This document shows positions 1 to 64,000 of a stretch of 64,000 nt of DNA, piece by piece. The stretch comes from Cordylochernes scorpioides (lineage: Eukaryota; Arthropoda; Arachnida; Pseudoscorpiones; Chernetidae): NCBI GenBank assembly GCA_030710605.1, contig CP092874.1:75296133-75360132 (forward strand), read 5' to 3'. Below the pieces are notes generated by a model. That model searched no databases and had not been told where the DNA came from. It saw only the letters and a program-made list of their open reading frames with translations. A program made the position numbers and the translations under genes. The first letter of the stretch is position 1, and each line of letters opens with the position of its first letter.

Positions 1-2246
1 GTCTCTGGAATGTGGGAGTCCAACGTCCATTCTCCCCCGCCCTCCTTCTTCTTCCATGAAAGAGAAAATGGCGGCCCCTTCCCCTGCCTCCCTCGTTGTC
101 TCAACTATTCCTTTAAGAGATTTCTGGGATAACCACACCTTCTGGCGATTTAGCAACCCACTGAGGACGCTGGTAGCTATTTCATAGAGGAAAATTATAG
201 CGACGGATCTCTATAATTTCTACAGATCAACTGTAAATAGATTCATACACAAAGGATATAGCGCGGAAAATTTAGGACAGATATGTAAAGAGATTCCTCA
301 TTAAACTACGATAATATAAGACCAAATTAACATTTTTATAGGAGTATAATATGTTGAAATCAATATTTCAAATTAGATATCATGAAGTACCAGGTTCAGT
401 TTTTATTGGTAGAAAGATCTGATTATACATGCAGGTATCCTTTAATCCCGATTTTATAATAAAGATTCAACAAAAATGCGTGGCCGCCTCTACAGACCAA
501 CGGACTCGGGTCCGTGACACGCCCATTTTTGTGTCACGTTCTCTGAGATCATCCAACGACTTTGGGGGATCTCAGATAAAGATGAACATGTTAATATTAG
601 AAACTAAAATCCTGAATATATAAGACCAAATTAACAATTTCTATAGAAGTATAATATGTTGAAATCAATATTTCAAAAATTAGATATCAGGGAGTACCAG
701 GTTCAGATTCTAGTAGTCATAAAATCTGATTAAACATGCAGGTATCCTTTAATCCTGATTTTATAACAAAGATTCAGCAAAATGCGATGGAATGTGGTTA
801 CTATCTGGATATATGGAAAGGACTCTATTTGTAAAGATTATACTAAAATCCAACAAAATATGCTATAAAGCAAGCAAGACTATACTATATACTATTGACA
901 ATGACATTTGTAATATTTTTTTTTTTAATAAAAGGTTTACAATAAAATCATAAAGAGAACAATCTAGGAGTATAAGGCGACATGGGTCTTATTAGATTTT
1001 AATCAAGAGATGGTATAATGATAAATATGACGAAATAGCTCACTGAAACACAGACAGGAGAACTGGCTCCTAGGGCAGGCACGTTCGGCGGTGTATGTTG
1101 GCCAATAATTATTAGAAGACTTGATCATTAATAACATTCCCTCCAAATAGATAAGAATCATACTATATTTCGTTTTAAACAGTGAAAGAAGGACAGATTC
1201 TTCACATTAGTATACAAATATTACTAAAAACCTGACAGAGAGATACCCTCAAGGCAGCCCTAATAAAGTCGTATTTTGCAACTGTTGCTGTGTCAACATA
1301 TCACAGCAAATACATAGTACACAACTCTATTCCATCAGAGTCGGTAGTCTATATTCAATACAATTTGTGGTAATAAGGTGTGGGGGTAGTACCATAGAGC
1401 AACAGAATGAAAATGTATGAGGGGAAACAAAACTCTCCATATAAATTGTATACTAGATATTTATTCAGATTATGCGAGATTTTGGGGACATTTCATACTA
1501 GTGAGACATGCTATTTACATAATGATCTAGGTAGAGGTGACTTAAGGTTACAAATTCTTCTTTATATAAGGGAAAACATGGATCTCCATCTATCCTAACG
1601 GGACAAGATACGAGAATACTAACATTCCTTCTTGTATTTAAAGCCCTTTAGGGCCCATTCAAAATCTATATGGATTAGTTTCTACTTGAAAATTAAAAGG
1701 GGGAGCTAGACCATAATGGCGGGGCTTACCTTCTCTCGAAAGCGGCGGCAAGGTCTGGTCTCCCCTGCGTCTCAGGCCCGACTGGCTGAATCTCTCCTGT
1801 CACTGAGCGGCTCCGTCTATATCTATTTAGCCAAGAAAAAGTCCTTTTATCCTTGCCTCTCTTCATTTTCATTGGTTGCTCACGCCAAAGTTTCTATTGG
1901 CTGGCATTTTCATTCGTCGAAAGCCAACACGCACGTGATTAAGACCACGCCTCCAATTTACCGTGTTGCCGCGCGAAAAAAAAATTGTATATTGAAAACA
2001 AATTAATTCCTTTAGTAAATTGAATAATATATATATCCCGAGTATATATATAAAAAAAAAAGGTTATTGATTTAATATTTATATGACAAATTGTTTCCTT
2101 TGGTCACCTCTAACTAAAATGAGGGGATATATATGTGCATATGGTACAGCAGCTCCCAGCACGGATGTCTCTGGATGTCACCCGTGTCTTCCTCCCCATC
2201 AGGCGTCAGCTTTCGGCATGGAAGTCTGGTGTCCTCAAGTGTCTAG
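1..2246 (-). repeat. LTR-A family copy, reverse orientation, cut by the window edge
   Basis: This stretch is repeated in inverted orientation at 46.4-48.8 kb: the two match, with divergence, through the block around 320-400, the block around 1716-2006 and the block around 2080-2246. The right-hand copy looks like a complete long LTR followed by a primer-binding site, so this is read as the same LTR on the minus strand, its 3' end lying outside the window. On the minus strand it carries a TATA-like GATAAAAG (complement at about 1846-1853). The short ORF at 1716-2006 is antisense to this promoter and has a shifted counterpart in the other copy; I treat it as non-coding. An internal direct repeat of about 80 bp recurs at 318-400 and 623-705. 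Confidence 0.6.
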
Positions 2247-2449
2247 TTTTGTTTGTACATGTGCTCTTTGTACATCCTTCGTTTCGGCCCCTCCGCAGCG
2301 GGTTTTAGGTCTTTAGAGCTTCGTCGGCCATCGTTGGGAGTTCTCCACCTAGGCAACAAACACTTCGGCGAGACACTGCGTATATATTTATATGATGTAA
2401 ATGTTTACATCTTTGTTGGGTCTTGTTTGGTGGAAAATCTGACCCAACA
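2247..2449 (-). repeat. LTR-B fragment, reverse orientation
   Basis: Reverse complement of the first 200 bases or so of the LTR-B unit at 44.0 kb, including its TGTTGGG start (here ending in CCCAACA at 2441-2449) and the internal repeat of TGGGTC next to a TGATGTAAATGTTTACATC palindrome. It interrupts LTR-A homology exactly at 2246 and abuts gypsy RT sequence on the other side. Confidence 0.65.
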
Positions 2450-3106
2450 GAAGCTATGTCCTCTATTGTTCTTAGTGGGTAGTGTCTTCTTAGCAGGATC
2501 TTGTTTAAATCTGATGGATCAATACAAATTCTATATTTCCCGCCTTGCTTCACTACCACCATGTGGCTGTGTTGGCTCTTCCATTCTTTTTATCACCTTA
2601 CTTTTCTCCATTAAATCTAGCTGTTTCTTGACCTCATCCTTTATTTTTATGGGTATGCTCCTGGGTGTTTTTATTTCCAACTTGTGGTCCCCTTTTGTGA
2701 ATTCTGCTCTGTATTCAAAATTCTTTATGCAACCATCTTCTTTGAACTACTGGTGAAACTCTTGTTCTACTGTTTTTATTTCATTTATTCTCTTGAGTAG
2801 TCCTAGCATAAAGCAAGATTCACTGCCCAGTATTGGTGTGATCCCTGTTTTAGTGTCAATGAACTTAATGTCTGCCTTGATGTTGTTTATTATGCATGAG
2901 GCAATAATTTCTCCTTCCACCTTAATTCTGTGGCCTGAGAATGATTTTAAACTTTTCACTGAATTTCTGTTAAGTTTCGAATTTATTTTCTTGAAAATGT
3001 TACAAAGCAAGACTTTGCACTGAGCTCCAGTGTCCAATTTTATTTTGAAAAGTTCGGTGTTGTTTATTTGGATGTTTTCCATCAGTTCACTAGTGAGACT
3101 AGTGAA
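2450..3106 (-). pseudogene. Ty3/gypsy pol fragment: protease to RT start (gypsy-D type)
   Basis: Minus-strand remnant of a gypsy polyprotein. From the right, the aspartic protease motif LDTGAQ is visible (about 3040), then the linker to the reverse transcriptase fingers, ending with the RT start GGKYRICIDPSDLNK (about 2520-2545) and HYPLRTIED. The reading frame breaks near 2565, just before the RT motif. The RT palm (including the catalytic aspartates), RNase H and integrase are missing: the sequence stops at an LTR-B fragment at 2449. Probably the same family as the pol remnant at 42.3-44.0 kb, since that copy has the complementary domains, but this is inference. Confidence 0.75.
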
Positions 3107-3275
3107 ACAGCTAGACTTAATGGAGAAAAGTAAGGTGATAAAAAGAAATGGAAGAACCAACACAGCCACATGGTGGTAGTGAAGCAAGGCGGGAAATATA
3201 GAATTTGTATTGATCCATCAGATTTAAACAAGATCCTGTTAAGAAGACACTACCCACTAAGAACAATAGAGAACA
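3107..3275 (+). pseudogene. Inverted duplicate of the gypsy RT start
   Basis: Plus-strand copy of the same RT N-terminal segment found on the minus strand at about 2450-2640, with only a few differences. The two copies form an inverted repeat with arms of about 170 bp and a loop of about 460 bp. The protease-linker sequence on the minus strand runs up to the edge of this inverted piece. Confidence 0.75.
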
Positions 3276-4449
3276 TGCACTTCCACTAGGTTCTTGCTCA
3301 AGGATGCTTTCATGGTCCTTTTGGGATTTGTAAGTTGAAATATGTGATTGGTTTCTTCTGTAGAGTCCTTTGTTGTTCTGGACTATATAGGACCTTGGAC
3401 CATCAATATATATATATATATTTTTTTATCAAATCACAATATCTTTTATTAACCCAAGTTTTTGGAACAAACATATGTCGCCAACTACCAAGAAATTGGC
3501 TCAAATAAAAGTAATTCTACTCTCTTACTCTACTTCTACTCTCACAAGTTTGGCTTGTGTACTCTGAGTAGTTTGGCTAATCATTGTTGTTGTCTTCAAA
3601 AATGAAGTTTAATTAATAAAATACTGTCGTGTAAAAATAAGGAAAGACCAACGTCATAATCTCAAGGCAATTTATTTGATGCAAAAAAAAATTAAAGTTT
3701 TGAAATACCTGAGAGGCAATGAGGGAAGTTTGAGGATTATCAGAACATATTATAATCAAAGTTGCTAATCTGTTCTTAAGTAAAAAATAATTTGTCACAT
3801 TGCTCCTAACTATGGAAGCTGTAACCCAAAGCTTGTTAATCTTGTTGCTACTGACTTGGATCTGGCGTGTTTTTGTCAAGGATTTGCCCCCAGGTCTTGG
3901 AAATGTATCCCTAGTAGTTTTGCGCCCCTTTTCTTGCGGCATAAAGACTGGCTTTATCAAGAGTGTCTATAAGATATCGTCTTCTTGGAGGGAAGTATTG
4001 GCTTTGGCAGGGCAGTAGAACCCTGGAGTCAGTCGTGGAAAATGTAGCTCAAAGCACCCATGGCTGCTCATCATTTTTATTTCCTTCCATATTTGTTATA
4101 TTCAATCGATTATTCGTAGAGTTATTTTCCGTCGATAATTTGACGTGCTTTGCTGCATTATCGATATGAAAACATTACCATCATACAGTTCTCTCAAATG
4201 ATATGATGTAAGAATGATAATTTTAGGAATTGATATAAGATATAGAACAAAAAAATGAGGAAGATTATAAAATATCTAGATGACAAGATAGCAAACTATG
4301 AGATATCTCTCTATGGCGTCTACAAATATATTTAAGGGACACGACAATCTGATAAATCGGTTTGGAGAAACACAAGCAGCCTTAATTTCTTTGCTGGCCA
4401 TTCCCTCTGTCCATACTTACTTCGAAATTTTTCTCGCCCTGTTCTGAAC
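3276..4449. other. No recognised gene; short TA microsatellite and an unassigned minus-strand ORF
   Basis: AT-rich sequence with a TA run at about 3403-3420. A minus-strand open frame of 115 codons spans 3613-3960; its 3960-3710 part has more balanced composition than the flanks and ends at a CTCTCAG/GT junction, but I recognise no domain. It may be a decayed exon or retrocopy fragment. Confidence 0.4.
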
Positions 4450-4985
4450 CTTCTATCCCTGGTTCCGATTCTTTCTATCCCTGACCCGGAGTCCTTCTAT
4501 CCCTGGTCCCGAGTCTTTCTGTCCCTGGTCCTGAGTCTTTCTATCCCTGGTCCCAAGTCTTTCTATCCCTGGTCTCGAGTCCTTCTATCCCTGACCCGGA
4601 GTCCTTCCATCCCTGGTCCCGAGTCTTTCTATCCCTGGTTCCGAGTCTTTCTGTCCCTGGTCCCGAGTCCTTCCATCCCTGGTCCCGAGTCTTTCTATCC
4701 CTGGTCCCGAGTCTTTCTATCCCTGGTCCCGAGTCTTTCTATCCTTGGTCCCGAGTCTTTCTATCCCTGGTCCCGAGTCTTTCTATCCCTTGTTCCGAGT
4801 CTTTCTATCCCTGGTCCCGAGTCTTTCTATCCCTGGTCCCGAGTCTTTCTATCCCTGGTCCCGAGTCTTTCTATCCCTGGTCCCGAGTCTTTCTATCCCT
4901 AGTCCCGAGTCTTTCTATCCCTGGTCCCGAGTCTTTCTATCCATGGTCCCGAGTCTTTCTATCCCTGACCCAAGTCCTTCTATCT
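4450..4985. repeat. 22-bp minisatellite, about 24 units
   Basis: Tandem array of the unit CTATCCCTGGTCCCGAGTCTTT with point variants (GACCCGGAG, TTCCGAG and others). Long frames run through it only because of the repeat, giving S/P-rich peptides; no sign that it is coding. Confidence 0.95.
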
Positions 4986-5214
4986 CTACCCCCGTACCGT
5001 GGACCTCTCAGGACTCTGGGATTCTCCTTGATGATTCCCTAGGTAAAATACATTGAGAAACTCCATGAAAATAACAAACGTTTAAACACTAATTGAACCA
5101 GCTAGATAAGCTCGAAATTCTAACTCTTCATTGTAAGTAGATCTTTAGCTTTCTTGGGTTGCAGCAGCTCAGGTTTTTTAAATTGCTTTAAGATGGAGAT
5201 ATATTTGGTGGAAA

Positions 5215-5990
5215 AAATGAACATTAGTTTAACCATCAGCTCACCAAATGCACTTCTTTAATGTAAAAGCGAGTATACATTGGTTTTCGACCGCTAAGAG
5301 GCGGGTTCAAATCCCGCTTTAGGTCCTTTTTTTATTATTATTTTTTATTTTATATTTTAATATAAATTTATACATATTTTAAAATACATTTTCATAGGAA
5401 TTAAAATATGGCCCGAGTTTTCCATCAGTTCACCAAATGCACTTATTTATTATAAATGCAAGTATATATTTTGTTTTCGACCGCTAAGAGGCGGGTTCAA
5501 ATCCCACCTTGGGCTCTCTTTTTAATATATATTTTTCAAATACTTTTTCATTTAAATAAAAAAATGGTCACGAATTTAAGCATCAGTTCACTAAATTCAA
5601 AATAATAAGTCGGTGGACGAGTGGGTAACCCCCTCGATTCCCGACAGTCATGAACCGGGATTGAATCCCGTGTTAAAATTTGTTTAATATGTGAATAACC
5701 TTCACATATTATTCATTGTTCAATTATCATGAACTAGGTTGCTCTTGCTGAGCGGTACCTATTTATGTGAATTTGAACCAACCACCAAATTCACCTCTTT
5801 AATGTAAATTCGAGTATATATTTTGTTTTCGACCGCTATGACTCGGATTCAAATTCCGCGTTGGGCACTTTTTTTAAATTTTATAATTTTTTATATATTT
5901 AAAAATATTTTTTCATAGTATTAGAAAAATGGCCACCGCGTTTAACCATCAGATCACCCATTGCCCTTCTTTAATGACAACTATTACGCG
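5215..5990 (+). repeat. Tandem array of about 185-bp units with tRNA-like boxes
   Basis: Four diverged units begin near 5215, 5400, 5570 and 5770, with a partial fifth at 5940. Each starts with a variant of ACCATCAGTTCACCAAATGC. Three of them (about 5286-5320, 5475-5510, 5825-5862) carry TTCGACCGCTAAGAGGCGGG followed by TTCAAATCC, a near-consensus pol III B box, and then a T-rich run; the third unit has the fuller tRNA-like sequence annotated separately. The arrangement suggests tandem tRNA-derived SINE or tRNA-pseudogene units. Confidence 0.7.
5609..5673 (+). tRNA. tRNA-like sequence (Ser-like) within the repeat, probably a SINE head or pseudogene
   Basis: TGGACGAGTGGG fits the pol III A box at 11 of 12 positions by eye, and GGATTGAATCC fits the B box at 9 of 11, about 40 bases apart. 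A T-arm pairing CGGGATTGAATCCCG is visible. The acceptor stem is not convincingly closed and the variable region is unusual, so a functional tRNA gene is unlikely. Confidence 0.45.
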
Positions 5991-7644
5991 TCTTTTTCGA
6001 GCTCGTCATTTTGCGAGTGCGAATTTTGAAAATCATTTAGTTTAGTGAACCCCTTTTTTTTTTAGCGAACACGACTTTAACGCTCTATTTTTAAAAGGAA
6101 TATAAAAGGTTGAGAAAAACAACCCTCTTCAACTACCATAACAGGTTTTAGACTACGACTCTATATTGATAAACTCATCTTGTGAAAACTGATGCGCGCT
6201 AGTTCACCCAGGAATCTGTGGAAGGATCGGACGCTTTCATCAATGACGCGGTTCCCGAGAATTTGACCAGCCGACCCTCGCGCGTCTAGGGATTTCTAAT
6301 TCTTGAACTGGCTAAAATATCGACCTTCCTCTCTGGGTTCGGTTGAATATTTGCCAGGCTGCGATAGGGTTGTACTATCCACTTACATATGTATTCATGT
6401 CAAGTGCACCCCAAATCTGCCGGCAACTTAAAGTAATATAAGAAATGGAGCTAACGCGGGACCCTTTTAGAGACTCTGGCTGGGGGCGCTTGCTAACGCT
6501 GTGTGCCTCCATTACTTTTATCCGCACCCAAGGACGCAATCTCAGTTCACAGTCAAGCCGAAGTCACAGGACCAGCTTTAACAAATTGAGGAGCGCACGC
6601 CTGGAGAACATTGGGTTGGTGCAAAGCTCCTCTTCAAACCAGGACTGCCTCTATTCAATGTCGTACACAAGGGACCAGATTAAATCTTCAAAATTCGGCG
6701 AAGGGATTGTCAGCTCAACACCTCTTTGGCGGAAGGTGAAGATTTCATTCAATCCCTTTTCAATCTGAAGAACCCCCATCCCCTGGACTGAGGAAGGCTA
6801 TCGGCCCGACATCATGGTCTTCAATTGGGCGCTTTTCAATTTGCCAAAGCTTGCGTTGTCGTTTTGTCACCGACCCGAAGCCGCTTGTTAGCGGCGTAGG
6901 ACTATATATGGCGTCTAGTTTTGATGTCTATTTTAACTGGAGAGGTGTCCTTCGTTTTTATAAACAGTATGAGATAGTTTGCCAGCAGTAAATTAAAACT
7001 GGCCCACTCCAACCCCCTATTTTGATTTATATGTACAGGCATTATATATTTTCGCATTTAAGGTCCTTACAACCCTCGTTAAAAAAAAGGTTGCAACAAA
7101 GGCGCAGTCCTTACCCTTATAGGGTCCTCAAAGAGGCGTGGTCCCATAGTCTTTATGTTCTTCTTACTAGGTATGGCAGTTAACCTACTATGACCTATTA
7201 AAGGTCGTGTTCGCAAACTAGGTAGGATCGTGAAAATGATTATCACTTTCTGGTATCGTTTTAATAAATGAATGAGCGCTAAAAAATGAAATCGCAAAAG
7301 AGGGAACAGCGACTAAAATAGCGAAATCCATAACATGACGCCATCATTTATAATACCTGTCGCTCGCTAATCAACCAACGGTTTGTCACGCGGGGTCGCT
7401 TAAAAGCGCGACCTATAATCTGCTATATGCTCCAACCTTGTATTGTCTCTTATATATATGTGGTAATTTAAGAATCATAAACACCTGTGTAAATACTCAC
7501 CACCTCTTCTTACACCCCTTACTCGAATATGGACTTTTAATCATGTTACCCAATCCTCCTTTAATCAATTTAACTTTGTATGTATCGTTTTTTATGTGTT
7601 CATTTAAATAAAGAGGTACATCTAGAGGGAACGTAGAAACCAAA
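5991..7644. other. No recognisable gene; mixed repeat-like sequence
   Basis: A GC-richer tract at 6180-6920 contains a 107-codon plus-strand frame (6445-6768) that I do not recognise. The tract ends abruptly in AT-rich sequence near 6930, as a decayed repeat would. Nothing here supports a host gene. Confidence 0.4.
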
Positions 7645-7880
7645 AGGGCTTACCCCGCAAACATGAGGTCAACCGTCGCGACACTGCGGCGCCAGACGTC
7701 CGATAACGGCAGGGCTTACCCCGCAGCCAATGAGGTCAATCGTCCCACTACGGCACCAGACGTCCGATGATGTAACAGGGCTTACCCGCAGCCAATGAGG
7801 TCAACCGTCTCGACAATGCGGCGCCAGACGTCCGATAATGTAACACTTGAGCATATAAAAAGGGCTTGCCCCGCAGCCAG
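7645..7880. repeat. 66-bp tandem repeat, three units plus a partial
   Basis: Units start with AGGGCTTACCCCGC at about 7645, 7711 and 7777, and a related AGGGCTTGCCCCGC at 7861 after a short insertion. Each unit includes a GCGCCAGACGTCCGATAA-type core and CCAATGAGGTCAA. CCAAT-like boxes and the location upstream of a gypsy-like leader suggest repeats of a retroelement LTR U3. Confidence 0.85.
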
Positions 7881-8853
7881 AATAGAAATTTGGCTCAAAG
7901 CTGAGTCAGGGATGATATAGGCATCAAAGGCCCTCGCATCCCCTGCTTTCGCGGAAAGCCAGGTCACACAGCCAAAAGGGAATGATGCATTCTCCATGCA
8001 CCGAGCGGCCATTGGTAGGCCCCTCGCGCCCGCCTTTATGGTCTGGCTCCATGGGGTTGACCATTCACCCACAGGCGTCTCCGAGAGTTCATTGGCAAGC
8101 TTGCTGTCCGAGCCCTCTCGTTCGGACTTAGTTAAACCCGTCCTACGCTCCAATAGGACTCCCCCCCCTTTGGCCCTCGAACCCTTATCCAGTACTCCCT
8201 GAATCTGCCGTCGAATCAAGGACCTCTGAGGAACTGAGGTTTACGCAGGGAACGACGCGAACGCGGGGGGGTGGTACTACTGTGTGCACCCCTTGGTTTT
8301 CCATGGCGCGCACGGCAAGGACGCTCCCAATGGCGCACACACAGAGCGAAGACCCAAGAGTTTCAAGACTCTTGCGCCCCGCGACCAGCTAACCAAGGGC
8401 GGACCACCAGCTTACAGCTTCACTGAGGATCAACCAGTGGTACTCCGGCGCAAGGCAAACACGCAGAGACGCCTCTCCACTCCACTCCCCTCTAGAGTGA
8501 GTGTAGAGGGTGGGAAAAACTTCTTCCCCACTGCCCCGCAGCCAGTCAGTCAGTTCGGTGGATGCAAGATAGCAGACAGCAGCAGCAGACAGATCGTTAG
8601 TAAGTCTTTGTGAACGGGGTGGATGGCCCGCCGGCCGCTACTTGGTCTCTGCGTTCCCTCTCTCTGATGCCTCGGATTCCCCTGTGATTCGTCTCTGTGT
8701 GCTTTACCACTCACCACCATCACGACTGCGCAATCATCATCTTTCCCCACGACTCAATACAACAGACCAGACCACCGAAATATCACAGTTAAAGAAGAAA
8801 GTCGACAGGATTCGACATATATATATATACTAGCGGATGTGTACCCGGCTTCT
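7881..8853 (+). repeat. Probable gypsy LTR and leader remnant
   Basis: Unlike the AT-rich surroundings, this stretch is GC-rich. Its end shares ATATCACAG (8779-8787) and GTCGACAGGA (8801-8810) in the same order with the gypsy-G leader at 62907-62943, and a related TTGACAGGATA occurs in the gypsy-C leader. AATACAACA at about 8762 is a possible LTR end. No ORF is convincing, and the internal region is replaced by Helitron end sequence and the assembly gap. Confidence 0.45.
8831..8853 (-). mobile_element. Helitron 3' terminus, reverse orientation, cut by the gap
   Basis: CTAGCGGATGTGTACCCGGC is the reverse complement of the Helitron terminus at 11016-11036 (GCCGGGTACACATCCGCTAG). The rest of the element disappears into the run of Ns. 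Confidence 0.65.
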
Positions 8854-8953
8854 NNNNNNNNNNNNNNNNNNNNNNNNNNNNNNNNNNNNNNNNNNNNNNN
8901 NNNNNNNNNNNNNNNNNNNNNNNNNNNNNNNNNNNNNNNNNNNNNNNNNNNNN
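8854..8953. other. Assembly gap (100 N)
   Basis: Exactly 100 unknown bases, the usual placeholder for a gap of unknown size. Structural statements across it are unsafe. Confidence 0.99.
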
Positions 8954-9155
8954 TTAATAAAATTTGTTTAAATGTTGTTGATTCTATAAAATCTTAAAAA
9001 TTGACCAAAATATATGCCTTTGCAGCAATTTGATGATATGTTGGAAGTAACATTACATAATTTAATAATTTTAAAATTATAACAATTTATTTTGTCATAT
9101 GTTCCAACTGATTTGTTTGCAAGGTTTATATTTAAGTCTAAAAGTTAATTTTTCT
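8954..9155 (-). pseudogene. Naiad-type PLE reverse transcriptase fragment
   Basis: Minus-strand sequence matching the C-terminal quarter of the PLE RT seen at about 26735-26935: the region around the FLDLNI motif through the CCKG block preceding the conserved QFLRFYRI-type segment. Frames are broken. It ends where Helitron 5' sequence begins and is cut by the gap on the other side. Confidence 0.7.
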
Positions 9156-9169
9156 CTCCTTAATAAGAT

Positions 9170-11036
9170 ATAAATCCTTTATATCTATAAAAATGAAATG
9201 CGAAATCGATGTTTGTTATCGCATCACGCAAAATCTAATGACTCAATCATTATGGAATTTCGCATGTAGGTAGCTGAAGATTTCGTTTAACATATAGGCT
9301 ATTCAAAAAACTAAAAAGGTTAATGTGCTTTTTTAAAAAAATAAAAAACCAAAAAGCGTTAATTCAGGCCTTTTACCGCTTGGGCGCAGCACTGGTCGCG
9401 ACGATAAATGAATTTGATTGGTTAATAATTTACACGTGGTTTGTAAACACGATGAATCTTATTTGTTCACACGATGATTGTTTTTAAAAGGTAAGATTAT
9501 CCAATCGCCGTGAAACTTTAGGAAGTTATTTACTATACTACTGGGAAGGTTTCTGGTATGAATTTGATTTGAAATAAATATTCTTTGTAATTTTATTTGC
9601 AAATTTTCTACTTTCACTCGCAAGCAGCGCCTCTAGCGGCGTCTGGTGAAATTTTCTTTATAAATTGTAACAATGCTTAAAATGTGTTAAAAGTATAATA
9701 AATTTAATTTGAGAATTTATTAATATAATATTCCATTGACGTAAAAAAAACTTGGCGTTTTAATATTAATATATATTTAAAGAAAATATTGTAACATTTT
9801 TGTGTTAAATGTTAAAATGTAATGTTAAAATATATTTTTTACATTGTTAATTTAATTTGTTGTTGTTTTATAATAATAAAGATGCAAATTACATTGTTGT
9901 TGTTGTTTATTATCGTTTGTTTATATAAAAAAATTACATTGTATGTGATGATGATAACAAAAATGAATTTTTAAATTAATATATATATTACATTGAGAAA
10001 AAAAAATTATAAAATTCATAAAAGTGACAATATTTTATTTAAAATATAATAAATGTTTTAAAAGAATTATGTGTTTCAAAAATATATTTAAACGCATATA
10101 ACAATATTTATATTTATATACGTTTATAAATCAATATATACGAGTAGGTGGATTGGATGTTTTCTAGAATCGTTTTAACAAATGTTCGTTAGGCAAACTT
10201 TTACTCGGATTAAAAACCGGGCGAAGCCGGGTACATTCGCTAAATACAGTTATTTACAAATCTTCGTTTGTAGCAAGATACTATTCCTTCAACTTTAAAT
10301 TACCGAGTGGACCAATTAATACTGATTTTTTTCAACTTATCGAGTATTTTTCAAGGGAACCGGAAAATTTTCAAATTATTGAGAGTATAGACAAGTATAG
10401 ATTCAGAAGGGATTGGATGTTTGCTAGAATCGTTTTAACAAATGTTTGTTAGGCAAACTTTTACTCGGGTAAAAATCGGGCGAAGCCGGGAACTAATCTC
10501 GCTAAAATTTGAGCAGGACAGAGAATTATATCTGGAAGAACTTTTTGTCTCACTTTTAACCAAGAAAAATTATAATTAGCCAAGTACTCAGCAACAATTA
10601 TTTTTTAGTCAGAAATGATTATGACAATATTGCTGTATCATGCTTGATTGACATAAACAAAATTCTTTAGGGGAATATTCACTAAAGCAGTCCACGAGCG
10701 AAGCCAGATAATAATTATTAGTAAGCAGGAACAAAATTCTACCAGCGAAACATTCACTCGAGCAGAAGACACACGAAGCCAGGTCGTCTCTATATATAAA
10801 ATATCGTTTCTCGGCCATTTGGCTAAGATCATTTAGTATATCTCTAGATATTTTTATTTATATATATCTTTTTTTTTAAATCTATTCAGTAGAGAGAGAG
10901 AGCATATGTTTGATCGGAAAATATATTATATGAATATATAATGTAATGAATATTATTAACATCATTATCAATAATATTCGTTAGGCAAACTTTCACTCGG
11001 ATAAAACCCGGGCGAAGCCGGGTACACATCCGCTAG
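9170..11036 (+). mobile_element. Non-autonomous Helitron with repeated 3' ends
   Basis: The left side, CTTTATATCTATAAAAATG followed by GAAATGCG and a region of T-rich short repeats, has the look of arthropod Helitron 5' ends. The right side ends in the hairpin CCCGGGCGAAGCCGGG followed by TACACATCCGCTAG and then T, fitting the Helitron rule of a 3' hairpin plus CTRR inserted before T. Two more copies of the terminal block, each preceded by GTTAGGCAAACTTTTACTCG, lie at about 10185-10240 and 10440-10500 but have lost the CTAG. No Rep/helicase ORF exists, so movement would need an autonomous partner. The exact 5' terminus is uncertain. Confidence 0.65.
10803..10858 (+). pseudogene. U2 snRNA 5'-end fragment
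   Basis: ATCGTTTCTCGGCCATTTGG followed by CTAAGATCA and a degraded TAGTATAT resembles the strongly conserved 5' end of U2 snRNA (stem-loop I and the start of the branch-point recognition region), with a few mismatches. Only about 55 bases remain and no Sm site follows, so it is a pseudogene or a U2-derived SINE head. It sits inside the Helitron, preceded by TCTCTATATATAAAAT. Confidence 0.7.
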
Positions 11037-11654
11037 TATAATACATATAAACAACTATTTAATCATCTAACTTAAACACAAAAATTATCAACTTTTATCT
11101 TATATATTTAATTTAGATTTAGCTTGCTAATCTAATAGAATTTCCTATTTATATATAAAATATTACTATTATTAAAAGTTTTAAATAGAGTTTTGTCAAT
11201 ATATATAAATCCATGTTAACTTACTCTATAATATCAACTTAAGATATAAATCTTTATTAGATAAACTTTATTATTTACATTTCATATAAATTCTTACGAG
11301 CTTGCTCTATGATAATAGCTTAATTTAAGTTATATTTAAGATTTCAATTACATATCCAAAAGGTATAATTAATATCTCTTAAGGGAAAGATTAATATATA
11401 AAAGTAATTATAATCACATAATACTCACAGAATTTTTTTTCTCAGTGTTTTAGTCAGTTTAAAGATGTTTTTTTATTAGTTATTCTTACAATTAGTACAG
11501 ACATACATACAACAATGTATATTTATTATGAAACAAATTTTTAATTAATTCAACTAACATCTATAACAAATAATAAATTTTAATTTAAAAACAGTTTTAA
11601 AGAATAACAAACTAAAAAACTTAAAAAAACTACAAACATTTTTGGGTTAGCACC
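11037..11654 (+). mobile_element. Naiad-A PLE 5' region
   Basis: AT-rich, without an ORF. A block beginning AATTTAGATTTAGCTTGC at about 11108 also occurs directly after the Naiad-B palindrome at 21060, as expected if it is a PLE 5' or pseudo-LTR segment. The nuclease-like frame starts just downstream. Confidence 0.5.
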
Positions 11655-12198
11655 CCATCTATGTTCTCTAAACTCGCTAAAAATTGTCTAAATAAGAAAT
11701 GTCAAACTTGCTCAACTTTCAAGAACCATGACACATTTCAAACACCTAGTTGTAAAATAATAAACACTATTTATAAATTAACTTGCCAAATTTGACAACT
11801 TTCATATATAGGACAAACTTGCAATCCTTTAAACATAAGAATCAATTTACATAGAAACCACTCTAAAAAATCTATTGGTAACACATACATGAAACAACAC
11901 AAAAATGCATACCTTTAACAATTACATGATAGAAATACTTGACATTTGTCGAGACAAAAAACAACGATTATTATTAGAAAACAATTACATTTATCAACAC
12001 AACACTTTATACCCTTATGGACTTAACGACGAACTTAACCACACATACACACCACAACCATCTGAAATATCAATCTATGGAATTAGTAATAAATACAAAA
12101 AACATAACTCTAATAATAATTCAGTCAAAACCAGAGGTAAAGCTACCAATAATATAGGCTTCATAAACTTTAATAACTTATTAGACACACAAAAAATG
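11655..12198 (+). pseudogene. Naiad-A: GIY-YIG endonuclease domain
   Basis: Degenerate coding remnant of the nuclease of a Penelope-like retroelement, which nicks target DNA to prime reverse transcription. In one frame the order is a Cys/His cluster (CLNKKCQTC, then a His after the next block), a short INTIYKLTC segment, and YIGQTC with downstream Arg and His, as in PLE GIY-YIG domains. The frame shifts near 11906; the continuation ends with a LYPYGLND block like the end of PLE nucleases. One in-frame TGA at 11793-11795 replaces the second Cys of a CxxC pair. The RT of the same element resumes at 25126 after gypsy-C, so the nuclease lies upstream of the RT. That permuted order is what is known for Naiad/Chlamys PLEs rather than canonical Penelope. 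Confidence 0.7.
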
Positions 12199-12202
12199 TA
12201 CA

Positions 12203-12696
12203 TGTACTATATTTTGAGTTAGATAGCTCACAACCTTCTTCTGGTATTTATTATAACCCCATATCTATATAAAAATGTGTATCGACCTTGTGGAAATGGA
12301 TGTAACAAATAAACAAAGAGGCAAAGGTAGACCAGACGGCGACAACGACCAACGGCGCCAGAAAGTGGCGTGATTACAGGAGCCAATCAGGACTCACCGC
12401 CAAATGCGGGGGTCCAGTATAAAAGGGCCCAGAAAATGAGACAAAGGAGTTGTTTTCAGAGTGACGCCGTTATACGGTCGGTCGGATCTCTCACCCCTTC
12501 TTCTATCCGCGAGTAGGCTTAGGGCATCCGCGGCGCCCGTGGTCCGACTGCCTTCGTCCGTGGTCTATCTCTAACTCTTGGAGCTACCATCTAGACCTGC
12601 CTCTGTCCCTTGCTGTCCCCGTGCGGGAATCCCATCACGCACCCACGACCACGACTGCCCAGTACATTCCACGTCGGCTTAGTCGGGGTTACTACA
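12203..12696 (+). repeat. Gypsy-C 5' LTR
   Basis: Starts TGTACTATATTTTGAG and ends GGGGTTACTACA. The copy at 24628 has TGTAGTA at the start, giving a perfect 7-bp TGTAGTA/TACTACA terminal inversion that this copy has lost by one change. I count about seven differences between the two LTRs. A CCAAT box lies near 12382. Confidence 0.9.
12418..12425 (+). promoter_or_regulatory. TATA box of the gypsy-C LTR
   Basis: TATAAAAG lies downstream of the CCAAT-containing U3 block and about 270 bases before the LTR end; the same box is present at 24843-24850 in the 3' LTR. Confidence 0.7.
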
Positions 12697-12735
12697 GAAC
12701 CCGTTTAAGTTGACAGGATAACTGAGGACAGCAGC

Positions 12736-13083
12736 ATGCAGAGGATGACGGAGGTCAGAGACGAATACTTCGCAGATGCCCTCACCAACATGCAACCCCA
12801 CTGCGAAGACCTAGTAAGACGCCTAACAGACGCCATTCGGGGAATAGCCGTGCCTCGTGCGGAGGAAGCCCTCATCTCTCCTTTCGACGGATCCTACGCA
12901 GCAAGCAACTTCATCCAGCAACTCGAGCGGACGAGCAAGGGACCGCAAGATGACGTCACCCTGCAAGCCCGGCTCCGCACGCTACTCAAAGGTGAGCCCC
13001 TCTCCCTCTACAACGAACTGAATCTGGCCTCTCTGCCATACAGTCAGGCAAAACAAACTCTCATGGACCTCTACCAATTGTGA
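12736..13083 (+). pseudogene. Gypsy-C gag, N-terminal part only
   Basis: 115 codons open from the first ATG of the leader, 40 bases after the LTR. The protein starts as a typical metavirid gag and contains FDGSYAASNFIQQLE (about residues 56-70), comparable to the gag segment that begins the capsid in gypsy elements. It stops shortly after DLYQL. Capsid C-domain and nucleocapsid zinc knuckles are absent because an internal deletion joins this region to integrase sequence. Confidence 0.75.
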
Positions 13084-13156
13084 CAAAAATGCACCCAGCC
13101 AAACTTTAGCTCATTTTCCCCATTTATATTTATTACCCCCACTATATCCCTCTGAA

Positions 13157-13450
13157 CATCAATGTAAAATTTTCAATGATTCTTGTAATTTATGTGTTAA
13201 GAATGATATCCCTTTACCTTTTATGAATATTATTAAGAATTACTCAAATATTTTTTCTACTAACCACTGCAAATAACCCTCAAGCTAACGGATTATGCGA
13301 GCGTCTTAACGCGACACTCACCGGGAAGCTGAGGTTACTGAACTTAGAGAATCCAGGAACCTCCTGGGCTAAGTTAATTAAGATAGTAACTAATAAATAT
13401 AACGATACCCTCCATACGATAACTGGATTTCCCCCCGTATTGTTAATGTA
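13157..13450 (+). pseudogene. Gypsy-C integrase, zinc region and C-side of the catalytic core
   Basis: The first piece reads like the CxxC half of an integrase HHCC zinc domain (CKIFNDSCNLCVKND). After a break, NNPQANGLCERLNATL gives the core segment with the third catalytic residue, Glu of the DDE triad. It continues to GFPPVLLMY, where the mariner interrupts it at a TA. The two catalytic aspartates are missing. Confidence 0.8.
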
Positions 13451-14747
13451 CGAGGTGTGTTCAAAAAGTATCGCGAAATTTGAATTTTCGCGGGTTACAT
13501 ATATTCAAATTTCGATCTTTTTGTGGCTTTATGTTGGTACTCATGTCTCTCACTTATGCCGACAAGCTCGGCCATTTTGAATTTTCACTTAATTGTTGAC
13601 AGCTGCTTTGCTTGCCGGTGTTTTGGATGGTCTTCGATTTTTACCTATTAAAAAAATGGATCAAAGAACCTGTATCAAATTTTGTGTGAAAAACGAAATT
13701 AAGTGCTCGGATGCATTCCGAATGTTGACTGTGGCATACGGAGAAGCTACCTTGGACCGAAGCAACGTTTATCGGTGGTACAAAATGTTCTCAGAAGGCC
13801 GAGAAGATGTGAACGACGAAGAGCGTGCCGGACGCCCGAGCACTTCAACAACAGACGAAAAAATTAATGAAGTGGAGAAAATGATATTGGCCAATCGTCG
13901 AATCACCGTTAGCGAAGTTGCTGAGGACCTAAACATATCGATTGGCTCGTGCCATTCGATTTTTATCAATGATTTGGGCATGAGACGGGTCGCCGCGAAA
14001 TTCGTACCAAAATTGCTCAATTGCGACCAAAAACAGCATCGCATGAACATTGCTAATGAGGTGTTGGATTCTGTCCGCGATGACCCAAATTTGCTCCAGA
14101 GGGTCATAACTGGTGACGAAGCGTGGGTTTATGGTTATGACGTGAAAACCAAAGCTCAATCATCTCAATGGAAGCTGCCGCACGAACCAAGACCGAAAAA
14201 AGCGCGCCAAGTTCGGTCGAATGTGAAAGTTTTGCTGACAGTTTACTTCGATTGCAGGGACGTGGTGCATCATGGGTTCTTGCCACAGGGTAGAACGGTC
14301 AATAAGGAATATTACCTGCAAGTTATGCGCAATTTACGCGAAGCAATCCGCCAGAAACGCCCGGATTTGTGGAAGAACAAAAATTGGCTTTTGCACCACG
14401 GCTTGTGCGCGACTTTTTGGCCAAAAACAACACACTAATGATGCCGCAGCCACCGTATTCCCCAGATCTGGCCCCCTGTGACTTTTTCTTGTTCCCTAAA
14501 CTGAAGAGGCCCATGAAAGGACGACGGTACGCTACGCTTGACGAGATATAGACGGCATCGAAGGAGGAGCTGAAAAAGATTTTTAAAAATGATTTTTTTA
14601 AGTGCTTCGAAGATTGGAAAAACCGTTGGCACAAGTGTATAATATCTCATGGGGATAACTTTGAAGGGGACAAAATAGGTATTCATGAATAAATAAATAA
14701 ATTTTGAAAAACACAAAAGTCGCGATACTTTTTGAACACACCTCGTA
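13449..14747 (+). mobile_element. Mariner element, copy 1, inserted in gypsy-C integrase
   Basis: Terminal inverted repeats of about 30 bp (CGAGGTGTGTTCAAAAAGTA from 13451, its complement ending at 14745) are bounded by TA on both sides (13449-13450 and 14746-14747). The length between TAs is 1295 bp, normal for mariner. Removing it restores the integrase reading frame of gypsy-C across the site. Confidence 0.95.
13656..14438 (+). pseudogene. Mariner transposase, copy 1, inactivated by a 25-bp deletion
   Basis: Cut-and-paste transposase of the DD34D mariner family. The true start is the ATG at 13656 (MDQRTCIKF); codons upstream only extend the open frame. The helix-turn-helix DNA-binding half (residues about 1-110) is intact. 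The first catalytic Asp lies in TGDEAWVYGYD and the second in VYFDCRD. A 25-bp deletion after 14393, relative to copy 2, removes the third Asp motif (HHDDAPAHTS in copy 2) and shifts the frame to a stop at 14436-14438. A TAG also interrupts the old downstream frame at about 14549. The enzyme cannot be active. Confidence 0.95.
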
Positions 14748-15108
14748 TAATATAATCCCCTCAGACTTAAATAACCACATAAACCCCTACCCCAATATAA
14801 TAGAAAGTAGAAAACTAGCAATGCAACGTACAAATGACAGGCACGACAAAGAGAAAATTAAATATGATAACAAACATAAGAACCCACACTTTGATACAGG
14901 AGATTTAGTATTAGTAAAGGCGTATCATCACCCAAATAGCGGTAAGTTAGTACCCTACTTTACAGGTCCATATAAAATTACGGAAATAATTTCTGATAAT
15001 GTCGTACGTTTAAATAGACCCAATAGGATTACAGGTAATGATAGCGATACTGTACATGTAAATAAATTACAATATTATAATGAAGAGGTCCTCTATATTT
15101 CACCACCC
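14746..15108 (+). pseudogene. Gypsy-C integrase C-terminal region
   Basis: Continues the integrase frame directly after the mariner: a basic helix (RKLAMQRTNDRHDKEKIKYD), then the SH3-like GDLVLVKAYH and FTGPYKITEI segments that bind DNA in gypsy integrases, ending near HVNKLQYYNEE. It runs into the TA microsatellite that received the Naiad-B insertion. Confidence 0.85.
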
Positions 15109-15134
15109 AAATTATATATATATATATATATATA
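15109..15134. repeat. TA microsatellite, left side of the Naiad-B insertion
   Basis: About 12 TA units next to the left end of the palindrome. The matching run at 21184-21212 lies on the other side, after which the gypsy-C pol frame continues. Confidence 0.85.
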
Positions 15135-16358
15135 ATAATAAATAGTTATTTAATTTTATAGTCCAGTTTTGTATTAAGATTATCTTCACTATTATGATCA
15201 TTTAAATTCAAATTATAAAATTTGTATAATGTTATTAATTTGTAGATAGAGAGAGAAAAAAAAAATCCTTTACTTCTACTATATCCTCAAGTTAATTATA
15301 TATTTATAATTAATAACAATAAAAATTAACAACGTAACGTCTATTACATCGGCTTTTACACGTCATTTAGACATACTCTAATCCTATATATAGAATAATC
15401 GAAGAGAGAATATATATAATAGTTAGAAAAAAGAGAGAAAGACAGAACCATGCACTTTTAATCAAACTAATAATAAGGAAAAAAAAAAGAAGGTAGATAA
15501 GATTGTTAGTATATATATATATATTTTTATGATTTTATATTTTATCCTTTTTTTTTTTTTAAAGATTTTTAAAGGTTTTTTTTATTTTATAATATGATTA
15601 TAAATAGTTGTATTTAGTAATATATCTATAGTATGAATTAACATTTGTTATAAGTTTGGATATTATGTTTTGAAACCCTAATGGTAGACCAGACATACAC
15701 AAAAAACTTTAAATTGAAATAAATTGGAAAAAGAGATCTGCTGGACCGGGGATCTTCAGATAAAAGTCCAACGACATTTCAACCCCTTCTTTATTATGTC
15801 ATAGATCTCTTTTAGACCGGATTTTATGTGTTAATATTAAGTTGTTTCAGTGAAATATTTAAATGAACATATATAACAGATACAAGTGTTAACAAATTCA
15901 AACTGTAAACCTACCTCAACCGCGGCGTCCTCCATTGTGAATATCTATTTCTGGCTGACACATGTTGCGGGAGGGGAATGTCCCCCCACATTTCAAATTT
16001 AGACCATTTATTCAGAATTTTTTTGAACAACAAGAAAATTAAAGAAGAAAGGAAAAATAGTTAAAGGAAGAAAGCTGAATTTCATAATCTTTACAGCTAG
16101 TTATATCAAAATAACTGATTCAACACTTATTCATCTTTTAATATTCCTTTAAAAAGGCAAATTATAATAGTTTAATAAAGCTATTAATTGTGCAAATTCA
16201 CTTTTATTTAACTTCCATTTTCCTCCCCAGAAATTGGAGATTAAACAAAATGAACTATATACTATAACACTTTAAAAATCTTGTGAAAAAATCTTTTTTC
16301 AGTTATTTAATCAAAGTTTAATTAACTGTTAAAGATTATAAATTTGTATTAGTTAATA

Positions 16359-18092
16359 TTAAGAGAAATTATAGAAAGTTGATTTCATAAATGGATATTT
16401 CCATTTATTTTTTTTTAAATATTTTATAATTGATATACTGTTGAAATATTTTACTTGTTTGATACTAAATTTGTTTTTAATAAATTCCATGTTTAAATTT
16501 TTAACATCTTCTATGAAATTATCTAATATATTATTTATTCTATAAAATCTTAGAAACTGACCATAATATATACCTTTACAGCAATTTAATGATATATTAG
16601 AATTCATATTACAGTATTTTATAATATTGAAATTATAATTACTCTTTTTATTATAAACTCTAACAGCACTATTTGTAAGGTCTATATTTAAGTCTAAAAA
16701 GTTAACTTTTTTGTTTCTATAAATTTTTTCATTGTTCTTAAGTTTCAAGTATTTAGGATAAATTTCAGGTATTAATTTTTTAAACTGTGGATTATTAAAT
16801 ATTATTATGTCATCTACATATCGGAATATTTGCCAATTAATATTATTTTGTAGAAAGTATTCTCTTTCGTACCAGAACAATATTAGATTTGCTAATAACG
16901 GACTAGAAGAAGTTCCCATGGGAACGCCTTCTGATTGAATATATATTTTATTTTTAAATTCTATATAGTTAAAATTTAAAAATGTTTCCAGTAGAGTTTT
17001 TGCTGTTTTAAGATCTAATTTAAATGTTTTATATCTGTTATGAATTATTTTAATGTAGAAAGTTTTGTCATTAATGAATTCATTAAATAAATTGGTTATT
17101 TTATTATTTAGATCTCTTAAATTTATTTTAGAATATAGGTCCTCAAAGTCAAATGTGTGTACTGTTTCAATGTTTGTCCAATTGTTCATTAAATAATTAA
17201 TGATTTTTTTATTTGAGTCGATAAATTTATAATTATATTTATTAGTTAATTTATTTATAATAAATTGTAGTGTTGAAGCTAATTGTATATCAATATTTTT
17301 TATGACTGAATTTATACCAGATGTGATTGTTCTGAAAGAAATAGTTTTTTTGTGTAGTTTAGGAATTATATAGAACTTTGGTATGTTTGGATTTTTGTGG
17401 TTATTATAAATTTTTAGTGAATTTTCAACATTTTTGATGTCTTTTTTGATTTTTGTGCCTGTAGTTCTAGCAAAAGTGTATTTATGATTATTATCAATTT
17501 CCTTTTTTAGTATATCGTGGTATAGATTTTTACAAATTAAAGATAAATTATTGGTACATTTATCTATAGGAGTGATAATATAGTCCTTCTGTAAATTAAT
17601 TATATTTTCTTTAAAAGAAGGAATGTCTGAATTGGGTTTTGTGTATTTAAGTGTATTATTATAATAATTTATAATTTCCTTTTTAATATTATGTTTCCAT
17701 TCCAGAAAAGTAAATTCTGGAATACTGTATTTTATACTAGTTTTATTTATGAAAATATCTATATCTTTTAATATAGATTTAATTGTATTATTATAATTGT
17801 GTTTAATTTGAGGTATATATTTATACCCTTTATTTAAAATTTCTTGATATTCTGGATTTAAAAAAGAAAAATTGCTAGTTAATATATGACCTGAGAACTT
17901 ATATTTATCAATATAGTTGTTGCAATTACATTTAATTTTTTTAAAATTTGCCAAATTATTAATAAATTGGTTATAATTGCAAACTAAATTACCTATATTT
18001 TTATTGTATCTCCAGATTGTTTTGAAATTTAAATTTTTTATAGGGAAAAGATTATTGATGATTTGGTTATTAAAAATATCATTAAATTTAAT
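16359..18092 (-). CDS. Naiad-B PLE reverse transcriptase, left arm, 5'-truncated
   Basis: Reverse transcriptase of a Penelope-like element. The open frame is 588 codons if read from an ATG lying in the opposite arm (18125); the element's own sequence starts at the centre. Visible in that numbering: a CxC motif (CNC, 66-68) followed by SGHILTSNFSFL; a TPIDKC variant of the DKG motif (about 185-190); KFYIIPKLHK and SFRTITSG (250-270); motif A DFEDLYS with catalytic Asp 326; motif B QSEGVPMGTSSSP (397-409); motif C YVDD (436-439) with two catalytic Asp; FLDLNI; and the PLE-type GQFLRFYRI block. CxC and an N-terminal nuclease (seen in Naiad-A) point to the Naiad clade. The C-terminus aligns with Naiad-A to the stop codon, so this arm keeps the native end. 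Composition is extremely AT-rich. Without the nuclease it is not autonomous. Confidence 0.85.
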   Translation of the reverse strand: MKFNDIFNNQIINNLFPIKNLNFKTIWRYNKNIGNLVCNYNQFINNLANFKKIKCNCNNYIDKYKFSGHILTSNFSFLNPEYQEILNKGYKYIPQIKHNYNNTIKSILKDIDIFINKTSIKYSIPEFTFLEWKHNIKKEIINYYNNTLKYTKPNSDIPSFKENIINLQKDYIITPIDKCTNNLSLICKNLYHDILKKEIDNNHKYTFARTTGTKIKKDIKNVENSLKIYNNHKNPNIPKFYIIPKLHKKTISFRTITSGINSVIKNIDIQLASTLQFIINKLTNKYNYKFIDSNKKIINYLMNNWTNIETVHTFDFEDLYSKINLRDLNNKITNLFNEFINDKTFYIKIIHNRYKTFKLDLKTAKTLLETFLNFNYIEFKNKIYIQSEGVPMGTSSSPLLANLILFWYEREYFLQNNINWQIFRYVDDIIIFNNPQFKKLIPEIYPKYLKLKNNEKIYRNKKVNFLDLNIDLTNSAVRVYNKKSNYNFNIIKYCNMNSNISLNCCKGIYYGQFLRFYRINNILDNFIEDVKNLNMEFIKNKFSIKQVKYFNSISIIKYLKKNKWKYPFMKSTFYNFS

Positions 18093-18095
18093 ATG

Positions 18096-19784
18096 ATTAA
18101 ATTTAATGATATTTTTAATAACCAAATCATCAATAATCTTTTCCCTATAAAAAATTTAAATTTCAAAACAATCTGGAGATACAATAAAAATATAGGTAAT
18201 TTAGTTTGCAATTATAACCAATTTATTAATAATTTGGCAAATTTTAAAAAAATTAAATGTAATTGCAACAACTATATTGATAAATATAAGTTCTCAGGTC
18301 ATATATTAACTAGCAATTTTTCTTTTTTAAATCCAGAATATCAAGAAATTTTAAATAAAGGGTATAAATATATACCTCAAATTAAACACAATTATAATAA
18401 TACAATTAAATCTATATTAAAAGATATAGATATTTTCATAAATAAAACTAGTATAAAATACAGTATTCCAGAATTTACTTTTCTGGAATGGAAACATAAT
18501 ATTAAAAAGGAAATTATAAATTATTATAATAATACACTTAAATACACAAAACCCAATTCAGACATTCCTTCTTTTAAAGAAAATATAATTAATTTACAGA
18601 AGGACTATATTATCACTCCTATAGATAAATGTACCAATAATTTATCTTTAATTTGTAAAAATCTATACCACGATATACTAAAAAAGGAAATTGATAATAA
18701 TCATAAATACACTTTTGCTAGAACTACAGTCACAAAAATCAAAAAAGACATCAAAAATGTTGAAAATTCACTAAAAATTTATAATAACCACAAAAATCCA
18801 AACATACCAAAGTTCTATATAATTCCTAAACTACACAAAAAAACTATTTCTTTCAGAACAATCACATCTGGTATAAATTCAGTCATAAAAAATATTGATA
18901 TACAATTAGCTTCAACACTACAATTTATTATAAATAAATTAACTAATAAATATAATTATAAATTTATCGACTCAAATAAAAAAATCATTAATTATTTAAT
19001 GAACAATTGGACAAACATTGAAACAGTACACACATTTGACTTTGAGGACCTATATTCTAAAATAAATTTAAGAGATCTAAATAATAAAATAACCAATTTA
19101 TTTAATGAATTCATTAATGACAAAACTTTCTACATTAAAATAATTCATAACAGATATAAAACATTTAAATTAGATCTTAAAACAGCAAAAACTCTACTGG
19201 AAACATTTTTAAATTTTAACTATATAGAATTTAAAAATAAAATATATATTCAATCAGAAGGCGTTCCCATGGGAACTTCTTCTAGTCCGTTATTAGCAAA
19301 TCTAATATTGTTCTGGTACGAAAGAGAATACTTTCTACAAAATAATATTAATTGGCAAATATTCCGATATGTAGATGACATAATAATATTTAATAATCCA
19401 CAGTTTAAAAAATTAATACCTGAAATTTATCCTAAATACTTGAAACTTAAGAACAATGAAAAAATTTATAGAAACAAAAAAGTTAACTTTTTAGACTTAA
19501 ATATAGACCTTACAAATAGTGCTGTTAGAGTTTATAATAAAAAGAGTAATTATAATTTCAATATTATAAAATACTGTAATATGAATTCTAATATATCATT
19601 AAATTGCTGTAAAGGTATATATTATGGTCAGTTTCTAAGATTTTATAGAATAAATAATATATTAGATAATTTCATAGAAGATGTTAAAAATTTAAACATG
19701 GAATTTATTAAAAACAAATTTAGTATCAAACAAGTAAAATATTTCAACAGTATATCAATTATAAAATATTTAAAAAAAAAATAA
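18096..19784 (+). CDS. Naiad-B PLE reverse transcriptase, right arm, 5'-truncated
   Basis: Mirror copy of the RT in the left arm, with the same CxC, DKC, motif A-C and thumb segments. Two differences matter. One codon in the TTGTKIKKD segment reads Val instead of Gly, and one extra A in the A-run near 19775 shifts the frame so that it ends after YLKKK, about 15 residues short of the native end. The frame also reads through the palindrome centre, where the three unpaired bases are ATG (18093-18095) and supply an in-frame Met. Confidence 0.85.
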   Translation: MKFNDIFNNQIINNLFPIKNLNFKTIWRYNKNIGNLVCNYNQFINNLANFKKIKCNCNNYIDKYKFSGHILTSNFSFLNPEYQEILNKGYKYIPQIKHNYNNTIKSILKDIDIFINKTSIKYSIPEFTFLEWKHNIKKEIINYYNNTLKYTKPNSDIPSFKENIINLQKDYIITPIDKCTNNLSLICKNLYHDILKKEIDNNHKYTFARTTVTKIKKDIKNVENSLKIYNNHKNPNIPKFYIIPKLHKKTISFRTITSGINSVIKNIDIQLASTLQFIINKLTNKYNYKFIDSNKKIINYLMNNWTNIETVHTFDFEDLYSKINLRDLNNKITNLFNEFINDKTFYIKIIHNRYKTFKLDLKTAKTLLETFLNFNYIEFKNKIYIQSEGVPMGTSSSPLLANLILFWYEREYFLQNNINWQIFRYVDDIIIFNNPQFKKLIPEIYPKYLKLKNNEKIYRNKKVNFLDLNIDLTNSAVRVYNKKSNYNFNIIKYCNMNSNISLNCCKGIYYGQFLRFYRINNILDNFIEDVKNLNMEFIKNKFSIKQVKYFNSISIIKYLKKK

Positions 19785-20376
19785 ATGGAAATATCCATTT
19801 ATGAAATCAACTTTCTATAATTTCTCTTAATATTAACTAATACAAATTTATAATCTTTAACAGTTAATTAAACTTTGATTAAATAACTGAAAAAAGATTT
19901 TTTCACAAGATTTTTAAAGTGTTATAGTATATAGTTCATTTTGTTTAATCTCCAATTTCTGGGGAGGAAAATGGAAGTTAAATAAAAGTGAATTTGCACA
20001 ATTAATAGCTTTATTAAACTATTATAATTTGCCTTTTTAAAGGAATATTAAAAGATGAATAAGTGTTGAATCAGTTATTTTGATATAACTAGCTGTAAAG
20101 ATTATGAAATTCAGCTTTCTTCCTTTAACTATTTTTCCTTTCTTCTTTAATTTTCTTGTTGTTCAAAAAAAATTCTGAATAAATGGTCTAAATTTGAAAT
20201 GTGGGGGGACATTCCCCTCCCGCAACATGTGTCAGCCAGAAATAGATATTCACAATGGAGGACGCCGCGGTTGAGGTAGGTTTACAGTTTGAATTTGTTA
20301 ACACTTGTATCTGTTATATATGTTCATTTAAATATTTCACTGAAACAACTTAATATTAACACATAAAATCCGGTCT

Positions 20377-20461
20377 AAAAGAGATCTATGACATAATAAA
20401 GAAGGGGTTGAAATGTCGTTGGACTTTTATCTGAAGATCCCCGGTCCAGCAGATCTCTTTT
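20377..20461 (+). other. Conserved hairpin near the 3' end of Naiad PLEs
   Basis: AAAAGAGATCT (20377-20387) pairs with AGATCTCTTTT (20451-20461). Inside lie a GGGG/CCCC pairing, a GAAA and a CTGAAGA motif. The diverged Naiad-A copy at 30608-30689 keeps the layout with changed bases: AGAAATCT against AGATTTTTCT outside, AGGG against CCCT inside. The left arm holds the mirror copy at about 15727-15811. Function unknown. Confidence 0.55.
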
Positions 20462-21057
20462 TCCAATTTATTTCAATTTAAAGTTTTTTGTGTATGTCTG
20501 GTCTACCATTAGGGTTTCAAAACATAATATCCAAACTTATAACAAATGTTAATTCATACTATAGATATATTACTAAATACAACTATTTATAATCATATTA
20601 TAAAATAAAAAAAACCTTTAAAAATCTTAAAAAAAAAAAAAAGGATAAAATATAAAATCATAAAAATATATATATATATACTAACAATCTTATCTACCTT
20701 CTTTTTTTTTCCTTATTATTAGTTTGATTAAAAGTGCATGGTTCTGTCTTTCTCTCTTTTTTCTAACTATTATATATATTCTCTCTTCGATTATTCTATA
20801 TATAGGATTAGAGTATGTCTAAATGACGTGTAAAAGCCGATGTAATAGACGTTACGTTGTTAATTTTTATTGTTATTAATTATAAATATATAATTAACTT
20901 GAGGATATAGTAGAAGTAAAGGATTTTTTTTTCTCTCTCTATCTACAAATTAATAACATTATACAAATTTTATAATTTGAATTTAAATGATCATAATAGT
21001 GAAGATAATCTTAATACAAAACTGGACTATAAAATTAAATAACTATTTATTATTATA

Positions 21058-21180
21058 ATTAATTTAGATTTAGCTTGCTAATCTAATCAAATCTAATTGA
21101 TATAAGTTATCATTATTATCATTTTGCTCCTTAAGTTTTAAAATTAGAATCACTGTTATAATTTTGTTATATAGTTTCTA

Positions 21181-21183
<3 letters not shown>
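21058..21183 (+). mobile_element. Short PLE 5'/pseudo-LTR segment after the palindrome
   Basis: Begins AATTTAGATTTAGCTTGC, as in the Naiad-A 5' region at 11108, and lies between the end of the right arm and the TA microsatellite. It fits the tandem or pseudo-LTR arrangement known for PLE insertions. Confidence 0.45.

Positions 21184-21212
<29 letters not shown>
21184..21212. repeat. TA microsatellite, right side of the Naiad-B insertion
   Basis: About 14 TA units, the right half of the microsatellite split by the Naiad-B insertion. Confidence 0.85.
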
Positions 21213-21214
<2 letters not shown>

Positions 21215-21346
21215 CCCCTAAAAATAAATAGAATAATAGATCCTTTCCGACATTTAGATCCCAACTTGTTTAGTCCAATAGAAAAAAGTATAGCTCATCG
21301 ATTTTCCGAACCATTTAATCACTTGTCCCCCCATCTATTCTCATAA
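21213..21346 (+). pseudogene. Gypsy-C pol C-terminal end
   Basis: The frame after the microsatellite (EPLKINRIIDPFRHLDPNLF onward) continues in the place expected for the pol tail after the integrase C-terminal domain and stops at 21346. Low-complexity and tentative. Confidence 0.45.
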
Positions 21347-24300
21347 AATTAGCGAAATCTAGGTCCTGAAAGTCTGGCGAACTCCTCGACGTAAATTAAT
21401 CAATTAAATAATCATAGCATTCAACACCATTTCATGATTACCTTTTCCTCCACCAATAATTTCTCTCCTTCAAATGTTATGACTATTTTTCTCTTTCTAT
21501 TAGGCACACAACTGATTACTTAAGACTAACCCTCGGAATTGTTTGGACTAGAATAGCGCAATTCCGAGAATATAACTCATACACACACTGTATATAAAAA
21601 CAAAGAAACATTATGTAATTATTTTTTATTATTCCAGTTAGCTTCTCTTTCTTAAATTATGATAATATATTCCCCAATAATTTCACAAAACCTATTCTCT
21701 TTATATGCCTCTACACCAACCCCTTGGTTCTGAATTACTTAAGCACCGATCCTCCCTCATATATCCTGATCTATTGATAAAAGTATTCGCAATATTAACT
21801 CAATTAGAAAAACATTTGGTACACAGGCGCCACCTAGTGGCAAACAATCCATGTTACATAAATAGCTATTATATTACCGTCCTCCCCAAAAACAAAACAC
21901 AACGCCCGCCACCGCGGTGCTCAGTTTGATTATATAGGCTGCACGAGCTCGACTTTCTCGCGCCACTTTGGCGCCTGCCCGTTAGATTGTCGCCTGTTCA
22001 AACATACATTTTTATTTCGCACTTTTCTACATTGTTCACATCAATTTTAATTCCTTCGCATATCCCATATACCAATAACACATTTCGCATGATCATAACA
22101 CATTTATTTATACACTAGTTAATTAATTAATTCTTTTATAACCTACCTTTTCCCAATGAATGCACACCCACGATTTCAATATTACAGATTAAATTTAATA
22201 TCTTTCTAACAGAGGAACCTGCCAGATTAAAACGGATAGGAAAATTATATAAAATCCCTTTTATAACAAATCTTATTTTTATAATGTTATAGGATAGTTT
22301 ATCGTTTTGTCAACCCCGTTTAAAAATTAGGTCCCCATCATCTCTAAAATCGATCCTGTACATGAGACCAAAGGAGACGCCATCTTGGCCTCCTAAAAGG
22401 ACAATTAAATCCCCAAAATGGCATCCATCGCCACGACAATATTCCAATCTTCATCCCAACGACAACCAGCTCAAGGACACACTGAACTCCCCCCTAGTTT
22501 TTTTTTTCTACTTCGTCTCTCCTTCCCTACTTCTAAAAGGGTGGAATGACCATTGTATCCACCATTGGCAGAGATATTCCTTCCTACTTCAACACTCTTG
22601 CCTGTCAATCATTCAATTATAGGGCTTTTGGGTACAATTTAATACGAACATACACTACATTACCGGCTCCCTTGTTAGGAATCAAAAAGGTTTTAACTTT
22701 TCTTTTTCTTTTTTTTTTGTCAAATTTGTCGCCTCTCATTTCCCTATATGTAACGCAATGTTACATGGAGAAAATATCTGTTAAGTTAATACTTTAAATG
22801 ATGTTCCCCAAACGTAACAAGCCGGCGTTTGGGTAGGCTCAGCTAAAAATTTTGCAGACCAACTGCATAAAACGCTCTGCAATCTTTTTAGCGCCTAAGA
22901 CATGCACTACACATACTACACGTATCTAAAGTCCTATCTTCCACTACAATGACATCATTTTAGGGATCAAGATCGCTCCCCGTCTGGTCTCACATAATAT
23001 AATCTGGAAGATCTGGCAAAGACCAACTTCTCAGACCGGACCAAAGCGACATAGGGCCACATTGCCTCCCCGTAGGCCAAACTAGAAAGACATCAGTAAT
23101 CTTGCACCTACAACTAGACATTGTGTGTAAATATGTTCTCTTTTTTCAGGAACGAATATTTTTGTTTTCTTTTAACTTTTCTCTCATTTACTTGTAAATA
23201 GACTTACAGTTTTACTAGTTTTGTGGTGTTGGACGTTGTTTTTTAACTTACAGATGTAGATAAAATATTTCAATATTAATCGATAATATCATCTTGTTTA
23301 CTAACCATCAACTACCAATCAACCCTTTATATATTATTACCTTTAATATTTTTATTTTCTTTCTTTTTTTTCATCATGTTTAGACTTAGAATTTTACAAC
23401 TTCAATTATTTTAGGCACCATTTAAAAAAAACCTACACCTAACAATATTTATAATATTTCTTAAACAGATAAAACATTTATCATTTTATTTTTCTTAATA
23501 GATCTTCAAAATGTTATTTTTGACGCTTCCCTCACAACCTCTAACTCTATCCCATGAACCTTTCCTCCCAACTTTTTACATCCATCAAGAGATTATTGTT
23601 CGTCAGCCATTTTTTGATTAAACTAACTAGAAAACCCTTCCTCGCTATATCATTCCCAATAGTGAGCTCAGGAGACCCAGTTAGATTTTTTTTTTCTCTT
23701 ATCGTCCGGCTCATCATTTTTTTCATTTTTCAACTTTTTCTTCTCACCACACAAGTCGGACGCAATCAAAATTGACAGCAATAAATCTCTTACATCCACC
23801 TCTCCTTTTCCGCATCCCTCAAACTTCCAACTACCTTCCAAGGGATTCCAGTTCGCCGAACATTTTTTTTCATTGATTAATCTGACTAGAACAATCCTTC
23901 CTCGCTATACCATTCCCAATAGTGAGTTCAGGATATCCAGCGCGATCTTTTTATTTTCTTTTTCTCATCGCCCGACTCATCATTTCAATTCACCATTTTT
24001 TCAAATTTTCACTTTTTTTTCATAATTCAACTGGGCACAATCATTATGGACAACAGGGATCCCTCTTACCTCTACCTCTCCCTTTTAATCCATCAATCTT
24101 CCCACCTCTTTTCACTGTCTGAGCTAATGATGCAGACGGAATATCTTGGGCATTCTGTTAATGAAAACAATGCCTCACTTAAACAAGTTCGCATTGCATT
24201 GCAGAATGCTTGGGATATTACTTTGCAGAAACATGCTCAGATACCCCCTTTCCCTTTTTCAACCTTAGCGTCACATTATACGTTCAGTCAATAAATTAAC

Positions 24301-24627
24301 TTCTTTTTTTTCTCTCTCATCTTTTATGCAATAAGATATTATTTTCCTTGTACGATTCATTTTATCATATTTACCATTTTGTATTATATACTTTCTCTTA
24401 ATCTTTTATCATTCATTTTGTGCGTTTTTATTTTTATAACCTTGATTTTTATTTCATTGATACACCACCATTACAACATCTTTCTCTTTTTAACTTGTAG
24501 CTTAATAATAATTTTAACTAATTTGTATACAAATTATTTCTTTTATTTTTTTTATAATAGGTTTGTTAGGTCATCATTTATTACATGTCATTCCCCCAGC
24601 CAAACCTTCATCACCGGGGGCACAATC
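21347..24627. other. Gypsy-C 3' internal region, no recognisable gene
   Basis: T/C-rich sequence on the plus strand with many short frames. An envelope gene would sit here in an errantivirus-like element, but I see no convincing fusion-peptide, transmembrane or Cys pattern. It contains the diverged tandem duplication annotated separately. Confidence 0.5.
23605..23985. repeat. Diverged tandem duplication, about 260-bp period
   Basis: TTCCTCGCTATATCATTCCC followed by AATAGTGAGCTCAGGA at about 23638 recurs at about 23898 as TTCCTCGCTATACCATTCCC and AATAGTGAGTTCAGGA, with matching flanks (CATTTTTTGATTAA upstream, TCATCG/TTATCG with CGACTCATCA downstream). Confidence 0.8.
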
Positions 24628-25121
24628 TGTAGTATATTTTGAGTTAGATAGTTCACAACCTTCTTCTGGTATTTATTATAACCCCATATCTATATAAAAA
24701 TATGTATCGACCTTGTGGAAATGGATGTAACAAATAAACAAAGAGGCAAAGGTAGACCAGACGGCGACAACGACCAACGGCGCCAGAAGGTGGCGTGATT
24801 ACAGGAGCCAATCAGGACTCACCGCCACATGCGGGGGTCCAGTATAAAAGGGCCCAGAAAATGAGACAAAGGAGTTGTTTTCAGAGTGACGCCGTTATAC
24901 GGTCGGTCGGATCTCTCACCCCTTCTTCTATCCGCGAGTAGGCTTAGGCCATCCGCGGCGCCCGTGGTCCGACTGCCTTCGTCCGTGGTCTATCTCTACC
25001 TCTTGGAGCTACCATCTAGACCTGCCTCTGTCCCTTGCTGTCCCCGTGCGGGAATCCCATCACGCACCCACGACCACGACTGCCCAGTACATTCCACGTC
25101 GGCTTAGTCGGGGTTACTACA
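24628..25121 (+). repeat. Gypsy-C 3' LTR
   Basis: Direct copy of 12203-12696, about 98.6% identical by eye. It keeps the perfect terminal TGTAGTA/TACTACA. It looks like a solo LTR until the TACA duplication pairs it with the copy 12 kb upstream. Confidence 0.9.
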
Positions 25122-25125
25122 TACA

Positions 25126-27063
25126 CAAAAAAATTCATTTAAAATTTTATTAAAACATTATTCAAATTAAATAATAGCAAACTTATAAAACTCGTGGAAC
25201 ACATTGAAATTCACAATTTTTCTAATAGATTAATAGATATCACAAACGACATCTTCAAATACAGAAAAATTAAACAAAAAACTAACCAAATTAATATTAT
25301 TATTAAATTCAATAACAAATTATTTGATCATTTCAAATTTAATGATATATTTAATGACCAATCTATTAACAGTTTATTTCCCAAAGGGTTCAAATTTTAA
25401 AACTACCTGGAAATATAACAAAAATATAGGCAGTATATTATGCAATTATAACCCGTGTATTAATAATCTAACAAATTTTTAAAAATCTAAATGTAATTGC
25501 CACAATGTTCTAGATAAATATAAATTTACAGGACATATTTTAACTAGCGATTATTCTTTTTTAGAACCAAAACTCCAAAAAATTTAAATAGAGGATATAA
25601 ATATATACCTCAGATCAAACACAATTTCAATAATACAAATAAATCTATATTAAAAGACATCGATATATTCATTAATAAAACTAGTATAAAACACAAAATT
25701 CCTGAATTTACTTTCCTAGAATGGAATTATAAATTAAGTAAATAAATAAAAAACTATATATATATTATAACAACACACTAAAATACACAAAACCTAATGA
25801 ATCGGAAATTAATTCCTTAAAAGACACTTTTGAAGGCTTACAAAAAGATTTTATCATATGTCCAATAGATAAATGTTCAAATAATTTATCTATCATATGT
25901 AAAAATTTATATCATGACCTTCTAAAAAATGGAATTAATAACAATAGTAAATACACTTTCATAAGAACAACTGGAACTAAAATCAAAAAAGATATTAAAA
26001 ATGCAGAAAACTCACTAAAAATTATAAATTACAACAAAAACACAAACAAACCGAAATTTTATATTATTCCTAAATTACATAAAGCACCAATCTCATTCAG
26101 AACAATCACATCAGGAATAAACTCAGTCATAAAAACATAGATTTAAGACTAGCTTCAACTCTTCAATTCATAATAAATAAAATAACTAACAAACATGATT
26201 ATAAATTCATAGATTCTAATAAAAAAATATTAACTTCCTAACGAATAATCTACCAAAGATCAATACAGTTCATACATTTGATTTTGAAGATCTTTACTCT
26301 AACATACGTTTAGAAGACCTTAATAATAATAAAATACACAGCTTAATAAACGAAATCATTAATGATAAAACATTCCATATTCGAATTATTCACAACAAAT
26401 ACAAAACATTAAAGGTAGATAACAATACAGCAAAAACATTACTTGAAACCTTCTTAAACTTCAATTATATTAATTTTAAAAACAAAATATACATTCAATC
26501 TGAAGGTGTTCCAATGGGAACTTCATCCACTCCTCTACTAGCCAACTTATTACTTTTTTGGTATGAAAGAGAATTCTTTCTACAGAATGATGTAAATTGC
26601 ATATATTCCGCTATGTAGATGACATTATTATCTTGAATAACCCACAATTCAATAATATAATTTACAAAATATACCCTAAATATTTGAAACTTAAAAATAA
26701 TGAAAAAATAACTAATAAAAAAAGGTTAACTTTTTAGACTTAAATATAAACCTTGCAAACAAATCAGTTGGAACATATGACAAAAGAATTTTTTATAATT
26801 TTAAAATTATTAAATTCTGTAATGTTAATTCCAACATATCATCAAATTGCTGCAAAGGCATATATTTTACTCAATTTTTAAGATTTTATAGAATCAACAA
26901 CATTGAAACAAATTTTATTAATGACATTAAAAATCTTAATAAAGAGTATTTAAACAACAGTTTTAAATACAAAACAGTAAGGTTTTACAATAAACTATCA
27001 ATATACAAATACCTAAGCAATAATAAATATAATTATAGGTTTGAAACTTCAAACTTCTCCAAT
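25126..27063 (+). pseudogene. Naiad-A PLE reverse transcriptase, degenerate
   Basis: Colinear with the Naiad-B RT at moderate similarity but broken by several indels and stops. Recognisable in order: the HFKFNDIFND block matching the start of Naiad-B, CNCHN (the CxC motif, about 25493), CPIDKCSNN, PKFYIIPKLHKAP, SFRTITSGINS, HTFDFEDLYS (motif A), QSEGVPMGTSST (motif B), YVDD in a shifted frame near 26614, and the C-terminal thumb ending near 27063. It is the second half of the element whose nuclease lies at 11655-12198. Confidence 0.85.
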
Positions 27064-27555
27064 TAATCTAACCAACAACTTATATTCTATTCTTATAATA
27101 AAACAAATGATAGAATAACTGAATATATTTCCTATGACTTTAAATAAATAAATTATATGATAACTATTATAAAGCAATAAATTCATTCAATTTGATCTCC
27201 AGTTACTGTGAGAGGGAGCTGGAAACCAAATATAAATGAATTTGAAGCATAATAAATGTTTTATTATTCAATTAATTCATAATTTTAAATATAATTTTGA
27301 CTTAAATCAATGGAAACAAAAAATTAATACATATTTTCACAATCTTTAAAATTTCTAATGATTCCTTTCTGACAGCTTTTCTAACTTTAAACAACTTTAA
27401 AAATAAGGTTTCCTAGAAGAGGGAGGGTTACTTTTAGAACAAAGTTGGCAGGCCCCAAACAACCACATGTTATATGTCCACACATGTGCACTGTCTCTAG
27501 AGAGGTACAGGCGTTACTTTGAATAGGTAAGTATACAACCTCATTCTATGTTATC
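27064..27555 (+). mobile_element. Naiad-A 3' untranslated region, first part
   Basis: Follows the same order as the Naiad-B 3' region: a GATCTCCAGTTACTG block (27199) like ATCTCCAATTTCTGGGG, then ACAACCACATGTTATATGTC, then GGTAAGT where Naiad-B has GGTAGGT. Copia-1 interrupts it at TTATC. Confidence 0.7.
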
Positions 27556-27763
27556 TGTTGTAAGATTTAGGTACTTACAGCTTGTAGGAAGGCATGAGGA
27601 CGTTGAGGATTATATGATAATAATCTTTATTATCCATTTAGCAAGAAAAACAAAGTTATGGTAGCGAACAGTTATTGAAGTATAGAGAAGAAGGTAAACA
27701 AACAGTTGTGATGATGATAGGTCCAGTGTGGCGCTAGCTGTCGTAGCATTCAGTTATCCAACA
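27556..27763 (-). repeat. Copia-1 3' LTR
   Basis: 208 bp, TGTTG at one end and CCAACA at the other. The polyprotein stop codon (TAA, 27754-27756) lies inside it. Confidence 0.95.
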
Positions 27764-30285
27764 AATCCCCGGCATGAATGTGGAGACATCACGAGGTTGT
27801 AGCGTAACTTCTCAAATGTCGGCCTTGGTAGCGGCTTGGTCAGAATGTCCCGAGCTTCAGTTTTGTACAGCATGTAGTCATTTCTTATGGGAGGTATTCC
27901 CTTTGTTGGTCTCGTGAATCTTCTTTGTGTGACCACTTGTGTTCCTGTGCTGGTACCGGGTTGAAGGTACTTCTCGGTTTCTGAGTCCTCAAGGTTTTCG
28001 GATTGTGTTCCTGGTTCCTGACTTTCCTCTGCATTACCAATATGATTGGAGGAAGTTAGATCTGTACTTAGTACTTGTGGTGAAGTTGTTTTTGTGGAAG
28101 CGTGGTGAAACCCATTTTCTTTTTCTATAAATTTTACGGATCTGCTGATTGTGATGTTGTCTGTATCGTGCAGGATTCTGTATCCTTTGCTTCGATCATC
28201 GTATCCAAGAAAGATCCCTTCGATAACTTTGCTATCCAACTTGTTTCTTTTTATCTTGGGAATATAGGCGAAGGCTTTACATCCGAATCTTTTTATATGC
28301 TTCAGACTGGGCTTCCTGTTGGTCCATAGTTCAAATGGAGTCTTGTCTGTAGCTTTCGAGGGTATTCGGTTGTGTAGGTAATTAGCTGTGGTAACCGCTT
28401 CCGCCCATAGAGACTGTGGGAGTCCTGAGTCAAACAGCATGCATCTTGTCATCTCCATTAGTGATCGATTTTTCCTTTCTGCTACTCCGTTCTGGGCTGG
28501 TGAGTAGGGGACTGTTAGCTGATGTTTGATTCCGCTTTGGTTCAGGAAATCTTCGACTTGTCGGTTTACGTACTCACGACCGTTGTCTGTCCGTATGGTT
28601 TGGATATTTTTTCCAAATTCCGTGTGTGCTGAGATGACGTAGTCTTTTATTTTTTCATAGGCTTCGTCTTTTCCTTTCAGGAGGTAGGTCTTCGTGTATC
28701 TGCTGTAGTCATCAGTGAAGGTGATGAAGTATCTCTTACCGCTGAGAGAGTTAGTTGGTAATGGACCGCAGATATCACTGTGGACAAGTTGAAGCGTTTC
28801 AGTTGCTCTGTACTCTGTCTTCTTTGGAAATGGGGTTTCGGTGAGTTTTCCTTGAATGCATTGAATGCAGTCTGTGCTGTGCGAACAGTTATTTAGACTT
28901 AGTCCTCTTGCTAGGTTCTCATTTCGAATCTTCTTAATTGATTCTATATTTCTGTGTCCTAGTCTGTCGTGCCAGAGCATGAGGCAATTTTTGTTCTTGC
29001 AGTGGTTTTGTTTTGCAACATTTGCTTTGAATGTGCGAGTTTGGGGGTTGTCATCCAGGTGGAGTCGGTACATTCCATTGTCAAGTATACCGTTCGCGAG
29101 GACTGTGTTGTCTCTTTCGATGGTACACCAATCTCTGTTGAACGTCACTTTACATCCGTTGGAGGTGGCCGCACTCACTGACAGAAGGTTGTCTGTTAGT
29201 TCCGGGATGTAGAGAACTTTTGTGAGAAGTAAGGTGTCAGTCTTTCCTTGGGGTGTGATGACTTTGATTTCTCCTTGTCCTATCCCTTTGACCTGCAGCT
29301 TATTGCCATTAGCAACCACAACATGTTGTGTTTGTTCTCTGTTAAGTTCAGTGAAGAAGCTTTCATCGTATGCCATATGAGATGTGGCTCCAGAGTCGAC
29401 GAACCAGTTGTGTACACTTGCTTCTCGTTGAGTGCAATTGAGAGCTTTTGGGTTAGGTCCTCTTGTTGTTCTCTGATTTGTTGATTGTTCTTGGGTGACA
29501 CTCGACTGATTTGTGTACTTTGGTACGTTTCCTCTTCTGAAGTTTTCATATTTGTACTCTTTGTTGCTGTTGTTTCGCTTTTGATAGTGCCAACATTCTT
29601 CTTTGGATTGGTTTGGTTTGTGGCAGAAAGAACAGAATTTCTTCTCTTTTTCTCTTCTTTGGCTTGAAGCTCCGTGGAGGCTTTTTAAGGCTTTTGATGC
29701 GGTGCTTTCGTCTTTCGAGCTTTCTACTCTGCGTGTGTGTTCATCAAGGAGTTTGTTCTTGGTAAATTCAAGCGTTAGCTCGTCATCGGGCCTTGATTCC
29801 AACATCGTGATGAGATTGGAGTAGCTCTTTGGAAGCGAGCAAAGCAGTATAGCCGTGATGTGAGAGTCCTTTAGTGTTTCGCCAATGGTTCGCAGTTTGT
29901 CAATTAGTTCCATCATGGTAGTGATGTGCTGTTGCATGTCTTTGTCTTCTTCGAGTTTTAAGCTGTATAGCTTCCTTAGCAAATAAATTTTTCCTGAGAG
30001 TGTTTTTCTTTCATAGATATTTTTAAGAGTGTCCCAGGTAGCTTTGGCTGTTAGTAGGTTTTTGACATGCACTATTTGTGAGTCGGCGATGCTTAGATTA
30101 ATGATAGCTCTAGCTTTTGAGTCTTTCTTTTTCCATTCGATTTTAGGTTCATCTGGAATATTTTCGGTGACAACTTCCCAAAGATCTTCCTTTTGCAAGA
30201 GCATTTCAATTTTGAAAGACCATAGTGAGTAGTTATAGCCGTCGAGCTTATTTAGGGTTACATCGTGGCTCGGGAGTGACGCCAT
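27754..30285 (-). CDS. Copia-1 gag-protease-integrase polyprotein with in-frame loss of RT-RNase H
   Basis: 843 residues starting MASLPSHDVTLNKLDGYNYS, 73 bases after the 5' LTR. Gag (1-210) has the copia-type NYSLWSFKIEMLL and the KATWDTLKNIY blocks. A CCHC knuckle (CSFCHKPNQSKEECWHY) sits at about 218-234 and the protease motif WFVDSGATSH at about 294-303. Integrase follows: HDRLGHRN with CIQCIQGK (zinc), then DDE residues in HSDICGPL, RTDNGREYVN and NGVAERKNRS, and the GIFLGYDDRSKGYRI block. After GIPPIRNDYMLYKTEA the frame jumps at about residue 811 to RDILTKPLPRPTFEKLR, normally the end of RNase H. Everything between is gone, with frame kept. The product could package and integrate but not reverse transcribe. 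Confidence 0.93.
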   Translation of the reverse strand: MASLPSHDVTLNKLDGYNYSLWSFKIEMLLQKEDLWEVVTENIPDEPKIEWKKKDSKARAIINLSIADSQIVHVKNLLTAKATWDTLKNIYERKTLSGKIYLLRKLYSLKLEEDKDMQQHITTMMELIDKLRTIGETLKDSHITAILLCSLPKSYSNLITMLESRPDDELTLEFTKNKLLDEHTRRVESSKDESTASKALKSLHGASSQRREKEKKFCSFCHKPNQSKEECWHYQKRNNSNKEYKYENFRRGNVPKYTNQSSVTQEQSTNQRTTRGPNPKALNCTQREASVHNWFVDSGATSHMAYDESFFTELNREQTQHVVVANGNKLQVKGIGQGEIKVITPQGKTDTLLLTKVLYIPELTDNLLSVSAATSNGCKVTFNRDWCTIERDNTVLANGILDNGMYRLHLDDNPQTRTFKANVAKQNHCKNKNCLMLWHDRLGHRNIESIKKIRNENLARGLSLNNCSHSTDCIQCIQGKLTETPFPKKTEYRATETLQLVHSDICGPLPTNSLSGKRYFITFTDDYSRYTKTYLLKGKDEAYEKIKDYVISAHTEFGKNIQTIRTDNGREYVNRQVEDFLNQSGIKHQLTVPYSPAQNGVAERKNRSLMEMTRCMLFDSGLPQSLWAEAVTTANYLHNRIPSKATDKTPFELWTNRKPSLKHIKRFGCKAFAYIPKIKRNKLDSKVIEGIFLGYDDRSKGYRILHDTDNITISRSVKFIEKENGFHHASTKTTSPQVLSTDLTSSNHIGNAEESQEPGTQSENLEDSETEKYLQPGTSTGTQVVTQRRFTRPTKGIPPIRNDYMLYKTEARDILTKPLPRPTFEKLRYNLVMSPHSCRGFVG

Positions 30286-30340
30286 TTTTGCTAAGCCTTT
30301 TTTCTTTGTCTTAACTCGTTAGTTGAATTTCATGCAATAT

Positions 30341-30358
30341 TCAGTCTCATAATCTAAT
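30341..30358 (-). other. Copia-1 primer-binding site, half-tRNA type
   Basis: Read on the minus strand, AGATTATGAGACTGA just after the 5' LTR is complementary to TCAGTCTCATAATCT, which I recognise as the anticodon stem-loop of elongator tRNA-Met. Copia elements are known to prime from an internal tRNA-Met fragment (Drosophila copia uses the initiator). Confidence 0.65.
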
Positions 30359-30566
30359 TGTTGTAAGATTTAGGTACTTACAGCTTGTAGGAAGGCATGA
30401 GGACGTTGAGGATTATATGATAATAATCTTTATTATCCATTTAGCAAGAAAAACAAAGTTATGGTAGCGAACAGTTATTGAAGTATAGAGAAGAAGGTAA
30501 ACAAACAGTTGTGATGATGATAGGTCCAGTGTGGCGCTAGCTGTCGTAGCATTCAGTTATCCAACA
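30359..30566 (-). repeat. Copia-1 5' LTR
   Basis: Identical by eye to the 3' LTR; the 5-bp TTATC duplication follows at 30567. Confidence 0.95.
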
Positions 30567-30571
30567 TTATC

Positions 30572-30713
30572 TAATATTAACTTAATTATACACTATAATG
30601 GTCGAAGAGAAATCTAACCATAATGAAGTAAGGGTGAAATGGGTATATGGTATTTTCATCTGAAGAGCCCTGATACCACAGATTTTTCTTTCCAATAGAT
30701 TTTCCAATCTCCT
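30572..30713 (+). mobile_element. Naiad-A 3' region, second part, between the two copia insertions
   Basis: TAATATTAACTTAATTATAC aligns with the Naiad-B AATATTAACACATAAAATCC stretch. It contains the conserved hairpin (30608-30689) and ends in TTTCCAATAGATTTTCCAAT before copia-2. Confidence 0.7.
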
Positions 30714-30889
30714 TGTCGTATTTTATTTTTGAATACTCTGTGTGAAAGCTAGATTTTGAATAGGAACTAACCTATAAGTTTTGGTTTTTGGCATCCCGTG
30801 TTTGTTTTCGTTTTCTTCTTGTCTTGCTAAATGCAATAAATAATTATTTTGTTGCTTTAAAGAGAGTTGTAATTATTTAAAATACTACA
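30714..30889 (+). repeat. Copia-2 5' LTR
   Basis: TGTCGTATTTTA to AATACTACA, 176 bp; two differences from the 3' copy (G/A near 30796 and G/T near 30824). Confidence 0.95.
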
Positions 30890-30894
30890 ATTTC

Positions 30895-30906
30895 TGGTAG
30901 CAGAGC
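30895..30906 (+). other. Copia-2 primer-binding site (initiator tRNA-Met)
   Basis: TGGTAGCAGAGC, 12 bases complementary to the 3' end of initiator tRNA-Met, 5 bases after the 5' LTR. Confidence 0.8.
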
Positions 30907-31157
30907 GCGGTTCAATTTAAAACTTGAGAAAAAGCGAAAATATTTTATCAGAAGTTTGATACGTTTATTCTAATCGGTAAACAAAGATCTCTTCTGCATC
31001 AAGGTATGTAAATTTTGAAATATGTTTCAATAGAATTTGAATTATATTGATAAAAGAAAGTTTTAAATATAAGGATTGAAAAAAAAAACATTTTTGAATT
31101 ATAAACTACCTTTAAACTATATTTTTTAATTTTAAAACGTTGAAAAACAAGGCTAAA

Positions 31158-32054
31158 ATGGATTGCAATTTTTCGCCAACGACAAAAATTGAACCTTTAA
31201 CAGGAACAAATTATCCGATTTGGGCTTTAAAAGTCGGAGCACTTTTACGTGGAAAGAAATTATTTAAATGCGTAATTTCGAATCCCGAGCCTGATATAAA
31301 AGATGAAGTCGCTTGGCAAATATGGAGTGAAAAGAATGACGAAGCCTTTGGAATTATAGTTACAACTCTATCAGATGAACAAGCAGGAATGTTTCTAGAT
31401 GAAACTAAAGCAAAGAAAGCATGGGATGAATTAAAGAAAATCTACACGGGCAACCTAGAAGATAAGATCATTGATATTGGACTTGAACTTAAGAATATCA
31501 AGATGAAAAATAATGAATCCATAAATGAATATATGGCTAGAGCCAAAAATATTGCTTCTCAAAGTTCTTCACTCGGACACCAAATATCTCAAAGAGAACT
31601 AGCGTTTCATATTGTGCGAGGTATCCATCCAAGATTGGAAAAGATCGCTGTTGTACTGAGAACTAGAAGAGACTTAACTCTTGATGAAATTCGGCAGTCA
31701 CTTAGAGAGGAAGAGAATCGAATGAATTCTAAGATGAATGGGAGTCATTCTGATGAAAATGAACAGGCTTACAGAAGTAAAGACAGAAGAAATCACTATC
31801 AACAGAATCGACAAAAAGAGTGTTTTGTTTGCCATAAAATAGGACATTTAGCTAAAGATTGCTGGTTCAAAAATAAGCGAACTCAAGAACAACATGGGAG
31901 AAGAAATGCAAATTCAAATACGAACTATAGCAAACAAAATTTCAGAAATAATGCGAATACCGTCTCAAGCAAGCCTGCGGAGCAAACTTTCAATACCAGC
32001 ACAGATCGAGTTTTTGAAAACTCCTCAAATAATTATAGTCAGATACAAACCTGA
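31158..32054 (+). pseudogene. Copia-2 gag
   Basis: Starts at the ATG at 31158 (MDCNFSPTTKIEPLTGTNYP). The copia capsid blocks NYPIWALKVGALL and KAWDELKKIYTG are clear, followed by an Arg/Asn-rich region and one CCHC knuckle CFVCHKIGHLAKDC (about 31821-31862). The frame ends at TGA 32052-32054, immediately before the protease CLDSGCTTH, where the family normally has Trp. A TGG to TGA change therefore separates gag from pol. Confidence 0.9.
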
Positions 32055-32603
32055 TGTCTTGACTCAGGATGTACTACGCACTTATCTCCACACTTGGACT
32101 GGATGGAAAATGTAATGCCTTATGAAAGTGAGATAAATTTGGCAGAAGAAGGTAAAGTTACACATGCTACAGCTAAAGGTGATATCAAGGTTTCTACTTG
32201 TACCGAAAACGGAATTGAGAATGTTCAAATTAAAGGAGTCCTGCATGTACCTAACTTAAGGTCTAATCTTTTATCAATATACGAATTAACTAACAAAGGA
32301 AATACTGTAATTTTCAATAGAGATGGAGCAAATATTTACAATGAACAGGATGATTTAATTGCAGAGGCTCAAATCCAGGATAGGATGTATGTAATGGAAA
32401 CATGGTCCAGAGATGAATACTCGGAAAAGACGGAGAATGTCATGACCACAAAAGATGATTTCTCAAATGACAATATCAGCTTGTGGCATAGAAGACTGAA
32501 TCATTTGAACGAAGCGTACATGAAAGAGATAATTCAACGGAATGTGGTATCGGGGGTTAATGTTAAATTTAAGAACTTGCCAGAATGTGTGAAGCTTGTA
32601 TAA
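32055..32603 (+). pseudogene. Copia-2 protease and integrase zinc domain
   Basis: Same frame as gag after the TGA. CLDSGCTTHLSP carries the catalytic Asp of the aspartic protease, and HVPNLRSNLLS is the conserved protease C-terminal block. LWHRRLNHLNEAYMKE holds the two His of the integrase zinc domain. The frame runs off at 32603 because two extra bases (TGTG for TG near 32587) separate it from the next block, which begins with the Cys pair CEACIMGK. Confidence 0.88.
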
Positions 32604-34142
32604 TGGGGAAATTGACTCGACAACCTTACCATCCCGTTACCACCAACTGTACAACCAAACCCCTTGAATTAGTGCATATGGATTTGTGTGGTCCAATGCC
32701 ATACCAATCTCTAGGTGGATCAAAATACTTTTTTGTTCTGGTTGATGACTTCAGCCGAAGAACCTTTATCTACTTTCTGAAAAACAAAGATGAAACTTTG
32801 GGGAAGTTTGAAGAATTTAAGGCAAGAGTGGAAAATGAGCTAAACCTGAAAATAAAGGATGTGCGAACTGATAATGGCACAGAGTTTACTAATCACAGAT
32901 TCAAGAATTTTTTAATTAAAAATGGAATACACCACCAACTCTCCACCACCTACTCGCCACAAAGTAACGGAGTTGCGGAGAGAGTAAACCGAAACCTAAT
33001 TGAAACAGCAAGGACATTATTGTTTGATTCAGCATTACCCATGGCTTTCTGGGCGGAGGCAGTCGCTACTGCATCATATGTCAAAAACTGTACTCCACAT
33101 AGGTCAATCAAGCTTGATACACCAATGGAGAAATGGAAAGGAAGAAAACCCTCCATTCGACATTTCAGAATATTCGGTTGTTTGGCGTTTTGGCCCATTA
33201 CACAACAACATAGAAGTAAATTTATGCCTAAAAGTCGAAAAGGTATTTTTGTAGGCTATTCTCTGAAAAGAAAGGCTTATCGAGTGTATGACATAATCAC
33301 TAAGAAAATAGAAGAAGTAAGATCAGTAAAATTTGTCGAAAATGAGAAAGGAATTGATTATGCAAAAAATCTTCAAGAAGACACAAATTACGACCATTTT
33401 TCTTATAAAAAGGAAGATGATATTGAAATCGACCATCGGACGCGTCCAGAAACCTCAGAACTAAATGAAGAAATGATTCCCACGCTAGACGAACCTAACG
33501 AGGAAAGAATTGTAAGGTCAGGTCGCAAAAAGGGAGATACACAAAAAGTTTTAGAGCAAAAACACAGAGCAAAACTGAGAGAAGTAGAAATGAAATTGCT
33601 TGAACAAGGCGTTCGACGTTCGCAAAGAATAAAAGAAAGAAATAACGTGAATTTTATATTAGAACCAGAAGAACGTATTCCCGAAAATTATGAGGAGGCG
33701 ATTAACTGCGAGAATAAATATGAATGGCTCGAAGCAATGAAAGAAGAACTTTACTCTATTGACAAGCATAAGGTATGGACTCTCGTTCAAAGAGAAAAGA
33801 ATATGAAGATCATAAACAGCAAATGGATCTTTAGCATAAAGAGTACGCCTAGTGAAGGTGTTTATAGAAGAAAAGCTAGATTAGTTGCTATTGGTTGTAA
33901 TAAAAAATATGGCGTAGAATATGAGGAATCATTTTCTCCAGTGATCAGAAAAGAAAGTCTTCGTGCAATTGTAGCCCTAGCAGGTCAGTTGAATTTGGTT
34001 ATAACATCATATGATGTGAAGACCGCCTACCTTTACGGAGAATTGAAGGAAACTATTTTTATGAAACAGCCGGAAGGATTTGTTGAAAAAGGTGAAGAAG
34101 ACAAAGTTTGCAAATTATTAAAAGTATATATGGACTTCCACA
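32585..34142 (+). pseudogene. Copia-2 integrase core and first half of RT
   Basis: CEACIMGKLTRQP gives the Cys pair of the zinc domain. The DDE residues are in VHMDLCGPMP, RTDNGTEFTN and NGVAERVNR. After a charged linker with RRSQRIKERN, the RT begins at YEEAINCENKYEWLEAMKEE and includes NSKWIFSIK, YEESFSPVIRK and the catalytic motif A Asp in SYDVKTAYLYGEL. A frameshift near 34122 throws the conserved YGLPQSGHCWNK block out of frame. Confidence 0.9.
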
Positions 34143-35204
34143 ATCGGGACATTGTTGGAATAAAAAGATCACAACGAGATACTGATACAACTGGGAATGG
34201 AAAGATCGCGATATAATCCATGTGTGTACACTTTTAGAAAAGGAAAGGAATATGGAATATTGGGTTTATGCGTGGATGATCTAATAATAGCCGGAACGGA
34301 TAAAACCTTTAATGAAAAACTAGCATCAGAGATAGGAAGATTTGTTGCTTTAAAAGAAAAAGGGGAGAATGAACCTTTCATTGGTATAGAGATAAAGAAA
34401 ACAGAATACGGTTTTGATCCATCACAAGCCCATTATATCGATAAAATCTTGAAGAAATTTGCACTCGAAGAATGTAACATTGTACAAACTCCGGGAGATC
34501 GAGACCAAAGTTTTGATGAATGTCAAGACTTCAAATCAGTAGACAAGACATTATATCAAGAGATGATCGGATCCCTGATGTATTTGGCAACCGGAACTCG
34601 TCCAGATATTTCTTTTAATGTGAGCAATTTATCCCGATTTTGCAATGATGCAAGAGAAGTACATTTAACAAGAGTTAAGATAATATATAGATACCTGAAG
34701 GGCACCAGAGATAAAATGTTAAGATACAAGCCATCAGAAAATAGCATTCTTGTCAGCACAGATGCAAGCTGGTGTTCAACAAGTGACGCAAAGTCCTATT
34801 CCGGATACACAGTTAAACTGGGAAACAACCTGATCAGTTGGAGAAGCAAGAAACAAAGTTTGGTGGCTCTGTCTACATGCGAAGCCGAACTGATTTCGAT
34901 ATGCGAAGGGATGTGCGAAGTAAAATGGATTAAAGGACTTTTAGAAGAACTATGTAAGGATGCGAACTTTCCTACAACGCTTAAAACAGATAGTCAATCT
35001 GCTATCAAGTGGATTAAATCTGAAAAAATAACTTCCCGGACAAAACATATAAACCGAAAATTGTATTTTATAAAAGATGCTGTGGAAGAAGGAACAATCG
35101 ACCTTGAATTTGTTAGGAGTGACGAAATGGAAGCGGACCTATTAACAAAGAGTCTTCCCAAGGAGAAACTTAAAAACTGTATAAACTCTCTCGGACTTGT
35201 TTGA
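34143..35204 (+). pseudogene. Copia-2 second half of RT and RNase H
   Basis: After a second frame change near 34180 the sequence resumes at MERSRYNPCVYTF. LCVDDLIIAG supplies the two motif C Asp, and GSLMYLATGTRPDISFNV is the copia-specific block. RNase H follows with STDASWC, LSTCEAE and TDSQSA, its acidic residues, and ends in DLLTKSLPKEKLKN. The stop is at 35202-35204, just before the polypurine tract. Confidence 0.9.
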
Positions 35205-35230
35205 TAGAAGCTTCCACACAGGGGAGGGAT

Positions 35231-35406
35231 TGTCGTATTTTATTTTTGAATACTCTGTGTGAAAGCTAGATTTTGAATAGGAACTAACCTATAAGTTTTG
35301 GTTTTTAGCATCCCGTGTTTGTTTTCGTTTTCTTCTTGTCTTTCTAAATGCAATAAATAATTATTTTGTTGCTTTAAAGAGAGTTGTAATTATTTAAAAT
35401 ACTACA
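35231..35406 (+). repeat. Copia-2 3' LTR
   Basis: 176-bp copy of the 5' LTR with two base differences; followed by the CTCCT duplication. Confidence 0.95.
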
Positions 35407-35411
35407 CTCCT

Positions 35412-35466
35412 TTTGTGTATTGTCCTGGTCTACCATTAGGGTGTATTGTCCTGGTACCATTGATGT
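35412..35466 (+). mobile_element. Naiad-A 3' region, last visible piece
   Basis: TTTTGTGTATTGTCCTGGTC and TACCATTAGGGT match the Naiad-B sequence around 20484-20516. TGTATTGTCCTGGT then occurs a second time before the junction with mariner sequence. Confidence 0.6.
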
Positions 35467-36520
35467 TGAATGTTGACTGTGGCATACGGAGAAGCTACCT
35501 TGGACCGAAGCAACGTTTATCGGTGGTACAAAATGTTCTCAGAAGGCCGAGAAGATGTGAACGACGAAGAGCGTGCCGGACGCCCGAGCACTTCAACAAC
35601 AGACGAAAAAATTAATGAAGTGGAGAAAATGATATTGGCCAATCGTCGAATCACAGTTAGAGAAGTTGCTGAGGACCTAAACATATAGATTGGTTCGTGC
35701 CATTCGATTTTTATCAATGATTTGGGCATGAGACGGGTCGTCGCGAAATTCGTACCAAAATTGCTCAATTGCGACCAAAAACAGCATCGCATGAACATTG
35801 CTAATGAGATGTTGGACTCTGTCCGCGACGACCCAAATTTGCTCCAGAGGGTCATACCTGGTGACGAAGCGTGGGTTTATGGTTATTACGTGGAAACCAA
35901 AGCTCAATCATCTCAATGGAAGCTGCCGCACGAACCAAGACCGAAAAAAGCGCGCCAAGTTCGGTCGAATGTGAAGGTTTTGCTGACAGTTTTCTTCGAT
36001 TGCAGGGGCGTGGTGCATCATGAGTTCTTGTCACAGGGTAGAACGGTCAATAAGGAATATTCCCTGCAAGTTATGCGCAATTTGCGCGAAGCAATCCGCC
36101 AGAAACGCCCGGATGTGTGGAAGAACAAAAATTGGCTTTTGCACCACGATGACGCCCCTGCTCACACATCGTTGCTTGTGCGCGACTTTTTGGCCAAAAA
36201 CAACACACTAATGATGCCGCAGCCACCGTATTCCCCAGATCTGGCCCCCTGTGACTTTTACTTGTTCCCTAAACTGAAGAGGCCCATGAAAGGACGACGT
36301 TACGCTACGCTTGACGAGATAAAGACGGCATCGAAGGAGGAGCTGAAAAATATTTTTAAAAATGATTTTTTGAAGTGCTTCGAAGATTGAAAAAAACCGT
36401 TGGCACAAGTGTATAATATCTCATGGGGATTACTTTGAAGGGGACAAAATAGGTATTCATGAATAAATAAATAATTTTTGAAAAAACACAAAAGTCGCGA
36501 TGCCTTTTGAACACACCTCG
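35467..36520 (+). pseudogene. Mariner copy 2, 5'-truncated, transposase with a stop codon
   Basis: Very similar to copy 1 from GAATGTTGACTGTGG onward but lacking the 5' terminal repeat and about the first 22 codons. The 3' terminal repeat ends at 36520 and is followed by TA. A TAG at about 35685 (after DLNI) splits the transposase. Downstream the frame (35722-36390) is open and retains all three catalytic motifs: GDEAWVYGYY (where copy 1 has GYD), FFDCRG and HHDDAPAHTS, the one deleted in copy 1. It ends at KCFED. Confidence 0.93.
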
Positions 36521-36522
36521 TA

Positions 36523-37811
36523 CATTGCACTGTTGGAGCGGCCTGGGGATGGGTTGCCAGGGGATCATCGCCGGGTGAGGCCAGGGGAGCCGGATGTAGA
36601 GGAGAATCATTTGCTCGCCAAGTGCTCCTATTGTAGATAAAGTCCCTAAGTGACTTCGGAGTGTACCCCAATTCAACTGCACAGATGGAAAGGAGGCGTA
36701 GTCTAAGGGTATCAAGGCTGCTGCACTCTAACATGCTGTGCGTCAAAGTTTCTTCCCTGTTGGTATCGCAATATGAACAGGAGGGATCATCAATAACCCC
36801 TATCCTGTAGCCAAAACTATCAGTCCACATGTGTCCGGATAGCAAGCCAATCACAATGTGCTCGCTCGGGACTATGTACTCATACCTTTTGTCTAAGAGA
36901 TTCATTGTAGTAAGGCCAAAGCGGGTGTGGATAAAAGGAGCTAGAGAGAGAGGAATCTGCTCTCCCACGCTTCACGCGCCCGCCCGTAGATTGTCGCTTT
37001 TATATACGACAAAGGAGCGAGCTTGTAGCAGCTTGGGTTAGCAGACTCCGCTACCCGCTTTGCGAGTGTGTCTGCAATGTCGTTACCCAAGGTGCCGCTG
37101 TGTCCCTTAATTCATTGGATGGTACACCTGTTCCTGTTGCGGTTCAGCCGCGAAATCAGAAACAGAAATTTCCTGATAAGGTAATTACCAGTCCTATAGT
37201 TCAGAACTGACTTCACGACTGAGAGATTGTCAGCAGGGATATTACTGGGAGCGGAGTAATGGGGGGAGGGGGGGGGGGTAAGAGAGAGGATTAGGGAAGG
37301 GAGGGGGCTCGAGTGGAACCTCGGCGTCAACCAATCCATACTTTTTCAAGTACAGCTCGGTTTTAGCTGCGATTTCCAGGTCTAGGGTAGGTACTCGAGT
37401 GAGGGAAATGAGAGCAGCATTGCTTGTTGTACCGAATGCCCTACAGGCCTTCACAAGGAAGGGCCTCTGGGTCTTCAGTAGAACATCCAAAGAGCGTTTA
37501 GCAAAATTGGGAAACCATACCACCGATGCGTAGGCAATGGCAGGAACAACCACTTGCAAATACAGAGTTCTAGGGGCACGGTGATCAAAACCAAAGTTAG
37601 AGTTGGCGGCTGTGGTCAAACGCGGCAACATGGCGCAGACTTCGACTATATGCTGGTGGAAGGCAAAACGTCGGTCAAACTTTACCCCTGTAGAGCTGAT
37701 TTCTGACGCCTTCTGTCCGAAATCCACGACGATTCTTTCGTTCTCAGGGAGTTCACAATGTATATACTCTGCTATATAAAATAAATAAATTTGCATATAT
37801 CCTGCGCGCAC
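36523..37811 (-). pseudogene. I/R1-like non-LTR retrotransposon, 3' half of ORF2
   Basis: Minus-strand LINE remnant. From the right: RT thumb (GVKFDRRFAFHQHI, LYLQVVVPAIAYASVVWFP), a G/C-rich interruption near 37250-37320, an RNase H piece (TIQ, stop, IKGHSGTLGNDIADTLAKR, about 37060-37130), then the C-terminal zinc-like cluster CSYCDTNREETLTHSMLEC (about 36715-36775). RNase H plus this cluster points to an I-group LINE (I, R1 or LOA). Stops and frame changes make it dead, and the RT catalytic core and ORF1 are absent. It ends at the mariner TA at 36521. Confidence 0.85.
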
Positions 37812-38611
37812 TGGGGTTAAAAAATAATTGACTCTAAACTAAATTAATGACTAAGAGAGTCAAAGTTGAGATTCAAAACAAATTATTATATTTATTTATC
37901 TATTGAAATGGTCACAGACAGATAAGAAAGAATAAAAATAAATAAACGGGGGGCAATAAGAATAAATTGGGAAAATATGCATAAATTTAACCTGTTTAAA
38001 AATATTATGAAAAGTTACTTATCTTATTTGGTACTTCAGTTGGATGGCTGGAAAATTTCTTCCGCTAAATTTTGAAAGACTACATTTTTGGACTAATTTC
38101 TTAGGACATTCCTCTCAACTCCACTGCTTTCGCCGCCTACCCTATATCTCTCTTCTTCCTTATTTTTTTATCGCCTTCCTCAAAGATTGCGCCAAAATTT
38201 TTTCAACAGAGTAAAAAAAAATTAAATTTCTATAATATTCCAAATTTTAAAATAAAAAATTTAGAAAATAAAAAAAATATAATTGAAAGTTATTATTCAA
38301 AATATTATTTTATTTAACGAATATTATTTGAAAATATTAAAACAAAAATAGCTGCTTATTTATTTTTATAAAAAGTAAAAATTTATTATAATATTATAAA
38401 TTATCTACAAAAAATTAAGTAATAAAAGAAAGGTGAAGAGATGAATTGGTTTGACAATGATGAATGCTCGACGTCCTCTTCGTTCTTGTCGAGGCAGCTT
38501 CATCATTGTCCACCAGCTTTCTATTAGGTACTTTGATTGAGTCGCACCATTGGATTGTCTTATTCTTTTTAGCCATGCAAAAATATAGCAGGCTAGACAT
38601 ATATAGTATTA
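37812..38611. other. No recognisable gene; AT-rich
   Basis: Mostly A/T with short frames. A 61-codon minus-strand frame at 38415-38600 has mixed composition and could be decayed coding sequence, but no domain is recognised. Confidence 0.5.
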
Positions 38612-38615
38612 TTTC

Positions 38616-38722
38616 TGTGCTGAGAACATTGGATGTTTCCCACGTGACGCGGCGGAGCGTGACCGGGCCTGCACGGGTGAGTAGTTGTTGTTTTGAACTC
38701 TGTATGGATGGACATTAAAACA
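38616..38722 (+). repeat. Gypsy-E 5' LTR
   Basis: TGTGCTGAGAAC to GGACATTAAAACA, 107 bp, with a GC-rich CACGTGACGCGGCGG core. The 3' copy (40202-40308) has T instead of G at one site. Confidence 0.95.
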
Positions 38723-38804
38723 TGGTGGCAGCGATAACTGGATAAAATACGAACCCGTATATTGCAAAATATCGATTTTTGCGTACCTTGGAAGATAATT
38801 CAAC

Positions 38805-39671
38805 ATGGCTCAGATTCAACCTCCAGAAACTTTCGACTTCTCGACTCCCAACGAATGGCCCAAATGGAGGAAGAGATTCGAACGATACCTCGTGGTCAGT
38901 GGAATAAAGAAGAAAGAGGAGGCGGACAAAATCGATTTGTTCATGTACTTGATGGGTGACCGCGCGGAGGAAAAGGAGGAAGAGGCAACGAAAATTGATT
39001 CCGTCCTCAAGGCGTTCGACAGCCACTTCTGTGTCAGAAAGAATATTATCTACGAACGTGCGAAATTTAATTCAAGAATCCAAGAGGATCGGGAGCCAGT
39101 GGACGAATTCATCACTTCATTGTACAAATTGGCTGATAGTTGCGAATTTGAGGGTCTTCATGTGCAGTTGATCCGTGACCGAATAGTGGTTAGAGTGAGG
39201 GACAAAGCTTTATCTGAAAGAATGCAGTTGGACAGCAAACTGACTTTGGAAAAGGCGGTGAAGTTGGTTCGACAGCAGGAAGCCGTTCGACAGCAGCAAG
39301 TCGACCTGCAGCGTCCCACAACAAGCCAAAAGGTCAATCAGGTGAAGTTCAACTCGAAGAAGCAATCACCGAAACAACAACAGCAGCCTTCGAGGAAGAA
39401 GGAGAAGTCAGCCAAAGCAAGATCACGATGTCCAAAATGCGGAGGTTTCACCAACAGGGAAGGACAGGCTTGCCGTGCTGAAGGACAAAGATGTAACCTA
39501 TTTTCAAAAACTGGCCATTTCGCAAATTGCTACCCAGATAAGCAGGCGAAGACTGCGGAAGTCAAAGCTGTTTCTGAACTTGATGAAGAAATTGGTGTAC
39601 TCCTGGAGGTCTCAGCTGTGGATGATTCATCTAATCTCGATGATGTTGAAGGCGAGTGCAGGAGGCGGTGA
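38805..39671 (+). CDS. Gypsy-E gag
   Basis: 288 residues from MAQIQPPETFDFSTP. The capsid-like part (20-165) has WPKWRKRFERYL, IDLFMYLMGDRA and YERAKFNSRIQ, typical of a gypsy gag clade. A basic Gln/Lys-rich stretch follows (175-215), then a zinc region: CPKCGGF...GQAC and CNLFSKTGHFANC, in which the first Cys spacing of the knuckle is altered (CxxF instead of CxxC). It ends at TGA 39669-39671, in the same frame as the protease. Confidence 0.88.
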   Translation: MAQIQPPETFDFSTPNEWPKWRKRFERYLVVSGIKKKEEADKIDLFMYLMGDRAEEKEEEATKIDSVLKAFDSHFCVRKNIIYERAKFNSRIQEDREPVDEFITSLYKLADSCEFEGLHVQLIRDRIVVRVRDKALSERMQLDSKLTLEKAVKLVRQQEAVRQQQVDLQRPTTSQKVNQVKFNSKKQSPKQQQQPSRKKEKSAKARSRCPKCGGFTNREGQACRAEGQRCNLFSKTGHFANCYPDKQAKTAEVKAVSELDEEIGVLLEVSAVDDSSNLDDVEGECRRR

Positions 39672-40034
39672 ACAGCAGAAATCCAAGTGAACGGGAAACA
39701 GGTGAAGTTCAAGCTCGACTCCCAGGCGGATGTTACATGTGTTCCTCTGTGTCTCTTCAAGAAGATAATGGGGCAGCAACGACTAGTGGAAAGTGATATC
39801 AACATTAGAGCTGCTGAATTCTCCGAACTTCAGACTGTGGGTATGTTTATATCAACGCTGCGAAATGGCAATTATGAAATCGAGGAGAAGATTTATGTCA
39901 TTCGTCGTTTGAGTGAACCTCTTCTGAGTCGCCGGGCATGTGAGCTCTTGAACCTGGCGAGGCGGATTGAAGTGGTTGCGACGAGAATTAACCCGATCAA
40001 GGAATTCCCCGAAGTATTTGGAGGAACTGGTTGA
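39672..40034 (+). pseudogene. Gypsy-E protease with altered active site, then pol N-terminus
   Basis: In frame with gag after the TGA: IQVNGKQVKFKLDSQADVTC. The catalytic triplet expected as DTG or DSG reads DSQ, so the protease is probably dead. The protein continues through the normal linker (RACELLNLARRI) to INPIKEFPEVFGGTG, which normally leads into RT, and stops at 40034 just after the deletion junction. Confidence 0.85.
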
Positions 40035-40142
40035 AAATGAAAAGACCCCAGTTGTGGATTATCCCTCTAACGACTCAGAAGACGGCCAGATAAGAACCCG
40101 GAGTGGACGAATTGTTAAACCCGTGGATCGCCTTCATTATTA
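40025..40142 (+). pseudogene. Gypsy-E pol C-terminal tail after the deletion
   Basis: In another frame, ENEKTPVVDYPSNDSED and IRTRSGRIVKPVDRLHY followed by TAA are the characteristic basic end of a gypsy pol. It is directly joined to RT-start sequence, showing loss of RT, RNase H and integrase. Confidence 0.8.
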
Positions 40143-40201
40143 ATTATATTATGCATTTAATGTCTGTAATGTATATATATTTCAAATCTCAAAAAGGGGG
40201 A

Positions 40202-40308
40202 TGTGCTGAGAACATTGGATGTTTCCCACGTGACGCGGCGGAGCGTGACCGTGCCTGCACGGGTGAGTAGTTGTTGTTTTGAACTCTGTATGGATGGACA
40301 TTAAAACA
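40202..40308 (+). repeat. Gypsy-E 3' LTR
   Basis: 107 bp, one difference from the 5' LTR; followed by ATTTC. Confidence 0.95.
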
Positions 40309-40678
40309 ATTTCTATTCAAAACATTCACTCATTTTTTATTTACATTTCATAAAGTAATTTAGTTTTTTATTTAATTAAAGACAAATTAATATATACACT
40401 ATAATTAGATTATAACAATTACAACATATTTTTCAGCTGCTACACACATATAGACATGTGGTGCACTTACCTTAAAAAGTAGTCACCAACTAATACACAT
40501 GATTATTATAGCCTGTAGCACGTGTAATAGGAATAATAATAAAAACAATAGAAACATATATTGGGGTGTATTGTGCTCAAAATGAATGTCCAAATGGAGC
40601 AGGGAATGAACTTCTTGTTTTGACTGCGTTGGGGATATTTCAGCCCAAGTAGGCTCCACAGGGATCAATTTTTCTTAC

Positions 40679-40804
40679 CTCTGTGCTTTCCAAGTCATAG
40701 TAAACTTCACTATCCGAGAAGTCCATATCAGAAATCGCGACAGGAGCAATGATTAGCGGTAGAATGATGCCATGATGGAGGTAATCAAGGAATATGCTAA
40801 ACAT
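40679..40804 (-). CDS. Candidate first coding exon of a host gene (unidentified)
   Basis: On the minus strand an open frame of exactly 42 codons runs from an ATG at 40804-40802 to a consensus 5' splice site, CACAGAG/GTAAGA (donor GT at 40678-40677), in phase 0. A second in-frame ATG with better context (GATATGG, about residue 27) starts MDFSDSEVYYDLESTE, acidic and Tyr-containing. The stretch before it is hydrophobic (GIILPLIIAPVAI) and could be a signal segment or untranslated leader. The rest of the gene would lie at lower coordinates, where gypsy-E and other elements would be intronic, or is lost. I do not recognise the protein. The promoter-like block upstream supports a real gene. Confidence 0.45.
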
Positions 40805-40924
40805 TGTTGTATTCCAATTTGATTACACACAGCGCTCAACGTTAATTATTATTTAATTACCTACAAGGTAAAAGGATTATACATAGATTAAATGGTAAAC
40901 ATGGAGAAAGAAAGAATAAGTCAG

Positions 40925-41035
40925 CGTGGCGACGCCGCTTGCAGGTTACATAAACAGGAAGTGACGTCAGCTCCAGTGTTGCCGAAGCCAACCGCCCGCC
41001 GTCACGGTCTAGCAAACATGAAACCATCTACTGAG
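40925..41035 (-). promoter_or_regulatory. CpG-rich promoter-like block with CRE and ETS sites
   Basis: A GC- and CpG-rich island in AT-rich surroundings. On the minus strand it contains TGACGTCACTTCCTG: a perfect CRE palindrome (40962-40969) overlapping an ETS-type CTTCCTG, a pairing common in housekeeping promoters. It lies about 160 bases upstream of the candidate exon's ATG. A possible 5'-UTR splice acceptor (CCTTTTACCTTGTAG) lies near 40860-40875. Confidence 0.5.
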
Positions 41036-41898
41036 ATGTAACCACTTTATGACACACAATGAATAAATGGATAAGGAGAAAACAACTCTAAATACTTATA
41101 TATAATAAGTATGATGTGACTGCCGTCTGGCTAGAAAAGTTAAAGTGTTAACAAATTTTAAGGATAAAGATAGTTATAGAAATTACTCAATAGAAAGCTC
41201 CATTTAAAAAATTATTTTTAAAAATTAAAGATGTTAATTTATCATTTCAAACATTTGTTAGTTATATCCAAAATGTTAGTTAAAAACTATAAAATGTTGT
41301 CATTTGAAATTAAATTCAGTTTTTAAGTCTTTAAAACGTCAATATATGAAAAATCGAGATTGATTTTTATATGTTTCTGTTGTTGTTAACTTAAAAAAAA
41401 CTATGCCTAGATCTCTACAAGTCCAAATATTGGGCGCCAGTGGCTGCAGAAAGGCAGACCACAAATTTATTCATCTATGGCACATGTAGAGACCTAAAGT
41501 TAGGCCAGCTATCAATATTTAAATGTTAAAGGAGAATTAAATACTTCCTTTCTACTAAACATTCTTTATTTAGAGATTAATAAAACAGTTTTCAACATAC
41601 ACAACAATTTAAAAATTGAAATATAACATTTAAAAAAGAGGGGGAGAAGCTTTAAATTTAAAACATTATATATACATAAAAGGTTATAAGGGAGGATATA
41701 AAAATATATAAACTATAAAAGGCCTATTATACTTAAATTATCTATAATCCTCCACCTACCTCTACATCCAACAACCCAAGTCCAGCATTGGAAAAAAGGG
41801 CGGCCAAGGCCGCAGCCAGGCCAGTGGCCTGAGCTTTTTGCAATCCCTGTCCTCAGCTTCCAGAAAAAAAATCTAACTCTCCTTAAATATCCACTTCC
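41036..41898. other. No recognisable gene
   Basis: AT-rich, with two short GC-richer islands at about 41440-41510 and 41745-41870 that have no clear frame. Possible SINE remnants. Confidence 0.4.
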
Positions 41899-42306
41899 TT
41901 GCCCCAGTGTTGCCGACATACCCCCCAAGACTATCATCACCCTTCTCTCTCTGTAAAAAAAAATAGTAATAAAATAAAACAAAAATTGAAAATATTAAAG
42001 AAAAATTTACAAACAAAAAAAAAAGAATTAGAAAGTATTAGTAGTATTAGTGTTGTGTATAAAAGTGGGCCTTGTATTTTAAATGATAAGGTATGGGTTG
42101 ATTTTAAATGTTTTAATTATATTGGAATAAGATTACATAATATAACACACAATAAAAATAAAAGTACATACTTGAGGTGTGACATTGAAGGCGGTAAACA
42201 ACGGAAAAAAGTTTATTCGATTACATCTTATATTTACAACACAACGTTGTCGAATCTATTTCTAACATTATTAAAAATATATAACAGGCTCCCTTACTTT
42301 AGATAA
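41899..42306 (+). CDS. Unidentified 135-codon ORF
   Basis: Open frame whose 3' two thirds looks protein-like: a Lys-rich coiled segment (LKILKKNLQTKKKELESI), then VVYKSGPCILNDKVWVDF, a Tyr/Ile-rich part, and YLRCDIEGGKQRKKVYSI. It ends 5 bases before the minus-strand stop of gypsy-D pol. If gypsy-D was complete, its 3' untranslated region or LTR should lie here, so this could be antisense to that or an independent gene remnant. I do not recognise a family. Confidence 0.3.
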   Translation: MPQCCRHTPQDYHHPSLSVKKNSNKIKQKLKILKKNLQTKKKELESISSISVVYKSGPCILNDKVWVDFKCFNYIGIRLHNITHNKNKSTYLRCDIEGGKQRKKVYSITSYIYNTTLSNLFLTLLKIYNRLPYFR

Positions 42307-42311
42307 GACAC

Positions 42312-44010
42312 TTAGGGATAGTTTCCTGTTTTTATATTTCTGGTTGTGTAGACATAGTCCTCAAGATGTCGCGGGGGTCGTCTTGGGCGTTTTGATCTGC
42401 GTAGGGGTGTATCAGGCATGGATGTAGGTTCCTGATCAGATGTCTGGTCGGGGTCATGATGCTCCTGTTGATTCGGTTCAGGCTGTGAAACAGTGTATTG
42501 GATCGGATCAAAGTCTGGTGATGACTGGCTTGGTTTTGATTGGTGGTGTATTGTAGATTCGTCAAAAGTGACTTGTTTCTTTTTAATTTCAACTTTTTGA
42601 AGTTGATTTATGTGACGTTTTAGAGATTTTCCTTCATCTAATTCAATGATGTAGTGAAGATTTCCAAGCTTTTGTTTAATAGTTCCATTTTTCCAAAACG
42701 GTTTGTTGCTGATGAAGACTCTTGCTTGAACTCTTTCTCCTACTTGAAGACATCGTGTACGCGGTTGAATTTGCTGTTGGGAGTCTGTTAGCAAGTTTTA
42801 TGCGAATTTGCCTGTTCAGATACATTTCTGATGGTGATCTCCCACTTGCTAATGGAGTTGCTCGATAACGAAGGAGTATCTTTTGAATCTTCTGGTGTAT
42901 TGGAACATTTTCGTTTATCATAGATTTAAGTTTGTTTTTCAAGGTTTGAACATTCCTCTCAGCGAGTCCATTTGTTGCTGGGTGTCCGGGCGCTATGAAT
43001 TTTTGTCTGATCCCGTTTTCAAGACAGTAGTTCGAGAAGGTATCACCGGTAAATATTGATGCGTTGTCAGAAACCATGACAAAAGGGTATCCATGGGTTG
43101 AAAAAATGTCATTTAAAAGTTTGATGGTGTTGAGGGATGTTGGAGGTTCACTGATGGCTTTGATCTCGGCCCAGCGAGATTTTGCATCAATTAGGACTAA
43201 GTAATAATATCCCTGGAAATGTCCTGCGTAGTCGAGGTGAATGCGCTCCCAATTAGTTGATGGAGGATCCCAATGATGTACAGGTGCTTTTGGAGGATTG
43301 TTTTGAGTAGATAAGCAATCTTTGGATGATTTTACAAGATTTTCAATATCCTTGTCAATATTCTTCCAAGTGCAGTAACGTCGGGCAAGTTGTTTCATCT
43401 TCACGATCCCAAGATGTGTTGAATGAAGGTCTATTAAGACTTCCAGTTGAAGACTTTTTGGAACTACAACCTTATCATTCTTGAACAAGATTTCTCCATT
43501 TAGTGTGTAATCACTCTCAATGGAATTTGATTTGATGTCTCGTTTTAGCTTTGACAGTTCTTTGTCTGTCTCTTTTACAATTTCTTCCACTGTTAAGGTT
43601 TTCATAGAAATTTCGAACACCGTTGAGGAGCATATTCGATTTACCTCCTCATTGATAATCATGTCGGTGGTAACATAACCTTGGGCAGTGGGTGCTCGTG
43701 ACAAACAGTCTGCAATTTGATTTTCAGTTCCTTTCTTGAATGACACGACGTAGTCGAAACCTGCTAGAAATGAAGCGTAACGTAAAAGACGTGCAGATGT
43801 CATTTTTGGAAATTTTGATTTAGGATGAAAAATTCTGGTCAAGGGTTGATTATCAGTAATTAGTGTAAATTTATGTCCGAAAAGATAATCAAAAATGGTC
43901 TACTCCGAACACAATTGCCAGTGCTTCTCGATCTAGTTGAGAGTAGTTTTGCTCTGCATCTGTTAGTGAACGTGAGGCAAAAGCAATTGGGTGTTCAACC
44001 TTATTGATAC
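42312..44010 (-). pseudogene. Gypsy-D pol: RNase H to C-terminus
   Basis: Minus-strand gypsy remnant. From the right: RNase H end (HPIAFASRSLTDAEQNYSQL, 43925-43985), a frame break near 43880, then TRIFHPKSKFPKMTSARLLR onward in a 388-codon frame (43842-42676). The integrase zinc region has HLGIVKMKQLARRY but CLST where CxxC is expected, so a zinc ligand is lost. Catalytic residues are present in HLDYAGHF, VSDNASIF and GLAERNVQ. A frameshift near 42700-42790 moves the C-terminal part to another frame, which ends RRSKRPRRPPRHLEDYVY and stops at 42312. RT and everything before are cut off at 44010 by the LTR-B fold-back. Confidence 0.85.
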
Positions 44011-45585
44011 TGTTGGGCCAGATTTTCACAAAACAGACCCAACAATGATGTAAACATTTACATCATAAATGCACAGTGTCTCGCCAAAGTGTTTGTTGTC
44101 CAGGTGGAGAATCCCCAACGATGGCCGACGATGCTCTAAAGGCCAAAGCCGGGGAAGATACCCAGTCGGAGATGACACTGGACCTGTCCAAACCGACCAA
44201 CCCTCCACAGAAGGACAACGACGAGGTCGATTAAGAGATGAAGAACTGGAATTAGCTCTGGGCGTGTATCCTAAAGTCCGCTGCAGAAAGGCCGAGATGA
44301 AGAATGTACAAAGAGCACATGTACATATGTATATAAATTATCCCTTCCTTTATATGCAAGAAGAGGAGTCTAAAATTTTATTACCAGTTCAAAAAAATTC
44401 TAAATTTAATTTTATTCAAAAAGAATAAAATTAATTATATATATAATTTAGATAAATTAGGCATATTACCAGTTCGAAAAATTCTAAATTTAATTTTATA
44501 CAAAAAGAATAAAATTAATTATATATATATAATTTAGATAAACTAGGCATATTACCATTTCGAAAATTCTAAATTTATTTTATTCTAAAATGAATAAAAT
44601 TAATTATATACATATTTAGATAAATTAGGTATATTACCATTTCGAAAATTCTAAATTTATTTTATTCTAAAAATAATAAAATTAATTATATACATATCTA
44701 GATAAATTAGGCATATTTTTTTATTTTTAAATTTTCTTAAAGAAGAAATTACTATATACAAATTTTCAAGGGATAAACCTGTTATATTTTATTTTATTTT
44801 TTTATTATTAATTCAAATTTTCTTTTACTAAAAAAGGGAATAATATTTTACTTTTATTTTTTCAATATACTCTGGGAGATTAAATTAATTTTTCTTCTTA
44901 CTCTGTAAGAAGATGATAAATTTTTTTTTTTGGGAGGGCGCCACTTTTAAAAAAAATTGGGACAGTTCCGAAAGAGCACGCAAACTGACGGGAGGTCTTG
45001 GGAGATGGTGCGTGGAGAAAGACAATGCTAGGTTAATATATTTTTTTAAAATCTTAGTGTATGGGCCTAAAAAGGCTCATATATATGTCAGAAGACATAT
45101 ACATAGTTTTTAATAGGTAAAATTTTTGTGATAAGCCCTACTATATAATATATATAGTGAATAGAATTTTTCATTTTTTTAAATTTTAATAGTATAAGGA
45201 ATTGAAGAAATGTTCTTTAATGTAAATTAACGTGTCTTTCATATAAATTTGTCTTTGTTTTATATTACATCCAGTATTTAATTGCAATAAATTTAATATG
45301 TATTTTAATTCTATCATTTGTATTTCCTTTATTTTACCTCACACCAAACCAAAAGGTCAAAATTTTATCATTCTTTGTGGGTAAAATTTCTTGGTTAGCT
45401 CATTTTGAGGCTTGTCCCTTTGGTACTATGTCACAATAACGAGGTTGAAACTTGTATAGATCAATGTTTGAGTAATAGCCGTGGTGAAATTTTAAAAGAA
45501 AATAAATTTTTCTTTATGAGAGTTTAGTATATCATCTAATGGTCAAAAATAGATACATCCATTAGAACAAAAACCCGATCCAACA
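44011..45585 (+). repeat. LTR-B, complete copy
   Basis: From TGTTGGGCC to CCGATCCAACA. Near its start TGTTGGGTC recurs in inverted form beside TGATGTAAATGTTTACATCA, an 18-20 bp palindrome. The short frame at 44069-44428 (antisense frame at 44208-44026) is LTR sequence, not a gene. Confidence 0.75.
44380..44715 (+). repeat. About 83-bp tandem repeat in LTR-B, four units
   Basis: Units begin TTACCAGTTC or TTACCATTTC (44380, 44467, 44553, 44634) and contain TCTAAATTTAATTTTAT, a hairpin-like AAAAAGAATAAAATTAATTA and TTTAGATAAATTAGGCATA. The inverted arm has only one unit. Confidence 0.8.
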
Positions 45586-45587
45586 TT

Positions 45588-45605
45588 TGGCGCCCAACGT
45601 GGGGC
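45588..45605 (+). other. LTR-B primer-binding site (tRNA-Lys)
   Basis: TGGCGCCCAACGTGGGGC, two bases after the LTR end, is the classical sequence complementary to the 3' end of tRNA-Lys1,2 used by several retroviruses and LTR elements. Confidence 0.8.
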
Positions 45606-46420
45606 CAAAAATATATTAACCTACCATTGTCTTTCTCCACGCACCATCTCCCAAGACCTCCCGTCAGTTCGCGTGCTCTTTCGGAACTGTCCCAAATTTT
45701 TTTAAAAGTGGCGCCCTCCCAAAAAAAAAATTTATCATCTTCTTACAGAGTAAGAAGAAAATTAATTTAATCTCCCAGAGTATATTTAAAAAATAAAAAG
45801 TAAAATATTATTCCTTTTTTTTTAGTAAAAGAAAATTTGAATTAATAATAAAAAATAATAAAATATAACAGGTTTATCCCTTGAAAATTTTTATATAGTA
45901 ATTTCTTCTTTAAGAAAATTTAAAAATGAAAAATATATACCTAATTTATCTAGATATGTATATAATTAATTTTATTCTTTTTAGAATAAAATAAATTTAG
46001 AATTTTCGAACTGGTAATAAAATTTTAGACTCCTCTTCTTGCATATAAAGGAAGGGATAATTTATATACATATGTACATGTGCTCTTTGTACATTCTTCA
46101 TCTCGGCCTTTCTGCAGCGGACTTTGGGATACACGCCCAGAGCTAATTCCAGTTCTTCATCTCTTAATCGACCTCGTCGTTGTCCTTCTGTGGAGGGTTG
46201 GTCGGTTTGGACAGGTCCAGTGTCATCTCCGACTGGGTATCTTCCCCGCCTTTAGAGCATCGTCGGCCATCGTTGGGGGATTCTCCACCTGGAAAACAAA
46301 CACTTTGGCGAGACACTGTGCATATATGATGTAAATGTTTACATCATTGTTGGGTCTGTTTTGTGGAAATATGGCCCAACACAGCTAAAGCGCCGCAGGC
46401 TTCAAACATTTTTAAGGGAT

Positions 46421-49136
46421 TGTTGGGGTAGACTACCTTTTGCCCAGAAACCTAGACACTTGATGACACCAGACTTCCATGCCGAAAGCTGATGCCTGGG
46501 GGAGAAGAAGACACCAGTGATATCCAGAGACATCCGTGCTGGAAGCTGCTGTACCATATGTACATATATGCCCCTCATTTAAGATTTAGATAGAGGTGAC
46601 CAAAAGAAAACAATTTGTCATATAAACATTTAAATCAATAATTTTTTTTAATACTCGGGATATATATATTATTTAATTTCCTAAAGGAATTAATTTGTTT
46701 TTCAATATACACCTTTTTTTTTCTCTCGCGCGGCAACACGGTAAATTGGAGGCGTGGTCATGATCACGTGCGTGTTTGCTTTCGACGAATGAAAATGCCA
46801 ACCAATAGAAACTTTGGCGCGAGCAACGAATGAAAATGGAGGGAGGCAAGGATAAAAGGGAGTTTTCTTGGCAAAAATGAGATAGGAGAGATTCAACCAG
46901 AGTCGACAGTCGGGCCTGAGACGCAGAAAGGAGAAGACCAGACCTTGCCACGCTTTCGAGAGAAGGTAAGCCCCTCGCCATTATGGCTTAGCTCCCCCCC
47001 TTTTCGAGCAGAAACTAACGTAGATTTCGCATGGGCCCTAAAGGGCTTTAAGTAACTTAAAAGGAATGATAGGGATCTTACATTTTGTCCCGCCAGAATA
47101 GATGAAGATCTAGGCTTTCCCCTTTAGAAAGGCAAATTTGTAATTTCAAGTCACCTCTATCTAGATTATTATGTAAATAGCATATCTCGCTAGTATAGAA
47201 ATGTTCCCAAAATTGAATTTAATCTGAATAAATATCTAGTATATAACATATATGGAGAGTTTTGTTTCCCCTCATACATATTTCATTCTTTGGTACTACC
47301 CCCCCCCCACATCTTATTATTACTAATTGTACCGAAATATAGAACTACCGGCTCTAATGGAATGGAGTTGTGTATTGTACCTTATTGTGATACTTTAATA
47401 CAGAAACAGCGGTAAATACGATTTTTTTTTTCGCCTTGAGGGTATCTCTTTGTCAGGTTTTAGTAATATTTGTATTTTCATATAAGGAATTTGGCCTTCT
47501 TTCACTGTTTAAACGAAATATTGTATGATTCTTACCTATTTGGAGGGAATACTACAAAAAAATCAAGTCTTCCAATAAATTGCCGGCCACATGCATTGTC
47601 GCGAGTGCCTGTCATGCCCACAGTGATCAAATAAGCCAGTTCTCCTGCCTGTGTTTCAGTGTGTTTTTCCGTCATACTTACCATTATATTATTCGTTGAT
47701 TTAATTTTAGTAAAGACCCATGTTGCCTTATCACTCTTTGGTTTTGTTCCCCTCATGATATTATTGAAACCCTTTTTGTTTTAAATATATTACAAATGTT
47801 AATGTCAATAGTATAAGTCTATCGTTTTGCTTGTTTTTATAGCTTATTTGTTAGATTTTGGTATAATCTTTACAAATAGAGTCCTTTCCATATATCCAGA
47901 TAGTAACCTAATTCAACGCATTTTGTTGAATCTTTGTTATAAAAATCGGGATTAAAAGGATACCTGCATGTTTAATCAGATTTTATTACTAATAAAATCT
48001 GAACCTGGTACTTCCTGATATCTAATTTGAAACAATGATTCCAACATATTATACTTCTATAGAAATTGTTAATTTGGTCTTATATTCAGGTTTATAGTTT
48101 CTAATAGTAACATGTTCATCTCTATCTGAGGCCCCTTAAAGTTGTTGGATGATCTCAGAGAATTTGACACAAAATGGGCTTGTCACTGACCCGAGTCCGT
48201 TGGTCTGTGGAGGCGGCCAATAGATGGCGATCAATTCCAGCGTCTATTTTGATGGGAGAGCCGACCATTATTTCATAGATCATTTAATTTAATGTAGGAA
48301 CGAGAATAATTCAATATTTCCCTCCTTTCTTCCCAAGTACACGTGAGCCTTAGTTTAATGAGGAATCTCTTTACACATCTGTCCTAAGCCTTCCGCACTA
48401 TATCTTTTGTGTATGAATCTATTTACAATTGATCTGTAGAAATTATAGAGATCTATTGCTATGATTTCCCTCTCTGAAATAGTTCCCAGCGTCTTCAGTG
48501 GGTTGCTAAATCGCCAGAAGGTGTCTTTTATAGATTATCTAATCAATAATGACTTCACGGATGTTGCACAGTATATGCCACAGAATGACTATGGATAATT
48601 CTAGAAGAGATTGGTGCTAGACAAGGGTATTGAGGGAGAATAGTAAAGAATAAGTCGTACTAGCTTTCGCGAATAAAGTCCAGGAAGGACATTATTCCAG
48701 GAGTATCTTAAAAGATAGCTGACACCCCCGCCCCGGGGCCCATCATTATCTCTTTTCTTCAAAGGGGAAGTTGATACCCCTGAGACGTTGGAACTTCACA
48801 TTCCATAGACCTTGTTAGTCCCCGGGACACCCGGCGCTCTATACATTCCAGGAAGGAACTTGTCAACGGTTCTCCCCCGACCTGAGCCCCCTCTGGGGGG
48901 GGGGTCCCTCCCACGCCTGGCATGGAAGAAAGCTCCTACTTGGAGTGGCGTAGTCCTCAAGTCCTTCTATACCCTATATATTATCTGATATTTCTATCTC
49001 CTCAAGTATAACCTTAGCTGTTTAAGTCATATATTTGTCTATTTCTATGTCACACTTGTATATCTTAATAAGGAAATTTTACTAAGTCACATCTTACATG
49101 CCCCATTCCCATTGGTCTAAAAACGGGAATTCAACA
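46421..49136 (+). repeat. LTR-A, long LTR
   Basis: Runs from TGTTGGGGTAGACTACC to GGGAATTCAACA and is directly followed by a primer-binding site, which fixes its right end. It is the inverted counterpart of 1-2246. A promoter-like block lies at 46740-46990: CCAATAG, GATAAAAGGGAG (46851), then a splice-donor-like AGAAGGTAAGCCC (about 46964). At 2.7 kb the LTR is long; the left boundary is inferred from the TGTTG start. Confidence 0.55.
46851..46858 (+). promoter_or_regulatory. TATA-like box in LTR-A
   Basis: GATAAAAG about 50 bases after a CCAATAG box; the same pair is present in the reversed copy at about 1846-1900. Confidence 0.45.
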
Positions 49137-49137
49137 A

Positions 49138-49155
49138 TGGCGCCCGCCGCGGGGC
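49138..49155 (+). other. LTR-A primer-binding site (tRNA-Lys-like variant)
   Basis: TGGCGCCCGCCGCGGGGC continued by TCGAA follows the LTR end by one base. It resembles the tRNA-Lys site at 45588 but has GCCGC in place of AACGT, and the TCGAA extension fits a T-arm. Confidence 0.65.
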
Positions 49156-49671
49156 TCGAATTTAGTATATATTTCATCTCATATACTTTAGAAATATATA
49201 CCTAATGAAAAGCCATACTATTTTTGGGTATAATTATTTAATTAATTAAATTGGTGAAGTAGTCCACACCCTGAGTTAAGAGTTTATATCTAGAGTGACT
49301 TACAAAAATTTCCAGTGGTCTTACTTAGGAATGTCATGTTGTTGCCTTGAGATTTTCCGCTAATTTTAAGAGCTATTCATAGTGCCCTTTTAGTTTTCTA
49401 ACCACACCTACTGTTATGATTTTAAATCGTGAATTTTAATTTATGCTTTCCGTTTCACTGGCATTTTTATCAGGCAATGAAAGTTAAGTTGAGGCGATGT
49501 CTACCGCATCACTCACCGCTGTCACCTACGATTCACATTGTTTGGGACAAAGCCCTAATAATTTATTATTTACAAGTTTTTATTTAGTTTTAATCATTTT
49601 ATACAGTATGAGAAATGTGGTTGGATTGCCATGGTCCAAATTTAGAACGGTGATCAGTGTTTTACGGTAGT
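49156..49671 (+). other. Leader of the LTR-A element, no ORF
   Basis: Between the primer-binding site and the gypsy-F insertion. AT-rich with no open frame of note. The element's internal region probably continues after 55588 but is too decayed to follow. Confidence 0.4.
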
Positions 49672-49675
49672 CTAC

Positions 49676-49896
49676 TGTTGGCTTCCGTAGGCGTTTCTTA
49701 CTGGGAAAAAGAAAGAGAGGACCCAATGAAATAATTTAGTAGCGTTTATTAAAACAAAATCATAATAATGAACAACACATATAACAGAGAGTACCGTCGT
49801 CTTCCGGGTATTCCTTCTACTGGGGAGCTCGGATTCTATATTCTGTGCGTTTATAATCTGTTTATCTGTGGCTCTCTGGTCGGGATGGCGCCTACA
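49676..49896 (-). repeat. Gypsy-F 3' LTR
   Basis: 221 bp. On the minus strand it begins TGTAGGCGCC, and its first bases supply the last codon and stop of the polyprotein. Confidence 0.95.
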
Positions 49897-52800
49897 TTCG
49901 GCCATTCCTGGATTTCAATCGTCCTCGATTGAACCTTGCGTTGCAGGAACGTCGTGGGTTGCGTCGGGGGGTATCTTCTACTTCTGGCTCCTCGTCCGGA
50001 CTTTCTTCTGTAGCTGAATCATCTTCTTCACTGTGCCAAGACTTCAGTTGACTGATATGGGCCGTTGTCGTGTAGAACCGTCCACTGGTTCTTTCGCTTA
50101 ACTGAGTCACTCTATACGTGTCGCTTGGCAGAACCTCGGTAATTATCAAAGGTCCTCGATATTTGGGTTGTGCCTTGGTTGGTTCACCCGTCATTTGGGG
50201 TACATGCCTCATCACTACAATTTCTCCTACTTCGAATTGGATTGTACGGCACCTCTTCTTATTGTAGTATGTCTTCATAATTTCTTGTTTATTCTCAATT
50301 TGGGATCTCACACTCTCTTGAATTCTATCCGGCTCGGTCCATGGGTCCACGTCTTCGTCTGCTAATCTTCTAAGTATCCCATCGTGGAATCGAGGGGAAT
50401 AGCCGTGGAGTGTTTCGAACGGTGTTTTATTCATCGTCTTGTTCACCGCATTGTTCAGGTCTCGCTCTACCTCCTTGATCTTCAGGTCCCAATCCTTCCG
50501 TCGCGGATCCTCGATACTGGTTGCTATAGTGGACAATACTGTTCGGTTCACTCTTTCGACCATCCCGTTCCCTTGCGGATGTTTCGTAGAGTTCAGAGTA
50601 TGATGTATTCCATTTCCTCGACAGAATTCTTCAAATTGCCTTGAGGTAAAACATGACCCTCTGTCGCTGATGATCTTGTCGGGTAGTCCGAAATCATTCA
50701 CAAAACTTTTCATTACCTTCAGGACGTTCTGCGTCGATGTATTCCTTACAGGGCTTAATCGGACAAATCTTGTCAGATTATCGACAATCACTAAAAGTTC
50801 CTGGTTACCTTTTGTACTTCTCACGAAGGGGCCTACGTGGTCCATGTGTACGATGGAAAACGGTCTCTTGCCTGACTTAATGGGATGTAGGAAGCCTTGT
50901 TGTTTTCCACCGGGAACTTTGTTGAATAGACACTCGAGACACATAGCCACATGGCGTCGAACGTACCTCTTCATTGAAGGAAACCAGTACAATTCCTTAA
51001 TTTTGTTGACAGTCCTATCAGTCGCAAAATGTCCCATTAGATCATGGAATTTGACAACTAAGCTTTTCCTCATACTTTTGGGTATAACATACAGGGCTCG
51101 TTCCTCTTCTCCATTTTTCACCATGCGGAAAAGTCTGCCTCCTTTGTAGCTGTAGTCGTTAATTCTATTTTGTTCTCCTACTGTCCTATCACACGGGTCC
51201 TTTCGAAAGATCTGGATCAGGTCTCTCAATTCAGGGTCGGAATGCTGAATCATCAAGATTTGTTCTTCCAGTGAGATTGCGAAGCACACTTCAAGGTTTT
51301 TCTCCACGATTTCCTCCATCGTGTCTCTAGGGTCGTCGACTGGAGCTCTACTCATTCCGTCTACGTGGGCCATCTTCTCCCCTGGTTTATGTCGAATTTC
51401 GAAATCGTATTCCTGAATCATATTGTACCATCGCGCTATCTGAGGATTTGTAGTCTTCTTCGCGTTCATGTTGACCAGTGCTTGACAATCTGTAACCACT
51501 GTAAACTTGATTCCTACGAGGAACTGACGTAGTCGATCCAAGGTCCACACTATCGCCATCAGCTCCAATTTGCTTGAGTGGTACATCTTCTCGGCCTCTG
51601 TTGTCTTCTTGCTCACACAGTAGACCAAGCGCCATTTGCCGTCTTCGTCCATCTGTAGCACCATTCCTGCTAATCCCTCAGCACTCGCATCGCAATGTAC
51701 TTCTGTCTTGAGTTCAGGGTTGTAATGAGCTAGTACCGGATATTCGACCAGATCCTTTCGTAGTCCTCCAAATGACCTTCGCTGTTCTTCCTTCCATTCA
51801 AATTGTGAACCTTTCTTCGTAAGTCTGCTTAGTGGTTCTGCTTTCCTCGCGAAGTCCTTTACAAATCGTCTGAAGAAGTTCGTCAGTCCCAGAAAGCGTC
51901 GTATGTCGTGGACATTCTTGGGTTCTGGAAATTCTTCTATCGCCTTGATCTTTCTTGGGCCTGGCTTAAGTCCGCCTGTACTGATGACATACCCTAAGAA
52001 CTCAACTTCCCTCCTTCCGAACTCACATTTAGAGGGTTTCAGTGTCAACTTCGCTGATCTTATTCTTTCGAGGACTTCCCTCAACCTTTCGATCATCTCC
52101 CGCCAATCCTTTGCCGGGATAATCACGTCGTCGAGATAGCAGAATGCCTTCTTGTTCAGCAGCGGACCTAGGACAGTGTGCATCAGTCTTTGGAATTCAG
52201 CTGGTGCGTTGGCGAGTCCAAAAATCATCCTTTCGAATTGACCTGTATCATCTGGGGTGATGAATGCTGTCTTTAATTTTGCCTTATCGGTCAGTGGTAT
52301 CTGCAGATATCCATGCGCCAGATCCAGAGTGGTGAAGAATTTCGCATTCCTTAGGCCTTCCAGAAGGTCGTCTATCCTTGGTAATGGGAACTTGTCCTTA
52401 ACTGTTTGAATGTTGAGTCTCCTATAATCTACCACCAGACGATGATCTCCAGTTTTCTTCCTCACAAGTAGAACGGGACTAGCGTAGGGTGATCTAGTTT
52501 CCGTGACTATTCCATTGTCCTTCCACTCTCTGACAATCTCCCTGATTGCTTCGCGTTCACTTGCAGTCGTCTTATACGGTCTCAGACAGACTGGCTTGCT
52601 TCCATCAACCTCCTTAATGTCCATCTTGGTGACATCGGTGCACCCTAATTCCTCCATGCCAAGAGCGAAACAGTCTCTATACTCGTTTACTACATCTAGG
52701 ATTTCTTGTCCCTCTTTCGAAGTCAGAGAATGATTGACGTTGATGTCCTCAGGCAGTATGGGGCGCTTACGTTTCATTTGGTCTTGTCCTTCCCTCTTCT

Positions 52801-54751
52801 CTTCATTTTTAGTCTGAAACGAATCCTCTGCGACGTCCAGGTTAACAACAATCTCATCAAGGTTCAGTAGTTCAACTCGCCCTACACATTGGTTCTTCCT
52901 TACTCTCAACTTGCCCTTGCCAGCTGAGATGATGGGTACGGTCGTCTTTCCATCGACCACTTCCAATAGGGAATCGACACAGGCGTCATCTACTCCTGTG
53001 AACAATACATATCCGTCCTTTACCTCGTCTGTGATTGCACTTGTAAAGTTAATGGAGTCGCTCTCCAACTGAACAGTTTCGGTTGCTCTCAGTTCGATGC
53101 GACGCGACTTGATTTCTTCTTGCAGATTAGCAAACGGAAATTCGGATGAATAGCCAATATGCAAGTTTTTACCAATTCTGGCGAAGGATACGTAGGGCAG
53201 ATCTGTCCATGTTCTTCCAATTAATAGGTCATAGGGTTGGGCATCATCGTTGACAATGAATACAGTGATTTCCCTTCCGACGATGCCATCAATCTCCAGG
53301 TCGACTGTCGTCTTCCCAACGGTCCTGGCAGCTGGTGCAGTCTGGTTACCAATGCCGTACAGACTAGTCGAGTCTGGTTCGATGTCGACGCTGATCCTCC
53401 TTGCGACCGATTCTCTCATTAGACAACTGCTGCTCCCGGTGTCTATCATTGCCTTCACGGTTTCCTTGTTGTCGATCTTGACATCCTTCAAATATACATC
53501 TGGCGGGACAGTCTCCAGTCCTTCGACTTCCAGGTTGGCTACTTTTAGTCCTTCTTTGGGTCTTGTGCAATTCCTTTCCTTGTGTCCCGTTTGACCGCAT
53601 CCTCGGCATGTCAACGTAGTCCTGGGTGCTGGGCAGTCTCTGGCAATGTGTCCAAACTGATTGCAGTTGAAGCACTTCGGTTCTCCCTTGTCGTTTCTGA
53701 TCGTACGGTTGACCATTCTCCTCAAGGTGTTAGGGTACGTTTCACTGATTTCGTTCCTTGCAGCGTCTTGACCCGAAACATTCGTTCCTTGTTTAGTCTC
53801 TTTAACTTCGCTTTGGTTGGGGAATCTCGCAGATTTCTGCTGAAACGACGGTGGTATGAGGTGTTTCGCATTCCAATGCGGAGGTCCCATCTCGGTGCGA
53901 ACATTTTCGTACTCGTCCAGTTTATCCGCCAACTCATCTGGGTTGTTTAACTTGGTCCAATCGTCAATGAGATGATTACGCAGCACATTTGGAACTTTTT
54001 TCTTTAGCTGGTTAGTGACGGACAAATCCTTTAGGGCGTCGAAATTTTCCACGTTCATTCCTTCGATCCATTCGTTGAAATATCCTCGCAATTCGAAAGC
54101 GAAGTCTCTCCAGGAACCCTTTTGAGATCTCTCGTGCTTCTCGAATTTTTGTCTGAATTGTTCGGGGCTCAACTTGTACCGTTTTAGGAGCAACCTTTTC
54201 ACGAACCTATAATCGCCGCTTTGTTCTTCTGTCTCCCGAGAGATTAATTGAGTCATTTCGTAAGGTAGCAATCCTAGGAGGCTGAACGCCCATTGGTCTT
54301 CATCCAATCCTAGTCGCTTTGCCTGTCTTTCGAAAAGAATTAGGTAAAAACTCAAATCATTGTCCTTCGACTCGTACTTGGGCATCAGTTTACGTATCTC
54401 GTAATGTGCGTCATTGCTGGTACTTCGAGACGTATCGTTGTTTCCGCGTGTAGTCTGGATGCGCAGCTTCTCAAGCTCAAATTCCATTACCATTTGTTCT
54501 TTTCGTTCCCGTTCGATTCGTTCCCGATCCTCGATTCGTTTCCGATCCTCGATTCGTTCCCGCTCCTCGATTCGTTCCCGATCCTCGATCAGAGTCTCCA
54601 ACAGTTGCTTTGCGAACTCTTCTTCGTAAGATTGGCTATTCAAAATAAGGTGTTTTAAGTCGACGATCCTGCTCTCTGGCGGTACTACCTCGCCGAGTTC
54701 ATACGCCAACTTGCTCAAATCGCATTTCCTTACTTTCGCTAAATAAGTCAT
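49892..54751 (-). CDS. Gypsy-F gag-pol polyprotein
   Basis: One frame encodes all functions. It is open from an ATG at 54856, but I prefer the ATG at 54751 (MTYLAKVRKCDLSKLAYELG), because the 35 residues before it are a hydrophobic leader-like stretch unlike gag. About 1619 residues result. In order: an Arg/Glu-rich coiled coil made of ERIEDRE-type repeats; a SCAN-like capsid block (GLLPYEMTQLISRE, LLLKRYKLSPEQFRQKF); two CCHC knuckles (CFNCNQFGHIARDC, CRGCGQTGHKERNC); protease MIDTGSSSC; RT with SPVLLVRKKTG, TTLDLAHGYLQ (motif A) and YLDD (motif C); RNase H with HCDASAEG, KLELMAI and TDCQAL; integrase with its zinc domain (HFATDRTVNK, MCLEC) and DDE in HMDHVGPF, SDRGSCF and MVERVNR; and a basic tail. 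The gag type recalls arachnid gypsy elements. Stop codon TAG at 49894-49892. Confidence 0.95.
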   Translation of the reverse strand: MTYLAKVRKCDLSKLAYELGEVVPPESRIVDLKHLILNSQSYEEEFAKQLLETLIEDRERIEERERIEDRKRIEDRERIERERKEQMVMEFELEKLRIQTTRGNNDTSRSTSNDAHYEIRKLMPKYESKDNDLSFYLILFERQAKRLGLDEDQWAFSLLGLLPYEMTQLISRETEEQSGDYRFVKRLLLKRYKLSPEQFRQKFEKHERSQKGSWRDFAFELRGYFNEWIEGMNVENFDALKDLSVTNQLKKKVPNVLRNHLIDDWTKLNNPDELADKLDEYENVRTEMGPPHWNAKHLIPPSFQQKSARFPNQSEVKETKQGTNVSGQDAARNEISETYPNTLRRMVNRTIRNDKGEPKCFNCNQFGHIARDCPAPRTTLTCRGCGQTGHKERNCTRPKEGLKVANLEVEGLETVPPDVYLKDVKIDNKETVKAMIDTGSSSCLMRESVARRISVDIEPDSTSLYGIGNQTAPAARTVGKTTVDLEIDGIVGREITVFIVNDDAQPYDLLIGRTWTDLPYVSFARIGKNLHIGYSSEFPFANLQEEIKSRRIELRATETVQLESDSINFTSAITDEVKDGYVLFTGVDDACVDSLLEVVDGKTTVPIISAGKGKLRVRKNQCVGRVELLNLDEIVVNLDVAEDSFQTKNEEKREGQDQMKRKRPILPEDINVNHSLTSKEGQEILDVVNEYRDCFALGMEELGCTDVTKMDIKEVDGSKPVCLRPYKTTASEREAIREIVREWKDNGIVTETRSPYASPVLLVRKKTGDHRLVVDYRRLNIQTVKDKFPLPRIDDLLEGLRNAKFFTTLDLAHGYLQIPLTDKAKLKTAFITPDDTGQFERMIFGLANAPAEFQRLMHTVLGPLLNKKAFCYLDDVIIPAKDWREMIERLREVLERIRSAKLTLKPSKCEFGRREVEFLGYVISTGGLKPGPRKIKAIEEFPEPKNVHDIRRFLGLTNFFRRFVKDFARKAEPLSRLTKKGSQFEWKEEQRRSFGGLRKDLVEYPVLAHYNPELKTEVHCDASAEGLAGMVLQMDEDGKWRLVYCVSKKTTEAEKMYHSSKLELMAIVWTLDRLRQFLVGIKFTVVTDCQALVNMNAKKTTNPQIARWYNMIQEYDFEIRHKPGEKMAHVDGMSRAPVDDPRDTMEEIVEKNLEVCFAISLEEQILMIQHSDPELRDLIQIFRKDPCDRTVGEQNRINDYSYKGGRLFRMVKNGEEERALYVIPKSMRKSLVVKFHDLMGHFATDRTVNKIKELYWFPSMKRYVRRHVAMCLECLFNKVPGGKQQGFLHPIKSGKRPFSIVHMDHVGPFVRSTKGNQELLVIVDNLTRFVRLSPVRNTSTQNVLKVMKSFVNDFGLPDKIISDRGSCFTSRQFEEFCRGNGIHHTLNSTKHPQGNGMVERVNRTVLSTIATSIEDPRRKDWDLKIKEVERDLNNAVNKTMNKTPFETLHGYSPRFHDGILRRLADEDVDPWTEPDRIQESVRSQIENKQEIMKTYYNKKRCRTIQFEVGEIVVMRHVPQMTGEPTKAQPKYRGPLIITEVLPSDTYRVTQLSERTSGRFYTTTAHISQLKSWHSEEDDSATEESPDEEPEVEDTPRRNPRRSCNARFNRGRLKSRNGRM

Positions 54752-54900
54752 GTTTTTCAAAAGGAAAAATAAACAAAGCAAAAATTTTAAAATAAACAAA
54801 TAAAACTGACTAAACCAGATACGTACTGTTTCAATTATTTCTTTAAACGAAATCAACTTTTCTTTAGAAATTTTGAGACAATACTTTTTTTTTCTTTTTA

Positions 54901-55227
54901 CCGCGATACTTTGCGATAATACTTTTTATCGAGATGATTTTGCAATAATACTTTTACCGCGATACTTTGCGATAATACTTTTATCGAGATGACTTGCAAT
55001 AATACTTTTACCGCGATACTTTGCGATAATACTTTTGTCGAGGTGACTTGTAATAATACTTTTACCGCGATACTTTGCGATAATACTTTTGTCGAGACGA
55101 CTTGCAATAATACTTTTACCGCGATACTTTGCGATAATACTTTTGTCGAGGTGACTTGTAATAATACTTTTACCGCGATACTTTGCGATAATACTTTTGT
55201 CGAGGTGACTTGTAATAATACTTTTAG
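54901..55227 (-). repeat. 54-bp tandem repeat in the gypsy-F leader, six units
   Basis: Each unit contains TACCGCGATACTTTGCGATA, ATACTTTTGTCGAGGTGACTTG and AATAATACTTT on the plus strand. On the element's sense strand a 128-codon frame (55284-54898) opens shortly after the LTR and reads the repeats as an 18-residue unit (VLLQVTSTKVLSQSIAVK). Because 54 is a multiple of three, the opposite strand is also open, so coding is unproven. The repeats lie in the leader RNA before gag. Confidence 0.85.
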
Positions 55228-55362
55228 GAATAGGTAATTAAATTTCGTACATACCATGCAACTCCTCTTACGTTGATCGGTCACCGCGCCACGTCCTTCT
55301 CGTTTCCAAATTATTCCAGTGAATCTTCAATTTTCTTCAGGACCATCCCACTTCTGAATTTC

Positions 55363-55583
55363 TGTTGGCTTCCGTAGGCGTTTCTTACTGGGAAAAAGAA
55401 AGAGAGGACCCAATGAAATAATTTAGTAGCGTTTATTAAAACAAAATCATAATAATGAACAACACATATAACAGAGAGTACCGTCGTCTTCCGGGTATTC
55501 CTTCTACTGGGGAGCTCGGATTCTATATTCTGTGCGTTTATAATCTGTTTATCTGTGGCTCTCTGGTCGGGATGGCGCCTACA
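55363..55583 (-). repeat. Gypsy-F 5' LTR
   Basis: 221 bp, identical by eye to the 3' LTR; CTAC follows on its outer side. Confidence 0.95.
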
Positions 55584-55587
55584 CTAC

Positions 55588-57234
55588 TGAAATGACTTAG
55601 CATACCTTTTTTTTTTTTTCATCATAGCTCTGATATAATTTCTCTCACAGCAGAGGTGAGTTCTGATAATTATTGCTGGCTACAATTTTTTAACTTTATT
55701 TAATAGCGCTTTCTACCAAGTCATACTAGCCTGTGCATCCAGATTTGGGGCTAATATGCTGAGGGATAGTTAATCGATATTTTTTTCCAGCGCATAGTGG
55801 ATTGGGAGAGTGGCAAATATATGAGCCTTAAGGTGAAAGTAGAGCTGAAGATCCAGTTAGCGTACCCGTGAAGAGAGAAGTTTGATCACCATCTCTTCGT
55901 GAACCTTTTTTTTTAAATTTGAAATCAATAATGGATAGAAATCTGGTTTTAACATTCCAATGGCAGAATCTCAAGGAATAGATATAGTAACCAATTTGCG
56001 CGAGTACTTTTAATCACTGTGGAACTATGTATTAACTTATGACAACTACCTGGGATAATCTTTAAATATTCAAAGGAAAGGAGATGACTGGAGCTTGTGT
56101 CTGCAAGACAGCTGAGATATCCCGAGGCGTGCTTGGACAGCTTTAAGTTAATGACAAGGCAGCAAAAGCCACCTGTATTAGAGACAGGATCTATCTAATA
56201 ATGGGGGTATAGGAGCCAGGAGAGTTTATCGAGGCTCGATTTGACACTTGTATATCATGAGGAAGTTAGCGGAATGCGAGTCTCCAGTGCGGTGTGATAT
56301 CACCTAAAGGCTGTGAATAAGGATTGATAAAGTCGGGACACCCGAGCAAACATATTACATTGAATGTAATTCGGAACCTGTAGGCGTGAGGCGGTATCGT
56401 GATTGGTTAGATGGCTAGACACGCGAGGAGGGCGGCCCCCTTTGACGACGTTTTCTGCCAAGTATGATCACTGGATGCCGATAGACCGCTTAAAGGGTGT
56501 GTCCCCCACATGGGAAATGTCATTGAAGATGTGCCAGCATGGAGAGAAGAAAGGTCTAGGACGAGATGACGTTTCCTAAAATTGACACTCAAGGTGGTAC
56601 GCCTGGGCTATAGATGAGGCATTGCGGTCCATCTAGAATATGGCGCTAATTCCAGAACAAATGTGGATAGATCGAGCTGAGGTGACTACTCCATATTAGA
56701 TATACTCCTGTAAATTCTTAAATGTCCACAAATATTTCCACAGTGAATTATACAAGTTGCACACCCATATCTCATGAGCCAGGAATGTAATTATCAGACT
56801 GACAGTAATAAGGAATAATATAAAATTTCTAACCCAGGAACAAACAAAACCTCTGATATGCAACAAAGTCCTACAAAGTAATTCCCCTACAAGATTCACA
56901 GTGTATCATCATAACTCAACAAAAAGTTCAGTTACAATTGGTATCATAAAGGGCGAAATAACTTTGTCATTTCCCAGTCCAATATGCACCTGTTACCCCA
57001 TAGACAGCGATCTTATAACCACATTTGATTTCGTTTCAGCATGTTGTGAGGGAATTGAACTCATGGAAATGCAGCCTCTAATTACTATGCCTCATACTGT
57101 ATAAATAAAAGAGGGAGATTTCTAATAACAGCCGCTAAGTGTCAATGGACACGTGCACGTGTTAAGGGATTAGGTAATTGATAGGATAAACTTCTAGATA
57201 TTCAACAATTGTATATTCATAATTTGTAATTGCT
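55588..57234 (+). other. Decayed retroelement interior, no intact gene
   Basis: Mixed-composition sequence with short broken frames. The stretch 56380-56640 is GC-richer and may be old coding sequence. It lies between gypsy-F and an RNase H remnant, so it is probably decayed gag-pol of the LTR-A element. Confidence 0.35.
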
Positions 57235-57415
57235 AACAATGTGGCAGAGATCATCCAGGGCTTCAACGTGACATTTGTGTATGCCCCGGGGAGAGAGAAC
57301 ACGATGGCCGACTTCCTCAGTAGGCCCCCGTGTGGGGGTGATTCTGACTCATCACGAGATAAGAGAGTTGTAGCCGAGGCAATTAAAAATAAAGATGGTG
57401 GGCCCCTCTCCCCTT
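57235..57415 (+). pseudogene. Gypsy-type RNase H C-terminal remnant
   Basis: A clean 60-residue frame contains IQGFNVTFVYAPGRENTMAD followed by FLSRPPC, the signature end of gypsy RNase H (hydrophobic strand, PG.EN..AD.LSR). Sequence on both sides has no continuing frame, so only this fragment of pol survives. Confidence 0.75.
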
Positions 57416-57699
57416 GATAGATAGCGAACGGACGGTGGGAAGATGATAGAAGAAAGTACATTCGATGTGGAAAGCGTAGCTGTCGACCGCAATATCGCCT
57501 CGATAGAACTATTGTTTTTGGCCCTTCACCACTTAGTGTTAATAGATAATTTGTTTTAGACTAGAGGCCAATATATCTGTGAATAGTACATATTATGCAC
57601 TGAGGGTTTTGTGTAGGCTGATTTGCCTAAATTTCAGCAACTGTATACACTAATTTATATACATAGGTCTATATTATAATATTAGGCTATGGTAAATAA

Positions 57700-58340
57700 C
57701 AAATATGTATTCTCCTTTTAAGAAGCAGTTTTTTTTCCTTGGCTGCAAATTTGGTTTTAGTGTTGGTATATGATTTTTTAAGAGTTACTCAGTTTTTTTT
57801 TTTAACAACGCTTTGTTCTTAGTGATAGGCTGTGATTTAAAGAGTTTCAGCTTTCTTTTATTTTTCTAGCTACGAGTTTGTTTTAGTGTTGTAATGAATC
57901 TTAAAATTTCAATTTTTTTATTTTAAGCTAACAATTTTGTCTTAGTGTTGTGGTGAACTTTGAAGAGTTTGCAGTTTTTCTTTTTATTTTAAACTATAAC
58001 GTGTGTTCTAAACTTCCAGTTTTTCCTACTTTATTTTATGTTAACAATTTTGTCTTAGTGTCATAGTGAACTTTAAATAGTTTACAGTTCTTCTTTTTAT
58101 TTTTAAACCATAACGTGTGTTCTAGTGTTAAGTGACCGTTGAAAGGAGCTTTAACACCCTGTTTCAGTGTTTGTGTGTTATTTGTCTCAACCTTGTTTTT
58201 GTGCAGTATATCGTCTCACAACCTTGCTGTAGTGTTTGTTGCCATCTTTAAAGATCTTCACAATTTGTTTTAATTTTAGTGTGTCATTTAGAGAAAATTG
58301 TCACAACCTTATCCTTGTATAGAACACCGTTTTTACACCG
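57700..58340 (+). repeat. Degenerate tandem repeat, about 73-bp period
   Basis: Repeated variants of AACTTTAAAGAGTTTGCAGT, TTTTCTTTTTATTTTAA, CTAACAATTTTGTCTTAGTG and TTGTAGTGAA. Related units recur at about 58680-58870 and 59140-59260. No coding potential. Confidence 0.65.
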
Positions 58341-58959
58341 TTTTATTTGATGACTTATATGAGAGATTTTAGATATAAAAAAAATTAAGAGTTACTATTT
58401 ACATGAGCCAAATCGACCCAGCAGTTAGAGCAAGAGGGAGGGACTCAGATGTTTCCTCCTTCCACGTGACACCACTGTCTACCCCGACCGGTCGTTCCAG
58501 ATAAGAGGGAATATAAGGAAACTCTGTCCTCCTGACACCGCTCCCTCCACACGAGAAACAGCGTCCCGCTGTTTACTAGTCGGTCACATAACCTTGGGCA
58601 ATCTGTTCTTGTACTTCGGGGTCGTGGTAGGGCTTCATGCTCACTACATGGACGATACCTTGGGTTTTTCGTCCTCTCCTAGTGTAGAATTGTCACAACC
58701 TCCCATAGTGTAGTACATAGTTAAAAGAGTCTTCACAACCTTGTTTTAATGATAGTTTGTCGTCTTTAAGAGTTGTGTCACAACCTTGTTTTAATATAAC
58801 ACATCGTTTTGAAGAGCTTTCGCAAACTTGTCAGGATATGATTTAGGAAAATTTTAGTTTTTATTTTTTGTTTTTATGCTACAATTTCGTCCAACTTTCG
58901 ACCAGAGGGACCACGAGAAACAGCAATCTTAGGAAACCCGCTAGAGGTAGTGAATAGGA
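58341..58959. other. No recognisable gene; GC-richer island between degenerate repeats
   Basis: The island at 58420-58690 has CCACGTGAC, TAAGAGGGAATATAAGG and further promoter-like motifs, and could be an old LTR promoter. Flanked by units of the 73-bp repeat. Confidence 0.3.
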
Positions 58960-59055
58960 CAATTGGTGGCAATGTTGACGACCCTGAAATACGCCGTTCG
59001 ACCAGGGTCAAGAAGCCCACTGAGTGCAGGTTGTGTCCAGGTTGCCAATGATTAA
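58960..59055 (+). pseudogene. Pol C-terminal tail remnant
   Basis: DPEIRRSTRVKKPTECRLCP followed by a stop has the form of the basic tail that ends gypsy-type pol (R.STR.KKP). It fits as the end of the element to which the RNase H remnant at 57.2 kb belongs. Confidence 0.55.
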
Positions 59056-61689
59056 ACCTATGGAATGTGTACTAGAGTTTAGTTAAATTTTGATCATAGT
59101 ATGAAGTGTTAGAACATGGGTTAAAGGCCCTAGACAGTGGTTTTAAAGAATTTCAGCTTTCCTTTTTAGATTACAACCTTGTGTTTGTATTAAATGTTCA
59201 TTGTAAGGAGTTTTCAGTTTTTTTTTATTGAAGAGGCTATTCTGTGTTGATAGCAAATTGTGATTTAAGTCGTGAGTTCAACAGTTTATTTTGTTTTAAT
59301 TTTTTTATTGAAGGTTCTGAACAGTGGTTCAACTTTAAAAATAATTAAGGGACTTAGACGCACTAGATAATTGCTGTGCTTGTAACCAATTCTCTATGGA
59401 CAGACTTGGAACTTGCGTTGGGTAAAACTTGACTCCCTGTAATCCCTGGGTCCAGTTATACAGTCCAAAGAGAATTTCTAATGAGAGTGTGTAAGGCAAT
59501 TACAGTCTAAGAATTGATATGATAGAGCAACAAGTAACCTCTGTTGTTAAACTCCAGAACGAGCTGGGTACTGAAAGCCCTATAAGTCCAAAGAAAGAGT
59601 TTAGCTGAATAGCAGAGGAAGAAGAATGCCAATGACCTATATAAGAAATAGGGTTGGAAAAATACTTGTAGGTCTATCAGGTTTGGCAATGAGGCAAATG
59701 CTTGAAGTTCAGTTCGCTCCATTTAAGTGCTAGTCTTGATGATTCGTTTATTTAGACACCAAGTGTCAAGATAAGAAGATTTTCAAACTGTTAGACACAC
59801 AGTTAAAGTGATAGGTTAGATTTCAGAATACAATTGTTGACAATCAACATAGTTTGATTTATTTATCTGTTTAATTATAAATAATTTTTATCTATGAGTA
59901 GATAATTTATATAGAGTTTGTAAGAGGCACTTTATTTGAGTAAATAGGGCTTTAGTCCCCAATTTGTTTTAATTAGGTATATTTTATTTGATTTCACATC
60001 TGTCCTGGAAGATTCCATTATTGTTAAGGCTTATTGAGAATGATAATTGAGTACTTTGGCTTCTATAACAGCTTTGAACTTTAGGATGAATGCCCTCAGT
60101 GACTGGATTTTTTTTTGTATGAATGTGAGGAGGAATAAATGTGTAAAAAGTTTAAAAACTCTTATATTGTTAGACCAAAGGTACTTTAGAATAGGGTTAG
60201 GGAACCAATACAATAGATTCAATTTTAATTTTGATTTCTTTATTTGTTAGGATCGAATGGCCTCACAGGACTGTACAACTCTATTGTTAGGAAAGGAATT
60301 CGCTCCATTTTGTTAGGTCTCCTCCTATGGGAGTATAAAATTGGTTTCTATTATTAGGGTAATCAATCACCCTATTTCATTATATCAACTTGAATTCTAA
60401 GAATCGTAGGCAGTGACCATGTCTCGATTCTCAGACTGGAGATTTGTGGGAGGTCACGGTCAGGCCAAAAACCTGCAAGTCCCCTCCTCTTTAGAGGAAG
60501 CGGAGAGGTACCAGGTGAACTTTGTGCTAGGTGGGGAGATTCAGTTGCCGACGTCGCAAACTAAGTGTACAGCGACAAACCTCAGATAACCGATCTGACA
60601 TCGTAGTTTACGACGCGTTAAGCGTGGCTGAAATGAGGGTGATTCAGTCGGGAGGTTGGAAAGGATCGGGACGTTTGATGCTCTTCTATATATTGCGCAG
60701 CCTGGAACAAATTCCCCGATGGACGAGCTTAGAAACATGTGCTGGGTAGAGAAATCGAATTCCCTGTAACTCCTTGTCTTTTAGTCAAAGTCCAAAGGGG
60801 TTTTCTAATGAGGGTTAACAATTGAGCAAGTAGGAAACAAGTTACGATTACACGAGGCGATTCCGTCTACAGATTTTAGATACCAATTAGCAAAGTGACA
60901 GATGGACTGTCCAGATTCTTTGCGTTTTATATCGCCCCAGGCTAGCAAAAGTTAATCACCTATTTAAAGGCTATTAGTCTACCATACGTTTAGTTAGAAC
61001 GAATTTAAGTCTAAATACCAGTTAGTAAGTAGAATTTTTTTTCTTTTACGAGAATAACTCGTTCTATGTTAAGATAAATTTTAAATTAGTAGGCCACCTA
61101 AATGAACCTTTGAAGCAGATTGCCAGAACAAGCCAATACAGTATCCCAAATTCGAGAAAGAAGGAAGTTTTAAAGGAAGATTGAATATCAATTTTGTTTT
61201 AGCAGTAAGATGGTCTAGAGCAATGAGTTTATTTTATTTTATTTTGGACGTAGAGTCAAATTTTCAGAGTGATATTAAGAACTCAAGTGGGAAGATGTAT
61301 CACAGGGTATAAGTTAGACCTAGGTTGCTAATCATCATAATTATTATCAGGGTTAATTATTTTTTTAAGTGAATTTGTTGGTCAAAAATATGAGTACACA
61401 TTCTATAGATAAGATAAACAATGTATAATAGGGGTTAACTACATGTTCAGGTAAAGAACAAAGATAGGTGGGAATGTCATCACGATAAGGTAATTTAGAA
61501 ATATCTTGGTTTAGAGGAGTAATTGACTACCAAGATTTCCTTTCCTATAAGTTTTCTCTTGGATTGAGAGAGACGGAGAACATGCCAGACAAAACACTCC
61601 CAATGACGAGTTGATAAGAATAAAATTTTAAAATATTACATATGAGTTTTGAAATACTAGTGAGTTGAATTAGACCCCTCAGTGCATAT
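59056..61689. other. Decayed repeat sequence with a diverged direct repeat
   Basis: A block of about 110 bp (59395-59505: GACTCCCTGTAATCCCTGGG, AGTCCAAAGAGAATTTCTAA, TGAGAGT) recurs in diverged form at 60715-60825. This could be an old LTR pair or a duplicated region. A short frame at 60418-60590 starting MSRFSDWRFVGGHGQAKN is the only protein-like stretch; I do not recognise it. Confidence 0.4.
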
Positions 61690-62130
61690 CTACTCGTTTT
61701 ATTATTACTATATATTCAATATTACCATATATCATATATCATTCCATATTATATTCATGTCTATCTATATATATATATATATGTAAAGCACAATCAATTT
61801 GGATTATTGGTTATTGACACAAGATAACGGGACCAAGTCCTAAGAGGCAGGCGACGTGTGACATTTCAGTAGCAGCGTTGTTACCATCTTCAACCAAATA
61901 GACTGAATGAGAAATCCCACCACAGCATATATATTTGTTTTTTTATATATATCCTCTATATCAACGCTATCTCCTCTCTATATATTTATATCATATCCGT
62001 TCAATATTTTTTTTTGGCATATGTTGTGCCCACCGTTATTTTACTACATTTTTATTATTACCATATATTCAATATTATCATATATCATATATCATTCCAT
62101 ATTATATTCAGGTATCTATATATATATATG
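61690..62130. repeat. Direct repeat pair of about 85 bp, 350 bp apart
   Basis: ACCATATATCATATATCATT and CCATATTATATTCA, each followed by a TA run, occur at 61690-61783 and 62045-62130. The spacer begins ACAATCAATTTGGATTATTGG and is non-coding. Confidence 0.75.
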
Positions 62131-62141
62131 TGATGATTTAA

Positions 62142-62886
62142 GACCATGGAATTGTTGTAAATAGTCTAGATATCGACTACCACATGTTCCACCCCATGAC
62201 TGTATATAACTTCTTATGTACTGCACATAGAAAACCTCAACTAACATCAATCTGTACCGCGTAAGAATCTAATAAAGTATCGCAACTGTACAGATAGAAG
62301 GAATGGAGACTAACAGGAGAAAATTAAGGTTAAAACTAATCAGGCTTAGGACAGAAGTCGAAGCAAGGCCTAGCAAAAGAGGCTTAAAACTAGCCCAACT
62401 ATAAATAATTTACAAGACAATATTTCCTGGGCAAGACAGGACGTATCTTGTGACCGCGGAAACCATAAAAGTCGAGTAACGCCCCGTGTTTCCGGACCAA
62501 GGCCGGATATCTTCCGACAAAAGCAGCACCAAAGAAAGCCGCAGGGCCAATCAGAGAAGACAAGACCTAAATAGGTCAACCAATAGAAAAAGGCCACGTG
62601 GCATGGTCCCGCCAATTGGGAAAGAATCACCTAAATAGGTCAGCCAATTAGAAAGAAGCAAGGTCGTGGTGTTAAATCGAGGACCTAGAATTGTTAGTCT
62701 TCGCTTGGATCCCAACGGTAACACTTGCTCTAAAATCTCCCTCTCTCCTCATCCCATTCCTTCTTGACGTCAGACGCTTTTAGTGGAATCTCTGTTTGTT
62801 TATTTCACCTTTGGCCCAGCTGTGTCGCCTTCCACCACGACTGCGGGGTAGAGTTGACATCGAGGTTCGTCTAGCATCAGGTAACA
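62142..62886 (+). repeat. Gypsy-G 5' LTR (left boundary approximate)
   Basis: The right end GGTAACA at 62886 is followed by a leader sharing ATATCACAG and GTCGACAGGA with the leader at 8.78 kb. The U3 part carries four CCAAT-type boxes (about 62540, 62580, 62611, 62645), two of them within a duplicated CCTAAATAGGTCA block. The left boundary next to the TA run is uncertain. Confidence 0.5.
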
Positions 62887-62995
62887 CTGGTCCCAGAGGT
62901 CCCAAGATATCACAGACTCCCCCGTACCGAAGAGTCGACAGGATAGTGGACGCCAAGGTACAAGTAAGCAAATAGACCACTGTCTGTACAGAAAG

Positions 62996-63532
62996 ATGGA
63001 ACAGGGAAGAGAGGAGGATTCAAAGGAACCAATGAAGACCGATACCGACTACGAAAGTGGAGAAAGCACCACTTTTCCGAAGAAAGAAACCACCCTCGGT
63101 AGGACGCAGGAAATTGTCCCCGGCCAGGAAGACGTCACACCCCCGCCGCCGGTGTCAGATGTCCTGGGGAGTTTGACCACGACGCTACATCAGCTTTCTG
63201 CCGTGACCGGACATCGCGAGAGGTGGAATCGCTACGATGGTTCATACAAGGCGCAGAGCTTCTTCACCAACTACGACGCCCAAGCAGATCGGGCCCAACT
63301 ACGATACTCTACAAGACTGAGGAAGCCAGCAAACCTCCTGCAAGTACCCCTCCGAGTTACCAACACGCGAGCGCATGTTACGCGCTCCCCTGATCCTCTC
63401 TACACCACGAGCCCAGCGCAAACAATGAACTCTGACTGTCCCAAGGAACCTCCAACTATGACAACAGACCAGGCCTGTCCCGACATACAAGACAGCACAA
63501 CAGTAGGTTCCTCCATACATAACTTTTGTTGA
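62996..63532 (+). pseudogene. Gypsy-G gag start fused to the pol C-terminus by deletion
   Basis: 178 codons from the first ATG of the leader. Residues 1-100 look like a gypsy gag start: acidic, then Pro-rich, then RYDGSYKAQSFFTNYDAQAD, equivalent to the FDGSY block of gypsy-C gag. At about residue 101 it switches to RYSTRLRKPANLL, which is pol C-terminal tail. The frame is preserved. Everything from mid-gag through protease, RT, RNase H and most of integrase is missing. Confidence 0.7.
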
Positions 63533-63539
63533 ACTATTG

Positions 63540-64000
63540 CTCGTTCGAGCTGAACACACTGTCCAATAATGTAAACCTACTCTACTACTTGATACAGAAG
63601 CATCTATCGCTATAATTAGGCAGAATACTTTTAAAATAATAGAAATCAGTTTGCAAAAGAAAATACCTGTCCATCCATTTAACTTAACTATTAATGCCAT
63701 AGCTAACAATATTTTCACCATAGATTATATCTTTTTGATCTTAAAAATAGTTAACATAACGCAAAACCTAAAATTCCATATAATCGCTACACCATTGCCT
63801 TTTATCATATTATCCCTTAACTCTATAAAAAGATTTCTACTAATTATAAACTGTCCTCAGCTACTCCTGTATCAAGATAATGTACTTCTACCAACTACCT
63901 TGTATAAATCCACCTCGTGCAAGCAACACGTGTCCCATGGACAGGTTAATACAACTGTCCCATTTACTAAATTTTTCCCTCCTGGAACAGGTTGCTCACA
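63540..64000 (+). pseudogene. Envelope-like remnant downstream of gypsy-G pol (cut by the window edge)
   Basis: Directly after the pol tail a frame from about 63670 to the window end is largely open. It has the alternating hydrophobic blocks, a T-P-L-P segment and spaced Cys residues that resemble the surface part of errantivirus (gypsy) envelope proteins, which derive from an insect-virus fusion protein. The 5' part, including any signal peptide and cleavage site, is broken by stops near 63615-63640, and the 3' part lies outside the window. Identification rests on position and pattern only. Confidence 0.4.

Follow-up and report, generated by a model that had tools for sequence, protein, structure and literature searches.

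In LINE-1 twin priming, a second target 3' end primes internally on the element RNA, and an inverted segment from an upstream part of that RNA results. Among Penelope-like retroelements, those of the Naiad type reportedly encode a GIY-YIG endonuclease upstream of the reverse transcriptase (RT); Naiads have a short linker with a CxC motif, a bias toward microsatellites and both tandem and inverted inserts, and are not known to carry a canonical hammerhead ribozyme. Inverted inserts of Penelope-like elements whose junctions are palindromic have been ascribed to self-priming, and their tail has been deemed optional. Head-to-head Penelope inserts of the rotifer Adineta vaga have palindromes at the junction, a tail on one inverted repeat and target sites duplicated over 8-10 bp; the repeats, described for a few elements, measure about 200 bp, and the arrangement is explained by self-priming on an antisense template (PMC3846280). 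The purified Poseidon enzyme of Anolis carolinensis cuts and extends both target strands at AT-rich targets from two start sites that bound the tail, with the same start-site use on both strands and with starts non-homologous to the cut DNA (PMC11167929).

We have analyzed a palindrome in a stretch of 64,000 nucleotides of the pseudoscorpion Cordylochernes scorpioides (the window). Self-comparison, arm alignment and comparison with other copies define two 5'-truncated arms of 2,962 bp placed head-to-head, the left at 15131..18092 on the minus strand and the right at 18096..21057 on the plus strand, with the three bases ATG (18093..18095) between them. Global alignment of the arms gave six small differences, namely two substitutions (18730/17458 and, inside a poly-A run, 20629/15561) and four 1-nt homopolymer indels, and this match is far above chance. 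Near-identical arms of 2.96 kb with at most three unpaired bases, as described in an earlier reading of the window from its letters (the sequence-only reading), were thus found. The same reading took the dimer as symmetric with full 3' ends; both outer 3' ends are intact, but the insert is asymmetric, since on the right side only the homology to other copies continues for 131 bp past 21057 (21058..21188, plus strand). We call the two kinds of 3' end "tail-minus" (left arm, outer end at 15131) and "tail-plus" (right arm, reaching about 21188), and the last bases of the tail blend into a (TA)n run at 21182..21211, while another such run lies at 15112..15134 at the left outer end.

At the palindrome centre (18086..18102), the element's own sequence contains the 7-bp inverted repeat ATTTAAT / ATTAAAT, whose halves enclose a 3-nt loop. 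The spacer reads CAT on the minus strand and matches other copies upstream of the truncation point, and therefore the loop is assigned to the left, tail-minus arm. Eleven substitutions are common to both arms and absent from all 28 other copies compared, which fits one RNA or two RNAs from one locus equally; the substitutions that the arms share within the open reading frame (ORF), two amino-acid-changing and three silent, are too few to separate variation of the source from decay. A genome search for the same centre or for other truncation points had been proposed; the exact 37-bp centre has a single location in the 2.62-Gb genome, and dimers with other truncation points were found.

The features of the element support the assignment to the Naiad type that had been proposed for this head-to-head arrangement. 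In the copy L007, a GIY-YIG match (E 2.8e-7) is N-terminal to RT, the two domains occupying overlapping frames. The endonuclease part is absent from both window arms: according to the ORF list and a domain match, the right-arm ORF (18093..19784, plus strand) has an RT domain without it, and the corresponding left-arm ORF (16359..18125, minus strand) has its last codons shifted by a 1-nt homopolymer difference. The common truncation point had been placed at an RT codon; it is actually outside the RT domain, in an ORF extending upstream in other copies, between GIY-YIG and RT. The CxC motif is present in the ORF as CNC, as read by eye. TA-rich repeat is entered by 21 of 23 readable 3' ends (L011 and L016 not directly), a by-eye count from which the sampled tail-plus ends described below were left out because their search pattern itself contained TA. 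As for a hammerhead ribozyme, L003, L007 and L015 gave no Rfam match of any kind at E 1, and the window matched only microRNA models, at the palindrome centre and with scores far under their cut-offs. Tandem and inverted inserts are present among the copies, and a search of a protein collection with the RT gave three distant relatives and nothing closer. The element is thus like Naiad in the order of GIY-YIG before RT, the intervening CxC motif, the tandem units and inverted inserts, the microsatellite targets and the hammerhead not found, a likeness judged by features.

The two native 3' ends, 131 bp apart, recur across the genome. Among the 28 copies, 23 have readable 3' ends (16 tail-minus and 7 tail-plus). 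We additionally read a one-sided sample of 40 tail-plus ends, from 100 among the matches listed; the opposite boundary was visible in 20, and 16 of these were head-to-head dimers. This suggests that such inserts are common for the element, and the palindrome is not the striking one-off that it had first appeared to be. The partner arm was tail-minus in all 16 dimers, for which the chance is about 0.03 at an assumed genome-wide tail-minus share of 0.8. In total, 29 of the 31 resolved dimers (counting L012, whose partner is inferred from its listed place) are plus/minus and two are concordant (L041 plus/plus, L017 minus/minus; Fisher P 9e-5). An inverted partner is lacking in the other 4 of the 20 sampled inserts, and likewise in L008, L010, L020 and the main copy of L022. 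An outward tail-plus pair at C1:178321686/178323260, considered as a plus/plus dimer, proved to be two adjacent plus/minus dimers, and C4:86523996 (1 mismatch), considered as a second palindrome, fits a deletion between direct repeats instead.

The window palindrome is probably the product of one insertion event, primed from both target strands at different start sites, with the cDNAs subsequently joined; synthesis from two nicks, already a candidate in the sequence-only reading, is supported as a candidate mechanism. The Naiad enzyme would cut a (TA)n microsatellite and leave staggered ends, and the two exposed target 3' ends would each prime reverse transcription of element RNA, for the left arm at the tail-minus start site and for the right arm at the tail-plus site, 131 nt further 3'. 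Both cDNAs would halt at almost the same template position and be joined at the native 7-bp inverted repeat, giving a palindrome with a 3-nt loop. More generally, comparison with the other copies suggests that this element often lands as its own mirror image because each of the two cut target ends begins a separate cDNA on element RNA, at a start point different from that of the other.

The outer ends of the inserts fit RT start sites, and the proposed cutting and extension of both strands, the two start sites with the tail between them and the AT-rich targets are as in Poseidon. In contrast, Poseidon has a C-terminal endonuclease and a tail of 30-40 bp instead of 131 bp, and its start site is independent of the strand; its starts do not match the cut DNA, whereas both outer ends of the window insert match TA, and joined products are not described in the available part of its report. 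The Adineta vaga inserts share the inverted head-to-head repeats, the junction palindromes, the one-sided tail and the target duplication (readable here in L016), but their repeats of about 200 bp are to be compared with arms of up to 3 kb and more here, and the plus/minus pairing seen in 29 of 31 dimers distinguishes the present element. In the parts of the literature on head-to-head Penelope inserts that were available, we found no statement on such pairing of start sites. LINE-1 twin priming resembles the proposed mechanism in that element RNA is also copied from a second target 3' end, yielding an inverted segment. Its second start is internal, so that one segment is without the 3' end, whereas the present insert terminates in a 3' end on either side and its two segments overlap by 2,962 nt. 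The tail marks the start site used at each end, and the sites used at opposite ends of an insert are almost always different; the dimers therefore link the behavior of one purified enzyme, which uses both strands and two start sites, to a common genomic product, and the pairing supplies a count able to confirm or refute that link.

The lengths of paired arms are correlated. Their truncation points are at most 35 nt apart in 11 of 29 dimers, with 1.34 expected from shuffling, and besides the window palindrome three dimers have points at most 7 nt apart and one has equal points. Where the arms stop together, the tail-minus arm tends to be a little longer; over all 29 dimers it is longer in 21, shorter in 7 and equal in 1. 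Microhomology at the 19 junctions without a gap averages 4.4 nt, compared with a random expectation of 0.97 nt. The likeliest form of two-strand priming may be one RNA carrying two enzymes, with the tail-minus enzyme ahead. As a tentative generalization, to which we give somewhat less than an even chance, Naiads would normally integrate as such a convoy: both 3' ends of one cut prime on the same RNA, the tail-minus RT leads, both stop with the leader, and the cDNAs are joined. If so, the optional tail would be a record of the target strand that primed second and not a random choice.

The strongest alternative, rather unlikely and sharing part of its probability with the preferred reading, is two-strand priming in which each enzyme subunit copies its own RNA, both RNAs coming from the same locus. 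Its predictions on tails and shared variants do not differ, and common stop sites could make the lengths similar: one folded region, a predicted three-way junction at 20377..20461 (plus strand), contains or borders the truncation points of 5 of the 16 sampled dimers, although not that of the window palindrome itself. The stability predicted for this fold stands out only moderately (z -1.96, matched by 6 of 200 shuffles), and Rfam gave no match to any known ribozyme that might cause this hotspot. However, the length correlation persists without those five dimers (6 of 24 at most 35 nt apart, 0.84 expected).

A mixed route, in which priming from both target strands is followed by snap-back of the tail-minus cDNA and the copy so made is then linked to a tail-plus cDNA of short length, would account for the tails, the loop position and the usually longer tail-minus arm. 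We regard it as unlikely, because the near-equal junctions of L046, L061 and L064 pair over just 1-3 bp, which makes poor primers, and because the tail-plus arm is longer in three near-equal dimers (3 of the 12 with points at most 65 nt apart). Simple snap-back, in which a single cDNA folds at the 7-bp inverted repeat and copies itself, is in line with the native repeat and its 3-nt loop at the centre, with the frequency of near-equal truncation and with the self-priming proposed for Penelope inserts (PMC3846280). It is nevertheless improbable: it predicts identical outer ends, which 29 of 31 resolved dimers do not have, and the arm owning the loop should be the original. Since that arm is tail-minus, its copy could not gain the tail, and the hairpin replication of one copy suggested earlier is disfavored on the same grounds.

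Palindromic duplication at the DNA level of a single copy already in place would explain the private variants common to both arms, and palindromes can be seeded by short inverted repeats; the two different native 3' ends, the different flanks and the identical architecture at many other sites make it very improbable. Palindromes are also a recognized hazard of assembly and reads, and an artefact had been named as something to be excluded; it is more doubtful still, considering that flanks and 3' ends differ, that two substitutions separate the arms and that 28 further resolved plus/minus dimers occur in the same assembly. Two independent insertions brought head-to-head by chance are hardly credible even though the family lands repeatedly in (TA)n beside older copies (L022, L042, L052), given the 3-nt spacing, the 11 shared private substitutions, and the direct target duplication, 17 bp or more in length, that surrounds the whole of the dimer L016. 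Target duplication is also suggested at L005 and L026; the insert in the window has (TA)n on either side, which hides any duplication.

The large inverted repeat proposed by the sequence-only reading is real: its arms (15131-18092 and 18096-21057, 2,962 bp each) are separated by 3 bp, and they differ in a global alignment by two substitutions and four 1-nt homopolymer indels. The insert had been taken as symmetric, and 131 bp of asymmetry were overlooked: the left arm (-) stops at the nearer of two alternative 3' ends of the element (tail-minus) and the right arm (+) at the farther one (tail-plus), reaching about 21188. The palindrome centre is internal to the tandem unit of about 4,255 bp seen in inspected copies, within an ORF that extends further upstream in other copies. 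There the centre sequence is ATTTAAT-CAT-ATTAAAT, an inverted repeat of 7 bp around a 3-nt loop, and the CAT loop has its native orientation in the left arm and not in the right. The exact centre occurs once in the genome (2.62 Gb, 24 contigs); its nearest other match, considered as a second palindrome, was rejected as a site consistent with deletion. Short inverted repeats like that of the centre (stem of at least 7, loop of up to 8) are not rare within the unit (21 vs. a mean of 11.8 in 20 shuffles).

A search of this genome with the right arm, in which 40 of 3,678 candidates were scored, gave at least 44 matches. Besides the two arms of the window, these comprise 3 short fragments and 39 longer copies. 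We inspected 28 of the 39 longer copies (loci L003-L030) with about 1.5 kb on either side. The window arm carries the RT and a CNC motif, and in L007 a GIY-YIG domain (E 2.8e-7) was found upstream of the RT in an overlapping frame; the endonuclease and RT frames of that copy are at 849-1199 and 1168-3177. No match to a hammerhead ribozyme was found in the searched copies or the window. GIY-YIG upstream of RT, the CNC motif, TA targets and no hammerhead match fit the features reportedly described for Naiads by Craig and colleagues in 2021. On these features, and not on phylogeny, the family name Naiad given by the sequence-only reading is accepted.

Copies have two alternative end points, unit position 2962 and, 131 nt further on, 3093, and a TA run mostly follows. 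Tail-minus ends are found in 16 of the 28 copies (stopping at 2962 or, through TA-like match, up to 15 nt past it) and tail-plus ends in seven (at or near 3093; L011 is 9 nt short), while five read through into the next tandem unit. The 5' boundary of L010 and of L077 (contig C1:113774016-113775916) is exactly the tail-minus start site, the L077 insert being a 135-nt tail piece only.

Head-to-head inserts of this element are common, and the palindrome is not the striking one-off that it first appeared. In the stretches inspected, an inverted partner accompanies 12 of the 28 copies (L004, L005, L006, L012, L014, L016, L017, L018, L019, L026, L028, L030). In L008, L010, L020 and the main copy of L022 the 5' boundary adjoins host or TA sequence, without an inverted partner; for the remaining 12 it lies beyond the stretch or was not settled. 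Beside the older copy at L022 there is a 0.3-kb head-to-head palindrome (L022:4474-4750, contig C2) with one end of each type (plus/minus), equal truncation points (unit 2886/2886) and a native 8-bp palindrome as its centre. The tail-plus end followed by TA (up to 2 mismatches) occurs at 3,147 places genome-wide, and from the first 100 of these, all on C1 with zero mismatches, 40 were hand-picked along the list and 1.9-2.6 kb inspected at each. Under this design, which favours short inserts, 16 were head-to-head dimers, 4 had no inverted partner (L048, L062, L071, L077) and 20 extended past the stretch.

Pairing of the two ends is regular. Both outer ends were resolved in ten of the twelve dimers (L004 and L019 being outside this count) and in the L022 palindrome, and ten of these eleven are plus/minus (L005, L006, L012, L014, L016, L018, L026, L028, L030, L022), the partner end of L012 being inferred from its place in the match list. 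The other, L017 (with L087 and L090, contig C8), is minus/minus with a complex junction, at which one more short piece of Naiad is attached by way of a TA stretch. All 16 sampled dimers have a tail-minus partner. Two outward-facing tail-plus pairs in the list were deliberately inspected. One, L041, is a genuine plus/plus dimer; the other, L042 (C1:178321450-178323550), is actually two adjacent plus/minus dimers, both in one (TA)n region. Including the window, 29 resolved dimers are plus/minus and 2 concordant (both outer ends alike), a ratio whose chief weakness is the uncounted genome-wide base rate of tail-minus ends. With the window, L022, L041 and L042 omitted, the main copy of each dimer was compared with its inverted partner: tail-minus mains had 5 plus and 1 minus partners and tail-plus mains 0 plus and 20 minus (Fisher P 9e-5; 0.048 when only the ten whole-arm dimers are counted). 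At L045, and likewise at L072, the host flanks on the two sides of the dimer resemble each other's reverse complement, as if the target (TA)n were centred in an inverted repeat.

Eleven substitutions, one adjoining a 1-nt deletion, are common to both window arms and found in none of 28 other copies. The arms differ at 2 of 2,835 unmasked sites, and the closest other copy by 0.78%. Nine dimers overlap enough for comparison: their arms differ by 0-0.8%, and the mean difference from other loci is 1.2-2.9%. In four (window, L014, L041, L055) the partner arm is closer than any other locus, and the other five have 1 to 24 equally close loci (24 for a 133-nt overlap). This similarity fits a single RNA as template, or two from the same locus.

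Truncation points, which are BLAST limits each uncertain by junction microhomology, lie within 35 nt in 11 of the 29 plus/minus dimers vs. 1.34 with shuffled partners (0 of 200,000 shuffles as high), and in 8 of the 16 sampled dimers alone vs. 1.57. Near-equal stopping is frequent, not general: among the 12 dimers neither sampled nor near-equal like the window's, arms are often at least 1 kb apart in length (L005, L014, L016, L018, L026, L030, L012, L006, L042a). Junction microhomology, transcribed by hand, averages 4.4 nt in 19 junctions vs. 0.97 for random joins, leaving aside L006 and L058, where the long overlaps were not trusted, and the eight junctions that contain extra bases.

The tail-plus arm needs its own start on RNA, and its location at the other outer end implies that the second target strand served as its primer. 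At least 17 bp of target are directly duplicated around the L016 dimer, as would be expected with two extended 3' overhangs. The anole enzyme described in PMC11167929 makes cuts in both target strands and extends each of them, with two start sites flanking the tail. The correlated truncation suggests two enzymes moving in convoy on one RNA. That two RNAs of one locus both stopped at the same structures seems rather unlikely to us; for this reading speaks one predicted folded region, within or at the edge of which 5 of the 16 sampled dimers stop. It corresponds to window 20377-20461 (+), mirrored in the left arm, where a three-way junction is predicted (-27 kcal/mol; no Rfam family matched). 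With the five dimers of this hotspot removed, 6 of 24 are still within 35 nt vs. 0.84 expected (P 5e-5). The tail-minus arm is the longer in 21 of the 29 plus/minus dimers (tail-plus 7, equal 1) and, where the points are no more than 65 nt apart, in 8 of 12 (tail-plus 3, equal 1). A mixed model, two-strand priming with fold-back of the tail-minus cDNA, is in our view distinctly improbable. Simple hairpin copying of one element, as had been suggested, fails, because a single fold-back would give both arms the same outer end with the native-loop arm as the original, and here the loop-owning arm is tail-minus and the opposite arm tail-plus.

Head-to-head Penelope inserts with palindromic junctions and a tail on one inverted repeat have already been published, and read as self-priming on an antisense template, in PMC3846280; the window palindrome is a large, clean example of this known kind. 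No statement of the plus/minus rule was found in a literature search including parts of PMC3846280, PMC11167929 and PMC12910113, the 2021 Naiad paper and early Penelope papers being outside its scope. What merits follow-up is the regularity with which start sites are paired.

The window also contains two mariner-type transposase ORFs (13593-14438 and 35722-36390), which are pieces of one element or of similar ones. Also present are two oppositely oriented Copia-type retrotransposons (27754-30285, -; 31140-35204, +) and an LTR retrotransposon polyprotein (49892-54856, -) in an open 1,654-aa frame with protease, RT, RNase H and integrase domains.
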